Assembly: GCA_946811185.2 (NCBI GenBank)
Contig: OX328112.1
Span: 1,550,001-1,614,000, forward strand
From: Hippopus hippopus
Lineage: Eukaryota; Mollusca; Bivalvia; Cardiida; Cardiidae
Direction: 5' to 3'
Length of the DNA stretch: 64,000 nt
This document shows positions 1 to 64,000 of this stretch, in pieces. The number at the start of each line of letters is the position of its first letter. Position 1 is the stretch's first letter. The translations under genes were made by a program, and so were the position numbers. The notes under the pieces were generated by a model, which saw only the letters and a list, made by a program, of their open reading frames with translations, ran no database searches and was not told the origin of the DNA.

Positions 1-299
1 CTCAGGCTATCGCCCTCGTGGATTATTTATTGTGCCTCATAACTCACAACTGTGGTTTATTGAATGATAAACCACGATAGAAAGAAGATTATTTCTTAAA
101 TTAACAGCCACAAGTTTTTCAAGAAGACAAACTTTTAAGCTTATCAAAATCGACAGCGTTTGCAAACGACCAAGTTCCTTGTGGTTCAAATGATGGTAAT
201 TGCATACATTAAAGCGTGTCATTTGACCTACATAATTAATTGATTGTCTGCATCCACCACCTTCTCTAGGTAAAAGATACATAATAATACTTTCAGGTC

Positions 300-465
300 T
301 GTATAGTTTGTTTGTTTGAACGGTGTTTTACGCCGCTTTCAACATTATTTCAGTCATATCACGGCGATAGCTCGCATATTCATGTTTTCCTGGGTTTCAC
401 TAGTACAAGACCAGGGCTCTGAAGTGTCTTGCCCAAGGGCACACCTGTGAAAGACCCAGGTCTGT
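300..465 (-). repeat. SINE fragment (tail and body)
   Basis: The stretch holds the tail motif TTTCAACATTATTTCAGTCA and the domain TGCCCAAGGGCAC, both shared with the better preserved SINEs at 35868-36052 and 39775-39985. No clear tRNA-like head is left here. The family assignment rests on these shared blocks only. Confidence 0.5.
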
Positions 466-1346
466 ATAGAGAGTGTATGTGCATATATGAACCATGCTCT
501 GGCACATGGGGGCTTAGTGTATCTCCATAATGCATTATACCAAGCAAGTCAAAACAGTATTATGAAAATCGGTTCATTAAAAATAACTGTGAATACAAGT
601 ATATACAGACTTAAAATACTGCTAACCAATTCTGTGATTTCTGCACACAAGAAACTTGATAAAACGCGAATAAAAAGAAAAAATAAGAAATTAAGAATTC
701 CTTATTTGACAGCAAATCTAAATCTCCATTCCCCCCTCAAGCCTTTTAGCACACTATGTGAAAACTGGAGCTTTGGTGGAAGGCATTAATTCAGGATCAG
801 ACTGCACAGAACGTGCAGTATGATCTTGAATCTGTAGCGTTTGCTTGTTCAGCCAAGCCTTTAAATCTTTCTTATTATCAAAGGATTTTTTTCAACCCTC
901 GGAAGAGGTCTTAATATATAATACTCAAAATTTGATAGGGATCACCATTTCAGATTCAACCGATATTTTTAAAAGGGTTGCATGTATCAGGAATGGATTT
1001 TCAATATGTTACATTTCCACACTGATGAAATAAACCACCTGTGTAAATGGATGTCTCTAACGCAAAACTTTATTATTATAACACAGACCCGTATTTAAAT
1101 ATCTTAATGATCCCTATCAAAATGTGAGTAATATATAAATTATGCGCTGAAAGTGTAAAAGCAATTTCGAAAAAAAGGATAGGTTTTATCTCAAACAAAT
1201 ATCAACCTCGGCGTTTGGGTTTCATTTTACCTGCATACAACAAAATACCTGACGAAAACCGCCGAAATAAACCCTGTTTATTCAAATTCACGAATTTACC
1301 TGATGTCATTCTCGTGTTTTAACTATCCATAGGAAAAAGGCCTTTA
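466..1346. other. Intergenic, interspersed repeat pieces only
   Basis: No coding exon is recognisable. Positions 482-600 resemble 34383-34510 and part of 5490-5720 (phrases such as ATGAACCATGCTCTGGC), an interspersed repeat. At 800-838 there is a partial copy of palindrome family B. Short open frames at 487-789 and 845-1033 have no recognisable protein character. Confidence 0.4.
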
Positions 1347-1413
1347 AAACATTGTTAGAAAAGGAGAAAATGCTGGTAACCAGCATTTTCTCCTTTTTTC
1401 ACAATGTTTTCTA
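1347..1413. repeat. Palindrome family A (piggyBac-like MITE core)
   Basis: A near-perfect hairpin: the arm ending GGAGAAAATGCTGG is followed by TAAC and then the reverse complement. The same core recurs at 2391-2452, 17190-17253, 26213-26273, 28291-28364, 32598-32663, 33008-33073 and 57988-58051, with variants at 31070-31120 and 33475-33520. Confidence 0.8.
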
Positions 1414-1562
1414 CCCTTTCTAGAACAAATTACACCATTTGAGCACATTAGTTGGTTGTCTGCATTTCAAAATTTAGGAGTCGACAATTCTGTCATTTGA
1501 TGAAAAGCCAAGTAGTTGTCATCAACGACATCTAAGACCGGGAAACAGTGTGCTTTTGCGGA

Positions 1563-1612
1563 CGATACAGATCAAGATCAGACTGCACAGAGAGTGCAGT
1601 CTGATCTTGGAT
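1563..1612. repeat. Palindrome family B
   Basis: Hairpin made of AGATCAAGATCAGACTGCAC and its reverse complement. Fuller copies lie at 5268-5331, 17812-17873, 35090-35147 and 37606-37668. It has no coding potential and is probably a fold-back MITE core. Confidence 0.75.
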
Positions 1613-2004
1613 GTATACCGTCGGCTTGGTTAGTCAAGCTTATTTAGCATTTTCTTCTTTTCCCCACATGTTTTCAAAAACCGATTAGTCGTTAAGATTC
1701 AGGATTGTGTGGCAAAGGGTAAACTGGTTATAAATTGCCACGTCTGCTTTTCTCTGTGTTAGCCTCGGTTTATTATAAGATCATAAATCAACCAGTGAAA
1801 TCAGCTCCGTATCGGAAGACCGAATTTTTATGACGTTAATATTTTCATACATTTGATTGGCCAATTATCTACATGTAGATCAAAGGGAAAGTGAAACTCA
1901 CGTAGTTTCTTCTTACAACGCGGCTATGACCGTTTTCCGAAAACGTGATGACGTAGACAAATTTTTATGCTCACAAAAATCTACTTTGAAATACTTGTGT
2001 TCGC

Positions 2005-2290
2005 CTGTTTGGTGTTTAACGCCGTTTTGAACACTAATAACTTACATCGCCGCTGTCAGCGTACCTTTTCATGCTTTCCACGATTTTTCTTTCCAGTATT
2101 TTGAACATTATTCTTCCAAAGCCACTTGCTTTACTTTCCTACATAACTATCATCAACAAAAATATCAGCGGTAAGGGAGGAATGAATCCCGGCTGTCGCA
2201 ATGACTAGCCTATCATCAGTCTTCGGATAGAAATCGTCCGACAGTGGTATTCGAACAGGTGACACCCTGATTTAAAGCTTTGTATGTTGC
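2005..2290 (-). repeat. tRNA-derived SINE, degraded
   Basis: Read on the minus strand, a B-box-like GTTCGAATACC lies near 2250 and the tail GTTCAAAACGGCGTTAAACA near 2015-2035. The same tail (GTTGAAAACGGCGTTAAACA) occurs at 18360-18395 and, inverted, at 37108-37130. Confidence 0.5.
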
Positions 2291-2335
2291 GGACTGAGAT
2301 ACAGGACTTGGCCTCTTTGAAATAATAATGGCCTT

Positions 2336-2640
2336 TAACCTTTTACCACACAATCCCGAGTTTTAATGACCCATGTGAAGCCATCTGAAAAATTGTGGGA
2401 AAAGGAGAAAATGCTGGTGACCAGCATTTTCTCCTTTTCCCACAATGTTTTCTTCCCTTTCAAAGACGGATCCAATCATTTGGGCCATGTTTGAATTGTC
2501 GTCTGCAAATACTTTCAATTATGGCCAGTCTATAATTTTGTCGTTTGGTGTTCCACACAAACCAGAGTTTTAGCGTCCATGAAGAAGAATGCTTTTGAAA
2601 ACATTGTTTTCTATCCTTCAAAAGACACATTTCAGTTTTT
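2336..2640. mobile_element. piggyBac-like MITEs, nested
   Basis: The unit starts TTTAACCTTTTACCACACAA, contains a palindrome-A core at 2391-2452 and runs into CTATAATTTTGTCGTTTGGT, the usual far end. A second, partial copy follows at once. The ends are worn; better TTAA-bounded copies lie at 32542-32772 and 57885-58155. Confidence 0.5.
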
Positions 2641-2794
2641 AAGTCACATTGACTTTGTCCACTACAAATGCTTTCATTTTTGACATGTCTAAAATTTTGT
2701 CGTCTCGTAAAGCGTGAAAACAGGTTTTGAATTGCACAACGCCAGGAAAGTTTATTGACGTACAGTGCATCCATGTCCTCGCTGTTTGGATTGC

Positions 2795-3440
2795 TAAGGA
2801 CCATAAAGAAATGTCACTCATGCTGCAAAATTGCCGATGACATTTTTTAAATTGCTTATGACGTAAACTTGTCACTGAAGCTGTAAAATTGACATCGCCG
2901 CTGTCTAAATTGCTTATGACCCTAAAGAAATGTCATTCATGCTGCAAAATTGCCGATGACTATTTTGAAATTGCTTATGACGTAAACTTGTCACTGATGC
3001 TGTAAAATTGCCGATGACGTTTTTGAATTTGCTCTTGACGTAAACTTGTCACTGATGCAAAATTGACTTTGGAGTTTGACAAAATTACTCTAAACAATTG
3101 AAAATGCAAGCGACGCTGTTAGATATTGCCAATGACGTTGTCTAGTTGTCACTTACGCTTTAAAACTATAATTAAATCTGCGAATTTGCTAGTGGTAATG
3201 TCAATATCACAAACGACGCAATGGAAATTACCATTGATGTTGTCATAATTGCTGATGACATTTTAGAATTGTCGCGCACGCAGCAAAAACTAGATTGACA
3301 TTGCCAAACTGTCATTGACAATATAAAATTTCCATTTATCATATAAGTTTATGAATGACACTGTAAGCACTGTATTTTCAATGGCGTTGTGAAAATGGCT
3401 ATTGATGTCTCCAGAAATAGCCAACGGCACTGCATAATTT
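2795..3440. repeat. Diverged tandem repeats
   Basis: Phrases such as ATTGCCGATGAC, GCTTATGACGTAAACTTGTC and CACTGATGCTGTAAAATTG recur in order with a period of roughly 60-125 bp and decay toward 3440. No coding potential is visible. Confidence 0.6.
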
Positions 3441-3515
3441 GTAATGTAATGTCGTGAAATGAAAAAAAAAATAAAAGTTGTTAAAATAAAACAGACTCAA
3501 TAAATGTTGTAATAC

Positions 3516-3665
3516 CTGCCAGGACCTGGAGTCCTGTTGCCGCAAATAGGATCACTTTTTTCTCCTTCGCCACGAAAAGCTTGACCAGGATAGCTGCAAT
3601 CGCTCCAATTACGAGGAATAAAGCCAGAAAAAGCATGGCGCGAACGGCGTCATGGTCCTTACTGT
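3516..3665 (-). CDS. Claudin-like gene, exon 2
   Basis: The acceptor is CCAACCTTTGCAG just above 3665 and the donor GCAG/GTATTA just below 3516. The exon is 150 nt, phase 1 at both ends. It encodes a short acidic loop (DSKDHD), a hydrophobic helix and the start of the next (VILFAATGLQVLAG). Reading through the donor would end the frame at a stop near 3483, so an alternative terminal exon is possible but less likely. Confidence 0.7.
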
Positions 3666-6246
3666 CTGCAAAGGTTGGAGAGAAAGGTGTATGAAACTTT
3701 ACTTATAACTGTTATGACAGATTGAGCAGGGAAACAAGGACAGACGACAGTGACAGAGAAGTGACAGATTGAGCAGAGGAGAGAAGGACAGTGTACAGTG
3801 ACAGAGAAAGCACAGTTTTGGCAGAGGGCAGGGGACAGTGACAGAGAAGTGACAGATTGAGCAGGGGAGATCAGAACAGTGTACAGTGACAGAGAAGTTA
3901 CAGATTTGGCAGGGGGCGGGGACAGTGACACAGAAGTGACAGATTGAGCAGGGGAGACAAGGACAGTGTACAGTGACAGAGAAGTGACAGATTTGGCAGG
4001 GGGCGGGGAAGTGACAGCGAAGTGACAGATTGAGCGGGGGGCGGGGGACAGTGACAGAGAAGTCACAGATTTGGCTGGGGCCGGGGGACGAGGACAGGGA
4101 ACAGTGACAGAGAAATGACGGATTGAGCTGGAGAGACAAGGACAGACGACAGTCGACAGTGACAAACAAGCGACAGATTGAGTAGGGGAGAGAAAGACAC
4201 AGGACAGTGACAAACAAGCGATAGATTGAGTGGGGGAGAGAAAGACACAGGACAGTGACAAACAAGCGACAGATTGAGTAGGGGAGAGAAAGACACAGGA
4301 CTGTGACAAACAAGCGACAGATTGAGTAGGGGAGAGAAAGACACAGGACTGTGACAAACAAGCGACAGATTGAGTAGGGGAGAGAAAGACACAGGACAGT
4401 GACAAACAAGCGACAGATTGACTAGGGGAGAGAAAGACACAGGACAGTGACAAACAAGCAACGGATTGAGCTGCAGAGACAAGAACAGAGGATAGTGACA
4501 AAAAAGTGACAGATTAAGCAGGGGAGACGAGGGCGGAGGACAGTGACAAACAAGTGACAGATTGAGGAGGGCAGAGCAAGACATGGGACTGTGACAAACA
4601 AGCAACAGATTGAGCTGGAGAGACAAAAACAGAGAGCAGTGGCAAACAAGCGACAGATTGGGCAAGGCAGACACGGGCAGAGGACAGTGACAGAGAAGTT
4701 ACAGATATGGCGGGGAAGGACGGGCGACAGTGACAATCAAGCGACAGATTGAGCAGGAGAGACAATGACAGCCGACAGTGACAGACAAGTGACAGATTGA
4801 GCACGAGAGACAAGGACAGTGTACAGTGACAGAGAGGTTACAGATTTGGCAGGGGGGAGGGGGCGAAGACAGGGGACAGTGACAGAGAAATGACGGAATG
4901 AGCAGGAGAGAAGAACGCAAAGTAATGACAAACAAGCGACAGATTAAGTAGGGCAGACAAATACAGACGACAGTGACAGCTGGAGAGACAGGAACAGAGA
5001 GCAGCGGCAAACAAGCGACAGATTGAGCAGGGACGACAAGGACGGAGAACAGCGACAGAGTAGTGACAGATTAAGCAGGGGAGACGGGGACAGAGGGCAG
5101 TGACAGAGTTGGAATGCAGAGGGACTGTGCCAAACGAGAGAAGAACTGGGCAGAGCGGACAAGTGGGCGTACTGAGACAGACAAGAGTTGCAAACAGATA
5201 GACATGGTTCTCAAAAGCATAAGCAAAAAAAAAAGATGGCACCAGAGACATTGGAGAGGCGCTTTGGCGGACAGTGTAGATGAAAGATGAGACTGCACAG
5301 AACGTGCAGTCTCATCTTGGATCTACACTGTCCGATAACAAGATATCTTTCTCTCAAAAATACCTTTGAAATAGCAAAAAAAAAAAATTTTTTTTTTCTT
5401 TTTTTAAATATCGGCTTGAAAGTTTCGTGTCAGTTATTTAGCAGGAGAAGAACTAAAACATTTGAGCAGTGTTCAGTGAAATTTAGATTTAATACAACTC
5501 CGTAATGCAATATACCAAACAAGTAACCATATGAGTATGGATCAATAAAGTCCATTTTGTCTAACAACCAACTGAATCATTAGCTAGACCGGTCCCTTGA
5601 CATGAAGAAAATTTACCAATAGCACACGCGGATTGCGCAGGCTGACCTACGTCAATACTTTTTGCAGATGTATTTTAACGCCCTTTTCACAAAGCATGAT
5701 CCATTCTACAGAGGGGCGGACTTTACTGTGATAAGTCATATTTCAAATAGTCATAAGTTGCGATAAATCATGTTTAGTTAACTGTGATTTTGTCAATTAT
5801 GAGGCATATCCTCCTATGTCACACTTTTTTTTAAAATTTATTATTATTTCAAGGACCACAATGGAAATAAGGCATTTATAATCCCTTTTTTGTGTCATCC
5901 TTTGTATTTAAATATATATAGTTTGTCATAATTTCATTATCATGTCTATGTAATCTCATGTATAGTGCTATTATGATGTCATATATTTTATACAGAAATA
6001 AATCTATGTATCTGACGGACGGACAGACACACAGACTCAGAATCAAACTAAGATTTTACCTTCAATATCGACACAAGCTTTCGCAGAAGTTTGTTTTATC
6101 TCTTGGCAAGATTCCCATAGTCCAGAATAAAAACTACCAAGATCCGAGTCGTAAAAGACCCAGTAGTCGATTGCTAAAGAAATAATGATGCACACCATGT
6201 CAAACACCAGCAGACCGACGGTAATAAAAGCCAACAAGTTTTCCAT
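3516..6246 (-). CDS. Claudin/PMP22-like tetraspan protein (partial gene)
   Basis: Two exons on the minus strand join in phase 1 to encode the first part of a four-transmembrane protein of the PMP22/EMP/claudin fold, a plasma-membrane or cell-junction family. Exon 1 (6246 to 6060) opens with ATG in a good context, gives a hydrophobic first helix and then the extracellular signature DYW...GLWESC...AKAC, that is the W-GLW-C-C pattern of the family. Exon 2 (3665 to 3516) holds another membrane helix (MLFLALFLVIGAIAAILVKL) and ends at a GT donor, also in phase 1. I could not find the remaining exon(s) for the last helices in 1-3500, so they probably lie beyond the left edge. The intron between exons is filled by a 48-bp minisatellite and a palindrome. 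The exact claudin subfamily is not determined. Confidence 0.75.
3700..5130. repeat. Minisatellite, about 48-bp unit
   Basis: Tandem units combine GACAGTGACA, AAGCGACAGATTGAG and GGGGAGAGAAAGACACAG. Five to six consecutive units near 4180-4440 have an exact 48-bp period; flanking units vary in length and sequence. The array lies in the intron of the claudin-like gene. Several long minus-strand frames across it (Ser/Leu/Val/Cys repeats in all three frames) are by-products of the repeat and not genes. Confidence 0.9.
5268..5331. repeat. Palindrome family B, good copy
   Basis: CGGACAGTGTAGATGAAAGA is followed by ACTGCACAGAACGTGCAGT and the matching right arm ending in TCTACACTGTCCG. It sits directly beyond the minisatellite. 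Confidence 0.85.
5490..5725. repeat. Interspersed repeat shared with 34383-34700
   Basis: The order of short blocks (ATACCAAACAAGTAACCATA; GGCTGACCTACGTCAATAC; CAGATG(T/C)ATT; CTTTTCACAAA) matches the copy at 34383-34700 in intron 5 of STEEP1. It is non-coding. Confidence 0.45.
6060..6246 (-). CDS. Claudin-like gene, exon 1
   Basis: The first in-frame ATG is at 6246-6244, with an in-frame stop a short way upstream. The exon is 187 nt and ends at a GAAG/GTAAAA donor in phase 1. It carries the first membrane helix (LLAFITVGLLVFDMVCIIIS) and the W-GLW-C-C signature. Joining to exon 2 creates an Asp codon across the junction and keeps the frame open. Confidence 0.8.
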
Positions 6247-7023
6247 GTCTTCGCTGCAGCAGTTACACACCTAGTATCTAGCATTAAATCAAGAGGCACT
6301 GTTTATGCAAATTCAAATGTGACACGTATGGTCTGCAGGCGCGTAGCCAGGCGGAAGCCTGGAAGCCCGGGCTTCAACATAATTTTTTCAAGTATGGTCT
6401 TTCTGAGAAAAAATTAAGAAAGAAAAACAAAGAAAATAAAAATGAAAAAGAAAGAAAACAAAGCAAAAATAAAAACTAACAAAGAAAACTGAAGAAATAA
6501 AATTTAACTTGGATCTGATTTGTATATTTTTTTCTCGCGGCCTTTTGATTCCACCGTAGATAGTATTTTTCACCTCGTGGAATCGCTTCCAGTTACCAAT
6601 TCCACAAACCGGAGACTTTCGAGATATAAACAAAGATTTTCTCTGCGCTTTTTCTGTGATAGAACAACTAAGTAAGCACTTTTTGGCGTTTCCTTATCTT
6701 CATTAAATTATTTTGTACTACGCAGCCAAAGCAGCAACCCTGGAAATGGAAGGTTCCTAGTTAACTAGCATGACGTTTATCGGTGTCACATTGACAAGTT
6801 TACGCGGCAATCATTAAGCATCATATTTTTCATATATATATGGCACTGTTATTCGATGCAGAACTTTCTAATTAGTCCAAGTAATGAAGTATAACCAAAT
6901 CAGAGAGAGAGAGAAAAAGAAAAAAAATAAATAAATAGAAAAGTGCATTTCATAATAACAATACGCTCGGATTTTAAAAGTATGGAAGTACAGTGATGCC
7001 AAGGAGAAATATTACTTGGACAT

Positions 7024-7029
7024 ATTAAC
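7024..7029. repeat. 6-bp target site duplication (left)
   Basis: ATTAAC directly precedes the element's AG terminus. The identical ATTAAC follows its CT terminus at 16041-16046. Six-base duplications are the hallmark of Polinton/Maverick insertion. Confidence 0.85.
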
Positions 7030-7042
7030 AGTAGTATAGGGG

Positions 7043-7083
7043 AGTCACTTGGGGCAGTTTTGGCGATTTTGCCCCAAGTGACT
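7043..7083. repeat. Subterminal hairpin, left end
   Basis: AGTCACTTGGGGCA (7043-7056) and TGCCCCAAGTGACT (7070-7083) form a perfect 14-bp stem with a 13-nt loop, starting 13 bp from the end of the element. An identical structure is at 15987-16027. It may bind a terminal or replication protein. Confidence 0.85.
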
Positions 7084-7139
7084 ACCCCTGAGTGCCCCAT
7101 TCTGCTATCCTGACAGTAAAATGGGGCAGTGGATAGCAG

Positions 7140-7590
7140 AATGGGGCACTTTTGGAAATAAACCGGAAGTAGATAACGCCAAAAGTCCGCCATTTTGAAA
7201 TACCAATTCTGACGGATAAGCAGAATGGGGCACTGGGATAGCAAATGGGGTACTTTTGGAGACAAACCGGAAGTAGATAACGCCAAAAGTCCGCCATTTT
7301 GAAATACCAATTCTGACGGATAAGCAGATGGGGCACTGTGACAGTAAATGGGTCATCAGGATAGCAAATGGGGCACTTTTGGAGACAAACCGGAAGTAGA
7401 TATCTCCAAAAAGTCCGCCATTTTGAAATACCAATTCTGACGGATAAGCAGATGGGACACTGTGACAGTAAATGGGGCATCAGGATAGCAAATGGAGCAC
7501 TTTTGGAGACAAAGCGGAAGTAGATATCGCCAAAAGTCCGCCATTTTGAAATACCAATTCTGACGGATAAGCAGATGGGGCACTCTGTAC
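7140..7590. promoter_or_regulatory. Tandem ETS + YY1-like blocks in left arm
   Basis: Four units about 104-124 bp apart each contain an ETS-type ACCGGAAGT (7162, 7265, 7389; AGCGGAAGT near 7512) followed about 20 bp later by CCGCCATTTTG, the reverse of the YY1-type CAAAATGGCGG. Units are separated by GGGGCACT/TGCCCCAT phrases. Both motifs are typical of strong housekeeping core promoters. No gene product is expected here; the open frames on the minus strand are by-products. Confidence 0.6.
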
Positions 7591-7727
7591 ATGTTGCAGA
7601 GATTGGCCAGTCCCTATCTGACTTACCCTGACTGCCCCATTCTGCTTACCCTGAGTGGGGGGGGCTGTACTGACTGAAAGTCTTGAAAAATGACAATTTG
7701 AAAGATCACTCTGTCGTGTGGAATGGT

Positions 7728-7743
7728 AGCCCTGAAAAGGGCT
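7728..7743 (-). terminator. Histone-type 3' stem-loop, gene A
   Basis: In gene sense: AGCCCTTTTCAGGGCT (6-bp stem, TTTC loop), 20 nt after the stop, preceded by CACAAAC and followed by ACCATTCC and then ACGACAGAGTGATC. The animal replication-dependent histone hairpin has a 6-bp stem with a 4-nt U-rich loop, ACC(C)A after it and a purine-rich U7 site. Confidence 0.75.
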
Positions 7744-7763
7744 GTTTGTGGAGGTTGTGTTTT

Positions 7764-8060
7764 TTAGGCACAACCTCCAACTTTTCTGCAGGCTGGACAG
7801 CTGCTTGCTGTCCGCCTCCTTAGCCTCTTTATCTGTTGCTCGTCCAGGTTAAACTGGAGAGAGAACGCCGGCTCATCGTCGTCATCCCAGCGTTCTGTCA
7901 CTGGGATGACAAACTCCTTCTCTTCTTTGATAGCTGGTGATGGTAGTCTTTTATCCTCACCCATTATCTTCCCTATTTGTCCGTTTACTCTCTCTAATTT
8001 CAATGAGAGGGTGGATACCGCTCTCATTAAATTGCGAACTGACTTCCGAAGATCTTCCAT
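7764..8060 (-). CDS. Small coiled-coil/zinc-tail protein A
   Basis: A 98-residue protein of unknown function, lying wholly inside the left inverted arm. Residues 1-35 (MEDLRKSVRNLMRA...) look like a heptad coiled coil; a linker with basic and Pro/Ser residues follows, then an acidic patch WDDDDEP, a basic helix LDEQQIKRLRRR and a C-terminal SCPACRKVGGCA, a possible C-x2-C-x5-C metal site. It is the inverted-arm duplicate of gene G (104 residues). The first and last thirds are nearly identical between the two while the linker differs by substitutions and a small indel, which suggests the protein is under constraint. The ATG lies about 31 nt after a TATAAAA on the minus strand, so the leader is very short. 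The 3' end is histone-like. It could be a DNA-binding or scaffold protein; this is inference only. Confidence 0.75.
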   Translation of the reverse strand: MEDLRKSVRNLMRAVSTLSLKLERVNGQIGKIMGEDKRLPSPAIKEEKEFVIPVTERWDDDDEPAFSLQFNLDEQQIKRLRRRTASSCPACRKVGGCA

Positions 8061-8090
8061 CGTTCAATTGAATAGTGAAAAATCGTCGGC

Positions 8091-8219
8091 TTTTATAAGC
8101 TGGTGGGAGGATTGACCTACTTTGGTTCAGAATTAACGTTGACCAATCAAAATGTATAATGATATAACGAACGAATCGATTGGATACCGTTAATTCTATG
8201 TCAAAGTAGGTCAATCCTC
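8091..8219. promoter_or_regulatory. Promoter module M1 (gene A)
   Basis: An inverted-repeat module. GGATTGACCTACTTTG at 8108-8123 plus AGAATTAACG is mirrored by CGTTAATTCT and CAAAGTAGGTCAATCC ending at 8218. Between them lie CCAATC and GATTGG, i.e. two facing CCAAT boxes, around a core ATGATATAACGAACGA. A TATA box (TTTTATA on the plus strand, 8091-8097) faces gene A. The same module stands before genes B/PolB, E/F and G. Confidence 0.75.
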
Positions 8220-8231
8220 TCGTCAGAACTA

Positions 8232-8806
8232 GGATTGACCTACTTTGATTCAGAATTAAGAGCGCGTTCCCGGGCGAAAGCACCCTCGATGAAGAGGGGG
8301 TTTAAACGCTATGTGTTATTAAGTGTAACTCATAGAGGTAGAAATGCCAAAATTTGAAAAGAATAATCTTTCAGAATTAACGTTTTTTGACCAATCAGAA
8401 GCTTCGTTGGTTTAATGTTGGCCAATCAGAAGCTTCGTTATATTTCTTTGTGTGCGTAAAAACTAGAAGGAAAAGATTCGTGTTATGCACAGGAGTTTGG
8501 ACTTAGTCTTTTTTTTGATATGGAATACAGTGTGATTTTAATACCCACTTTGTCTCTGGTCAAGAGGGTTGGGAATAGACTTTTTTTGTCTGGTTAGAGT
8601 AAAAAAATTTACAGTGGGATTGTGGACTTAGGCTTTTTTTGAGTATAACTCTTAGAGTGTAACTCTTAGAGTGTAACTCATTGACTGAAAGTCTTAGAGT
8701 GTATCTCTTTTAGAGGAACTTGACAATTTGAAAAGAAAGATCTTTTCGTGGTGTTGGGTTAGCCCTGAAAAGGGCTGTTTTTCTGTGTTGGAATGTTTTC
8801 CAGCTT
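8232..8806. other. Non-coding internal spacer of the PolB element
   Basis: Starts with a half promoter module (GGATTGACCTACTTTGA at 8232-8248, then AGAATTAAGAGCGCG) identical in layout to the sequence just before PolB, but with no gene after it. Then come duplicated blocks (CCAATCAGAAGCTTCGTT twice, 8390-8440) and direct repeats of TCTTAGAGTGTAACTC (8646-8700). Positions 8590-8780 are an inverted copy of about 14801-14970, the 3' flank of gene F. I see no coding gene. Confidence 0.5.
8761..8776 (-). terminator. Histone-type 3' stem-loop, gene B
   Basis: In gene sense AGCCCTTTTCAGGGCT, 30 nt after the stop, preceded by AAAAAC and followed by AACCCAACACCACGAAAAGA and then TCTTTC. The purine element GAAAAGA begins about 13 nt after the stem. 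Confidence 0.75.
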
Positions 8807-9106
8807 TTAATGACAACATCCAAAATTTGCATGGCAGATTGGACATGCTCCGACTCTTTTCGTGATTGTCGTTGCTCCATTATTAAAAGTAATCCGTCTC
8901 CTGAATTCCACATCAACCAAGATAACGTCAGGTGCTGTCTCTAGAACTAGTTCGACTATTTTCTCACCAAGATCTACGTATGTGCGTGATATTTGTTCTA
9001 GTTGTATTCTATTCTCTTCAATCCTGTTCTTTAGTATCAGTACTTGATCACCACCAATCAGAAAGACTCGGAGAGCCTCAATAAGTCGATGATTCATTTG
9101 GTCCAT
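8807..9106 (-). CDS. Small coiled-coil/zinc-tail protein B
   Basis: A 99-residue protein of unknown function. An N-terminal helical region with heptad-like spacing (about residues 15-60, including LILKNRIEENRIQLEQI) is followed by a beta-rich stretch and a C-terminal ACPICHANFGCCH. The tail has the same C-x2-C-x5-C pattern as genes A and G, although the rest of the sequence is unlike them, so it may be a distant paralogue. It is divergent to PolB: its minus-strand TATAAAA (plus 9182-9188) and the half promoter module at 9199-9240 sit between the two start codons. Its 3' end is histone-like. Whether it binds zinc or DNA is inferred from the tail only. Confidence 0.7.
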   Translation of the reverse strand: MDQMNHRLIEALRVFLIGGDQVLILKNRIEENRIQLEQISRTYVDLGEKIVELVLETAPDVILVDVEFRRRITFNNGATTITKRVGACPICHANFGCCH

Positions 9107-9181
9107 TTTTTCGTTAACACTTAACCGTGCTATTCGAGAGCTGACTGTCGAATGATTTATTATTTGGAAAAATTCGACGAC

Positions 9182-9240
9182 TTTTATACGTTTGCAGTGG
9201 GATTGACCTACTTTGACTTAGAATTAAGAGCGCGACCTCG
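9182..9240. promoter_or_regulatory. Divergent promoter between gene B and PolB
   Basis: GGGATTGACCTACTTTGACT (from 9199) leads into AGAATTAAGAGCGCG, ending six bases before the PolB ATG. On the minus side a TATA box (9182-9188) faces gene B. Unlike modules M1, M4 and M5 there is only one half of the inverted repeat and no TATA toward PolB, so the polymerase probably has a different, perhaps weaker, start. Confidence 0.6.
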
Positions 9241-9246
9241 AAAAAA

Positions 9247-12200
9247 ATGATTGAGGACCGAAAAGAAGAAAGTAACAACACTACTTTAGACATGAAAAGT
9301 CTGTATGACTTAACGGAGAAGGGAAAAAAGAAATCGAGGAAATTTAGAACAGAATCACATCTGTTGATGGCGTCTTTTAAGAAATTTGAACAATTACCAC
9401 CCCATCAACTGATCGGATTATTTGATGAAGTTACCCATCAAATCATTCAAAAGTTAAATGCTGAACCGACGGATATGATTAGAATTAGTATCAACCCTCC
9501 TTCATTGAAAATAGGGATTCATATTCCCTTTCTACCTACAGAACAGCTGAAAGGCGAAACTATGTTAAATGAGATTGAACGAGTTTTACAATCGAATACA
9601 GATTTCGTCTTGAACGATGGATTCATGACATTTGACATTACACATACAATACCTCCAAGTGGTAACGGGAGAAAAAGATCATCAGAATTGGATTCAAAGG
9701 TTTTTTCCCGGAAGAAAAAATCAATTATTCAAATTAACAATCATGATCACCTATGTTTTGCAAGAGCAGGTGTGGTGGGCATTTGCTACAGTGAACGTGA
9801 AAACACCAAAGCATGGTATAGAAGATGGTCATGCATCAGAAAATCAGATAGAATACTTCAAAAGACTGAAGCTGAGAAACTGTTGAATGAAGCTGGAGTT
9901 TCGCCAACCCGGTCTGTAGGAAATGACGAATACAAAAAAATCCAATCTTTCTTGTATGAAAAGGGGTATGTCATTAAAGTTCATCAACAGCATTCAAAAG
10001 TGGAAAAAGTATTTGAACACCCAGAAGTGAAAGACGATAGTAAAATCATACATTTGTACTTTCATCAAAACCACTATGATTACATCAAATCCATTGCAGG
10101 TTTTCTTAGTTGTTCAATTTATTGTGAGTTCTGTGATGTGGGATACTCGTCACGGGAAAGTCATGCATGTTCAAATATCTGTAAAGGTTGTTTTCGCAAA
10201 GGAAAATGTGCATCAGAATCAAAAGAATATGTTTGCAGTGGGTGTCATAGACGATTTTTCAGTGCTTTATGTTTGGCAAATCATAGAATTGTTCAAGGTA
10301 AAGAAAAGAAATCCATTTGTGAATTAGTAAAACTCTGTTTAAAATGTGGTCAACAATATTATCTCAGAAAGAAAAATCATATCTGCCATGGAAAGAAAAA
10401 GTGTCATATCTGCAAGAAAATTGTTGACTTTTCTCATCGATGTTATATTCAGCCTTACCAAAGTAAGACAAACACCGATGACAAGACGAGTTCTTCTGTA
10501 GTCAAAAAACCATTGTTCATTTTCTTTGATTTTGAATGCAAACAAGACACAGGGATACATATCCCGAATTACTGTATCGCGCACAAAGCATGTGATGAAT
10601 GTATTGATAAACCACTTGATTTTCATTGTTCCACATGCAGTGAATTTGAAGAAGGAAGAGAAGTTATTTTTCAAGGTGAGGAAACTTTGAGTCAATTTTG
10701 CAACTGGCTCTTTTCGGAACATCATAAAGGAGTCACGGCTATTGCGCATAATTTCAAAGGCTATGACGGACAGTTTATTCTTGACTATGTTACCAAAGTT
10801 GGGCTAAAACTTCCAAATTTGATCATGAATGGCAATAACATTATGAAGTTAGAACTGAATGGAGTGCGTTTGATCGATTCTTTTAATTTTATGAACTTTG
10901 GTTTGGCAAAATTTCCAGCTACATTTGGTCTTCAAGAAATGAAAAAAGGTTACTTCCCTCACTGGGCAAATACAGATGAATTCTGGGGTTACACTGGTCC
11001 CTACTTGGACATGTCTTATTACAAGCCCGATTCAATGTCTGAAGAGGCCAGGTCAAATTTCATAGTCTGGTATAATGATAAAGTTCAAAGGGATGAGGAA
11101 TTCAATTTTCAAAAAGAGATGGAAATGTACTGTAGATCAGATGTTGATATCCTAAGACGAGGTTGTTGTGAATTCAGAAAGGTGTTTATTGAACAGGGTG
11201 GTATTTGCCCATTTCTAGAGGCGGTTACCATTGCCGATGCGTGTAACAAGGTTTGGCGAAGCAAATATTTGCCTGAAAATCAAATAGCTATCATTTCAAG
11301 TAAAGATTCATCCAGACGTCGCTTTTCCATGAAAGCAGTACGCTGGATCCAGAGCATAGCTATGGAAAAAGGAATCAATATTCGCCATGCAAAAAATGGT
11401 GGTGAAGTTCAAATCGAGAGATACAGAGTAGACGGATTTCACCGTCAATCAAACACTGTCTACGAATTCCTTGGGGATTTGTTTCATGGCTGTCCCGTAT
11501 GTTATACAGATCGAAAACAGATCAATCCCATCAATGGAAGATCGATTTCTGAATTGTACGAACGTACTTTTGAACGTTTAGGAGCTATCCGAAAAATGGG
11601 ATATAACGTAGAGTTCATATGGGAACATGAATTCGATGCTAAGATGAAGAAGGATAAAGAGTACAAAAAACTCATTGAAAACCAGTATCCAAATTGGGAT
11701 CCCATCGATCCAAGGGAGGGATTGTCTGGAGGAAGGTGTAATGCAATAAAAATTGCCTATGATGTCAAGGAAAAAAGTAAAAAGGAAATCAAATACATTG
11801 ATATTTGTTCTCTGTACCCTTATGTTTGCAAACACAAATCTTATCCTGTAGGTCAACCAAAAATCTTTACTGCTGAGAATATTGACGTGAAGAATATTCG
11901 TCAGTATGAAGGAATAATTAAATGCAAAGTTTTACCTCCAGATGATTTGTTTCATCCTGTTCTCCCAGTTCACTGTAACAACAAAATGATGTTTCCACTC
12001 TGTATGAAATGCGCAGAAGAAAATTCGAACATTTGTAGACATAACAAAGAAGAGAGGGCTTTGGTAGGAACTTGGGTTACTTTTGAACTGTTCAAAGCTC
12101 TTGACTGTGGTTATCGGCTATTGCAAGTGTATGAAATTTGGCAATTCGATTTTGTGTCGGATCAGTTCTTTAAAGGCTATGTGGATAATTTCTTGAAAAT

Positions 12201-13071
12201 TAAGCAAGAAGCTAGCGGATATCCCAGTTGGTGTCAATCAGATTCAGAAAAAGAACAGTTTATTCGTGAATATGAGGAGGCAGAAGGTATTCGTCTTGAT
12301 CCAAGTTGTATTCAAAAAAATCCTGGGAGAAGATCCTTTGCTAAGATTATGTTGAACTGTCTTTGGGGAAAATTAGCCCAGCGTGAAAAAATGACCCAGA
12401 CGGAATACATCAACGATCCGTCTAAATATTTTGAATTGGTCACCAATCCAAATTTCATTGTGAAGCATGTAGAAATCTTTGACGATGACTGTCCATTCAT
12501 CTTGGTCAACTACGAATCAAAGTTGGAACATATTGATACTCACGCTACAGCCATTGTTATTGTAGGAGCCTACGTAACAGCTTATGCAAGGCTGGAATTG
12601 TACAGCGTTCTTGAAAAGTTAAAGGATAGAGTTCTGTATTTTGATACAGATAGTTGTATGTACATTCATGATCCTGAATTATAGAACCCTCCCATTATTA
12701 ACAGCAGACTAGGAAAATGGACTGATGAAGAGACTGATTGTAAAATCACTCATTTCAGAGGACTAGGACCAAAGAATTATGTTTACAAAATGAAAACAAA
12801 AGATGGAAAAGTGAAAAGCAAATGTAAAGTGAAGGGGATTACTTTGGATTACAATACAAGTCAGGTGGTGAATTTCGATACATATTCAAAATGTGCTTTG
12901 AGTCGCACTACAGAAATCAAAATTGAATATGATTGTAGAATCAAAAGACATAGAGATAGAACGGTCACCAGTGAACCGCAAACAAAAACGTTTCGTTCTG
13001 TATACACCAAGAGAGTTATTGTAAATGATACTGACACTGTACCCTATGGCTATAAAACGTTGAGAAGATAA
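9247..13071 (+). CDS. polB: Protein-primed family-B DNA polymerase (in-frame stop)
   Basis: DNA polymerase type B of the protein-primed Polinton/adintovirus/bidnavirus group, which copies linear DNA from a protein primer. N-terminal residues 1-140 carry the family's leader (…RIERVLQS-like helix, IPPSGNGRKR). Residues about 294-402 hold Cys/His clusters. 3'-5' exonuclease: Exo I FDFE (D428, E430), Exo II NFKGYD (N502, D507), Exo III Y628-x3-D632. A nuclease-like insert, D729...YEFLGD...HGCPVC (739-752), is common in metazoan relatives. Polymerase: motif A D852-ICSLYP, motif B K1033-x3-N-CLWG, motif C YFDTDS (D1133, D1135). A TAG at 12682-12684, 10 codons after motif C, stops the frame at 1145 residues; the same frame then continues for 128 codons with the KxY motif (KNY, 12772-12780) to a TAA at 13069. 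No frameshift is seen. The copy is either newly broken or read through. Confidence 0.9.
12682..12684 (+). other. In-frame TAG inside PolB
   Basis: It splits the palm/thumb region: all catalytic Asp residues lie before it, and the thumb and KxY motif after it. The following frame stays open to 13071 without other damage. The flanking codons still read like the family (DPEL/NPPIINSRLGKW), so a single point change is the simplest account. Confidence 0.85.
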
Positions 13072-13137
13072 TTCCATGTTACATTGTTTTGAAGAGAACG
13101 GTCCGAGTAAGACGTAAAATAATATCACTGAAAAATT

Positions 13138-13791
13138 ATGCTGCCTTTACCAATAGAACTACGTGAAAAGATTTATGGAGAATTCGTTCAACAGCATACG
13201 CTCGATGAACAAACGCAACTTTACATTAAATTCGGCTGTGTGAAACTTTGGATAGATAAATTGCACAAAGGTTTTGCAAAAGGAGATTCGTCCTGCAAGT
13301 TGTATGCTATACACAACTTTATTGCTATGATGGTAGACGATTCGGATTTAGATCTCGTTCTCAAAGCTTATTTAGCATCTTGTTGGTGGAAAGACGGTGC
13401 TATCGGTAAACAAATCCGATCCACAAGTTGCTGGTGCTTTATTATCATAGGAAGAACAGAAGAAAGCTTTCTAAACGTTCTGAAAATGAAATCAGTTTTA
13501 TTTAACTTTTACTTACGCTACAAAAGAGGATTTATTCAAAACGATGAGGAAAAAGTGGATACCTTGGAAGGCTATATTTTATTTGATAGAGATGTTACAG
13601 AAGAAAGTGTATATTCATCCCTTTCAACAAAAGGCGTTACAAAACATGTTTTTCCATTTAGAGGAATACGTGAATTCAGAGATATGGACAGTGAATATCA
13701 ATTGTATTTGGGTAATGAGCAATTGCATACAGTTATTATGGAACATGAAGACAAATGGAAAACTCGGGGCATTTGTGAATTTGCATTGTGA
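13138..13791 (+). CDS. 217-residue protein of unknown function
   Basis: Starts 66 bp after the polymerase frame, on the same strand, and shares a downstream AATAAA with it, so it may be co-transcribed. The first residues (LPLPIELREKIYGEFV) resemble the opening of an F-box, but no more of one is evident. Residues about 98-190 have the order CWCFIIIG, a helix, YKRGF...TLEGYILFDR, a helix, KHVFPFRGIREFRD and YQLYL. This loosely follows the beta-alpha-beta layout of a CRESS/HUH rolling-circle endonuclease domain (TLEGY where those have HLQGY), but the metal-binding histidines are missing. I do not claim activity. It has no histone-type 3' end. It could equally be the terminal protein or an accessory replication factor. 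The duplicated GAATTTGCATTGT around the stop is a small tandem repeat. Confidence 0.6.
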   Translation: MLPLPIELREKIYGEFVQQHTLDEQTQLYIKFGCVKLWIDKLHKGFAKGDSSCKLYAIHNFIAMMVDDSDLDLVLKAYLASCWWKDGAIGKQIRSTSCWCFIIIGRTEESFLNVLKMKSVLFNFYLRYKRGFIQNDEEKVDTLEGYILFDRDVTEESVYSSLSTKGVTKHVFPFRGIREFRDMDSEYQLYLGNEQLHTVIMEHEDKWKTRGICEFAL

Positions 13792-13970
13792 ATTTGCATT
13801 GTAAGATGTTATATTGCATGAAATATTATATTGTACGAAATGTTTTTATGCTAAATTGTTTTTTGCACAGATATTGTTTTTTCATTTTCAATGTTTTTTA
13901 ACAGATATTGTTTTTTCATTCCATTGTTTTTTTCACAGTTCATGTCTTGTTTCATTGTACAAAATGATTG

Positions 13971-13976
13971 AATAAA
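13971..13976 (+). promoter_or_regulatory. Poly(A) signal for PolB/217-residue unit
   Basis: AATAAA occurs 180 nt after the stop, after a T-rich tract with repeats of ATTGTTTTTT (13850-13935). It is the only gene unit in the element with this signal close behind it and no histone-type hairpin in sense orientation. Confidence 0.5.
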
Positions 13977-14078
13977 AAACATATGAAATAATTCTGGGCT
14001 TGACTTTTTTTCTTCTGACTGTAAGTCTTTAGAATGTAAGTCTTTTGAGAGAAAAAATTGACAATTCGAAAGAAAAGC

Positions 14079-14087
14079 TCTTTCTTG
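14079..14087 (-). promoter_or_regulatory. Histone downstream element, gene E
   Basis: In gene sense CAAGAAAGA, the textbook core of the U7 snRNA binding site, 9 nt after the end of the stem-loop at 14097-14112. The spacing and sequence agree with metazoan histone pre-mRNA processing signals. Confidence 0.75.
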
Positions 14088-14096
14088 GGGAATGGT

Positions 14097-14112
14097 AGCC
14101 CTGAAAAGGGCT
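14097..14112 (-). terminator. Histone-type 3' stem-loop, gene E
   Basis: In gene sense AGCCCTTTTCAGGGCT, 30 nt after the stop, preceded by AAAAAAC and followed by ACCATTCCCCAAGAAAGAGC. It is the best match in the window to the full histone 3' signal: hairpin, ACCA, then HDE. Confidence 0.85.
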
Positions 14113-14142
14113 GTTTTTTCTCCATTCACTGGATGGTTAAAA

Positions 14143-14349
14143 TTAATTCCATACCAGTGACATGAAGTCGGGCGAAAACTCAAGCCCTTGCCTCTTTAAA
14201 AACTCGCAGAGAGTTTTCATCTTCGCTGCCTCTTCTCTTCTTGCTTCTTTTTCTCTTTTCTCCCGATCTAGCTTCTCCTCCATCTCTCTCTTCATCATTT
14301 CGCCCTTTCTCCTTCCAAAACACTTGCTAAATGTTTTATTGTCTTTCAT
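14143..14349 (-). CDS. Small charged coiled-coil protein E
   Basis: A 68-residue protein of unknown function. About residues 14-45 are a run of alternating Lys/Arg and Glu (MKREMEEKLDREKREKEARR), predicted as a single charged alpha helix or coiled coil, followed by CEFLKRQGLEFSPDFMSLVW. It has no metal-binding tail. The ATG lies about 39 nt after a minus-strand TATAAAA (plus 14388-14394) and it is transcribed divergently from gene F through module M4. The 3' end carries the best histone-type signal. Size, lack of introns and flanking signals, not homology, support it as a gene. Confidence 0.65.
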   Translation of the reverse strand: MKDNKTFSKCFGRRKGEMMKREMEEKLDREKREKEARREEAAKMKTLCEFLKRQGLEFSPDFMSLVWN

Positions 14350-14387
14350 TGTGAAATGAAAAATAATCCGATCATAAAAAAAGTTCG

Positions 14388-14533
14388 TTTTTATACGTTG
14401 ACGGGAGGATTGACCTACTTTGACTCAGAATTAACGTTATCCAATCAAAATGTGTAATGATATAACGAACGATTCGATTGGGCGACGTTAATTCTATGTC
14501 GAAGTAGGTCAATCCACCCTGCAAGCTATAAAA
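14388..14533. promoter_or_regulatory. Bidirectional promoter module M4 (genes E and F)
   Basis: A complete inverted-repeat module: GGATTGACCTACTTTGACTC at 14407-14426 mirrored by GTAGGTCAATCC ending at 14515, with facing CCAATC and GATTGG boxes inside. TATA boxes flank it on both sides: TTTTATA (14389-14395, toward E) and TATAAAA (14527-14533, toward F). This is the clearest example of a two-way promoter in the element. Confidence 0.8.
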
Positions 14534-14571
14534 TTCCAATGTTTTATACATCAAATCATTATCGTTCCATC

Positions 14572-14778
14572 ATGGTACAGATACTTCTCTGTCCGATGTG
14601 CGGTAGCAGATGCTATATAGAATGCGGAAAATGTCTTGCTATTCTGGACTACCTTGGACAGAAGCATAACTGTCCTGATCCTGATGAGGGATTTTATGAC
14701 GATGGTGAAAGCTCGGCAGTATGCTGTGAATACTGTGGATGTGAAATCATCCCAGTAAATCGTTTAGAAGAGCAGTAG
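14572..14778 (+). CDS. Small Cys-rich protein F (zinc-ribbon-like)
   Basis: Starting at the ATG at 14572 (45 nt after the TATA box), the product is 68 residues; an upstream in-frame ATG at 14539 lies only 6 bp past the TATA box and is unlikely to be used. It holds CPMCGSRCYIECGKC near the start and CCEYCGCEI near the end, separated by an acidic stretch (PDPDEGFYDDGE). The paired CxxC units suggest a zinc ribbon or double zinc knuckle, but no known family is recognised. It is divergent to gene E. The 3' end is histone-like and its flank is copied, inverted, downstream of gene B. Confidence 0.7.
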   Translation: MVQILLCPMCGSRCYIECGKCLAILDYLGQKHNCPDPDEGFYDDGESSAVCCEYCGCEIIPVNRLEEQ

Positions 14779-14804
14779 TCTTTATAGATGAATACTCGAA
14801 AAAC

Positions 14805-14820
14805 AGCCCTTTTCAGGGCT
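14805..14820 (+). terminator. Histone-type 3' stem-loop, gene F
   Basis: AGCCCTTTTCAGGGCT, 26 nt after the stop, preceded by AAAAAC and followed by AACCAACACCACGAAAAGAT. Same layout as gene B. Confidence 0.75.
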
Positions 14821-14968
14821 AACCAACACCACGAAAAGATCTTTCTTTTCAAATTTGTCAATTTTCAGTCAAAAGACTTTCAGTCAAAGAGTTACACTCT
14901 AAGAGTTATACTCCAAAAAAGCCTAAGCCCACAGTCCCACTGCAAATTTTTACTCTAACCAGACAAAA

Positions 14969-15093
14969 ATTGACCTACTTTGACATAGAAATAACGGTGT
15001 CCAATCGATTCGTTCGTTATATCATTACACATTTTGATTGGTCACCGTTAATTCTGAACCAAAGTAGGTCAATCCTCCCATCAGCTTATAAAA
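14969..15093. promoter_or_regulatory. Promoter module M5 (gene G)
   Basis: Same inverted-repeat plan as M1: ATTGACCTACTTTGACATAG at the left, AAAGTAGGTCAATCC at 15061-15075, facing CCAATC/GATTGG boxes and TATAAAA at 15087-15093, 32 nt before the ATG of gene G. It is the inverted-arm counterpart of M1. Confidence 0.75.
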
Positions 15094-15124
15094 GCCGACG
15101 ATTTTTTCACTATTCAATTGAACG

Positions 15125-15439
15125 ATGGAAGATCTTCGGAAGTCAGTTCGCAATTTAATGAGAGCGGCAGAGTCCCTCTCATTAAAACTAGAGAGGGTTA
15201 ACGACCAACTCGAAAAGCTGATGACAGAAAAGAAAGAAAGCCTACCATCACCACCAATGTCGGCACCACCATCCAACAAAGAGAAGGAGATTGTCATCCC
15301 AGTGACGGAATGCTGGGATGACGACGATGAGCCGGCGTTCACGCTAAACTTTGATCTGGACGAGCAACAGATAAAGAGGCTAAGGAGGCGGACAGCAAGC
15401 AGCTGTCCAGCCTGCAGAAAAGTTGGAGGTTGTGCCTAA
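15125..15439 (+). CDS. Small coiled-coil/zinc-tail protein G
   Basis: A 104-residue homologue of gene A in the opposite inverted arm. Residues 1-14 and the last 30 (…LDEQQIKRLRRR to SCPACRKVGGCA) are identical or nearly so, while the linker has a 6-residue insertion rich in Pro/Ser and several conservative changes. The function is unknown; the layout is coiled coil, linker, acidic WDDDDEP, basic helix and Cys tail. Intact frames in both arms, despite nucleotide divergence of the arms, argue for selection on the protein or for recent replacement between copies. Promoter module M5 precedes it and a histone-type hairpin follows. Confidence 0.75.
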   Translation: MEDLRKSVRNLMRAAESLSLKLERVNDQLEKLMTEKKESLPSPPMSAPPSNKEKEIVIPVTECWDDDDEPAFTLNFDLDEQQIKRLRRRTASSCPACRKVGGCA

Positions 15440-15458
15440 AAACACAATCTCCACAAAC

Positions 15459-15474
15459 AGCCCTTTTCAGGGCT
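15459..15474 (+). terminator. Histone-type 3' stem-loop, gene G
   Basis: AGCCCTTTTCAGGGCT, 19 nt after the stop, preceded by CACAAAC and followed by ACCATTCCAAACGAAAGAGT. GAAAGAG lies about 12 nt after the stem, at the position expected of a histone downstream element. Confidence 0.8.
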
Positions 15475-15639
15475 ACCATTCCAAACGAAAGAGTGATCTT
15501 TCAAATTGTCAATTTTCAAGACTTTCAGTCAGTACAGCCCCCACTCAGGGTAAGCAGAATAGGGCACTCAGGGTAAGTCAGATAGGGACTGGCCAATCTC
15601 TGCAATATGTACAGTCTAAGATCAACCGGAAATGGTCTT

Positions 15640-15910
15640 TGTCCCTGTAACCATGACGTCACATGACTTTTCCTAAGCCACACCCATCTTTCCCCCTCTC
15701 AGGGTAAGGAGAGTAGGTACCGGAAGGTCACGTCAGCCGGAAGTGACGTCACGTGCCCTATTCTGCTACCCCCCCCCGCTACCCCATTTACTGTCAGGGT
15801 AGCAGAATGGGCCACTCAGGGGTAGTCACTTGGGGCAACCGGAAGTGACGTCATAGTGCCAAAGTCACGTGTCAAAATGGCGGACTTTTGGCGTTATCTA
15901 CTTCCGGTTT
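15640..15910. promoter_or_regulatory. ETS/CRE composite sites in right arm
   Basis: CATGACGTCACATG at 15652-15665, GCCGGAAGTGACGTCACGTG at 15736-15755, and ACCGGAAGTGACGTCA at 15838-15853: composite ETS + CRE sites, one with an adjoining E-box CACGTG. A YY1-like CAAAATGGCGG lies at 15873-15883 and an inverted ETS site at 15900-15908. Their binding is inferred from motif match only. Confidence 0.55.
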
Positions 15911-15986
15911 ATTTCCAAAAGTGCCCCATTCTGCTATCCACTGCCCCATTTTACTGTCAGGATAGCAGAATGGGGCACTCAGGGGT

Positions 15987-16027
15987 AGTCACTTGGGGCA
16001 AAATCGCCAAAACTGCCCCAAGTGACT
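15987..16027. repeat. Subterminal hairpin, right end
   Basis: AGTCACTTGGGGCA and TGCCCCAAGTGACT again form a perfect stem around a 13-nt loop, mirroring 7043-7083. Confidence 0.85.
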
Positions 16028-16203
16028 CCCCTATACTACTATTAACGTTAGTGCTGTAGGCCCATTACTTTTAGATCGATTTTCGACGCGCATTTCAATC
16101 AAGTTTTTGCAAATGGTTTTGATGTTTTTATTTGATTTCCATTAAAATGAATATTTTACGTACAAAACACGTGAAAATACAACATTTATCAACGTGAAAA
16201 ACT

Positions 16204-16347
16204 ATGCCAGTTGCAACTGCGACAGCTGAAAGATCCTTCAGCGTGATGCGGAGAGTGAAAACTTATTTACGCGCGACAATGAAAACGGAAAGGCTCTCTT
16301 CACTAGCTCTGATGCATGTGTATAAACATGTTCAAATAGATACATAA
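16204..16347 (+). pseudogene. hAT transposase C-terminal dimerisation fragment
   Basis: A 47-residue open stretch ending in a stop: TATAERSFSVMRRVKTYLRA followed by TMKTERLSSLALMHVYK. It matches the hAT-family dimerisation domain pattern (AERSFS..RR.KTYLR.TM...RL..LAL). The rest of the transposase is missing, apparently deleted before or after the polymerase element landed just upstream. Confidence 0.75.
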
Positions 16348-17189
16348 GAGGTGATAAACGTGTTTGCGGATAGAAAGCCCAGGCGTCTTGCCTTTTTATG
16401 CAGAATATGAAATGCCTGGTATAAACTGCGAATGAACCGTGACCATGATTGCGTTTCTTAATACATGAATTCAAGTATTTACTGGCTTGATCAATTTCTC
16501 CTCCAGTTTTCACAAAATAATTATCTAAAAATCTTCAAAATTTTGATAGCAACACGCCCGTTCAGATATCACCAGATGCCACCAAATCGCACCAAGTTTC
16601 AAAATTTTCTCGGGGGAGACCCCCCGAACCCCCCTTATGAGAGGGGGGCTCTGCCCCCTTCTCGTGCTCTCCCCCCTGCTCGTGCCGTCGGCACTCGCCC
16701 AACGCCTATGGCGTTGGCTTCAACATTACAAATATCCTGGCTACGCCCCTGGTCTGGAGTGAAATTCTGTACCCGATCAGTCAGTGATGAAGATTATATA
16801 CGGAAAAAGACGAAAAAAAAATCGAAAACGGAGATAGGCCTACAGTAGAAAATTTACCTAAAATATATTTAGAGGAAATAGCTGGTGGTCAGTTTTGAAG
16901 ATGATTTTCAGAAACTACCAATAAAATACTTTCATAATGATAGTGTACGTAGTACATCGAGAATGTGTTAAAAACAATACATGGTTGTCAGAACGTACGA
17001 TAATATACGGAAAATGCCGAGAAATGACGGAGATGCTGAGACAACCTACGGAATATACCGAGAATAGTTAAACACCGGGTATCGTCAATTTAAATAACAC
17101 TTTACCGGCGACAAAACTGGTCATGGTGATAAAATGCTGATGGTTGACTTGATAGGTCTCAAGTGAAAAAGTTCATACGTGAGAGAATA

Positions 17190-17253
17190 GAAAACATTGT
17201 TGGAAAAGGAGAAAAAGCGGTTACCAGCATTTTCTCCTTTTCCTACAATGTTT
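17190..17253. repeat. Palindrome family A
   Basis: GAAAACATTGTTGGAAAAGG and the matching right arm TCCTACAATGTTTC surround a slightly worn core with GGTTACC. Confidence 0.75.
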
Positions 17254-17811
17254 CAAAAGACGTCTTCCGCAGACTCGTTAAAACTCGCGATATTTGGTAA
17301 GAGTTTAAAAAAATACACGTCTATCCTCGGCTGATGGGTAACTTTACATTTTCCCAAATTAGGACAAAAGAATCTAATCTTGCGATATATCTTTACACGC
17401 CTGAACGATCACTCTTTTTGAGTTAATTCTTTACAAAACAATAAGAGTTTGGACTGATCCAATACCAAGGCATTGCTGGATGACATTTTAAATACAGTTG
17501 AACTGTTTAGATTTTTTGAACTTCTTTAATGGAAGAATTAGACTGCGTTGTGGGCAAAAATAGACACTGCTGGTCACCAGCATTTTCTTTTTTTCCCATT
17601 TTTTTTTTTCTCAAGGTCGATGAAACTCGGGGGTGTGAGGAAAAGGGTATAAAGTCGTTAAGTGAGGTGAAGTCCTTATGTATCGCATAGTTAGAATTCT
17701 TTTAACCCTTATTCAGCTAAATAAGTTAACTACAACGTTCAAGCCGATAGAAACAACATGAATTTGGCTCTTTCAAAGTTATTCTTTGGGAGAAAATATC
17801 TTCTTATCGGG

Positions 17812-17873
17812 CAGTGTAGATTCAAGATCAGACAGCACGTTCTGTGCAGTCTGATCTTGATCTACACTGTCTG
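17812..17873. repeat. Palindrome family B
   Basis: CAGTGTAGATTCAAGATCAG mirrored by CTGATCTTGATCTACACTG. The outer arm GCAAAAGGTCAGTGAGTCGC is mirrored at another copy (21465-21500), showing that the full element is longer than the core hairpin. Confidence 0.8.
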
Positions 17874-18129
17874 CAAAAGGTCAGTGAGTCGCGCTTAGCA
17901 GCCAAAGGATTAAGGTCCTCATGTTGAAATTTTTGCATAAAATACTCTTGCTTTTTAAACACTTCGGATTCTGAGTAAGACTTAAGTTATTTTTGTAGAC
18001 AATGTTTATCAAGTTATTCAGTAAATTTGGTGATTTAACGCCATTTTCAGCATTTAGGTTGCGCAGGACATTGTAGCTACCCATGCTTTTTTAGAGTTTC
18101 TTTTACCAAGACTTTGCGTTCTTTCCAAA

Positions 18130-18395
18130 CCCGCCGAGCCCCGGTAGTGCAGTCGGTAGTGTAAAGGACTCAGTGGTTGCTTTCCGAGGATTGATGATAG
18201 TCAAGGCGACAGAATTCATTCCTTTCTCACCGCTGATCATTGTTTCGACGATTGTTATATGGGAAAGCAGACAGTGGCTTCGAAGGAATATTGTGCGGAG
18301 TACTGGTAAAAGTAACTCCAGAAAAGCATGGATAGGTGCACTCGCCGCCGCGATATAGCTGAAATTATGTTGAAAACGGCGTTAAACACCATACA
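18130..18395 (+). repeat. tRNA-derived SINE
   Basis: The head GTAGTGCAGTCGGTAGTG resembles a Pol III A box, and the tail ends GTTGAAAACGGCGTTAAACA. The same head (GGTAGCTCAGTCGGTAG) is seen, inverted, at 37395-37412. A second, inverted SINE body follows to 18575. Confidence 0.6.
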
Positions 18396-20840
18396 ATCAA
18401 TCTTTCCAGCCCCACTAGTTGCCTTACCTTATCGTACCTTTTCATCTGTGGCTAGCCTCCTGTCGTAATGACCATCATCAGTCCTTGGAAAAGAACAACA
18501 AAAGCCGAGCTCGGAATCGAATCAGCGACCTCCTTGTTTCAAGCCCGGGCGTTACTGACGTAGCTACTGGCCTTGGCATCATTAATCGAAATTAAATTGC
18601 CTTTTGCTGGTAGTTTAGATCAAGATCAAACTGCACAGGACATGTCATCCTCGGAACCCAGGTTTGAATCATTACGTTACTCTCCATGCATCTACCCCTG
18701 GGATAATTGACTAGCAATTCGTCGTTTCTTATGAATATTCATATGGTCGGGAAGTACCCTAATAGCGAATCGAAAGATCGATAACATTATGATACTTTCT
18801 TGTAGAGAGGGTAATTTCATTTTTTCCGTTATAAAAAATAACCACACTATGGAAAAAACCCGAGGTTGTCAACAAATATTGCCCGTTAGCGTGCTTGTCT
18901 CCTGTGATATGCCATTCTGCAATACAGGGATGACACTATCGATCTTCGTGTACGCCGAAAATCTCTTTTTTAAAAACGCTTCTCGAATGTGGTGTTGATG
19001 GGAGATGCCAGATTTAAAGTATAGCTAAGCTTGATTTGCAACGAATGATGTGATTAGATATCGACAAGTTAAAAATAGAAATGACGACGTATTTGTGATA
19101 AAGATAGTTTAAATTTTCTCAAGGAAAAACTGAGATCACCAATCAAAATGCTTCATGAATAATTCATGAGAACGAGGAAACGCCAGCGAAATAACCCAGG
19201 GTCGATTACAGAATGAATCGAAACTGGGTCAACCAGGATGAGGACATGTGGGCTGAACTTAGATTTATACCGTTCTATATTTTTGAAACATTCTGGCAAA
19301 AACAACATTGACATTGCAACGAGTCATGCTCTTTGATAAAGGGGGCTCAAGGATTACGACCCCTAACTCATCGGTAAATATCGTGTAACATCGACGTTTC
19401 GTAAAGGCTATTCGGCAAATCTAGGCAGCTTCCGTCTTATAATATGAGAGTTAGGGGCCGTAGACCTTAATGCATCTGCAAAAAGTACCAAACCATATCA
19501 GCGTGCGCAGTTAGAGATACATGTATTGCTTTAAAAAATCATTTTGAATGAAATTAGACGAACGTTACAACACAAGCGATGATTCAGAAGCAGGAACAAT
19601 GAGCACTTGTCATGTCCAAGGGCATCATTTTTGATCTGGAGTTTTATGTAATGTAATCCAAATTTCAGACAAACTGTTTGTGCCAATTTAACCCTTAGGC
19701 TGCTGAGAGCGACTCACTGAAATTTTGTGGACAGTGTAGATCAAGGTCTTGGATCTACACTGTCCGATAAGGATATTTCCTCCAAAATAATAAACTTTGA
19801 AAAAGCATCATTTTTGGTTTTCACCATCAGCTTGAAAGTTTCATTTAGCTTATTTAGCATGATATTAAATCGGACAGTTCGACATAGACCAGTACGTTTA
19901 CGAATACGGGCCCAGGATCATTTGTAAGTATTACAAATCTTTGACTGGTCATTTTATTTCGTAAGCAGAAAACCTGTTTACATCGCAAAAAAAGGCAAAA
20001 CTGCTATATGTGCAACAACACGTGTAAAAACCCAATATCTGGTGTAAAAACCCAATATCTGGTGAAAAATAGATCTATAACATTACGAATGAATGTTAGA
20101 ATATAGACATTATCTCCCGTTAGATGGCATTCTACAAATACACATCTATCTAATTTGGGCATTCAGGGTACAGAACCGGACTACTTTTCAAAACGAAAAC
20201 CGTTACTTTGAATTTCAAAATAAAATAAACGTTTACTCAATAAAACGCTACCTGGTGCGATTCATTCAGGTATGATCAGCTAGCATGTAACCTATGCACC
20301 GGCCAATTATTAAAACAGCTCTTACAAGCTTGGGTAATAGGTTCTGTATAAGCCCTACTTTTCCCTAGTATATGGTGTCACACCGGTAACTTTTTCGCGG
20401 ATTGAAAATATAGTAAAAACCACTGTCTTCGACTGGCTGCTGCTGAATCCCTGACGAAGCGGGAGCTTTGTAGTTTTTTCCTTCAAATATATGTTCAATG
20501 TCCTCCACAAAAAGCAGCAGAAAATGGCATCATGAGTGATAAACTTTTATTGCTATTCCTCTTCAAACACATCGACCCTCGGAAAATTGCTGTCGGTCTA
20601 GACCCTAACTGGTGATAGACCATGCCTCTTTGTCTGGTCACATACCAAAAAATAGTCCAAAAAGAAATACATAAAATGCATTCATTCTGTGAAGAAATAA
20701 TCAAATTAACTTCGGAAACACATTTTAGACCTCTCCTCTCATACTTCATAATAAAACAGTGTGGCAGAAGTGCTTGGTATCAAATTTTCAAGTGGGACTA
20801 CTTTTGATACTACGACCCGGAAGCATTTCGTTCTGGTGTT

Positions 20841-21975
20841 ACACCATATGGGCATTCGGCATACCTCGGGTGATGGGAGCCATCAAATCCAGATGTAGGT
20901 ACGGAATCGGCCGAGTTGTGACGAGTGACCATATGGGATCAGTGAGGTATCAAGACAGTTCCCCGACAAGACAGTTCCCCGACATAACTTTTCGAGACAG
21001 TTCCCCGACAGATTTGAAGACAGTTCCCCGACGCTTTTGAAGACAGTTCCCCGACACATTTGTTTTGTGTCAAATAACCTTTTATTGACAATAATGATTG
21101 ATAATCAAGAAATATTAAAAATATTCTTAGATAATTGATGTTGTGATAGGGTTATTCGTATCTTGTGAAGAAGAATTCTATATACACTGAAGGGTAGATC
21201 TACTTGTTCTCTCATGGGTGAATTCACGATCTTCATGCAAAAAAGAGAATTTTAAAGAGGCTTTTAGCAAGCATGAAAGTTGATCAAAGATATGTTTGGA
21301 GTTCATTGTTTAAACTGTTTTGATAAGTTGTACTTTAGCTGTGTGTATTTCTTTAGGTTTTATAGAAATACTTTAGAGAGAACGAGAGAGAGGGGGGGGG
21401 ACTTACTTGAGTGAAAAAGTATTTCTTTTTACCTAGAACACTCTTCCCATAATCCGAAACTCTTAGGCTGTTAAGCGCGACTCACCGACCTTTTGCGGAC
21501 AGTGTAGATCAAGATTAGAATGCACAGAACGTGTCCTATCAGGAAATATTTTAAAGGCCGTCAAACGGTTTCGTCAAACAAAGCTGAGTTATAGAAAATT
21601 ATAGACATTCCACCAGGCCAGTAATGAAAATTAAATACAATCTCACGGTGACCAAATGTACACGTCAATTACAGGTACAAACTCTATGAACAATTAGTTA
21701 CAAAAGATCGTTTATTTGTAAAATCCTTTATCAGCAATTTTTATCCATGATAATTGTCAATTAAAATAGACAAAAAGTGTCGGGGAACTGTCTTCAAAAT
21801 TGTCGGGGAACTGTCTCCAAATCTGTCGGGGAACTGTCTCGAAAACGTGTGTCGGGGAACTGTCTTGTCGGGGAATTGTCTTATTCCCATCAGTGATGCC
21901 ACTCGTCACAACTCGGCCGATTCCGTACCTATATCTAATGGCTCCCATCACCCGAGGTATGCCGAATGCAGTGAT
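20841..21975. mobile_element. Foldback element with GACAGTTCCCCGACA repeats
   Basis: The left arm (20841-21060) and right arm (21775-21975) are inverted copies. Each contains four to five repeats of GACAGTTCCCCGACA (or its complement) and an outer segment with GTACGGAATCGGCCGAGTTG. The central 700 bp is AT-rich with no coding frame. No convincing target duplication was found. It may be a foldback MITE or the ends of a larger element. Confidence 0.6.
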
Positions 21976-22309
21976 GCAACAAAGCAGACAGGTCGAATCT
22001 TCGAAAAATATGACATCTGCAGACAACAAGAAAATAGATTTATCTAGCTAAATCAACCGTCACTGGACAGGGACCCAGTGTCGTTCTGTTAGTTTCAGTG
22101 TCAGTCTTTCAAAGAGTAATACCAAATACCAAATAGCAATGATTATTTATGTCAGGGAAATGAGTTCTCCGAAGAATTTGTACCAAGGCCACGACTTTTT
22201 TGGAGATCGTGTAATCTTCAAATAAGGATACGAATTTTCCAGAGTACGAATGCTTTAGGGTACGACCTTTTTCTTCAAACTCTAGCGATCCGCCGATGAA
22301 CAAAGGTTA

Positions 22310-22458
22310 GTTTACTCGTCAAAACTCGTCCAATTCCGTACCTACACCTAACTTGATCAACCGATCATCCGAGGTTTACCGAATTATTAGATTTCGATAC
22401 GGAATATACCGAATTGTGCCGAGTGCAACCGTCAATTATCACGAGCTAACGTTCCAGC
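22310..22458 (+). promoter_or_regulatory. Probable STEEP1 upstream region with repeat-like block
   Basis: Immediately upstream of the STEEP1 ATG. Positions 22317-22390 (ACTCGTCAAAACTCGTCCAA; TTCCGTACCTACACCTAACT; TCATCCGAGGTTTACCGAAT) resemble the outer arm of the foldback element at 21900-21970. No TATA box is obvious. The transcription start is not determined. Confidence 0.4.
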
Positions 22459-22579
22459 ATGCCGAAGGTTGTTTCAAAGTCTCTGGTTTGTACAGATACG
22501 AAAGATGAAGAAGAATACCAAGGAGAAAAACCTCTACATGTGTATTACTGTTTATGTGGCCAGATGTGTCTTATTTTAG
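22459..22579 (+). CDS. STEEP1: STEEP1 exon 1
   Basis: Starts at ATGCCGAAGG and ends at TTTTAG/GTATGA in phase 1. It encodes the N-terminus through the YYCLCGQM segment. Confidence 0.9.
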
Positions 22580-25500
22580 GTATGAATGAATGTAATGAAA
22601 CGTCTTGCGCGAAATGGAAAGTAAGTGAAAAGATGTCCGGACGTTCGAGTAGTCGGATAAGTTGGAATATTTCCTCATGAAGACAATGCCACTGGGCACC
22701 GTTTGAATGAAATTTATACACCATTTTAAAATCAGCTAAGTTACCAGAATTTATCAAGTAGTACTGTACAAGTATATTTAACTTGTGCAGGTAATGCATT
22801 GTTGTTATAACGCTGAAGTAAATTCCTAGGTTAGTCCTAGGTTAGTCCACAGGAATTTGACATTCTATAAGAAAAAATATGATTAAATAAGAAAAAAATA
22901 TTCCCCTGTATATAAAGAAACACAAGGAATGCAAAGCCTCGATTACCGGCGACAACACAAAAATGCCCAACCCACCCAAAAGCACCAACGAAACGAAGAG
23001 TGATCACAATTTCCTTTACCCTATGTTTTCTAAAGGCTTCTTCCTCATGGTCGTGAAAACCATGGATTGTTTTTTAATTTGTTGATATTTTCATTTCCAT
23101 GCTTCATGAAAAATGATCAGTCGAATAAGGCTAATGTCAAAAGAGTTACGTCCCCTGATGGGTTTTTCCCTATTCATACAAGTGAAATATCCTTCTTTAA
23201 AAAAAGAATACCGACAAACATTTTTGCTAGTTACCTCAAGAAAAATATGTAGTATCATGCAATGCACATAAATATATTTTAAAACGAAAATAAATATGAA
23301 AACGAAAGTAATATTATCTGCGGGCCTTAAAAAATAGTGACGTCAGCGAATGGCTTCCTTGATGGCTTGTAATTGTCAAAAAAGCTGTAAAAAATTACAG
23401 ATATCTCCGATGAAAAGGTGTCTACTTAAGGATCGCTGGATGTCATAGGTACATTTTGGTGTTATCTGTTACTAGGGTAAAGGAAATTGTGATCACTCTT
23501 CGTTTCGTTGGTGCTTTTGGGCTGGTAGGGCATTTTTGTGTTGTCGCCGGTAATCGAGGCGTTGCATTCCTTGTGTTTCTTTATATATAGGGAAATATTT
23601 TTTTCTTATTTAATCCTATTTTTTCATTATAGAATGTCAAATTCCTGTGGTTAGTCTCAATAATGAGACGCTATGGGGGTCACACTAAAATACGCCACAG
23701 AAGAATTATACGCCACAGATACGCCACAGGAGAAATGTATACGCCACAGCAAATATATAGCTTTCAAATTGTGTTTTTTGTGTTTTATCGTATAGATTAT
23801 GTTATTATCTATCATCTGTGAAAAAATTATTTAGAAATATTTTATATTTATGTACTAAATCGATGTTTAAAAATACACCATAGCCGAGTTATACGCCACA
23901 GATACGCCACAGGAAGAATGTATTCACCACAGCAAATAAATATCTTTTAAAGCATGTTTTTTGTGTTTTTATTTTGTAGATTATGTTATTATCTATCATC
24001 TGTGCAAAAATAACATGGAAATAATTTATGTTTAAGAAGTAAATAGATCAGTTGATATTAAGGGAAGAATTGGCAGCTATTTTAATGAGTGGATTTATTT
24101 ATAATTACAGTAGTTGAAGGGAGATAACTCCAATGACCATGAGATAGTCTAACATACTGTCACATGTTAGCTTTTTTATCTTTTTATTAATACTGGAGAA
24201 TTGAAAGAAAAGATGTGCAGGTTTTTGAATGTTTATAGAAAAACAGCAGGAAATAGTAGAGAAGTTTGGCTCTCTAGGCAGGAATTACCTTACTGAAAAA
24301 TTACTTCCCGTATTATTTAGACATGTTTTTTTACCAAGATTAGATGTTCCTACAATTCCCCTACTTTGGAAAAATAATAACTGCGAGAGCATGAATAACA
24401 AGATTATATTGTTAGGTAATTGGAATTTTTAAAAAATCCCCCAATTGGTAGACAGATGTACTAGACCTTTATCAGTCTGTGTATAATTCTTTGAAAAAGT
24501 ATTCTTGTTGAATAAACATTTCTTAACATACTATCTGTTTGTGTGGTCCGCATTGTCCACTCATTCTAAAATTAGGATGAAACTTATTTGGTCTGCACTT
24601 TTAATAAAGAGCGCAGGCTGATCCGAGAAGACACTTTGAGCAAATGTCCGAATGCTCCTTTTCGCATGTTGAAGGCCATTCAATGTATCATCGGTTTACT
24701 TCAAAAACCTCGTAATTACAGCTTGTTACAAGCTGTAGTTACGAGGTTTTCGAAGTAAACCGACGACATATCAATCAGAATTGTCGTCCCCAGTTGTTTT
24801 ATAAACTTGTATACCCATGTATGCTTATCGCTTGGTAAACCTGTAAAGGCATGAAAAACTGAACAAGGTATTTAATGTGTCCACGTGCAAATCAAAATGT
24901 GCGAAAGGTTTCCCAGTGTCACTAGTCACTCTCTTTACTCAGTACCAGACATATCGAGATTTCACATCGGCCCGGGAGAAGCCAATTGAAAACATTATGG
25001 GGAATAAAGAAGTGGCAGGCAGCCAACCTTTTCGCCTTTTCCAGCAATATTTTCACGTGTCCAGGGTCCAAAAATTTCCGGAATAGACACTCGTCCTGTA
25101 GGACAAGTGACTTTGAAAAAACACTTGCCCTGCCTTGATCCTCACTCGTCTGAAGAGAAAAACCCATCTAATATTTGACTGGCTTTTTTTTTTTAAACGG
25201 AAACACTAATTATATTGTCTCCCGTAGCAACGAACATTAAATACCCTGTTCGAATATCCGGTATCATTTATCCGGTCAAGTTATAAGAAATTAATAAAGC
25301 CAGAACAACACAGTTTTTGGACCTGGTTTCGGGAGAGTATTTGCGTTATTGTTAATGTCGATCGTTTTAATAAATTGGCAAAGTCACTCGTATTGAATTA
25401 GATCTACCCGAGGCATATTAAAACATCTGTATGCAATGAAAATGTCCCGGGTTATATCATTAGGCTGACTTGAAACCGGTCTTTATTTGGAGCGGGTACC

Positions 25501-28500
25501 AGCAGGTTTTATGTCCTGTTTCAATATTTGATTTCCAGAATACCCTTAATTGTCTTATTCAATAATGAAATGACCGTTTTGTCTCCTGTAAGATAATTTT
25601 CATCTGGAAAAACTTATTTGTTCACTACCTCCTATTTACCACTCGTCCTGTCGGGCGACCATGACTGATATTTCACTCATCCTCATCCATTTCTCACTCG
25701 TAAATACGAGCGGACGAGTGGATTTTTTGGACCCTGGTGTCATGTTTTGATGAATATCGTCTATAATTGTTTTCAAAGTTGTTTGGTAAAGGGTGAAAAC
25801 GTCGACCGTCCCTAAAATAATGAGTGGAAATCATTGTGGGAAAAAGTGCGTCCAATAATGGCGAGTGTTTGCGAGTCCTTACTATTAGACAGTTATCCCT
25901 TTATGAAACAAACCCGAGTTGTAACGTCTTGTAACAATTTCGGCTTTCCTGTAAGTCTTCTATCCCATTAAGTACCAATACCATAACCCTTAAATTGTCG
26001 TTTAGACAAGCTTTCAATCAGACTCTAGAGTGAAAGGACTGTGCGGAAATAAATCCTATAAATTCCATACTTCTAATTCAGTCCATACAACTTTTAAATG
26101 CTTTAACTGTTTAACAAACGACAAAATTTTAGCCTGGTCCAAACTGAAAGCATTTTTTCGAAGACAATGAATGTGACTAAAAGATAGAAATTTGTTTAAG
26201 GAAGGGAAGAAAACATAGTGGGAAAAGTTGAAAATGCTGGTGACCAGCATTTTCTCCTTTCACCAAAATGTTTTCAAAGGCTTCTTTCACAGGGGTTAAT
26301 ATTAGACATCTGCAGTTTGCAAAACGATGAATGTAGATCTAGCGACCTGTCAGAGTTAATAGAGTTATCTCCCTTCAAGTATTTATAACCATGTTACGCT
26401 TGAAAATGGCAGCCGAACCTCTTCAATAATATCGAATCTATTTACTTCTTAAATATAAATTATATCCATGTTATTTTTGCACAGATGATAGATAATAACA
26501 TAATCTACAAAATAAAACACAAAAAACATGCTTTAAAAGATATTTATTTGCTGTGGCGAATACATTCTTCCTGTGGCGTATCTGTGCCGTATAACTCGGC
26601 TGTGGCGTATTTTTAAACATCGATTTAGTCCATAAATATAAAATATTTCTAAATAATTTTTTAACAGATGATAGATAATAACATAATCTACAAAATAAAA
26701 CACAAAAACGTGCTTTAAAAGATATTTATTTGCTGTGGCGAATACATTCTTCCTGTGGCGTATCTGTGCCGTATAACTCGGCTGTGGCGTATTTTTAAAC
26801 ATCGATTTAGTCCATAAATATAAAATATTTCTAAATAATTTTTTCACAGATGATAGATAATAACATAATCTATACGATAAAACACAGAAAACAAGATTTG
26901 ATAGCTATATATTTGCTGTGGCGTATACATTTCTCCTGTGGCGTATCTGTGGCGTATAATTCTTCTGTGGCGTATTTTAGTGTGACCGACGCTACGGTGA
27001 TATTTTTTTTCATATTTGGACATTTATTGTGCACTGTACCGTCTAAAGTCCATCGTAAATTTTCCAGTAGCAAAGGTAGAGTGCTAGATCTATAGTGACT
27101 TTTTGTTTTGTTGTTTAAATCTGTATTGCAGCAGAATGCAAGTAACTGTTAGTGACAAACATGACCAAAGACATAGCCTCGAGTGTCTGTATTCCGTGAT
27201 GATAAGGATACAACAGGATGAAACTAAGAATTAAGACAAGATTATGAACTAGAAACTGCTTGCCTTCATGAAAAAATCATTTCGAATCAGTTTCATGAAA
27301 AAATTTCAACTTGGATATTAATTTCCATGTTCAATGTGCAATAAGGAAACCATGCCATCGGCCTTCTTGAGGAAACATGGCATGACCCAGTTCCGGTAGC
27401 TAGGTAGTATTTACAGCTAAAAGTCGTAGGTCCTTGCATTTTTTGAGAAGGAAAGTTATCTAGATATAAGAAAAATTATATCAATTTCTTTTAACCAAGA
27501 AAATTACATTCTTTTTACATGTTTTTGTCGCGCATTTGGCTGAAATTCAAGGGTGATAAGACGTTCGATTATTGTGAAGGCTTATGAGCTGAAACACCGT
27601 GTGACGTCATCAAACTATGTGCTTTATGAGATGCAAACAAAAATCACCGGTTCAAGGACCCTCACGGAATACAGACACTTGACGATAATTATTAAACCTG
27701 TCATTACCTTAAGAGCTTGTAGAGGTCGTTTATAACATGTAAATCTTGGGAAAAAAACTGATGAAACCTATCATGTGTGGCGGCCATTTTCTGTGTTTTC
27801 TGGATCGCAAATTACTCGTGTAAAAGACGAAATGTACTGTTTTTTTTTTTTATGTTCAGCATTTAAATTGAAAATATTTGAATTTGAAATGAAGGATTAT
27901 TGAATGCACAAGCAACAGGTATGTAGAAATCCTAGTTTTGTGCTCTGTTTTTGAAATTATTAGACTTCAAACTTGCGCGCAAAATCTGTGCGGAGATTCA
28001 ACTGGTTTTGTCTTGATCGTCTCTGTACCCAGAGGCAACCAGTCAAAAAGTAACATTGGCTTTGGGGACAGTTATCTTTACTAACTCCTAGGCCTACTGC
28101 AGTAGGGGAAGAAGTGTGGCCGGGACCCCTCACTTGTGCTCTTACCCACTGCGCTACCCACACTGCTTGACATTCACTTTACCAATTATTACTACAACGC
28201 TTCCCCAAACATGAATTTTAAGACTTGTCCGTAAGGAAGGGATTTGCTGACAACAAATTAAACATGGCTGAAATGAGGGAATTTATCTTTGATAGGATAG
28301 AAAACTATGTGTGAAAGGAAATAAATGCTGCTTACCAGCATTTTCTCCTTTCGCCCAATGTTTTCAAAAGCCTTTATCCTTGGGGTCATTCAAGTTAAGA
28401 AGAATTGATATAAGGTAAAGGGTTAATTAGCAATCTAGAGAAGACCAATTTCTCTTTTTCGCACAATGTTTGCACAGAAATCTGTCTTGAATACCAAAGA

Positions 28501-31500
28501 AAACAAAGAGATATGATACAAGTCTATGACAGCCTTCTTAGAACTGACAACACTTTCAACAAAGATCTGCTACAATTAGCCATATATAGCAAAACAAGAG
28601 GAAACAGTCAAAAAAATTATTCAGAAAAACCTGCCAAAACTGAATTAAGAAAAATCACTTTCAGTATCCGGGTTGTTGACTCACGGAATGCACTAACAAA
28701 TCAAGTCAGTCTTTCACGAACAATCAATTCCTTCAAAAGTAAAATAAACAAACATTGGAAACAATACCTTAGTAAAATCACCGCACATTGCTATGCATCT
28801 AGTTATGTAACCAGTCGTCAAGAAGAAACGGATGGATTTCTAAAAGCTATAGGCTTACCATTGATCCTGTCAATGTAAGTCAAACAAAAGGAAGTAGAAG
28901 GTAAGGAAAAAGGCGAGGCTGTATATGATATTTTCTTTTCTTTTTACAGATTGTCCCATGGAGAAATTGCCATTGCGGCCTAAAGATAATGCAAGGGTAA
29001 TTGACAGTGGAAAACATGCCCACAAAATGACTTGTGATCCTGATGATATAGTTTATCTTCAAAGGTAAATTTTTAATCTTTACCTGACAACAAAATTTTA
29101 GACTTGTCAGTAATGAAAGTATTTTCAGAAAAGACAAAAAACGCTGCTTTCCTAGAAAGCATCAAGGTAATTTTCAGAGCCATTTTGTCATCAGTGTTGT
29201 CTGTGGCATTGTTGTGCTAAAACTTTACTATTTTCACATATTTTCATTAATAATGAAGATATTTACTACATGCTTGGGCTAGTCATTCAACATCAAAAGG
29301 GAAACCTATACCAAAAGGCAGGTAACTTTCAAAATGTGTTTGAGGCAGTTACTACCATCTTTTTAACTTTTAAGCGCCCTTGGCCAAGTGTTTGTGTGCA
29401 ATACTCTTGTTTTATGATAACTTTGTGTTACATTTCAGACCTGGTGGAATAGAGAAACAATACAGACAAAAGTGTAAGAGGTAAAGAGGATTACTTTATA
29501 ACTGTCAGTGTTTCACCCAGAGCTTTTCTAGAGGCTTTTCAAAATATAACAGCAGATGAATCGAAAAAGAAAAACAGAAAGGACTTGCAGACTGTTTTAC
29601 TGTCCCATCCAGAAGTAAACATCTCAAAAAAGTGAAAAAAGAAAGAATCAACTAATGCAACAAATATCCAGGACTTGTCAGACTAAGTTCTGGTTCCGAG
29701 TCAGCGGAGTCACAGGGAAAGGTCCAAAAATGTAAATTTAAGTAGCTTAAATAAGGCATTTTAAAAAAAATTGACCCAAAAAATTTTTATATGACTCCCA
29801 AAAATTAGGAATAGGGGTCACAAATGACCCTCAAAAATTTGAAGCTGGCAGAAACACTGAACTATAACTTTATTGTTTGTATCTGTAAGCTGTGTTTTGT
29901 TGGTCGATTCTGTGATATGCAAACTACATTTTGGAAAAAATTTTTTGCCTTCTTTAGAAAGAAACTTTGATATTTTATGACAATTGGCATTAATAAGTTA
30001 GTAATTGGTAACTTTTCACTTGTTTGTTTGGTAATGATTTTCCTGGCCAGATAATTTAGTGGTTAGCATATCTGAATTGTGGCCTGGTGGCTGCCAGTTC
30101 GATATTTGGTTGAGGTATATTTCTGGTGTTTTTCACCTCTCACTTCTGGTGCATGAGATAAAAGTCAGTGGCTTGGAAAGAAAGTTTTGTCAGTACTGGT
30201 TTGAGAAAGCCAGGAAACATGCGAAGGTGTGATATGACCTAAGCTGTTATAACAGCGATAAACTCCAATACAAACAAACAAGCTTGATATCAGTCATATA
30301 TAGTAGAATCCCGGTGGTTCAAACGCTGATTTTTCGAAACTACCAGATTTTTCTAAGCTGGCCGTCAGTCCCAATCTATTTTGGCATTATTTGATGTAAA
30401 AATATTTCCAATTTTTTTAATTTCAAGTTTTGAAAAAATTCTGATTTTTCGAATTAAGTGATCGGTCCAGATCAAAGAAATTCCCATTAAAATTGATCTC
30501 CAAATTCGAAGTTAAAAAAAGTCCAGTGCAGTCATGCATGAAGATCACGTTTCCTTTGAGCAATAAACATCAATTGTGACAGATCTGATTGATTTCACAG
30601 GTACCGGTACATTGTTTTTATGCATATGCAGGTAATAGACACCTTGTCAAATCATTAAATGCATGTGAGAAAATAGTCAGTGACTTTGGAAAGAAAGTTG
30701 TGTCAGTACTGGTGTGCGAAACACATGTGTGTGTTACTGACCGCCATGTTATGACCTGAGCTGTTAAAATAGCGTTAACGACGTATATGACAAATGTCAG
30801 CACGCATCCTACTGCGCATGTATTTCTGTCGTGGATATTGAATCAGAAGTGCCCCTATGTATTTTTTGCACATAATGGTTATACTTTTGGTTCACTGAAA
30901 CAAGTAGCACTTTCTTTGGGTAGTATTGGTGAAGAGAAAAAAATGGATCTTTGAACTGTCACCGTGAATTAATTGAAATGCTGCTGAAACAGCGTTACAC
31001 ACCAAACAAGGAAACAAAGGCAGGAAATTTAAAGCTGTGGAGGTATACCTGTTTCCACTTCGAAAATTATTGTTGGAAAAGGAGAAATCGCTCCTATTGA
31101 GCAATTTCTCCTTTTCCCACTGTATCTGCTGAGCTTTTATCCTATTTTTTTCTCCCTGAAAAAATAACTATCATAGTGACCTTCAACCTTGTTTTCTGAC
31201 GAAATAAGCACAAATTGGTGCCATTTTTTAAATTTTTTCTCATTGTTTTGAATTATAAATACTATAAGTGTGGAAATTTTAAGAAAAATCTGTCCGTTAG
31301 AAAGTATGTATTTATTTAAGATTAACCCTTAATTCTGTGAAATTATCTCCCTTTTTAACTCAATGGTCTATATAAATTATAATATGCATATTTGCACATT
31401 TACCTTGCTCAAAACCAGACTTTTATACATTTTTTGTGCAAAAATATATGCATTTTCATTAAAATCATGTCTAGTTGTATATTTTTCCTGTTATTTTCCT

Positions 31501-34500
31501 GTTCAACTGACTATTAAAGAAAGACGCTTTAAATCCAATATAAGCTGAATTTTGGAACTGTGTGTATGCCTTTGTCAAAGGCAAATTTCTCAGAAACAAG
31601 CACAGTGACCCACATCTTTTTTTACTGTAATCTAGAGACATGACGAGCTTTGTATGTGCAAAGTTTTAAAAAAATCTGTCTGTTAGAAAAATTTGTGATA
31701 AACGTCGTTAAACTCCAATACAAAAAAAAGATTTAACTCGCTCGAGTGATAATCCTTATCGATTAAAGGTTGATTGGGCATCATTAAGAAAATAAACATT
31801 GGTCATGGGATTTTTACAGAGTAGGGACGATCAGTGAAAGTGAAAGTATCGTGAACATGAAATTCATTAGATCTGTATTGAGTTAGATTTTTGGTAAACT
31901 GAAAGTAGACCATTTTTTGAGAATTCAAGGACTGGTGAAAGTAGAAGTAGAAAATAAAAATGCATAACAGACCATTTGTCAACCCTTGGGTCATCCCTTT
32001 ATCTAGTCAGATGTGCTTACGGAATCAGCCGAGTTGTGACGAGTGCTTAATGGACGTGACTAGTAAAATGTGGATTGCCTGCAAAGATCTTACCAGCATG
32101 CTTATTCCATTGTGATGCATATTATTGTTGGCCACTCACATGAGCCATTTCTATCCCAATTTTTTATTGGTAAATCAGTATGAGACTAACTGATATTACA
32201 TTTCACGCTGTTGCAGGATGTAAATAAAATAAAAAGGTAAATTCATGTTGTTTTATATTCAAGGGTAGTCGAGCATAAGGAGCGATGAGAAATTTGGCTC
32301 ATCATTTTTAATGCTAATACAGGAGTCTGTGTACATGACCTACTGGTAAAATGTGTGTCAAACATCAATACCAAACAGAAACTTGCGAACATTTCCTAAA
32401 ACTGCTGATTTCGAAAAATCAAAATGTTGACAATTCGAAGAAAATTTGGCGGTCCCTATCATTTTGAATTACCAAGATTTGACTGTATATCAACATGTAT
32501 AGCAGCAATCAGTGCCTTGATTGATGCATTACTTTAGTTTCTTAACCCTTTACCACACAACCCCGACTTTTAAAACGACCCTGAGGAAGAAAGCTTTTGA
32601 AAACATTGTGGAAAAAGGAGAAAATGCTGGTAACCAGCATTTCTCCTTTTTCCACAATGTTTTCAGCCGTATCAAGGACATATTTCATCATTTGGGCAAC
32701 ATTTATTTTTTCATCTGCAAATTGCTTTTAATTTGGACCAGTCTAAAATTTTGTCGTTTGGTAAAGAGTTAAGTAGCACTATGTACACCATTCATTCCAA
32801 GCCACTGGCTACTTCTTTAAATCCTTTGTAGATAAACAGAGACATGTTTAGCAGTATTAGAGGAATGAGATCTGTCACTGTGACAGCTATCATCAGTCCT
32901 TGGAAAGAATTTTGCGTAGGCGACAAAATTATTTGAATTCATAACGCATTATTTAATCCTTCACCCCACAGTCCCGAGTTTTGACAACTCTGAAAGAGAA
33001 GGCTTTTGAAACCATTGATGGAAAAGGAGAAAATACTTGTAACTGACATTTTCTCCTTTTCCTAGAATGTTTTCTACTCTATCAGAGACTGAAATATCAT
33101 TTGAGCTATATTCAATTTGTCATCTGCAAATGCTTTCAGTTTGGATCGTTCTAAAATTTTGGCATATGGCAGTGTTAATCCTTACCGTTACACAGTAATT
33201 ACAAGCTTACATGACCATGCACAGCAAAACATTATCTTTCTTTTTTCTTTTTTCTTGTTGTGTCTAGATGTGGACTGTGGATAGCCTACCATCACCAGGG
33301 TAGAAGTACAGTCATGTTTATTGTAGCTGGAGCTCTGAAGACTGAGGGAGTGAAAAAAGATGTTTATAGTCAAATTTCTAAACCAAAGAAGGTACGAGAA
33401 TTATTTCCATGGGTTGACAGGCCTAGCAAGTAAATTCAAAGTGCGTTTTAATGATCCAAAGAAAGAAACCTTTTGAAAACATTGTAGGAAAAGGAGAAAA
33501 TGCTCGTAACCAAAATGTTTTTTATCCTTTCAAGGACAATTTTCTGTGTTTGAGTGAAAATTATTTTGTGGTTAGCGAAAGCTTCTAAAATTTGCAAATC
33601 TAAAATTTTGTCACTTGGTAATGGTTTAAAAGATGCTTCAGAAGCTGTCTGTCTGTAATAAAGTAAAAATAGCTGCCAAAAATAAACAAAGAGGGTGTTA
33701 AAATGCTTTTCAATTAAAATCATACCATTTAAAAGTATGGAAATTGCTGTGAAGATTGCAGTCTGTTATTGTACAGTTGGTCCCACTTATAGTCGATGAC
33801 AGAGAATTTAATTTCAAAACTAGTTTAAAACCTGCCAGGTCACTCTATCTTTGAATTTGTTTACTTTTGCCTGATTTTAAAATTCCTTTTTACTGCCAGC
33901 GAGTAACACTTTTAACTGACCACACATAACAGATTGCCATCTTCACAATATTTTTCACTTGTAAGTGGTATGATTAAAATTTCAATGCATTTTAACACCT
34001 GCTTTGATTTTTTGGCCACTATTGGGCTTTTAAGTTACCTAGGTAGGTGCCTTTGCCATATTTGTATGGCTAATATCATTTGCTCTTAGTTGCCATTTAC
34101 TGAGCGTAACAATTGGCAGCTTGACTGGAATTGGCGAATTTATTTAATCAACAGGGCCACTTCAATATACAATGCTGAAAAAAAGATTTTCCCTGACAAA
34201 ATGTTGACTACTTCAAAGAGACCTTTTGGTTGTTAAAAAAATGTAAAAACCATATTTTATGGTTTTCAGGTGACATTGACAAAACATACGAAGAACATGG
34301 GAAAGTTTAGCTCAGTCACAGTGTCAACCATGGAAGACGAGGAAGAAGAAATAGAGGCAGTATGTATTTACACTTTCATAGAAATATATGAGCCACGCTC
34401 TGGCAAAAGTGGGCTTAAATGCATGTCTGTGATGCATGATTCATGATATGCATGATGATGCAAGCAAGTCATCACATAATTACAGATTCATAAAATCCAT

Positions 34501-36748
34501 TTAGTCGAACAACTGACTAAATCTGGAGGTGGAATGGACCTTGAACACACATAAAACTTAATGATAACAAAAAGTTTTGACCCATGTCAGCCTGCGTGGA
34601 CTGGCAGTCCACGCATACTGACATTGGTCGATACTTTTTTACAGATGCATTAAGCCCCCTTTTCACAAAATATGGCATATTTATTTGACATCGATTTTTG
34701 AACCAAGTGTTTACAACTTAACCACTCTCATATTACATGTATACATAATTATGTCATTAGTTGCTACAGATCCATGACTGTGTCTCAGTTGCAGCAGACT
34801 TTTTTCGAAAACAGTGTGGCAAAAGAAGAAATTGTTCATAGGGAACATGTTTTCTTTATGCGTTTCCTCCTTTTCTGTCATTGGTTTTTTACCTTACAAA
34901 AATGGGTTTGTCATTTGAGCCACATTTCATTTATTATCTGCAAATGCTTTTGGACAAGTTCAGAATTTTATTGTCATGTTTGGAGTTACTGAGTGCCTTA
35001 AAAGCAACTGTGAAAGTGCTGAATAAATGAAATTGACTTTCTTGGAGGAGAGCAGAACAAAGCACTGCAGTTTTATGGGTGTTACTGCGGATCAAAGGTC
35101 AGACTGCATGTTATGTGCAGTCTGCTTTTAATCTGCACAGTCCAAAAACAGCTACCTGATCTAGATTTACATGTACAATGTCAAGAAAAGCAACCAAGGC
35201 TGTGCTTTAAGGTTTATCCTTGGTGGTGACTAGCATTTTCTTATTTTCCAAAAATGTCATAAAATGCCTCCCTTTTCAGGGTTGTAAAAATTCAGCTGGT
35301 AACCAGCATTTCTGCCGTTCCTAAATTTTTTCAGAGACCATCTTCTTTAGGATCATTAAAACTCGTGACAGTTATACCCTCGCAAAACGAATGTTTTCGG
35401 GGGTATACTGGAATCAGCCTGTCTGTCTGTGTGTGTGTCAGTGTGTGTACAAAATACTAGTAATTTTGTGTCGCAAACTCCGCCTACAGTTTTCCTTCAA
35501 TTGTATTGAAACTTTGCACATATATTGATCATATATTGAAGATTTGCAAGATGCAATTTTCAAGTGTCAACTCCTCCTGGTTTAGGAATTATCTCCCCTT
35601 GAACTTGACACTTTTTTCTGTCAAAGTGCTGGCGGGGGTATTAAGTCACATTCAGTGACAGCTCTAGTTTGGTGAAGGTGTAAGGCAGATAAAGATTTTA
35701 CATGCTTATTTGTTAAATGCCTCTCTATTTTTAGAAAGAAATTGCAGATTCCTATGCTGCAAATGCCAAGGTCATTGAGAAACAGATGTTGAGAAAAGGC
35801 ATGAGTAAACGGAAACTTATGGAACAGGTAGGTTGATTGTGTGAATGATTGAATGATTATTGTGACTTTCAACATAATTATAGTCATCTCAATTACTCAT
35901 GTATATCCTGGGTTTCACAAGTACCAAGCTAGGGCTCTGAAATATCTAAGGACAGACCCATGAAAAATCCAGTGCTTCATGTGAGGATCAAACTTATGGC
36001 TTCCAAGTTACAAACCCTAGATACCCAAACAGGATACCTAAATGGCTTGGTAGAAGGGATCTTACTGCCAGCTGCAGCAATGGTTGCATAACCATAAAAC
36101 TCCAGGTTCTGGTCCTTATTTACCAAACATTCTTAGTTACTTCTCAAGAATTTTCTGCATTTGAAGGTAACACAACTTCTGTTTGGCTAAACCATTTTCA
36201 GAATGGCTGGACAAAAACTTGGTTTAGCTAGTCAGGAATTAAGTTACTTTGAAAGTCTAGAACTAGAGTAAGGATGCATTTTAGGGTGTTTTGTGAATAT
36301 AGACCCTGATTTTACTGACTGGTTTTGATTGCAGTATTGGTCTAATTCTGATTTAGAAAGTATCTCAATCTCTGATTTGCTGAGCTTGATTTGGTATAGG
36401 GGGTCTTCTTAAAAGATTACACAGGGTGACTTGGATTTAGATTAAACCATTACACAGATCTTAACTTCAGAGGAGTCATTGACTTTTACAGTTTAATCAA
36501 CAGGGTTATTATTGAACAGCTATGCTTTGAAATCATGATGTAGGAATACAGGACTGTATCATTTGACATAAGATACGAAAATACAGAGGCGCTATACAGG
36601 TAATCTACTGGAAATAAGTGTAGTTAAGTATGTGATATAGTTTGATTTTGAAAATCAAGCACTTGGACATGCTATGATATGCTTCATTTTTCAGGCTGAG
36701 GAGGAAGCCAAGAAGATGAGACCAAAGGGTACATTGATAGACAAGTGA
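22459..36748 (+). CDS. STEEP1: STEEP1 (STING ER exit protein 1) homologue
   Basis: Seven exons: 22459-22579, 28950-29064, 29439-29480, 33268-33391, 34270-34359, 35735-35827 and 36695-36748. All introns are GT-AG and the joined frame is open (639 nt, 212 residues plus stop), close to the roughly 220 of vertebrate STEEP1/CXorf56. The protein is recognised by its start [11 protein letters not shown], then [27 protein letters not shown], the Cys pair [19 protein letters not shown] with an acidic [23 protein letters not shown] and a C-terminal KGTLIDK. In vertebrates it promotes COPII-dependent exit of STING from the ER. The Cys residues (CLC, CKRC) probably bind zinc, by inference from their conservation. 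There is no membrane segment. Introns are loaded with transposons but none interrupts an exon. Confidence 0.93.
22848..23649. mobile_element. MITE with 190-bp inverted ends
   Basis: Starts CACAGGAATTTGACATTC and ends with its reverse complement; inverted arms of roughly 190 bp enclose an AT-rich centre. It is flanked by the direct repeat GTTAGTC (22841-22847 and 23650-23656). It lies in STEEP1 intron 1 and codes for nothing. Confidence 0.8.
24229..24432 (+). pseudogene. Possible MULE transposase remnant
   Basis: 67 residues ending [20 protein letters not shown] then [11 protein letters not shown]. The phrase NNNCESMN...K...W recalls the conserved end region of MULE/FLYWCH-type transposases in animals. 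No catalytic DDE motif is present in the fragment. The assignment is from memory of the family and from the element's long duplication and long ends; it is tentative. Confidence 0.35.
24433..26365. other. Interior of the MULE-like element and inserts
   Basis: It holds a long palindrome at 24694-24763 (arms include CGGTTTACTTC and CCTCGTAATTACAGC), phrases of ACTCGTCCTGT(A/C)GG repeated at 25088-25180 and 25630-25720, and palindrome A at 26213-26273 within a worn piggyBac-like MITE (about 26100-26300). No coding gene is visible. Confidence 0.45.
27000..28499. other. STEEP1 intron 1, 3' part
   Basis: No exon is recognised. It contains a tRNA-like SINE head on the minus strand near 28085-28165 (GGTAGCGCAGTGGGTAAGAG) and a palindrome-A MITE ending in GGTAAAGGGTTAA near 28425. 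Confidence 0.4.
28291..28364. repeat. Palindrome family A, worn copy
   Basis: AGAAAACTATGTGTGAAAGG against CCTTTCGCCCAATGTTTTC around GCTTACCAGC. A TTAA-bounded right end, GGTAAAGGGTTAA, follows at about 28413-28425. Confidence 0.65.
28513..28878 (+). pseudogene. Non-LTR retrotransposon C-terminal fragment
   Basis: 121 open codons with the pattern [20 protein letters not shown] then [19 protein letters not shown] and [12 protein letters not shown]. It matches the tail after the reverse-transcriptase domain of many LINE ORF2 proteins (FS.RVV..WN.LP......S.N.FK..L.K.W). It has no catalytic residues and lies just before STEEP1 exon 2. Confidence 0.6.
28950..29064 (+). CDS. STEEP1: STEEP1 exon 2
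   Basis: Acceptor CTTTTTACAG and donor CAAAG/GTAAAT. The exon begins by completing an Asp codon and encodes [18 protein letters not shown] through DDIVYLQ. Confidence 0.9.
29439..29480 (+). CDS. STEEP1: STEEP1 exon 3 (42-nt micro-exon)
   Basis: Acceptor TTACATTTCAG and donor AAGAG/GTAAAG. It encodes [13 protein letters not shown], which joins to RCGLW in the next exon and so builds the C-x2-C pair. Confidence 0.85.
30045..30290 (+). repeat. tRNA-derived SINE
   Basis: A-box-like TAATTTAGTGGTTAGC, B-box-like CAGTTCGATATT and the tail AGCGATAAACTCCAATACAA followed by repeated CAAA. It lies in STEEP1 intron 3. Confidence 0.6.
32542..32772. mobile_element. piggyBac-like MITE, best copy
   Basis: Bounded by TTAACCCTTTACCACACAA on the left and TTTGTCGTTTGGTAAAGAGTTAA on the right, with the palindrome-A hairpin at its centre. 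TTAA at both ends next to CCCTTT/AAAGRG is the signature of piggyBac-family insertions. Confidence 0.65.
33268..33391 (+). CDS. STEEP1: STEEP1 exon 4
   Basis: Acceptor TTGTTGTGTCTAG and donor AAGAAG/GTACGA, phase 0 at the end. It encodes [19 protein letters not shown] and the segment up to SKPKK. Confidence 0.88.
34270..34359 (+). CDS. STEEP1: STEEP1 exon 5
   Basis: Acceptor ATGGTTTTCAG and donor GAGGCA/GTATGT, exactly 30 codons. It encodes [17 protein letters not shown] and the acidic EDEEEEIEA. Confidence 0.9.
34360..35734. other. STEEP1 intron 5
   Basis: It holds the interspersed repeat 34383-34700 (also at 5490-5725), palindrome B at 35090-35147, pieces of palindrome A near 35230-35300, and a CCCTCGCAAAACGAATGTTTT / GGGGGTATACTGG segment near 35375-35410, followed by a GT-rich tract. 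No exon is recognised. Confidence 0.45.
35090..35147. repeat. Palindrome family B
   Basis: GATCAAAGGTCAGACTGCAT mirrored by GCAGTCTGCTTTTAATCTGC; a diverged copy in STEEP1 intron 5. Confidence 0.65.
35735..35827 (+). CDS. STEEP1: STEEP1 exon 6
   Basis: Acceptor CTCTATTTTTAG and donor GAACAG/GTAGGT, 31 codons, phase 0. It encodes [18 protein letters not shown] and [11 protein letters not shown]. Confidence 0.9.
35868..36052 (-). repeat. SINE, minus strand
   Basis: The body shares TCCTGGGTTTCACAAGTACC with the 300-465 copy. Its minus-strand head CCAAGCCATTTAGGTATCC lies near 36030-36052. It is in STEEP1 intron 6. Confidence 0.5.
36695..36748 (+). CDS. STEEP1: STEEP1 exon 7 (terminal)
   Basis: Acceptor CATTTTTCAG, then 17 codons and TGA. 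It encodes [17 protein letters not shown]; the C-terminal KGTLIDK is a recognisable family end. Confidence 0.9.
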   Translation, partial: AEEEAKKMRPKGTLIDK

Positions 36749-37084
36749 TATGTAACTTTCAGGCATTTAGCGACATCGGTGGATTTAGGTAAAGTCCTAT
36801 TGCAGCAACTGTTAGCCCATTGCCGACTTCAAAGATGGGAGAACAGTGTATTTGGTTTCATAGGCCCAGGTATAAGATGTTTTTTCACTTACCAAAACTT
36901 AAGACAAAAAAAAACTGAAGGGAATTTAAAGGGAGGACAAGATGATGTTTCAGCCATATGGTAAATCTTGAGGGAAGAGAGTTGGTTGCCTGTATGAATT
37001 ATAGTTGGTGATAACCAAACAGATAACTGTATGAAATCTTAGCTTTGATTCAATCATCTGTTTTCAAAAAAAATCATAGGACAG

Positions 37085-37412
37085 AGAACTATAGGTTGAC
37101 TGTATGGTGTTTAACGCCGTTTTCAACATTATATCAGTTATATCGCGGCGGCCAGTGCACCTATCCATGCGTTCCTGGAGTCTCTTTTACCAGTACTTCG
37201 CACAATTTTCTTTCCAAGCCACTGGCTGCTTTCCCACATAATCATCGTCGAAACAATGGTCAGCGGTGGGAGAGGAATGAATCCTGACGCAGTGACTATC
37301 ATCAATCCTGGGAAAGAAATTGGCTGAGCCAGGGGTCATAGCCAGGGATCGAACTCTGGACCCCGTGTTCTCAAGTCCTGCACGCTACCGACTGAGCTAC
37401 CGGGGCTCGGCA
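37085..37412 (-). repeat. tRNA-derived SINE, minus strand
   Basis: On the minus strand: A box GGTAGCTCAGTCGGTAGCG, B box AGAGTTCGATCCCTGG, body, and a tail GTTGAAAACGGCGTTAAACA. It looks like a tRNA at first sight but there is no 3' tRNA half, so it is a SINE head. Confidence 0.7.
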
Positions 37413-37605
37413 GAGAACTATAGGAAAGCTATGTTTAAGAAGTATAGCATAGCAATTTTGTATGTTTGTCAATATAATGCATATCTCAAACATGTGTATA
37501 AGTTAAAGAAAATTTTTTAACATGTGTATTACGCTGAAAAAGAAGGGTTCAGTCCCAAAATTTATTTTTACAATGTCAGACCCAGAATTATTTGCTTATG
37601 CAGAC

Positions 37606-37668
37606 TGTAGATCAAGACCAGGCTGCAAAGAATAGGCAGTCTGATCTTGGATCTACAGTGTCTGTTTC
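37606..37668. repeat. Palindrome family B
   Basis: GACTGTAGATCAAGACCAGG mirrored by CAGTCTGATCTTGGATCTAC. Intergenic. Confidence 0.8.
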
Positions 37669-38720
37669 TATGTCAGATATGCTGAGAAAAACAGCTTTAA
37701 AGTTGCAATACCTGTACCTTCAGTGTTGACTGGAAATGTTAAATGTAAAACCGGAAATGTTTGGGTTTGCGCCGTGGAATTCTTTGCAATTTTCGTGCAT
37801 GGATACAAGACTTGCCAAAATTGTAAGTATCTGCAGACAACATGATAAATGTGGCTTTACCCTTTACCAAGCAATATACATTGCTTGCTAATTTTGCTTT
37901 AATTTCTTTGGAGGTTTGACATAAGTTGTTTTAGTTTCATTCATACCAAAATATTGTCATTCTAGTGTTATACTTGACTCCTCATATTTTTAAAATTTAT
38001 TCATTTGTCTCTCTGCTTGAATCCCCTTCATTTTTCACATTAGAGTTGAATGTTTTTTTTTTCATGTTGTAGGGGGACAGGCTATACACTCTTCCCCTTA
38101 GTTAAAGCAATGGTGGGTTCTGAATTTCTGATTTTATATGTATTTTATAGTTTAACTCACAGCTTGCCTTGTGTACAAACAGTTTGTCAGTTCTCCACTG
38201 CAGGCTTGGTTTACTGCCTGCTAAAAATAGATGCTGCTCAATATACATCTTGAAATAATCACAAATTAACTTTCGAAATGCGGTGTGTGCTGTAATTCGC
38301 CAATGCATTCAGACATCCTAAATGTTCGGACACTTTGAATTATTTACAAGAATGATTTATTTTTAGTCCATACTCCGAACTGTAGAAAAAATTAGTTTTC
38401 CTAAATATTCTGACAGTCTTTAACATTAATTTTCTACAGTATCTGACAATTATTTTTTTAGAAAATATTTTTGATAATAGCTACATAGAACGGTGTACAT
38501 TGCTGCATCAAAGGACTTTTTTCCCCAAAAATTGGGAAGGGGCCTTAGCCTTCTATTTTGGAAAATTGAAGTGCTATTTTTTGGCCAAATTGAGAAAAAG
38601 CAGACTGACTTCCAAGATACATCAATAAACAAATTAATGGCAGTGTACACGCATACAGTAAATAGAAAGTTGCAACAATTTAGATTCAACTGATAAACCA
38701 TGGCCAAATATCTCACAGTA

Positions 38721-39147
38721 TTAACACATATAGCCCTTTTTATCACAACTGTGGTACACCCATGGGTGCCGTAGTTCAGACTTCAGCAGAACTGCTGTCC
38801 GGCCATCATATGATTCAATGGTATCATTATCTGTGGAAGTGACAGGGCTAAACTTGGATATTATGTCTGGGAATGTAGAGTTTGTATCATGTACAGTGGT
38901 AATAACTGTCTGGTCTTCAGATGACTGCAATGTCTGAAAGACGTGGCACTTCAGATTGAGACTCAGTATGCGGAGATTCGATTATCTGTAGATCGATCAG
39001 CAAGGAATTTGAACGCTTTACGTCAAAGGTAAAAAGGCTGCGCTGGCCTTTATTGTCTGCAGCCCTTTTAACAGACTTTTTGTTACATCTCCCATTTTTT
39101 TGACATCTTTTACTTGGATATGGCGTTTTTTTTTTTTTTTTTTCCAA
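38721..39147 (-). pseudogene. Possible frameshifted coding remnant
   Basis: Two overlapping minus-strand frames (39147-38917 and 38930-38721) appear to continue one another across the overlap. The first is basic (CQKNGRCNKKSVKRAADNKG), the second acidic and Ser/Thr-rich (SSEDQTVITTVHD). No family is recognised. A run of about 20 T residues borders it. It could be a transposon remnant or chance. Confidence 0.25.
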
Positions 39148-39774
39148 ATACGTTTATGGCAACTGAGTTAGAATATTATGTACAGTGTGGGATTTAAACA
39201 TTTTTTTATCAATTGTAAGTTTTTATAAAAGAAATACAACTATATAACATGTCAAAGGATTTGATATTGAACAATGGGGAAATGACATTCATGTCAAGAC
39301 TATGTGCCATGTAATAAAGCGCAAAAATTAATTTGGTTCGGTTAAGGTTGCCTCCATTAAACAAACCAAAAAATTGTAACACTTTGGCCGTACTGCAGTG
39401 CAGTCGGTGCAAATCAATAAAAAGCCTGCTTTCGGTTTCAATCTCTTACAAATAACAAAAATTTTATGTCTGTTCATGTGAAATAGATTTTGAGATATTG
39501 GTATTTAAACTTATTGGGAATTTCAGCATTGTACCATGGGAAATTCTTTCTCCAAAATTGGGAAAGAAAGATGCTTTATTGCAATTGGAAAGGCACCAAA
39601 TATTGACCTCTATTATAAAAGGAAATTAAGCCCAGCATCATAATGTTGATTGTTATAACATGAATCCTTCAAGAGCCGAGTAACTGGGAGGTTATTTATA
39701 GTACTAGGAATTCAACAAAATAGTTGCAACAGTGCAACACCAATGTTGTTTTCGTTGAAAAATTGTCACCAAAT

Positions 39775-39985
39775 CAAGGGGTCCTGCATGGCTTAGTGGT
39801 AAGATGTAGGACTTGTGAACTGGAGGCCCTGGGTTCAAGCCTCACTGGATCCACTGTGTTTTTCGTAGGAGTGTCCTTGGGCAAGACACTTCAGAGCACT
39901 AGCCTAATACTAATGGAACACAGGACATACATGAATATGTGAGCTGTCGCCGTGATATGACTGAAATAATGTTGAAAGAGCAGGG
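39775..39985 (+). repeat. tRNA-derived SINE, plus strand
   Basis: A box CATGGCTTAGTGGTAAGATG, B box GGGTTCAAGCCTC, the domain GTCCTTGGGCAAGACACTT and a tail GATATGACTGAAATAATG. It is the most complete SINE in the window. Confidence 0.75.
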
Positions 39986-40117
39986 GTTGAAATTAACTTT
40001 TTTTGCCACTTGCTAAAAAAGCCAGTGCCATAATTTTCAAGATGCTACCTGCAAAATTGGAAATTAAGATTTTCCTTTCAAAGATGATGTTTTGGTAATT
40101 AAGGCATCCTGGTCTTT

Positions 40118-41811
40118 TTAGCTCACCTGAGCACAACGTGCTCAAGGGGAGCTTTTAGGACCATCCCGTGTCCGTTGTGCGTCGTCAACAATTCTTTAAA
40201 CATCAACTCCTCCTAAACCGCTGGGCCAATTTGGACCAAACATGGCTGGAATGTTCCGTGGGAGGTCCTCTTTAAAAATTATTCACCGAATTTGATTCCA
40301 TCAAAAACTCTGGTTGCCATGGCAACCAAATGGAATTTTCTAAGAAATTTTTTAAAAATCTTCTCCTCTGAAACCGTTAGTCAGATTTTGAAATAATTTC
40401 ACAGAGATGTTCCTTGGGTGACCCTTTTCAAAATTTGTTCGCGAAATTTTGATCCGTCAAGAAACATGGCTCTGGTGAATGGGGGCTACTTGCACTATAC
40501 AGAAATGAAGAAATTCTTAAAAATTCTTCTTCTCTGAAACGGCTTGTCAGATTTTAAAATAATTTCACTGAGATGTTCCTTAGGTGACCCTTTTTTAAAA
40601 TTGTTCACGAAATTTTGATCCGTCAAGAAACATGGCTCTGGTGAATGGGGGCTACTTGCACTACACGAAAATGAAGAAATTCTTAAAAATTCTTCTTCTC
40701 TGAAACGGCTCATCAGATTTTGAAATAATTTCACAGAAATGTTCCTTGGATGACCCTTTTTCAAAATTGTTCGCGAAATTTTGATCCGTCAAGAAACATG
40801 GCTCTGGTAAATGGGGGCTACTCGCACTATATGGCCATGAAGAAATTCTTCTCTGAAACCGCTGGTCAGATTTTGAAATAATTTCACGGAAATGTTCCTT
40901 TGGTGACCGTTTTCAAAAGTTGTTCGCAAAGTGCTGATTCGTCAAGAAACATGGCTCTGATGGGGGGGGGGGACCCACTTGCACTATATGGACATTAAGA
41001 AATTCTTAAAAATTCTTCTTCCCTGAAACGGCCAGTCAGATTTTGAAATAATTTCACAGAAATGTTTCTTGGGTGACCCTTTTCAAAAAGTGTTCGAGAA
41101 ATTTTGATCCATCAAGAAACATGGCTCTGATGGCTGTGGGCTATTTACACTATACAGACATGAAGAAATTCTTAAAAATGATTCTTCTCTGAAACCGCTG
41201 GTCAGATTTTGAAATCATTTCACAGAAGTGTTCCTTGGGTGACTGTTTTCAAAAATTGTTCACAAAATTGTGATCTGTCAAGAAACATGGCTCTGATGGT
41301 GGGGGCTATTAGCACTACAGGGACATGAAGAGGAATTTCTTAATTCTCTTCTCTGGAATGGCTGGTCAGATTTTGAAATAATTTCACAGAAATGTTGCTA
41401 GGGTGACCCTTTTCAAAAATTGTTAGAGAAACTTTATCCGTCAAAAAACAACAGCCAATTGTTGGCACCTTGTTCGACTTATGTTTTTAGTCACTATTGA
41501 GCATGTGTTTTTCTTCAAGAAATTGTCCTTGGGTGATCTATCAGTCACTATCGAGCATGTGTTTTTCTTCAAGAAATTGTCCTTGGGTGATCTATCCAAA
41601 AATTTATTTGCAGAATTCTGATTCATCAAAATTATTGCTGTGGTGATGATTGTAGGGGTGGTGACAGATTTTGACTTTTACAGGTGACCTTTTCAAAATT
41701 GCTTGGCAAAATAATGATTTTGTTTCCAAAGTTTCAATACCTCAAAAAAAATTGGCTATGGTCCTCTCAGAAATTCAGGTGAGCGATCCAGGGCCATCTT
41801 GGCCCTCTTGT
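40118..41811. mobile_element. HLE2/HINE-type element A1 (166-bp repeats)
   Basis: The 5' end AGCTCACCTGAGCACAACG contains the hairpin TGAGCACAACGTGCTCA. Near the 3' end GGTGAGC (inverse of GCTCACC) precedes the terminal hairpin GGGCCATCTTGGCCC and CTCTTGTT. Asymmetric inverted repeats with a 3' hairpin are typical of Helitron-like HLE2/Helentron elements. The centre is a tandem array with a period of about 166 bp (CAAGAAACATGGCTCTG at 40458, 40624, 40790, 40943, 41113, 41279). No coding gene. Confidence 0.65.
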
Positions 41812-42005
41812 TTTAATACTATGACTGATCAGTGTCAAGAATAAAAAACATACAAATACAAATTATTGTGAATACCATTAATTATTATAACTACTTAACT
41901 GTATTGTAATGATTTTTACAGACATGTTTTTTAAGTTTATAAATTTGCTTTGTTCAGTGATTTTCAGGGACTATACTTTGGCCGTGTTCTGGATTTCTTG
42001 GGTTC

Positions 42006-42734
42006 CTAGGCCCATATGGAATTGTTTGTCTTTTTCTTCGTTGGCCAGAAATCCACCACCTTTGCACAATGGGCTTCATCAAAACTAAGATCTCTTTCTG
42101 GCTTATTCTTTGCAAAATTATTGTGAAGCACAGACAAAAACAGTCTTACCCTGAACAGCTTGTCAACCCTTTGATCTGCATCATTGGCAACAAGATGCAA
42201 GTTTGAAAGAATTAGAAAGAATCTGCCTTTTGACATATAATTTCCAAAAAATTGGGTTTATGAAACTTCATTAGTACTTCAATAATCCTCTAAATTAGTT
42301 TTTCGAACTGTTCCCATGGCTATAACTAGCGCAATTAACTCCTTCATTTCGTCCATGGTTGTTTCAGTCCATTTTTGTAGATGGCTGTTATGCTTCAACC
42401 TGCCTTCATGAGTTTGGTCCTGCGCATATTTGTTTGTCATGTCACGAAGTAAAACCCACATGTTTTCGTCATAGAAGTAATTAAAAACCACAAGAGGACT
42501 TAAATCGTCTTTAGGTAAGGCTTCAATAAGTCCAGAGTCCTCAACAAACGGCATCAGTAGAGGTGGTGAGTCCATGTTGACCCACCCATTTTCTTTGTCA
42601 ACATCCATCTCGCAGTCTCTTTCAGATTGTCTCATCTCAAACTTGTTGACAGCGATGGCATCTATCAAAATTTCTTCAAGAATAATTTCTTCTTCACTTT
42701 TGAAAACATTAGGGAAAAAAATCTCTGTTAACAT
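42006..42734 (-). pseudogene. piggyBac transposase fragment (N-terminal half)
   Basis: Two stretches in the same frame separated by two stops: from LTEIFFPNVFKSEEE through SPLVVFNYFYDENMWVLL, TTMDEMKELIALVIAMGTV and NLEDY, then MSKGRFFLILSNLHLVAN, RLFLSVLHNNF and DLSFDEA. This is the N-terminal part and the first catalytic Asp region of a DDE_Tnp_1_7 (piggyBac) transposase. The rest is lost. It may be a relative of the source that moved the TTAA-bounded MITEs here. Confidence 0.75.
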
Positions 42735-42913
42735 TATATTGCACTATTCATCAACAAAATTTGAAAATTTAGACCAGTCCAACTTGAAACAATTTGCACA
42801 CAACAGATTTGATCTGTATCAAATGATCAGCTTTTTTTTTTGTTCAAATAAGAGCATACATTTATTGTTGGAAAAGAACAAAAAAGCTTGTTATTAAGGC
42901 AGCATTGGTTTTT

Positions 42914-44045
42914 TAGCTCCACTGGCCGAAGGCCAGCAGGCTTATGTCATGGCCTGTTGTCCGTCGTGCGTCCGTCCGTCCGTCCGTCCGTGCGTTAACT
43001 TTTTTTTAAAACGTCTTCTTCTCTGAAACTACCCATCCAATTTTGATGAAACTTCACAGAAATGATCCTGCCATGGTCCTCTTCAGAATTTCTTGAAAGA
43101 ATTTAATTCCTTCAAAAACTCTGGTTGCCATGGCAACAAAACTGAAAAATTTTGAAAATCTTTGAAAATCTTCTTGTCTGAAACCGTAAGGCCAAGGGCT
43201 ACCAAATTTGGCATGTAGCTTTATCTAGTGGACCTCTACCAAGTTTCTTCAATTTATAGCCCTGGGGTCAAAATTGGCCCCGCCCCAGGGGTTACAAGTT
43301 ATACATGGGCTTATTCAGGGAGAACTTTAAAATTCCTCTTCTACCTAGCCATAGGGCCTAGAGCTACCAAATTTGGCATGTAGCTTTATCTAGTGGACCT
43401 CTGCCAAAATTGTTCAAATTATAGCCCTGGGGTCAAATTAGGCCCTGCCCGGGGGTAACAAGTTTTACATGGGCTTATATAACAAGTTTTACATGGGCTT
43501 GTATAGGGAGAACTTTAAAATTCTTCTTTGACCTAGCCATGGGGCCTAGGGCGACCAAATTTGGCATGTAGCTTTATCTAGTGGACCTGTACCAAGGGTG
43601 TCCAAATTATAGCCGAGGGTCAAATTTGACTTCGCTCCGGGGGGTAACATGTTTTACATGGGCGGGCTTATATAGGAAAATCTTTCGCATCTAGCTATAA
43701 GGGCTAGGGCTATCAAATTTTGCATTTAGCTTTATCTAGGGGGTCTCTATCAAGGGTGCCCAAATTGAGAAAAATTTGAAAATCTTCTTGTTTATAACAT
43801 TCAAGAACTGAATTATTTGGTATGGAGCTTTATATTGTGGACCTCCACCAGGATTCAAATAATTATAGCTTTGCGATCAAAATTGGCTTTGCCCATGGAT
43901 CACAACTTTCTCGTAGGATTAGATAGAAAAATGTTTGCATGTCCTCGTGTTTGAAATCAATTTGCTGAATATTGTAATGTTTGGCTTGTAGTGTTTTTAC
44001 TTAATAGCCAGTGGAGCGATACAGGGCCATCATGGCCCTCTAATT
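42914..44045. mobile_element. HLE2/HINE-type element B
   Basis: The 5' end AGCTCCACTGGCCGAAGGCC carries the hairpin CTGGCCGAAGGCCAG. Near the 3' end CCAGTGGAGC (inverse of GCTCCACTGG) precedes hairpin GGGCCATCATGGCCC and CTCTAAT. A microsatellite of GTCC lies at 42968-42990. The centre has diverged tandem units with CCAAATTTGGCATGTAGC and TTTATCTAGTGGACCT (period about 170-190 bp). Confidence 0.6.
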
Positions 44046-44046
44046 G

Positions 44047-45539
44047 TAGCTCACCTGAGCACAACGTGCTCAAGGAGAGCTTTTAGGATCACCTGGTGTC
44101 CGTCGTCAACAATTCTTTAAACATCAACTCCACCTAAACCGCTGGGCCAATTTGGACCAAACTTGGCTGGAATGTTCCTTGGGAGGTCCTCTTTAAGAAT
44201 TGTTCACAGAATTTGATTCCATCAAAAACTCTGGTTGCCATGGCAACCAAATGGAATTTTCTAAGAAATTCTTTAAAAATCTTCTCCTCTGAAACCGCTA
44301 GTCAGATTTTGAAATAATTTCACAGAGATGTTCCTTGGGTGACCCTTGTCAAAATTGTTCGCGAAATTTTGATCCATCAAGAAACATGGCTCTGGTGAAT
44401 AGGGACTACTTACACTACACGGAAATGAAGAAATTCTTAAAAATTCTTCTTCTCTGAAACGGCTCGTCAGATTTTGAAGTAATTTCACAGAGATGTTCCT
44501 TAGGTGACCCTTTTCAAAAACTGTTCGCGAAATTTTGATCCATCAAGAAACATGGCTCTGGTGAATGGGGGCTACTTGCACTATATGGACATGAAGAAAT
44601 TCTTAAAAATTCTTCTTTTCTGAAACCGCTGGTCAGATTTTGAAATAATTTCACAGAGATGTTCCTAGGGTGACCCTTTTCAAAATTTGTTCGCGAAATT
44701 TTGATCCGTCAAGAAACATGGCTCTGGTGAATGGGGGCTACTTGCACTATACAGACATGAAGAAATTCTTAAAAATTCTTCTTCTCTGAAATGGCTGGTC
44801 AGATTTTGAAATAATTTCACATAGATGTTCCTTGGGTGACCCTTTTCAAAAACTGTTCACAAAATTTTGATCCGTCAAGAAACATGGCTCTGGTGAATGG
44901 GGGCTACTTGCACTATACAGAAATAAAGAAATTCTTAAAAATTCTTCTTCTCTGAAACCGCTTGTCAGATTTTGAAATAATTTCACAGCAATGTTCCTTG
45001 GGTGACTCTTTTCAAAAATTGTTCACAAAATTGTGATCTGTCAAGAAACATGGCTCTGATGGTGGGGGCTATTTGCACTACAGGGGCATGAAGAGGAATT
45101 TCTTAATTCTTCTTCTCTGGAACGGCTGGTCAGATTTTGAAATAATTTCACAGAAATGTTGCTGGGGTGACCCTTTTCAAAACTTGTTAGGGAAATTTTT
45201 ATCCGTCGAAAAACAACAGCCAATTGTTGGCACCTGCATGTGGTGCTCTTGTTCGACTTATGTTTTTAGTCACTAGCGAGCATGTGTTTTTCTTCAAGAA
45301 ATTGTCCTTGGGTGATCTATCCAAAAATTTATTTGCAGAATTCTGATTCATCAAATTTATTGCTGTGGTGATGATTGTAGGGGTGGTGACAGATTTTGAA
45401 ATGACATTTACAGGTGACCTTTTCAAAATTGCTTGGCAAAATAATGATTTTGTTTCCAAAGTTTCAATACCTCAAAATAAATTGGCTATGTTCCTCTCAA
45501 AAATTCAGGTGAGCGATACAGGGCCATCTTGGCCCTCTT

Positions 45540-45541
<2 letters not shown>
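44047..45541. mobile_element. HLE2/HINE-type element A2
   Basis: Starts AGCTCACCTGAGCACAACG two bases after the end of element B and ends GGGCCATCTTGGCCCTCTTG at a long T-run. The interior repeats the 166-bp unit of A1 and A4. No coding gene. Confidence 0.65.

Positions 45542-45573
<32 letters not shown>
45542..45573. repeat. Poly-T tract
   Basis: About 32 consecutive T residues next to the 3' end of element A2, probably the expanded T-rich target of that insertion. Confidence 0.9.
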
Positions 45574-45575
<2 letters not shown>

Positions 45576-46199
45576 TTCGACTGCAAGAGATTTTGTCATA
45601 AAAACAGCCAAATTTATTTTTCTACGGACTAAACAAAATGTGACGAGACTCCCCAGGTGTTCTAGAAACAACCGTTACTACATGCAATAAGGCACTATTA
45701 GCTAATATAAAGCAGGTATGATATTGGCTTAATACGTGGACATTTTGTTTGATTGGAGGTCAGCCTGCTACCAGGTATAAATTTCTTGGGGCAGAACAGT
45801 TGTAAGTGTGTACAGTAAACACATGCATTACAACCTTCTCCCTTTGAATGATCCACACATTATGTCATACCCCTAATCCAAATTTTACTGCAAACGTTTT
45901 TACCTGCTACAAGAATGAAATCTTGTTGACAAACAGCATGTTATATACTTTTGGTTGTTCTACTTTACTCTGCTGATGGTAAGAAGGCAGTTTTCAAAAT
46001 GTTGTGCAGATAGTGTAGATAGACATCAGACTAAACAGAATGTGGCTTCTGATCTTGGATCTAGATCATCCACTGCAGAAACACGACTTAACTCAAATTA
46101 GAAAGCTACTTCTTTTTGGTCCAGAAAGGTAATAAAATATTGAAAACATGTATTTCAAGATAGAAAAGACAGTTTATTTTGCTCTTAGCAGGATAAGGG
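45574..46199. other. Intergenic
   Basis: No gene recognised. A worn palindrome-B copy lies at about 46010-46065 (CAGATAGTGTAGATAGACAT). Confidence 0.4.
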
Positions 46200-46460
46200 T
46201 TAAACAATGTTTGAAGTTTGAGTGAGTTCAGTGTAAAGATGTATCTGCTCATCTTCGTTGAGAGCATCACCATACTGTGCACAGTCTGTTTTACCATTTT
46301 TACATATCAAATTCGACACAGTATCTCGAAGAAGCCTCACACTTCTGATAAATGTTTTGATTCCAAATATATGAGGCTTCATTGGACTGTAAACACAAAA
46401 AAGTATGTGTCCTTTGATAGGACAAAGTCCTTGATCAAATGACAAGTCCATGTTTGGTTT
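46200..46460 (-). pseudogene. piggyBac transposase fragment (DDE core)
   Basis: Encodes DLSFDQGLCPIKGHILFCVY followed by SPMKPHIFGIKTF, which matches the first catalytic region of piggyBac transposases (L..DE....F.GR..F..Y.P.KP.K.GIK). The catalytic position reads D-Q rather than D-E. It overlaps in content the end of the 42006-42734 fragment, so they come from different copies. Confidence 0.6.
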
Positions 46461-46936
46461 CTATTGAAGGAAGTTCATTTTCAGCATTTGCACAAAAGGT
46501 CTCACCTTTGTTACGAACCAAGCGTAACAAGAAAGAAAAACCAGCAACAAGCTTTTAACAATAACATGTATTATTGAACGGAAAAAAAAATATACAATAA
46601 AATTGAAGTTAGAATGAAACTTTGACAATCTTCAATCTAAGAACAAGAAATAGAATAAGTCCCTCAAAATTTTAGAATTATTTTTAGAGTACAAAAAGTA
46701 TGAAATTTCTGGTTCCTAAAACCTAAATTAACAATAGTTTTAATTTGCAAATACGAGGGCTGTTCGATATGTAATGTGTATTGTACCACAGCGCGATAAC
46801 GCTTTCAACGATTTTGTGGATGATGATACGCTTGAATAGCTCTATTCAATACCTTATAAACACGAGCCTTTAGCTCCACATAGTTTTAAACTTATAGTCA
46901 TTTCAATAGAGCTAGTCGTTGACCACTGTTGTAAAA

Positions 46937-49660
46937 ATGGTTGGGAAACGGATTAAGAATATTGAAGAAATTAGAGCTTATATAAAAATTTGCACAAAAC
47001 TCGGTCATTGGGTAATGCAGATTTTTACTGAATTGGGGGAAGTTTATGGGTCTGATAAGGTATCTTATGAGACAGTTCGTAGTTGGAGAAAGAAATTTCT
47101 GACTGGCACAGAGTCTGTCACAGATGCAGCAAAATCTGGCCGACCGGTGACTTTAACAGGCAAAGCAAATGTCTCAAAAGTCAGGGAAATAATTGAAAGT
47201 GATGGCAGATACATGATTCGTGATATTGTCAACGCTGTTGGCATATCGCTATCGCGGGTGCATTTCATTTTGAAGCGTATTTTGAAAGTACAAAAGATTT
47301 CTGCCAGATGGATACCACATATATTGACAGATGACCAAAAACGGGTATGAGTACAAACCGCTAAGCAATTGCTCAAAATGTTTCCCAAATTCAATTAAAG
47401 ACAATTTGCAAACATTGTTACTGGTGACGAAACATGGGTTCACTATTTTGAACCAGTAAGAAAAATTGGAAACAAAATATGGCTAACTAAACATGGTAGA
47501 AGGCCTGTAGTTGCCAAAAGAAGCATAAGCACAAAGAAGGTTCTTTATTGCATATACTTCTCATGTGATGGTATAGCCGTACAAATCCTGGTGCCAAAGG
47601 GCAAAAGTGCTACAGGTTGGTATTACCGAGATGTTATACTAAAAAAGGTCAAGAAATATTATATTAAACGACGCCCTGTGTCAGGATTTAGGCATGTTCG
47701 TCTACTTTATGATAATGCTCCATCACATACATCTGAGCTTGTGAAGCAATTTTTGAAGTCGGAGAAGGTTACAGTCTTGCCACACCCACCTTACTCTCCA
47801 GATCTAGCCCCATGCGACTTTTTCCTTTTTATACGCCCGTCGAAGACGGGACGTATTATGGGATCACCCGTGGCGGGTGGGCGGCGTCCCCATTCTTTGT
47901 CAGGAGCATATCTCCAAAACTATACTAGCTACGGTTATGAAATTTCATGGGTGGATAGATCTCATCAAGGCGGAGTGCAGTGCACAGGAATCATAACTCT
48001 CGCTTGCTTAATTTTTGAGTTATTGCCCTTTGTTGTTTTTCATACTTGAATTTTGTCCGGAGCATATCTCCAAAATATACTAGCTACAGCTATGAAATTT
48101 CATGGGTGGATAGATCTCATCAAGACGGAGTACAGTGCACAGGAATCATAACTCTTGCTTGCTTAATTTTTGAGTTATTGCCCTTTGTTGTTTTTCATAC
48201 TTGAATTTTGTCAGGAGCATATCTCCAAGACTATACTAGCTAAGGTTATGAAACTTCATGGGTGGATAGATCTCATCAAGGGGGAGTGCAGTGCACAGGA
48301 ATCATAACTCTTGCTTCCTTAATTTTTGAGTTATTGCCCTTTGTTGTTTTTCACACTTGAATTTTGTCCGGAGCATATCTCCAAGACTATACTAGCTAAG
48401 GTTATGAAACTTCATGGGTGGATAGATCTTATCAAGGGGTAGTGCAGTGCACAGGAATCATAACTCTTGCTTCCTTAATTTTTGAGTTATTTCCCTTTAT
48501 TTATATTCATACTTGAATTTTGTCCAAAGCGTATCTCCAAAACTATGCTAGCTACGGTTATGAAACTTCATGGGTGGATAGATCTCATTAAGGGGGAGTG
48601 CAGTGCGAAAGAACCATAACTCTACCTCGTGCTGTCTTTGAGTTATTTCCCTTTGATCGTCATTTTTACAGCATTTTCTGCTTGTCCGGAGCATAACTTT
48701 GTCATCTCCATTCCGATTGACTTGAAACTTGGCATGTGTGTTTGTTGCAATAATACGGAGTGCAGTGCAAAAGAACCATAACTCTACCTCGTGCTGTCTG
48801 AGTTATTTCCCTTTGATCGTCATTTTTACAGCATTTTCTGCTTGTCCGGAGCATAACTTTGTCATCTCCAGTCCGATTGACTTGAAACTTGGCATGTGTG
48901 TTTGTTGCAATAATACGGAGTGCAGTGCAAAAGAACCATAACTCTACCTCATGCTGTCTGAGTTATTTCCCTTTGATCATCATTTTTACAGCATTTTCTG
49001 CTTGTCCGGAGCATAACTTTGTCATCTCTAGTCCGATTGACTTGAAACTTGGCATGTGTGTTAGTTGCAATAATACGGATTGCAGTGCAAAAGAACCATA
49101 ACTCTACTTCGTGCTGTCTTTGAGTTATTTCCCTTTGATCATCATTTTTACAGCATTTTCTGCTTGTCTGGAGCATAATTTTGTCATCTCCAGTCCGATT
49201 GACTTGAAAATTGGTATGCCTGTTTGTTGCAATATTACGGAGTACAGTGCGCAAGAAAAATAACTCTACCTAGTGCAGATTTTGAGTAATTCCACTTTGA
49301 TCTTCATTTTTACAGTATTTCTTGCTTGTCTGGAACGGAACTTTGTCACCTCAAGTCAAATTTACTTGACACTTGGTAAACATGTTTGTTGCATTACCTG
49401 CCCTTTACGATTATTATACCCCTTGACAACTGGCGGTGGGACGGGCGTATCTTGCGACAATTTGCCGCTCTTGTTCCAAAACTTGAAAAGTTCTTATCTG
49501 GTCATCATTACAAGTCCGGACAAGCCCTTGGCTCAGCCATCAGTCAGTGCCTCAGAGGTCTACTTAAATCAGCGTACAGTGACGCATTTCAGAAATGGAT
49601 TCAGTGATTGAAATTATGTATTTCAAACTGCAGAGAATACTTTGAAGGGACGTAATGTTC
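46937..49660 (+). pseudogene. mariner transposase pseudogene
   Basis: The helix-turn-helix half (residues of KNIEEIRAYIKICTKLGHWV; SYETVRSWRKKF; AKSGRP) is followed by TGDETWVHYFEP, LLYDNAPSHTSELVKQFL and HPPYSPDLAPCDFFLF, giving the D,D34D catalytic triad of mariner (the last D is that of APCD). Three stops lie in the same frame: a TGA at 47348-47350 and a TAA near 47396 before GDETWV, and a TGA at about 49605 before LKLCISNCREYFEG. The TGAs look like CGA decay. A 1,645-bp Helitron-like insertion separates CDFFLF from PKLEKFLSGHHYKS. The protein cannot be made. Confidence 0.85.
47831..49475. mobile_element. HLE2/HINE-type element C inside mariner
   Basis: The 5' end ATACGCCCGTCGAAGACGGG contains a hairpin. 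Near the 3' end GGGACGGGCGTAT (inverse of ATACGCCCGTC) precedes a worn hairpin GCGACAATTTGCCGC and CTCTTGTT. Two internal arrays: about 155-bp units with GGAGCATATCTCCAAA (47904-48530) and 160-bp units with GGAGCATAACTTTGTCATC (48678-49330). Removing it exactly restores the mariner frame with no duplicated target, as expected for T|T insertion of this class. Confidence 0.75.
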
Positions 49661-49901
49661 ATTTCAATATTTGAGTCGAATGCTTTTGAGATATCGTACA
49701 ATACACATTACATATCGAACAACCCTCATAGATATGAGCAACCTGTTTAAGAAATAAATAATCCAACTTACAGTTCTGTATTCCGATCGAATGAATTTTA
49801 ATCCAACACTTTCACTAATGCTGTATCAAAGCCACAAGGCTAAGTTCAAAAATCCCAATCCATCAAGTAAGTCACTCCTATTTATATCAGCTTGGAAAAT
49901 T

Positions 49902-50863
49902 CTAGATTAGTCTTTCTAGAAAGATGACAACAAGTATGGCTTTTATTTTATCAAAAGCTTTTTGACAAACATCATTCCATGTAAATTTTTTGCATTTGCT
50001 GAGAAGACTTGTCAGTGGCTCAGCAATGATAGAAAAATTACCACAGAATTTCCTGTAGTAACCAGCCATACCAAGAAAACTCATAAGTTGTCTTTTGCAT
50101 GTAGGTACAGGGAAATCAGAAATAGCTTTTACTTTAGCTTCTACGGGTTTTACCTCTCCTTGTCCAACAATATGACCTAAAAACTAGCATGACAAAATTC
50201 ACTTTTAACAAGATTAATAGTTAGCTTGGCGTAACTCAGTCTGTCAAAAAATTCTCTAATAGTCTCTAGGTATTGATCCCAATCATCGCTGTGAATGATG
50301 ACATCATCAATGTAGGACCTACAGTCATCCAATCCAGATTGATAAGACGTTGAAATGTTGCCGGTGAGTTTTTCATCCCAAACGGAATAACTTTGTACTG
50401 ATAAAGTCCATCAGGGGTTACAAACGCAGAAATCTCTTTAGCTTTTTCAGTGAGAGGAATTTGCCAAAATCCTTTTAGAAGATCAAATTTGGTTACATAT
50501 TTTGCATGACCAATGTTGTCAATGCAGTCATCTACTCTTGGCACTGGAAACGAATCAGTTTTGGTCACAGTATTAACTTTTCTATAATCAGTGCACATAC
50601 AAAAAGTTCCATCTGGCTTTGGTACAAGAATACAGGGAGAACTCCATTCACTTTGACTTGGTTCAATAAAATCATTGTCCAATAAATACTTGATTTCCTC
50701 TTTAAGATGTTCCAGTTTCTCGGGATTCATTCGATATGGATGTTGTTTCACTGGTTTAGAATTTTCAATGCCCACACCATGGTATATGGTATCTGTCCAT
50801 GTTGGAATATCAGGAAACAGGTGCTCATATTCAGCAATTAACTTTTTTAATTCATTTTTTTAA
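49902..50863 (-). pseudogene. Ty3/Gypsy reverse transcriptase fragment
   Basis: On the minus strand: EYEHLFPD linker, KPVKQHPYRMNPEKLEHLKE, SPCILVPKPDGTFCMCTDYR, TKFDLLKGFWQIPL and GMKNSPATFQRL. A frameshift near 50330 then moves the frame before YIDDVIIH (the catalytic YxDD) and, beyond it, MSFLGMAGYYRKFCGNFS. The element is cut near 49900, losing RNase H and integrase; no LTRs are seen. A further worn piece of the upstream linker extends to about 50990. Confidence 0.8.
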
Positions 50864-51099
50864 TTTTTTTTGTCATTATCTAAATATGAAAGTTTTTTAT
50901 CTAAATTTCTTAAAATGTCAGAATTCTGAAGTTTTGAACAAACAGGGTTAGACTTATCAAAATTCAATTCTTCACAATTCATGTCTTCATGGTTAATATG
51001 GTTTTGATTTTGAGGGACTTAGGAAACTATATTTGTGGCGAAATATTTGTATTATCTCTATCAACATATTCTTTTAAAATATTAATATGGCATAATTAT

Positions 51100-52680
51100 G
51101 CCTCCCCCCGTCAGGGTCAGGAGACATATTGTTTTTCCCCGTGCGTCCGTATGTCTCTTTCTCAGCTAGCTGTTGTGGATTTCCGAGAGAAATCCAAGGA
51201 CATCCTCTTCTAGCTGTTGTGGATTTCCGAGACAAATCCAAGTACATCCTCAGCTAGCTGTTGTGGATTTCCGAGAGAAATCCAAGCACTCCCTCAGCTA
51301 GCTGTTGTGGATTTCCGAGAGAAATCATAGCACTCATTCAGCTAGCACTCCGCAGCTAGCAGTTGTGGATTTCCGAGAGTTATCCAAGCACTCTCTGAGC
51401 TAGCTATTGTGTATTTCTGAGAGAAATTCAAGCACTGCCTCAGCTAGCTGTTGTGGATTTCCAAGAGAAATCCAAGCACTCCCTCAGCTAGCTGTTGTGG
51501 ATTTTTGAGAGAAATCCAAGCACTCCCTCAGCTAGCATTCTGCAGCTAGCAGTTATCAATTTCCAAGCGAGATCCAAGCACTGTCTTAGCTAGCCGTTAC
51601 AGATTCTGAGAGAAATCCAAGCACTATTTCAGGGAGCTGTTGCAGATTTCCAAGAGAAATCCAAGCACTGTCTTAGCTAGCTATTTGGGATTTCTGAGAG
51701 AAATCCAAGCATTTCCACAGCTGTTGTGGATTTCTGAGAGAAATCCAAGCACTCCCTCAGCTAGCTGTTGTGGATTGCCTAGAGAAATCCAAGCACTCCC
51801 TCAGGTAGCACTCTGCAGCTAGCAGTTATCAGTTTACGAGTGAAATCCAAGTAATGTCTTAGCTAGCTGTTACAGATTCTGAGAGAAATCCAAGCACTAT
51901 CTCGGGAAGCTGTTGTAGATTTCCAAGAGAAATCCAAGCACTGTCTTAGCTAGCTGTTGTGGATTTCCGAGAGAAATCAAAGCACTCCCTCAGCTAGCTG
52001 TTGTGGATTTCCGAGAGAAATCCAAGCACTACCTCAGCTAGCTGTTGTGGATCTCCAAGAGAAATCCAAGCACTCCCTCAGGTAGCACTCTGCAGCTAGC
52101 AGTTGTCAATTTCCAAGAGAAATCCAAACTCTGTCTTAGCTAGCTTTTACGATTCCGAGAGAAATCCAAGCACTCTCTCAGCAAGCTGTTGTAGATTTCC
52201 AAGAGAAATCCAAGCACTGCCTCAGCTAGGTATTGTGGATTTCCGAGAGAAATCCAAGCACTCCCTCAGCTAGCTGTTCATGATTTCCAAGAGAAATCCA
52301 AGCACTCCCTCAGCTAGCTGTTGTGGATTTCCGAGAAAAATCCAAGCACTCCCTCAGGTAGCACTCTGCAGCTAGCAGTTGTCAATTTCGGAGAGAAATC
52401 CAAGCACTCTTAGCTAGCTGTTACGGATTCTGAGAGAAATCCAAGCACTCTCAGCAAGCTGTTGAAGATTTCCAAGAGAAATCCCAGCACTCCCTCAGCT
52501 AGTTGTTGTGGATTTCTGAGAGAAATCCAAGCACTTCCCCAGCTTGCAGTTGTCACTATCCAAGAGAAATCCATTTACTCTTTTGGCCGGCTCTTGTGGA
52601 TTTCTGAGAGAAAGCACTCTGAAATGTTGCTAACAGTTGTGGACGGAGACCTTGGATTTCTCTTAGAAATTCACAAATCC
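51100..52680. repeat. Minisatellite, 44-bp GCTAGC unit
   Basis: Unit: AGCTAGCTGTTGTGGATTTC + CGAGAGAAATCCAAGCACTC + CCTC. About 30 units with variants (GTTACGGATTCTG, GCAGCTAGCAGTTGTCAATT) that recur in a set order, a higher-order arrangement of several units. The first 70 bp (GCCTCCCCCCGTCAGGGTCA) look like the end of another repeat. A continuation lies at 54000-54320, beyond an inserted element. Confidence 0.85.
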
Positions 52681-52682
52681 AG

Positions 52683-53996
52683 GGCTCCCGCTGTCGATGG
52701 CAAGTGGCGCCAAATGCGAAAATTAAGAAAAATTGGCACCAAAAATGAAGCACTGGCGAATGTACTGGCGACAAGCAAATGTCTATAAACAATCATTAAA
52801 AGATCTTAACTCTGACATAAACTGTATGTATCAAGTGTAAAGGAAGCCTGCGTTACTGTTTATCACACCTAATTAAGCTAGCATTCATTAACGGTTATGT
52901 CTAATTGCTCACCATACTTGCATACACACCACGCAATGCTAATCAATCAAATATCGATTTCGCCATGCCCCGTTGAGCCCACAGAATTTTCCACACACTA
53001 TCTACTGCGAACCAATCAGACATCAGACACAAGATTTAGTCACCACCCATGATTTCTAAAGCCACACCTTGATTATGCCTTACCTGGTCAGCGTCCTCTC
53101 ACTGGCTAGCATTTTATTGTGTGTATTTAACGATGTCATTAATGAAATACGTGATAATGTTATCAATCTGCTTATCTAGCGTAAAAATTACAGATTTTGA
53201 AGTTAGTAGCAAGCCGTAACAAAAATTTTATATCAAATAATGCGGAAAAACTTTTCTGTAGATTAATCGACATGAAAAATGGATCGTTGAAAAAACACGA
53301 AAACTCATGACACAACGTGTCAGTTTGACGTTGTCCGATCAGAAGCTCTTCAGACTGTCTTTATAGCTTTGATAATGACTTCAAACAATAAATTTACACA
53401 AATGTATTTATAAAACTATAAGTGGGTGCTAAAATACCTGTCTAATAATGAGGAAAAAACTCGGGTGATTTTATGACATGAAATTGCTGAATGATGGCGG
53501 GGGGGGGTTGCACTTTGTAGGCCACTTTGTCTCACAGTGATAGCACTGGAACTAGTGTCAGAGAAGGTATAGGACACTCATACAGAGAGAAAAGACCAGA
53601 ATAAAAGGACCTTTTAACAAATGTAACCTGTAGTATTTTTTCAGATAAAAAGAAATGATATATTAACCTTTTACCATACAATTCCAAATTTCCTCTTTAA
53701 TTTCATTAAAACTCAAGGAATTCTAACAGATTGGCTGTTATAGAATTACAGCGCTGTATTTCTGTTCAAATACAACTTCTATGTCCCTGCAGCTCACAAC
53801 TTTGATAACCCTTGGGGAAAAAGGAACATAAGTAAGCATGTACTACTGAGCAATGGATTTAGTAGCTTTAACATGGGCCAATAAACTGAAGTGTCTAATG
53901 TACTATGTGGCTACCTCAGTTGGCTCCTACTGGCCCCAATTTTTATGAGTTGGCGAATTTGATGGCGCAAAAATTAAAACTTGCAGGGGAAGCCCT
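52683..53996. mobile_element. Non-autonomous hAT-like element, copy 1
   Basis: Ends CCAGGGCT...AGCCCTG, with CAAATC directly on both sides (52677-52682; after 53991). The interior is collinear with the copy at 56076-57260 (for example CATGACACAAC, TTTAGACTGTCTTT / TTCAGACTGTCTTT). It interrupts the GCTAGC minisatellite. No transposase. Confidence 0.6.
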
Positions 53997-53999
53997 GCA

Positions 54000-54320
54000 A
54001 ATCTAGCTGTTTTGGATTTCAGAGAGATATCCAAGCACTCTGTCAGCTAGCTTTTGTGAATTTCTGAGAGAAATCCAAGGTCTTGGTCAAATGATGCTAG
54101 CTGTTGTGATTTTCGGAGAGATATCTAAGTAGTCCGTCAAACGGTGCTAGCTGTTGTGGATTTTGAAGGGATATCCAAGCACTTTTTCAGGTTGTTGTTG
54201 CTGATTTATGTGAGATACCAAAGAGCTCCATCAAAAGGTGCAAGTTGTGTTGGAGTTCTGAGAGATATCCAAGTGCTCTGTTGCTGGCTGTTGTAGATTT
54301 TCAAGGGATATCCAAACACT
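54000..54320. repeat. Minisatellite continuation
   Basis: More diverged GCTAGCTGTTGTGGATTT... units, ending at a worn piggyBac-like MITE start (TTAACCCTCTATCACACAAT, about 54324). Confidence 0.7.
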
Positions 54321-54673
54321 CTGTTAACCCTCTATCACACAATCCTGACTTCTAACGACCCTGGGGAAGAAGGCTTTTGTTGAAAACATTGTAGGTAAAC
54401 GCGAAAAAAGAGGTAGAAATTGGCCCCAGCCCAGGGTCAAAAGTTTTTACATGGGCTTACACACTGAATACTAAAAGAACCTTCTGGATGCTAGCTGTAA
54501 GATCACATGATTTATATCTCTGTCAATGCTAATTAAGCACATGATACATTTCTTTAGCCAGTAGAGCAATACAGGGTCATCATGGACCTCTTGTCTTGAT
54601 GCAGTCAAATTGTCTCATTTCTTAGCAGCTTCAAATGTTGTCATTAGTGAAGCAATTTTATTTTTCAGATTGT

Positions 54674-55843
54674 TAGCTCACCTGAGCACGAAGTGCTCAT
54701 GGTGAGCTATTGTGATCGTGCTGTGTCAGGCGTCCATCGTGCGTCGTCAACTTTTACCTTGTGTACACTCTAGAGGCCACATTTTCAGTCTGATTCTTGT
54801 GAAACTTGGTCAGAATGTTTGTCTTGATGATATCTCGGATGAGTTCGAAAATGGGTCATGTTGGGTCAAAAACTGGGTCACTAGGTCAAATCTTAGAAAA
54901 ACCTTGTGTTCGCTCTTGAAACCACATTTTCTGTCAAAAACTCATAAAACTTGGTCAGAATGTTTGTCTTGATGATATCTCAGACGAGTTCGATAATGGG
55001 TCATGTCGGGTCAAAAACTAGGTCACTAGGTCAAATCGTAGAAAAACCTTGTGTACGCTCTGGAGGACACATTTTCAGTCCGATACTCCTGAAACTTGGT
55101 CAGAATGTTTATCTTGATGATACCTTGGATGAGTTTGAAAATGGGTCATGTCGAGTCAAAAACTAGGTCACTGGGTCAAAAATTAGAAAAACCTTGTGTA
55201 TGCTCTAGAGGCCACATTTTTAGTCTGATACTCTTGAAACTTGGTCAGAATGTTTGTTTTGGTGATATCTCAAAAGAGTTTGATAATGGGTAATGTCGGG
55301 TCAAAAACTAGTTCACTTGGTCAAATCTTAGAAAAACCTTGTGTACGCTCTAGAGGCCACATTTTCAGTCCGTTACTCATGAAACTTGGTCAGAATGTTT
55401 GTCTTGGTGATATCTCAAAAGTGTTTGATAATTGGTAATGTCTGGTCAAAAACTAGGTTACAAGGTCAAATCTTAGAAAAACCTTGTGTATGCTCTAGAG
55501 GCCACATTTTCAGTCCAAAACTCTTGAAAGTTGGTCAGAATGTTTGTCTTAATAATATCTTGGAAGAGTTCGAAAATGGGTAATGTCGGATCAAAAACTA
55601 GGTCACAAGGTCAAATCTTCAAAAACCTTGTTTACTTTCTAGAGGCCTCATTTTTAATGCAATACTCATGAAACTTGGTCAGAATGTTGGTCTTGCACCA
55701 GTTTGCAAGTGGGTCATTTTGGGTCAATAACTCATGAAAATCTTGGTAGAATGTTTGTCATAATATCTCACAAGAGATTGAAAATGGGTCATGTTTGGTC
55801 AAAAGACTCAGATGAGCGATCCAGGGCCATCATGGCCCTCTTG
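54674..55843. mobile_element. HLE2/HINE-type element A3 (145-bp repeats)
   Basis: 5' AGCTCACCTGAGCACGAAGT with hairpin GAGCACGAAGTGCTC; 3' GATGAGCGATCCAGGGCCAT then hairpin GGGCCATCATGGCCC and CTCTTGTTT. The centre holds six to seven units of exactly or nearly 145 bp (CTTGGTCAGAATGTTTGTCT recurs at 145-bp steps). Same ends as A1/A2/A4 but an unrelated core. Confidence 0.7.
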
Positions 55844-56075
55844 TTTGATTACTCCCTATCAAGCTCTCTTAATCGTGGTCTGCTATAGAAATCTTTGGCA
55901 GCTAACTGTTTATCGCTTCTATTACTATTGCTGCCTGGGGACATTTAAGGGTCTCCCCAGTTCTCTCAATTCTGCAGTTATTGTAATTACAGACTTGTTT
56001 ATTGCGTGAGGTCATAATGTTGAAAACGATGGATTCGCACATTCTTAGACTAATTCAAATACAACAGGCATGATT

Positions 56076-57260
56076 CAGGGTTGCATCTAGAGTGCAGGAT
56101 TGCCGAAATCCCGCATCAAAATCAAAAATCCCGCGAAAACGAAATTTGTGTGCACACCAAATCCCGCACTAAAACGAACTAGCCCGCAAAAATTGCATGA
56201 TCATGCGTACCATAATCAGGGAAAAAGAGAGGAAAAAAGACAGGGGGGGGTGAAATAAAATGTAACGAAATTTGCATGGTCACCCAAATAATCATTCGAA
56301 ACTTAAAACCGTAAACTTAAATCGTAGACTGTTAGGTTATTTTGATCATATCAATGGACGATTGTCATCTGTGTTACGCAGACGAAAAGCCTCACTGCAG
56401 GGCCCACGCTGTTGATCACTTTAGAAAAAAAGGTGTCCAAAAATGATGCAGTGGCAAATTTGCAGGCAACAAGTGATTTCTTAAGGCTACGAAATTCTTG
56501 AAAGAAAATAGCTCCGTCATAAACAGTGAGTATTAAATATGACGGATCACACGTCACCGTTTATCACAACCTAACAAGCTGGCGTGTAATGAAAAGCGAG
56601 ATGATGATGTCAATCTACTGATCTAGAGTAAAATGACATGTTTTGAAGTGACCTACAACCCTTATTGACAAATTCTTGCAATATCATGTGGAAATACTTT
56701 TAAAAAAATTAATTGACATGAAAAAAGATCAATGCAAAAAAGCGCGAAAACCCATGACACAACAAAATGTCTATTTGACATCGTCTGAACAGAGGCACTT
56801 TAGACTGTCTTTTCAGCTTTGGTAGTGAATTTAAGCAGTGAATTTACATAAATATTCTGTATGAAACAATAGATGGAAGCTAAAATCTCAGTCTAACACT
56901 GAGGTAAAAATTTCGTTGAATTTATGAAATGAAAATGTTGAACAACGTAGGGTGGATAGGGTAGGATGGGGATTAGTCTACTTGTCTTACAGTGATTAAA
57001 CTGTAACAAGTGTTAAAGAAGAAGTTACAAGACATTCATCTTAACAAAGAAGACTAGAATATAATAACCCTTTAATGGATATAATCATTATTATTTTTCC
57101 AAAGACAAAATCAAATAATATATTAACCCTTTACCATACTATCGGAACCGCCATGAAATTTGTCCCCCCCCCTTTACACTTGAAAGGGGGGAAGTGCCCC
57201 CCTTTTGCTGAAGATGATGGGGGCCAGCCCCCCTATTTGAACATTTCTAGATGCAACCCT
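56076..57260. mobile_element. Non-autonomous hAT-like element, copy 2
   Basis: Inverted ends CAGGGTTGCATCTAGA and TCTAGATGCAACCCTG, flanked by CATGATT on both sides (7-8 bp target duplication). The interior is homologous to 52683-53996. The right end has C-runs (TTTGTCCCCCCCCC). No transposase frame. Confidence 0.7.
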
Positions 57261-57884
57261 GCATGATTGCACATGTGAATGACTTTCCTGAACTGGTTAG
57301 TGCCATCAAAAATACACCGCAACCTTCAACAACCTTCAACAACCCTTGTTATTGTTAAACTATCCTCCAAAGTCATTGTGAATAACCCATTCCAAATTTT
57401 GTTGTCAGTATTTTCAAAGATGGCTCACAAACAGAAAGTGATCAAACCAAGGTTATTGGAATTTCGGTATCTAGTTTTACTCATTTACATTCAAAAACCC
57501 CAATTGAAGCGACATCTACTTTACTGTGAGATGAAATAAAGTAGATGTCGCTGCAATCGGTTTTCCAATGTCCCCATGCCGTCATTTTTGACAATGTAAC
57601 ATCCGAATGATATTTAGAAAAGGAAAAAATGAACGGACTGGAACCCAGGCCATGAGACTCTTGTGTTCCTCACTTAAAGTGGGAAAAGTTATATCAGATG
57701 ACAAAAGGTCAGACTGTTTCATATTGGAAGCATTTGCTATAGACTAACTAATTGTGGCTCAAATAGTGGAATTATGTCTTTGAAGGCGTAGAAAATATGT
57801 GGGAAATGGAGAAAATGCTTGTTACAAGTGTTTTTGCCATGATTCCATAGTGTCTGCTGCAAAATGAAAAGAGTGACCCTTCTT

Positions 57885-58155
57885 AACTGTTTACCACACA
57901 AAACTGCAGACTTGTCCAAATTAAAAGCATTTGCAGAGGACAATTTAAATGTTGCTCAAATGAATGGAGTTGTCTTTGTTGGGTAGAAAACATTGTGGGG
58001 AAAAACAGAAAATGCTGGATACCAGCATTTTCTCCTTTTCCCACAATGTATCCAACCCTATCAAAGACAGACATCATCATTTGAACTATGTTTGTGATCC
58101 ACAAATGCTTTCAATTTGGTTGAGTCAAATACTTTGTCGTTTGGTAAAGAAGTAA
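57885..58155. mobile_element. piggyBac-like MITE, full palindrome
   Basis: The two halves are inverted copies along the whole length: TTAACTGTTTACCACACAAA at the left, TACTTTGTCGTTTGGTAAAG at the right, with the palindrome-A hairpin in the centre (57988-58051). It shows that the family-A core is the middle of a complete fold-back element. Confidence 0.7.
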
Positions 58156-58249
58156 TCCAGTTTATGACAGGATCATGAATCTGGTTCAGCCATATCTCCA
58201 TATTGTTCTCTGTCTTTTTTTGAAAACTTGAAGTCTTTCTTTGATACTT

Positions 58250-59743
58250 CATTTCACCTGAGCACAACGTGCTCAAGGGGAGCTTTTAGGATCACCCGGT
58301 GTCCGTCGTGCGTCGTCAACAATTCTTTAAACATCAACTCCTCCTAAACCGCTGGGCCAATTTGGACCAGACTTGGCTGGAATGTTCCTTCGGATGTCCT
58401 CTTTAAAAATTATTCACCGAATTTGATTCCATCAAAAACTCTAAATGGAATTTTCTAAGAAATTCTTTAAAAATCTTCTCCTCTGAAACTGCTGGTCAGA
58501 TTTTGAAATAATTTCACAGAGATGTTCCTTGGTTGACCCTTTTCAAAAATTGTTCGCGAAATTTTGATCCGTCAAGAAACATGGCTCTGGTGAATGGGGG
58601 CTACTTGCACTATACAGAAATGAAGAAATTCTTAAAAATTCTTCTTCTCTGAAACGGCTCGTCAGATTTTGAAATAATTTCACAGAGATGTTCCTTGGGT
58701 GACCCTTTTTTAAAACTGTTCGCGAAATTTTGATCCGTCAAGAAACATGGCTCTGGTGAATGGGGGCTACTTGCATTATACAGAAATGAAGAAATTCTTA
58801 AAAATTCTTCTTCTCTGAAACGGCTCGTCAGATTTTGAAATAATTTCACAGAAATGTTCCTTTGGTGACCCTTTTTAAAAATTGTTTGCAAAATGCTGAT
58901 TCGTCAAGAAACATGGCTCTGATGGGGGGGGGGGGCCCACTTGCACTATATGGGCATGAAGAAATTCTTAAAAATTCTTCTTCTCTGAAACAGCTTGTCA
59001 GATTTTGAAATAATTTCACATAAATGTTTCTTGGGTGACCCTTTTTGCAAATTGTTCAAGAAATTTTGATCCATCAAGAAACATGGCTCTGATGGCTGTG
59101 GGCTATTTACACTATACGGACATGAAGAAATTCTTAAAAATGATTCTTCTCTGAAACCACTGGTCAGATTTTGAAATAATTCACAGCAATGTTCCTTGGG
59201 TGACTCTTTTTAAAAATTGTTCACAAAATTGTGATCTGTCAAGAAACATGGCTCTGATGGTGGGGGCTATTTGCACTACAGGGGCATGAAGAGGAATTTT
59301 TTAATTCTTCTCTGGAACGGCTGGTCAGATTTTGAAATAATTTCACAGAAATGTTCTTAGGGTGACCCTTTTCAAAAATTGTTAGGGAAATTTTTATCCG
59401 TCTGAAAACAACAGCCAATTGTTGGCACCTGCATGTGGTGCTCTTGCTCGACTTATGTTTTTAGTCACTATCAACTATCGAGCATGTGCTCTTCTTCAAG
59501 AAATTGTCCTTGGGTGATCTATCCAAAAATTTATTTGCAGAATTCTGATTCATCAAATTCATTGCTGTGGTGATGATTGTAGGGGTGATGACAGATTTTG
59601 AAATGACTTTTACAGGTGACCTTTTCAAAATTACTTGGCAAAATAATGATTTTGTTTCCAGAGTTTCAATACCTCAAAAAAAAATTGGCTATGGTCCTCT
59701 CAAAAATTCAGGTGAGCGATCCAGGGCCATCATGGCCCTCTTG
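58250..59743. mobile_element. HLE2/HINE-type element A4
   Basis: 5' CACCTGAGCACAACGTGCTC (first bases worn), 3' GGTGAGCGATCCAGGGCCAT plus hairpin and CTCTTGTT. The interior is the same 166-bp array as A1 and A2, closest to A1 in order of variants. Confidence 0.65.
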
Positions 59744-60440
59744 TTGTGTATTAGCACATCATACATTTTTAGCTTGGCTGTTTACAAAAAAAAACATATT
59801 GTCATAGAACTGGCGTCTTAGTTTGCTTTGTCGTCTGCATCGCCATCATTGTGGTGCAAAAACTTACATATTAATTACTGAAAATATTTACTCCAAACTC
59901 GGTATGACTTATCTATAAAAAGCGGAACCCATACAACAAAGCCAGGTAATCATCAAAAGATTTTTGACACATTAATGTCCCTTTTTTAACTCAGAATTTT
60001 CACACAGATAATCAATCCGTTTCTGAAAGCAACTGCAGCAGAGTGTTGCAACCCACATGTGGTGGTCTTGTTCTATATTACAAAGTTTTTTCCAACAGTA
60101 GGTCCCCAAGAAGAGGAACATACTCAGTTTTGGTACAGGGAATGGTGTGTGTGTGTGTCTTTATTTTGTTAATGTTCTTAATCTGTGATTTTATTTTAAG
60201 GGTTGATAATTGTTTAGAAAGGAAAGTATGTATCACTCAAGTGAAAAGGGGACTGTTTGCCATCATACAAATACTCCCAACTTTACCAGCTAAATTGGGG
60301 AGGTCAGTTCTAAATATCTCGACTGAGAGCTTTCAAAATATCATGATGCATTTCTAATCTTTTTGCTATTTTATGTACTAATACTGATGAAACTAAATTC
60401 AGTTTAAATCAAACTAAATGTGAATCATTTCTTAGCAGCT
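59744..60440. other. Intergenic
   Basis: No gene recognised. It contains a short GT tract near 60145-60160 and AT-rich sequence. Confidence 0.35.
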
Positions 60441-60794
60441 TCAAAATATCATTAGTGAAAATTTGGGGCAGATTGATATATATGATGTATTTGTATAGTT
60501 CAAAGGGTTTGAACATATGCAAACATAAGATACCATTAACCATACTATATTTAATCTGCATTTTACAATTGCCTTTCGGTCATGTTCATTATGAAAGCAC
60601 TCTTTATTGCTGTAGCAGGCATAACTGCTGTATCTAGCTGCAAAGGTGCCCTGTTGCTTCCCTGCACAAGTGTCATGGAATCTTCGACAGCTGACTCGTA
60701 TACTACAACTACAGTTGCAGCTAGCACTGCATAGGGACTGAGATCCAGTTTTGCTAGTTTTTGTCATAAAACCTTGTATTTTACCATGTCCCAA
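60441..60794 (-). pseudogene. Cys-rich open frame, unknown
   Basis: 117 open codons on the minus strand with a cluster LCSASCNCSCSIRVSC and CAGKQQG...CYSNKEC, preceded out of track by RCQHC. The pattern recalls Cys-rich tails of mollusc transposon proteins, but I cannot place it. The last third is low-quality sequence, so it is probably a remnant. Confidence 0.25.
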
Positions 60795-60904
60795 GCAATG
60801 CTGACATCTTGTATGGTGAAACTGACTATGTAAAGCAACAACACGACAGTTTTGCCCTAGATTTGACTGGATTTATTGTCGTCAAATAAGTAGATCTACA
60901 TCAT

Positions 60905-61290
60905 GCAGTGACAATATAATGGAGAATATGGTGTCCATTGAGCTGAAAACAAATTCTGCCAGTTGACTGAAGGATTTCTTCAACAAGTACTGGTTCTGCA
61001 TGACCCTTATATAGTAGACCTCTCATAAACATGAAGTAATGGGTCTTGTACTTGGAATCCTTAGCCAATCCTCGTCAAAGACCATTCAGATGTTGCTCAG
61101 CCACTACTTATTTGTTCTGAAGAGATTGTGTGTGTCTTTTGAATGGAAGTAGCATTTCATATCTATTGTTCAGGAACCTGATCTCATGATTCATAATATC
61201 TAGAAACCTTCTATCATTGACAGAGATCAAGTTTCTGTCCTTTTGTTCCACAAAGTCAATGATTCCATCACTTTGAGAAACTTCTGATAG
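60905..61290 (-). pseudogene. BEL/Pao Pol fragment
   Basis: On the minus strand: EQKDRNLISVNDRRFLDIM, YEMLLPFKRHTQSLQNK, VVAEQHLNGL and HYFMFMRGLLYKGHAEPV, with stops between. The order (RFL.IM...MPLPF....NN...A..RL..L...Y..FM..++..GHA.PV) is that of the region before the reverse transcriptase in BEL/Pao polyproteins. Only this short part survives. Confidence 0.5.
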
Positions 61291-61379
61291 TCCCCTTATG
61301 AAGATATTGTAGTTGATGACTTTTAAATGTCAATTTTCAACACATTTCAAATGTCTGCATATTTTCCTTAAGTCTTCGG

Positions 61380-62730
61380 TGGAACACGAGGTAAGCTGAG
61401 GAATGGAATAAAATCTTGTAACATTTTAAGCGGAAATCCTCTAGTAGTCACGGGCTGAGAGCAGCATATGTATCTTCTTAGTCATGTACAAAAGACTGCA
61501 AATATTACAAGCATTCTCCCAAGTTTAAGCCTCATAAGACATGACTTCTCTCAATTTTTGGGGGAGCACTTTGTGTTTGAAACTGACCCAGTAGCAATGT
61601 TTTGTGTTTTTATACAAATACTGGTTACCATTATTATCCTGAAGGCTTTTGCATCGTCTGTCAATTCGTCCAGAAAGATATCTTCTAAAATCCTTGATGA
61701 AAATTGATATCCTTTTTTTGTTTTTTCGTTTTTTTTATTTAGTTAATACTGTGTCATGGAAAAAGGGGACTTGATATATATTTCCATTATAGACCAACAT
61801 CTCTTTAACTACTGGACAAAATTTTATGAAACTTCATTTTTATATTGTTTATCATAAGCCACACACAATCTTTTGTTTCATAATGAAATGCAATCTCATG
61901 GAAAAAAGGGGGCTTAACATATGACTTCATTATGGACCAATAACAAAGAGACATGCAAAACACAATACCTCTTATATGTTTCTGTTTCTGTCCAAAAAGG
62001 TTTTTCGGCAGGGGATATCATTTCAATAAAATAACTTGTGTATACTTTCAAATGACAAGGTCTGAAGAGCAAGCAGTGACAATGCTGATGGGACTGCAGT
62101 TTGATCTGTATCCACAATTTTTGTTCATGCCTAAATATTCTGAGACTTAGGATCATAAGGGTATTCAACCATGTTCCTGAAGATTTGGTGGACACGATGT
62201 GTACTTTGAAGATTGCTGCATGGCCATGAAAACACATTTCTTCCTCAAAGCACTTGAATGGATCAGAATGTTTTGACCTTCTCCTTATACTATGATTGAC
62301 CTTTGTCACACATGCTTTGCTCCGTATAATTTCAGTGCTTCGTGTTGCCAAGAGTTAAGAAATTCTCTCCTAAAACCATGCCTTGAGGTTTTGAAAGGTT
62401 TTATCAGAGCATATTGCTTGATGTCCACTTCAAGAAAAGAGTTAATAAATCCCAGTTTCATGTCCTCTTTGTCATAAAAACTGACAGTGTAAGAATTTTC
62501 AGTTTTAAGTTCTTGATGTTTCTTGCAGTAGCACACCCCATTTGAGGTTTGTAATCTTGTATAGGAGAAAGTTGTTGAACTCTCATGTGCTGGGAGAAAC
62601 TGGACAGCATCATCTGTGCCAACGAAAGCCTGTCATTTTCCAAGAAACATAAAGGTGTTGTTTGAAGTCTCATCTCTGAAAAAGTTAAGTAGATATTATG
62701 GCAAATAAAACTGACAGTTCTTGAACACAA
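61380..62730 (-). pseudogene. Degraded minus-strand coding remnants
   Basis: Several short minus-strand frames appear to continue one another with stops and frameshifts (for example SFLEVDIKQYALIKPFK then REFLNSWQHEALKLYG at 62306-62480; ILDEN-complement ILEDIFLDELTDDAKAF near 61640-61710). They resemble parts of one or more transposon proteins but no family is recognised. Confidence 0.3.
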
Positions 62731-63740
62731 CTTTGGATAAAAATTTCAATCATTAACATTTTTGCTGTGTTAGGCATCAGTAAAATCAATTTGTATTGTT
62801 AACTAATCTCTGTCTTTTTGCCTAATCTGTTATGGAAACAGATCTATTACAAGGACAACACAGACCAGCAAATAAAATTAATTATAGCTACACAAATGTA
62901 GCAGAAACAGTTACTATTGCTGCCCAAAATATTATTGCATGCAATTTAAGAAAAAAAAGAGGTATACTGTTTCCAGGTAACACATCTATTTCCTAGTACA
63001 TACATGTAGAACACATCTATTTCCTAGTACATACATGTAGTATAACGAATGGATAAATTTAATGTCCTATTCAACAGTATTTCAGTCACTTCAGGGAGAT
63101 AGGAGGATGATGATGCAAGGCTAAGTGCAATGAGAGCCGTTTGAGAAGATTCAAACCAGGGACCGCATGATGCATTGTCGAGTTTGGAACAAATCACTCA
63201 GGTTTAAGTATCTTCACATGTAGTATGAACCCTTTCAAGTAAATGTAAAGAAATTGACTGAGGGATGGTAGAAGAAGAGCCAGTCTCTGGTTGATTTGAC
63301 ATCCTGACCGGTTTCGTTCAAGAATTTGAACTCTTCAGAGGATTTGTTGGTAATTGCAAGATTATTTTCTTGCTTTGGTTGAGACAGAGCTCAGTGATCA
63401 CCTTTAGAAACCCTTGTGCTGCCGGTGCTGCAGGTTTTCTATTTTTAGAATTTTTAGAAGAATGGATGATGTTATTTTCGTTACTAATTATAGTTCATTG
63501 GTACATTGTATCCGATGCTGCCGCTTTTCTATTTTATGAACAATAAAAGAAGTTGTTGATGTTTTCTATTAATAGAACAACTGCTGCCAGTGTTGCAGGC
63601 TATCTATTTTTAGATCCTTGATATTGTTTATGTTACGCTTAGTGACCTTACTAATGAGTAAATATGAAGCATGTGTCTGTGTTTGTTGTGAAACTAAGGG
63701 AAGAAGGTGACAACAACATAGGAACTTGTGTTTTAAATAT
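62731..63740. other. Intergenic, minor repeats
   Basis: A 36-bp direct duplication (AACACATCTATTTCCTAGTA...) occurs at 62980-63040, and imperfect repeats of TGCTGCCGGTGCTGCAGG / CTATTTTTAGA at 63415-63615. No gene. Confidence 0.4.
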
Positions 63741-63742
63741 TA

Positions 63743-64000
63743 TCATTTAGAAAAGACATATTTACATGGGGCGATATTGACATAATAAAGAACATACATG
63801 TGATTATACAGTTTATCAATATTAGAATCAGGAGTTTGGAACTGTTTACATATAATTACATTTTCTGGTATTGGAAGTCTGTCCTTCCTATTGAATGGTT
63901 CTGGTGCTGTGTCTGTGTTTTGTCTTATTTTGTCCAGCCATTCTTGGATAAGTTCATCTGTGATCTCCAATGCATTGATGTCTTGTTGAATTCTTTCTAA
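63743..64000 (-). CDS. Possible exon cut by the right edge
   Basis: The minus-strand frame is open from the window edge: LERIQQDINALEITDELIQE, WLDKIRQNTDTAPEPFNRKD and RLPIPENVIICKQF. It has the composition of a real protein (amphipathic helices, then a Pro-rich segment). The end of the exon is uncertain because the last 25 codons read less like protein. No family recognised; it could be host or transposon. Confidence 0.3.
   Translation of the reverse strand, partial: LERIQQDINALEITDELIQEWLDKIRQNTDTAPEPFNRKDRLPIPENVIICKQFQTPDSNIDKLYNHMYVLYYVNIAPCKYVFSK

Follow-up and report, generated by a model that had tools for sequence, protein, structure and literature searches.

Candidate histone-type 3' ends on five small genes of a virus-like PolB mobile element

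Histone-type 3' ends are commonly viewed as exclusive to histone genes. In the window analyzed here, a 64 kb stretch of DNA, the hairpin AGCCCTTTTCAGGGCT occurs in five exact copies, all in sense to an upstream small gene of a mobile element. We propose, with a probability of about 0.7, that the small-gene mRNAs of this PolB element are cut after a histone-type hairpin, carry no poly(A) tail and are likely produced and translated chiefly during S phase. If five mostly unrelated small genes do use histone-type ends, the pathway would be open to genomic parasites, and S-phase coupling would be a possible strategy for Polinton-like elements. Further cases could then be found by a simple sequence scan, and the element would offer a natural non-histone substrate for asking which features SLBP and U7 require.

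The element and its five small genes

The five small genes belong to a virus-like PolB mobile element of 9.0 kb with TTAA ends, which probably resides in the genome of an animal (Table 1). Its terminal inverted arms of 174 nt (7025-7198 and 15872-16045) are 99% complementary, and the element is rich in palindromes and subterminal repeats. The polymerase ORF matches DNA_pol_B_2 of Pfam with an E-value of 5.6e-46; because it ends early, the present copy of the element may be decaying. None of the five small proteins has a Pfam histone match, which sets their genes apart from replication-dependent histone genes, and histone-like proteins were rejected as candidates; the two predicted structures are a long helix with two strands in one case and helices in the other.

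piggyBac-type DNA transposons prefer TTAA targets, and TTAA likewise lies at both ends of this element, whereas no DDE transposase match was found in the eight element ORFs scanned; a DDE_Tnp_1_7 fragment is present in the window, outside the element. Pfam matches to other transposases, integrases, proteases, ATPases, capsid proteins and helicases were also absent from these eight ORFs. The element shares a DNA_pol_B_2-type PolB and inverted terminal repeats with Polinton/Maverick elements, but it is 9 kb long and TTAA-flanked, whereas PMC4028283 describes Polintons of 15-20 kb with RVE integrase, protease, ATPase and capsid genes. It also resembles the Bidnaviruses, as outlined in PMC4061559, in being a compact PolB element with inverted termini; however, it resides in a chromosome-like contig, has TTAA ends, and lacks, in the eight ORFs scanned, Pfam matches to proteins of the kind of the superfamily 3 helicase and parvovirus-type capsid described there for Bidnaviridae.

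Table 1. Features of the element, with positions in the window
Position	Strand	Feature	Remarks
7029..16041	.	Whole element between TTAA flanks (7025-7028, 16042-16045), termini YAGTAGTATAGGGGAG	Inverted arms, ends compared
7728..7743	-	Histone-type stem-loop of gene 7764-8060	RF00032 28.3 bits
7764..8060	-	Small gene, 98 aa, paralogue of 15125-15439	C-terminal CPxC motif
8761..8776	-	Histone-type stem-loop of gene 8807-9106	RF00032 24.9 bits
8807..9106	-	Small gene, 99 aa, CPxC tail	Predicted long helix and two strands, mean pLDDT 71.5
9247..12684	+	DNA polymerase B (DNA_pol_B_2) ORF	Stop codon earlier than in relatives
13138..13791	+	217-aa ORF	No Pfam match up to E 1
13971..13976	+	AATAAA poly(A) signal 3' of Pol unit	
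14097..14112	-	Histone-type stem-loop of gene 14143-14349	RF00032 24.9 bits
14143..14349	-	Small gene, 68 aa, charged	No Pfam match above cut-off
14404..14518	.	Palindromic segment separating two divergently oriented small genes	Contains both promoter boxes
14572..14778	+	Small gene, 68 aa, cysteine-rich	FYDLN_acid E 0.0031, under family cut-off
14805..14820	+	Histone-type stem-loop of gene 14572-14778	RF00032 26.9 bits
14833..14850	+	Second hairpin, formed by purine element and following pyrimidine tract	Such fold in 4/5 copies
15125..15439	+	Small gene, 104 aa	Predicted helices, mean pLDDT 70.6
15459..15474	+	Histone-type stem-loop of gene 15125-15439	RF00032 30.4 bits

Hairpin architecture and the histone stem-loop family

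All five hairpins have a 6-bp stem, a U-rich four-nucleotide loop and conserved flanks, with A-U rather than G-C as the first pair. Each is directly preceded by AAAC and followed by ACCA (three copies) or AACC (two copies), and a purine tract lies 12-13 nt downstream. This tract reads CAAGAAAGA after 14143-14349(-), GAAAGAG after 15125-15439(+), GAAAAGA after both 8807-9106(-) and 14572-14778(+), and in a variant form GACAGAG after 7764-8060(-). The 3' ends of replication-dependent histone mRNAs share the stem and loop dimensions, both flanks and the position of the purine tract, and their genes share a short single-ORF design, a TATA box and the lack of a nearby AATAAA. The sequence-only reading of this locus had listed the five copies with their strands, the flanks, the purine elements of four genes, and a polymerase unit with AATAAA in place of the hairpin, and all of these were recovered; its distance of 18-51 nt from the stop codon is corrected to 20, 30, 30, 26 and 19 nt (genes in the order of Table 1, ORF ends as called here).

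A scan with the hairpin sequence allowing up to three mismatches gave 6 matches in the window against 0.41 expected, a number reached by 0 of 100 shuffles, and a relaxed histone-hairpin pattern was counted five times, compared to a mean of 0.3 and a maximum of 2 in 40 first-order Markov windows. Alignment of the 3' regions revealed that the hairpin columns are invariant (16/16), whereas only 39 of 139 columns outside are, with gapped columns taken as variable (one-sided Fisher 1e-8, the alignment columns not being independent). This invariance holds despite only one pair among the five small proteins being similar over the full length. Two of the copies (7728 and 15459) are located within matching inverted arms (7660-7764 and 15438-15542, 96%), and another two (8761 and 14805) lie next to inverted arms of 33 nt that are identical to each other; the five copies are therefore not independent, and represent about three distinct 3' regions.

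The sequence-only reading had suggested scoring the hairpins with a histone covariance model. In a search over 4227 families, the Rfam histone stem-loop model RF00032 detects all five copies at 24.9-30.4 bits (E-values of 1.5e-5 to 1.7e-3), but every score falls under the curated gathering score of 34 bits; the model fits the flanks in addition to the hairpin itself. Within 16200-64000, RF00032 is absent among the 14 Rfam matches up to E 10. Two miRNA families in this region reach 5e-4 and 9e-4, so that single matches of E~1e-3 are not rare, and the weight rests on five matches to the same family, all 3' of genes. The other families matched in the element and in 16200-64000, mostly miRNAs, were taken as chance or as palindromes of the element.

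Related contigs and proteins

The sequence-only reading had suggested looking for conservation in related elements. Among 13 Pol-related contigs from genome assemblies, a single one has the signal: a distant Polinton-like contig with integrase and PolB (L008), in which RF00032 scores 35.8 bits, above the gathering score. It is missing from the other 12, six of which lack it also at a lax threshold. The L008 hairpin sits 28 nt after a zinc-finger ORF, and differs from the window hairpin in its first pair (G-C for A-U) and loop (UAUC for UUUC). Both retain the closing U-A pair, along with U at loop positions 1 and 3, all named in PMC6827988 as conserved for SLBP binding. No terminal repeats are seen in L008, and its zinc-finger ORF may therefore belong to adjoining host DNA.

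Three of 13 related small-gene proteins (P0128, P0130 and P0133), at 52-59% identity, continue into residues expected from translating the hairpin, with all three frames represented; these read-through motifs were picked after inspecting the proteins, and owing to codon degeneracy they do not fix the underlying bases. A motif match in P0083 lies inside a polymerase and was set aside.

In IMG/VR, searches with the Pol ORF and with the L008 integrase gave no match, and the Pol alignment gave one weak match (L001), which lacks the signal, and no further element. Scans with three hairpin patterns yielded 0, 2 and 1 matches, the latter two numbers from degenerate patterns, again with no further element. 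All three were judged chance: L015 is part of a longer inverted repeat and runs antisense to the closest listed ORF (~170 nt covered on the upstream side), L016 falls inside a listed ORF, and L017 within an open frame of the 279 nt examined. A regex match in L005 was rejected for its lack of flanks.

These relatives bear on an alternative in which the element once acquired a host histone 3' end and multiplied it by internal duplication, leaving hairpins that are now relics with no role in processing. The copies in or beside internal inverted repeats would fit such a history, as would the early-ending Pol ORF of a possibly decaying copy. We consider it unlikely, however, as the flanks have diverged around an invariant hairpin, the three related proteins carry hairpin-compatible residues, and the signal recurs in the distant L008.

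The purine element and the formation of 3' ends

The purine element, interpreted by the sequence-only reading as a U7 site, is in the expected place, but is predicted to pair in cis with a neighboring pyrimidine tract in four of the five copies, which makes the use of U7 uncertain. The 5' part of human U7 scores 12.5 at an unrelated window site against 12.0 at the AAATTTGTC copy and 7.0-9.5 at the remaining four copies. U7 was not among the Rfam matches to the element, and a resemblance of AAATTTGTC in one copy to the U7 Sm site was rejected. The histone-type reading is supported in part, by the five RF00032 matches, the L008 score above gathering and the three proteins with hairpin-compatible residues, whereas its U7 component is not. 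Compared to the RF00032 family, the element differs in its first A-U pair, its sub-gathering scores and a purine tract that can pair in cis.

The second hairpin downstream, together with the many palindromes and subterminal repeats, could also indicate a DNA or RNA signal of the element's own, for termination, replication or packaging, with a histone likeness by convergence; PMC6827988 describes a viroid loop that has the sequence of the histone hairpin but serves a non-histone role. Such convergence seems quite improbable, because the hairpin is bound to gene 3' ends on the sense strand in 5/5 cases and the flanks also match RF00032. An extended version of the histone-type reading, which we regard as speculative and very doubtful, is that the cis-paired purine element takes the place of the duplex with host U7, SLBP being required for cleavage and U7 dispensable, and that a lineage of animal virus-like PolB elements has moved its whole gene set into the histone mRNA pathway, with S-phase-locked, tail-less mRNAs.

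AATAAA is absent within 420 nt 3' of the stop codon in all five small genes. ATTAAA occurs 264 and 390 nt past the stop of 8807-9106(-) and 402 nt past that of 14572-14778(+), and was not found in the 420 nt after the stop of the other three. That the transcripts are instead polyadenylated further 3', the hairpin modulating stability or giving an optional second end as in some histone genes, would accord with these ATTAAA sites and with a histone pre-mRNA bearing both end types (PMC9756948), but is highly improbable with AATAAA missing from the 420 nt after every gene and ATTAAA from those after three.

Under the preferred reading of cleavage after a histone-type hairpin, host SLBP would bind the hairpins and the histone cleavage complex would cut after them, leaving mRNAs without a tail, whose expression would be coupled to S phase. 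Expression of the polymerase unit, which has a conventional poly(A) signal, would be separate, and the small accessory proteins would be supplied at times when DNA can be copied. The small genes also share a promoter module, GGTCAATCC-N11-TATAAAA, which has exactly five sites in the window, one upstream of each small gene.

Hairpins and shared modules of the small genes

The hairpin 16-mer AGCCCTTTTCAGGGCT is present at all five sites named in the sequence-only reading, in sense orientation at each. It lies downstream of the stop codon of every small gene, as had been claimed, at measured distances of 19-30 nt rather than the 18-51 nt first given. A relaxed hairpin count gave five in the window, against a mean of 0.3 in 40 Markov windows. 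Rfam's model of the histone 3' stem-loop, RF00032, aligns along its whole length to each of the five copies, with E-values of 1.5e-5 to 1.7e-3 in a scan against 4227 families; the proposed covariance scan thus finds every copy, although none reaches the curated 34-bit gathering score. In positions 16200-64000, RF00032 is absent among 14 matches up to E 10, and positions 1-6899 were scanned with it at the gathering threshold only. Two miRNA families score E 5e-4 and 9e-4 in 16200-64000, so that a single match near E 1e-3 means little; the weight of the RF00032 evidence lies in five matches to one family, each after a gene.

The five 3' regions are related through internal duplication, and hence the five copies amount to about three distinct cases. 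All hairpin columns are invariant (16/16), compared to 39/139 elsewhere with gapped columns taken as variable, a pattern that favours selection over mere copying; as columns are not independent, the Fisher value of 1e-8 gives no more than a rough indication. Among the five small proteins, full-length similarity is confined to the pair encoded by small genes 1 and 5 (numbered as in the table), and a 13-residue CPxC tail is common to the protein of small gene 2 and each of these two (E 0.07-0.08).

The sequence GGTCAATCC, followed by exactly 11 nt and TATAAAA, occurs at five sites in the 64 kb, one ahead of each small gene. This promoter module and the hairpin mark an identical gene set, indicating that the five small genes share start and end modules. 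The polymerase unit carries AATAAA and neither module, in agreement with the earlier claim that it has this signal and no hairpin. The hairpin signal is real and specific to the small-gene unit. Small genes 3 and 4 begin on opposite sides of a 115-nt palindrome.

Features of the element and other mobile-element matches in the window (hairpin: distance from stop codon; RF00032 score)
Feature	Position	Strand	Details
Whole element	7029-16041		9.0 kb; TTAA tetramer on either side
Imperfect palindromes, 49 nt	7039-7087; 15983-16031		hairpin-like shape; near both termini
Tandem repeats, 104-124 bp	7120-7587		left end; made of terminal-repeat sequence
Small gene 1	7764-8060	-	hairpin 7728-7743; 20 nt; 28.3 bits
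Small gene 2	8807-9106	-	hairpin 8761-8776; 30 nt; 24.9 bits
Small gene 3	14143-14349	-	hairpin 14097-14112; 30 nt; 24.9 bits
Small gene 4	14572-14778	+	hairpin 14805-14820; 26 nt; 26.9 bits
Small gene 5	15125-15439	+	hairpin 15459-15474; 19 nt; 30.4 bits
Palindromes, ~110-120 nt	8100-8218; 14404-14518; 14969-15079		CCAAT/ATTGG; at small-gene starts
DNA polymerase B ORF	9247-12684	+	Pfam DNA_pol_B_2, E 5.6e-46
217-aa ORF			inside element; no Pfam match
DDE_Tnp_1_7 transposase fragment	42279-42740	-	E 1.4e-10
Mariner-type transposase, two ORFs	46916-48046	+	HTH_48, Transposase_1, DDE_3
Reverse transcriptase fragment	50266-50856	-	RVT_1, E 1.7e-19

The hairpin in related elements

Conservation was sought in 13 polymerase-related contigs from genome assemblies, all filed as bacterial, which we read as mis-binned eukaryotic DNA. 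It was found in one, L008, where RF00032 scores above gathering (35.8 bits, E 1.8e-6); the other 12 contigs and the IMG/VR contig L001 gave no match at gathering, and a lax threshold, applied to six of those 12, yielded none either. Several of these negative contigs are short, with little beyond the polymerase. L008 codes for a PolB split across three ORFs, a chromodomain integrase and a TBP-like protein, a gene content that makes it Polinton-like, and its polymerase shares 37% identity with that of the window in the best segment. The signal is present in one distant relative. The L008 hairpin, GGCCCTTATCAGGGCC, has AAAC before it and ACC with a purine tract after it, and starts 28 nt past the stop codon of a C2H2 zinc-finger ORF of 89 aa, whose membership of the element is not certain because the contig has no terminal repeats. 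Compared to the window, its first pair is G-C instead of A-U and its loop UAUC instead of UUUC. The closing U-A pair and two loop U residues (the first and third), which PMC6827988 lists with further stem bases as conserved for SLBP (stem-loop binding protein) binding, are retained in both. The TBP-like protein of L008 (7189-7695, minus strand; PF00352 in two stretches, E 1.2e-27) adjoins the integrase.

Ten related proteins came up for small gene 5 (104 aa) and three for small gene 2 (99 aa). Three of the 13, with 52, 56 and 59% identity to the window protein in the alignments, have a divergent C-terminal end that continues into residues expected from translating the hairpin: ALFRAT (P0128), SPFQGYQ (P0130) and KQPFSGLP (P0133). 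AAACAGCCCTTTTCAGGGCTACCA reads KQPFSGLP, NSPFQGY and TALFRAT in its three frames. P0133 extends beyond the usual end; the other two depart from the usual frame ahead of that point. The search motifs were picked after the proteins were seen, and codon degeneracy allows more than one base sequence; judged by translation, the signal is present in these three close relatives. The other ten stop earlier and are uninformative on the hairpin.

Predicted processing of the small-gene transcripts

According to PMC9756948, PMC5011920 and PMC6210712, the stem-loop of such histone mRNAs is the binding site of SLBP; cleavage takes place slightly downstream with the aid of U7, and the messages have no poly(A) tail and are coupled to S phase. 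The best explanation for hairpin function is histone-type processing, with a probability of roughly 70%. By analogy with histone mRNAs, the small-gene mRNAs would be short and tail-less, and from this reading we infer S-phase control of the small genes.

The claimed purine tract, where U7 snRNA would pair, is in the expected place after the hairpins. In four of the five copies, the predicted RNA fold joins it to the pyrimidine tract that follows (6-7 pairs), and the 67-nt region containing both hairpins has folding z-values of -2.0 to -5.2 over the five copies. The predicted pairing may hide the tract from U7, replace U7 or open during processing. A U7-type Sm site in cis was rejected as no better than chance.

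The impression that no mobile element had been described with such a signal agrees with searches of open-licence papers on histones, histone stem-loops or SLBP together with transposons, viruses, Polintons and polydnaviruses: among the matches listed, we found no description for a mobile element or animal virus. A related case is a loop in a plant viroid that has the same sequence as the histone hairpin loop and acts in replication and trafficking; the authors of PMC6827988 found no SLBP homologue in its host. Comparison features were taken from PMC4028283 for the Polinton and PMC4061559 for the bidnavirus.

The polymerase and the element termini

At a threshold of E 1e-3, 1236 proteins are related to the window polymerase. 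Among the 120 of them listed, those named are mostly from marine invertebrates (oysters, mussel, sea cucumber, sea urchins and others), except for a beetle and bacterial MAG records. A marine invertebrate is therefore the most likely host. The best-matching relative represents 342 sequences, and related elements can thus be numerous. The window ORF stops early compared to its relatives. Its residues 731-814 match the phage family phrog_22677 of unknown function (E 3.8e-5) and contain an EF-G...H motif conserved in relatives.

The terminal inverted arms of the element are 174 nt each and 99% complementary. The DDE_Tnp_1_7 fragment, which we take to be of piggyBac type, is a possible source of TTAA mobilisation.
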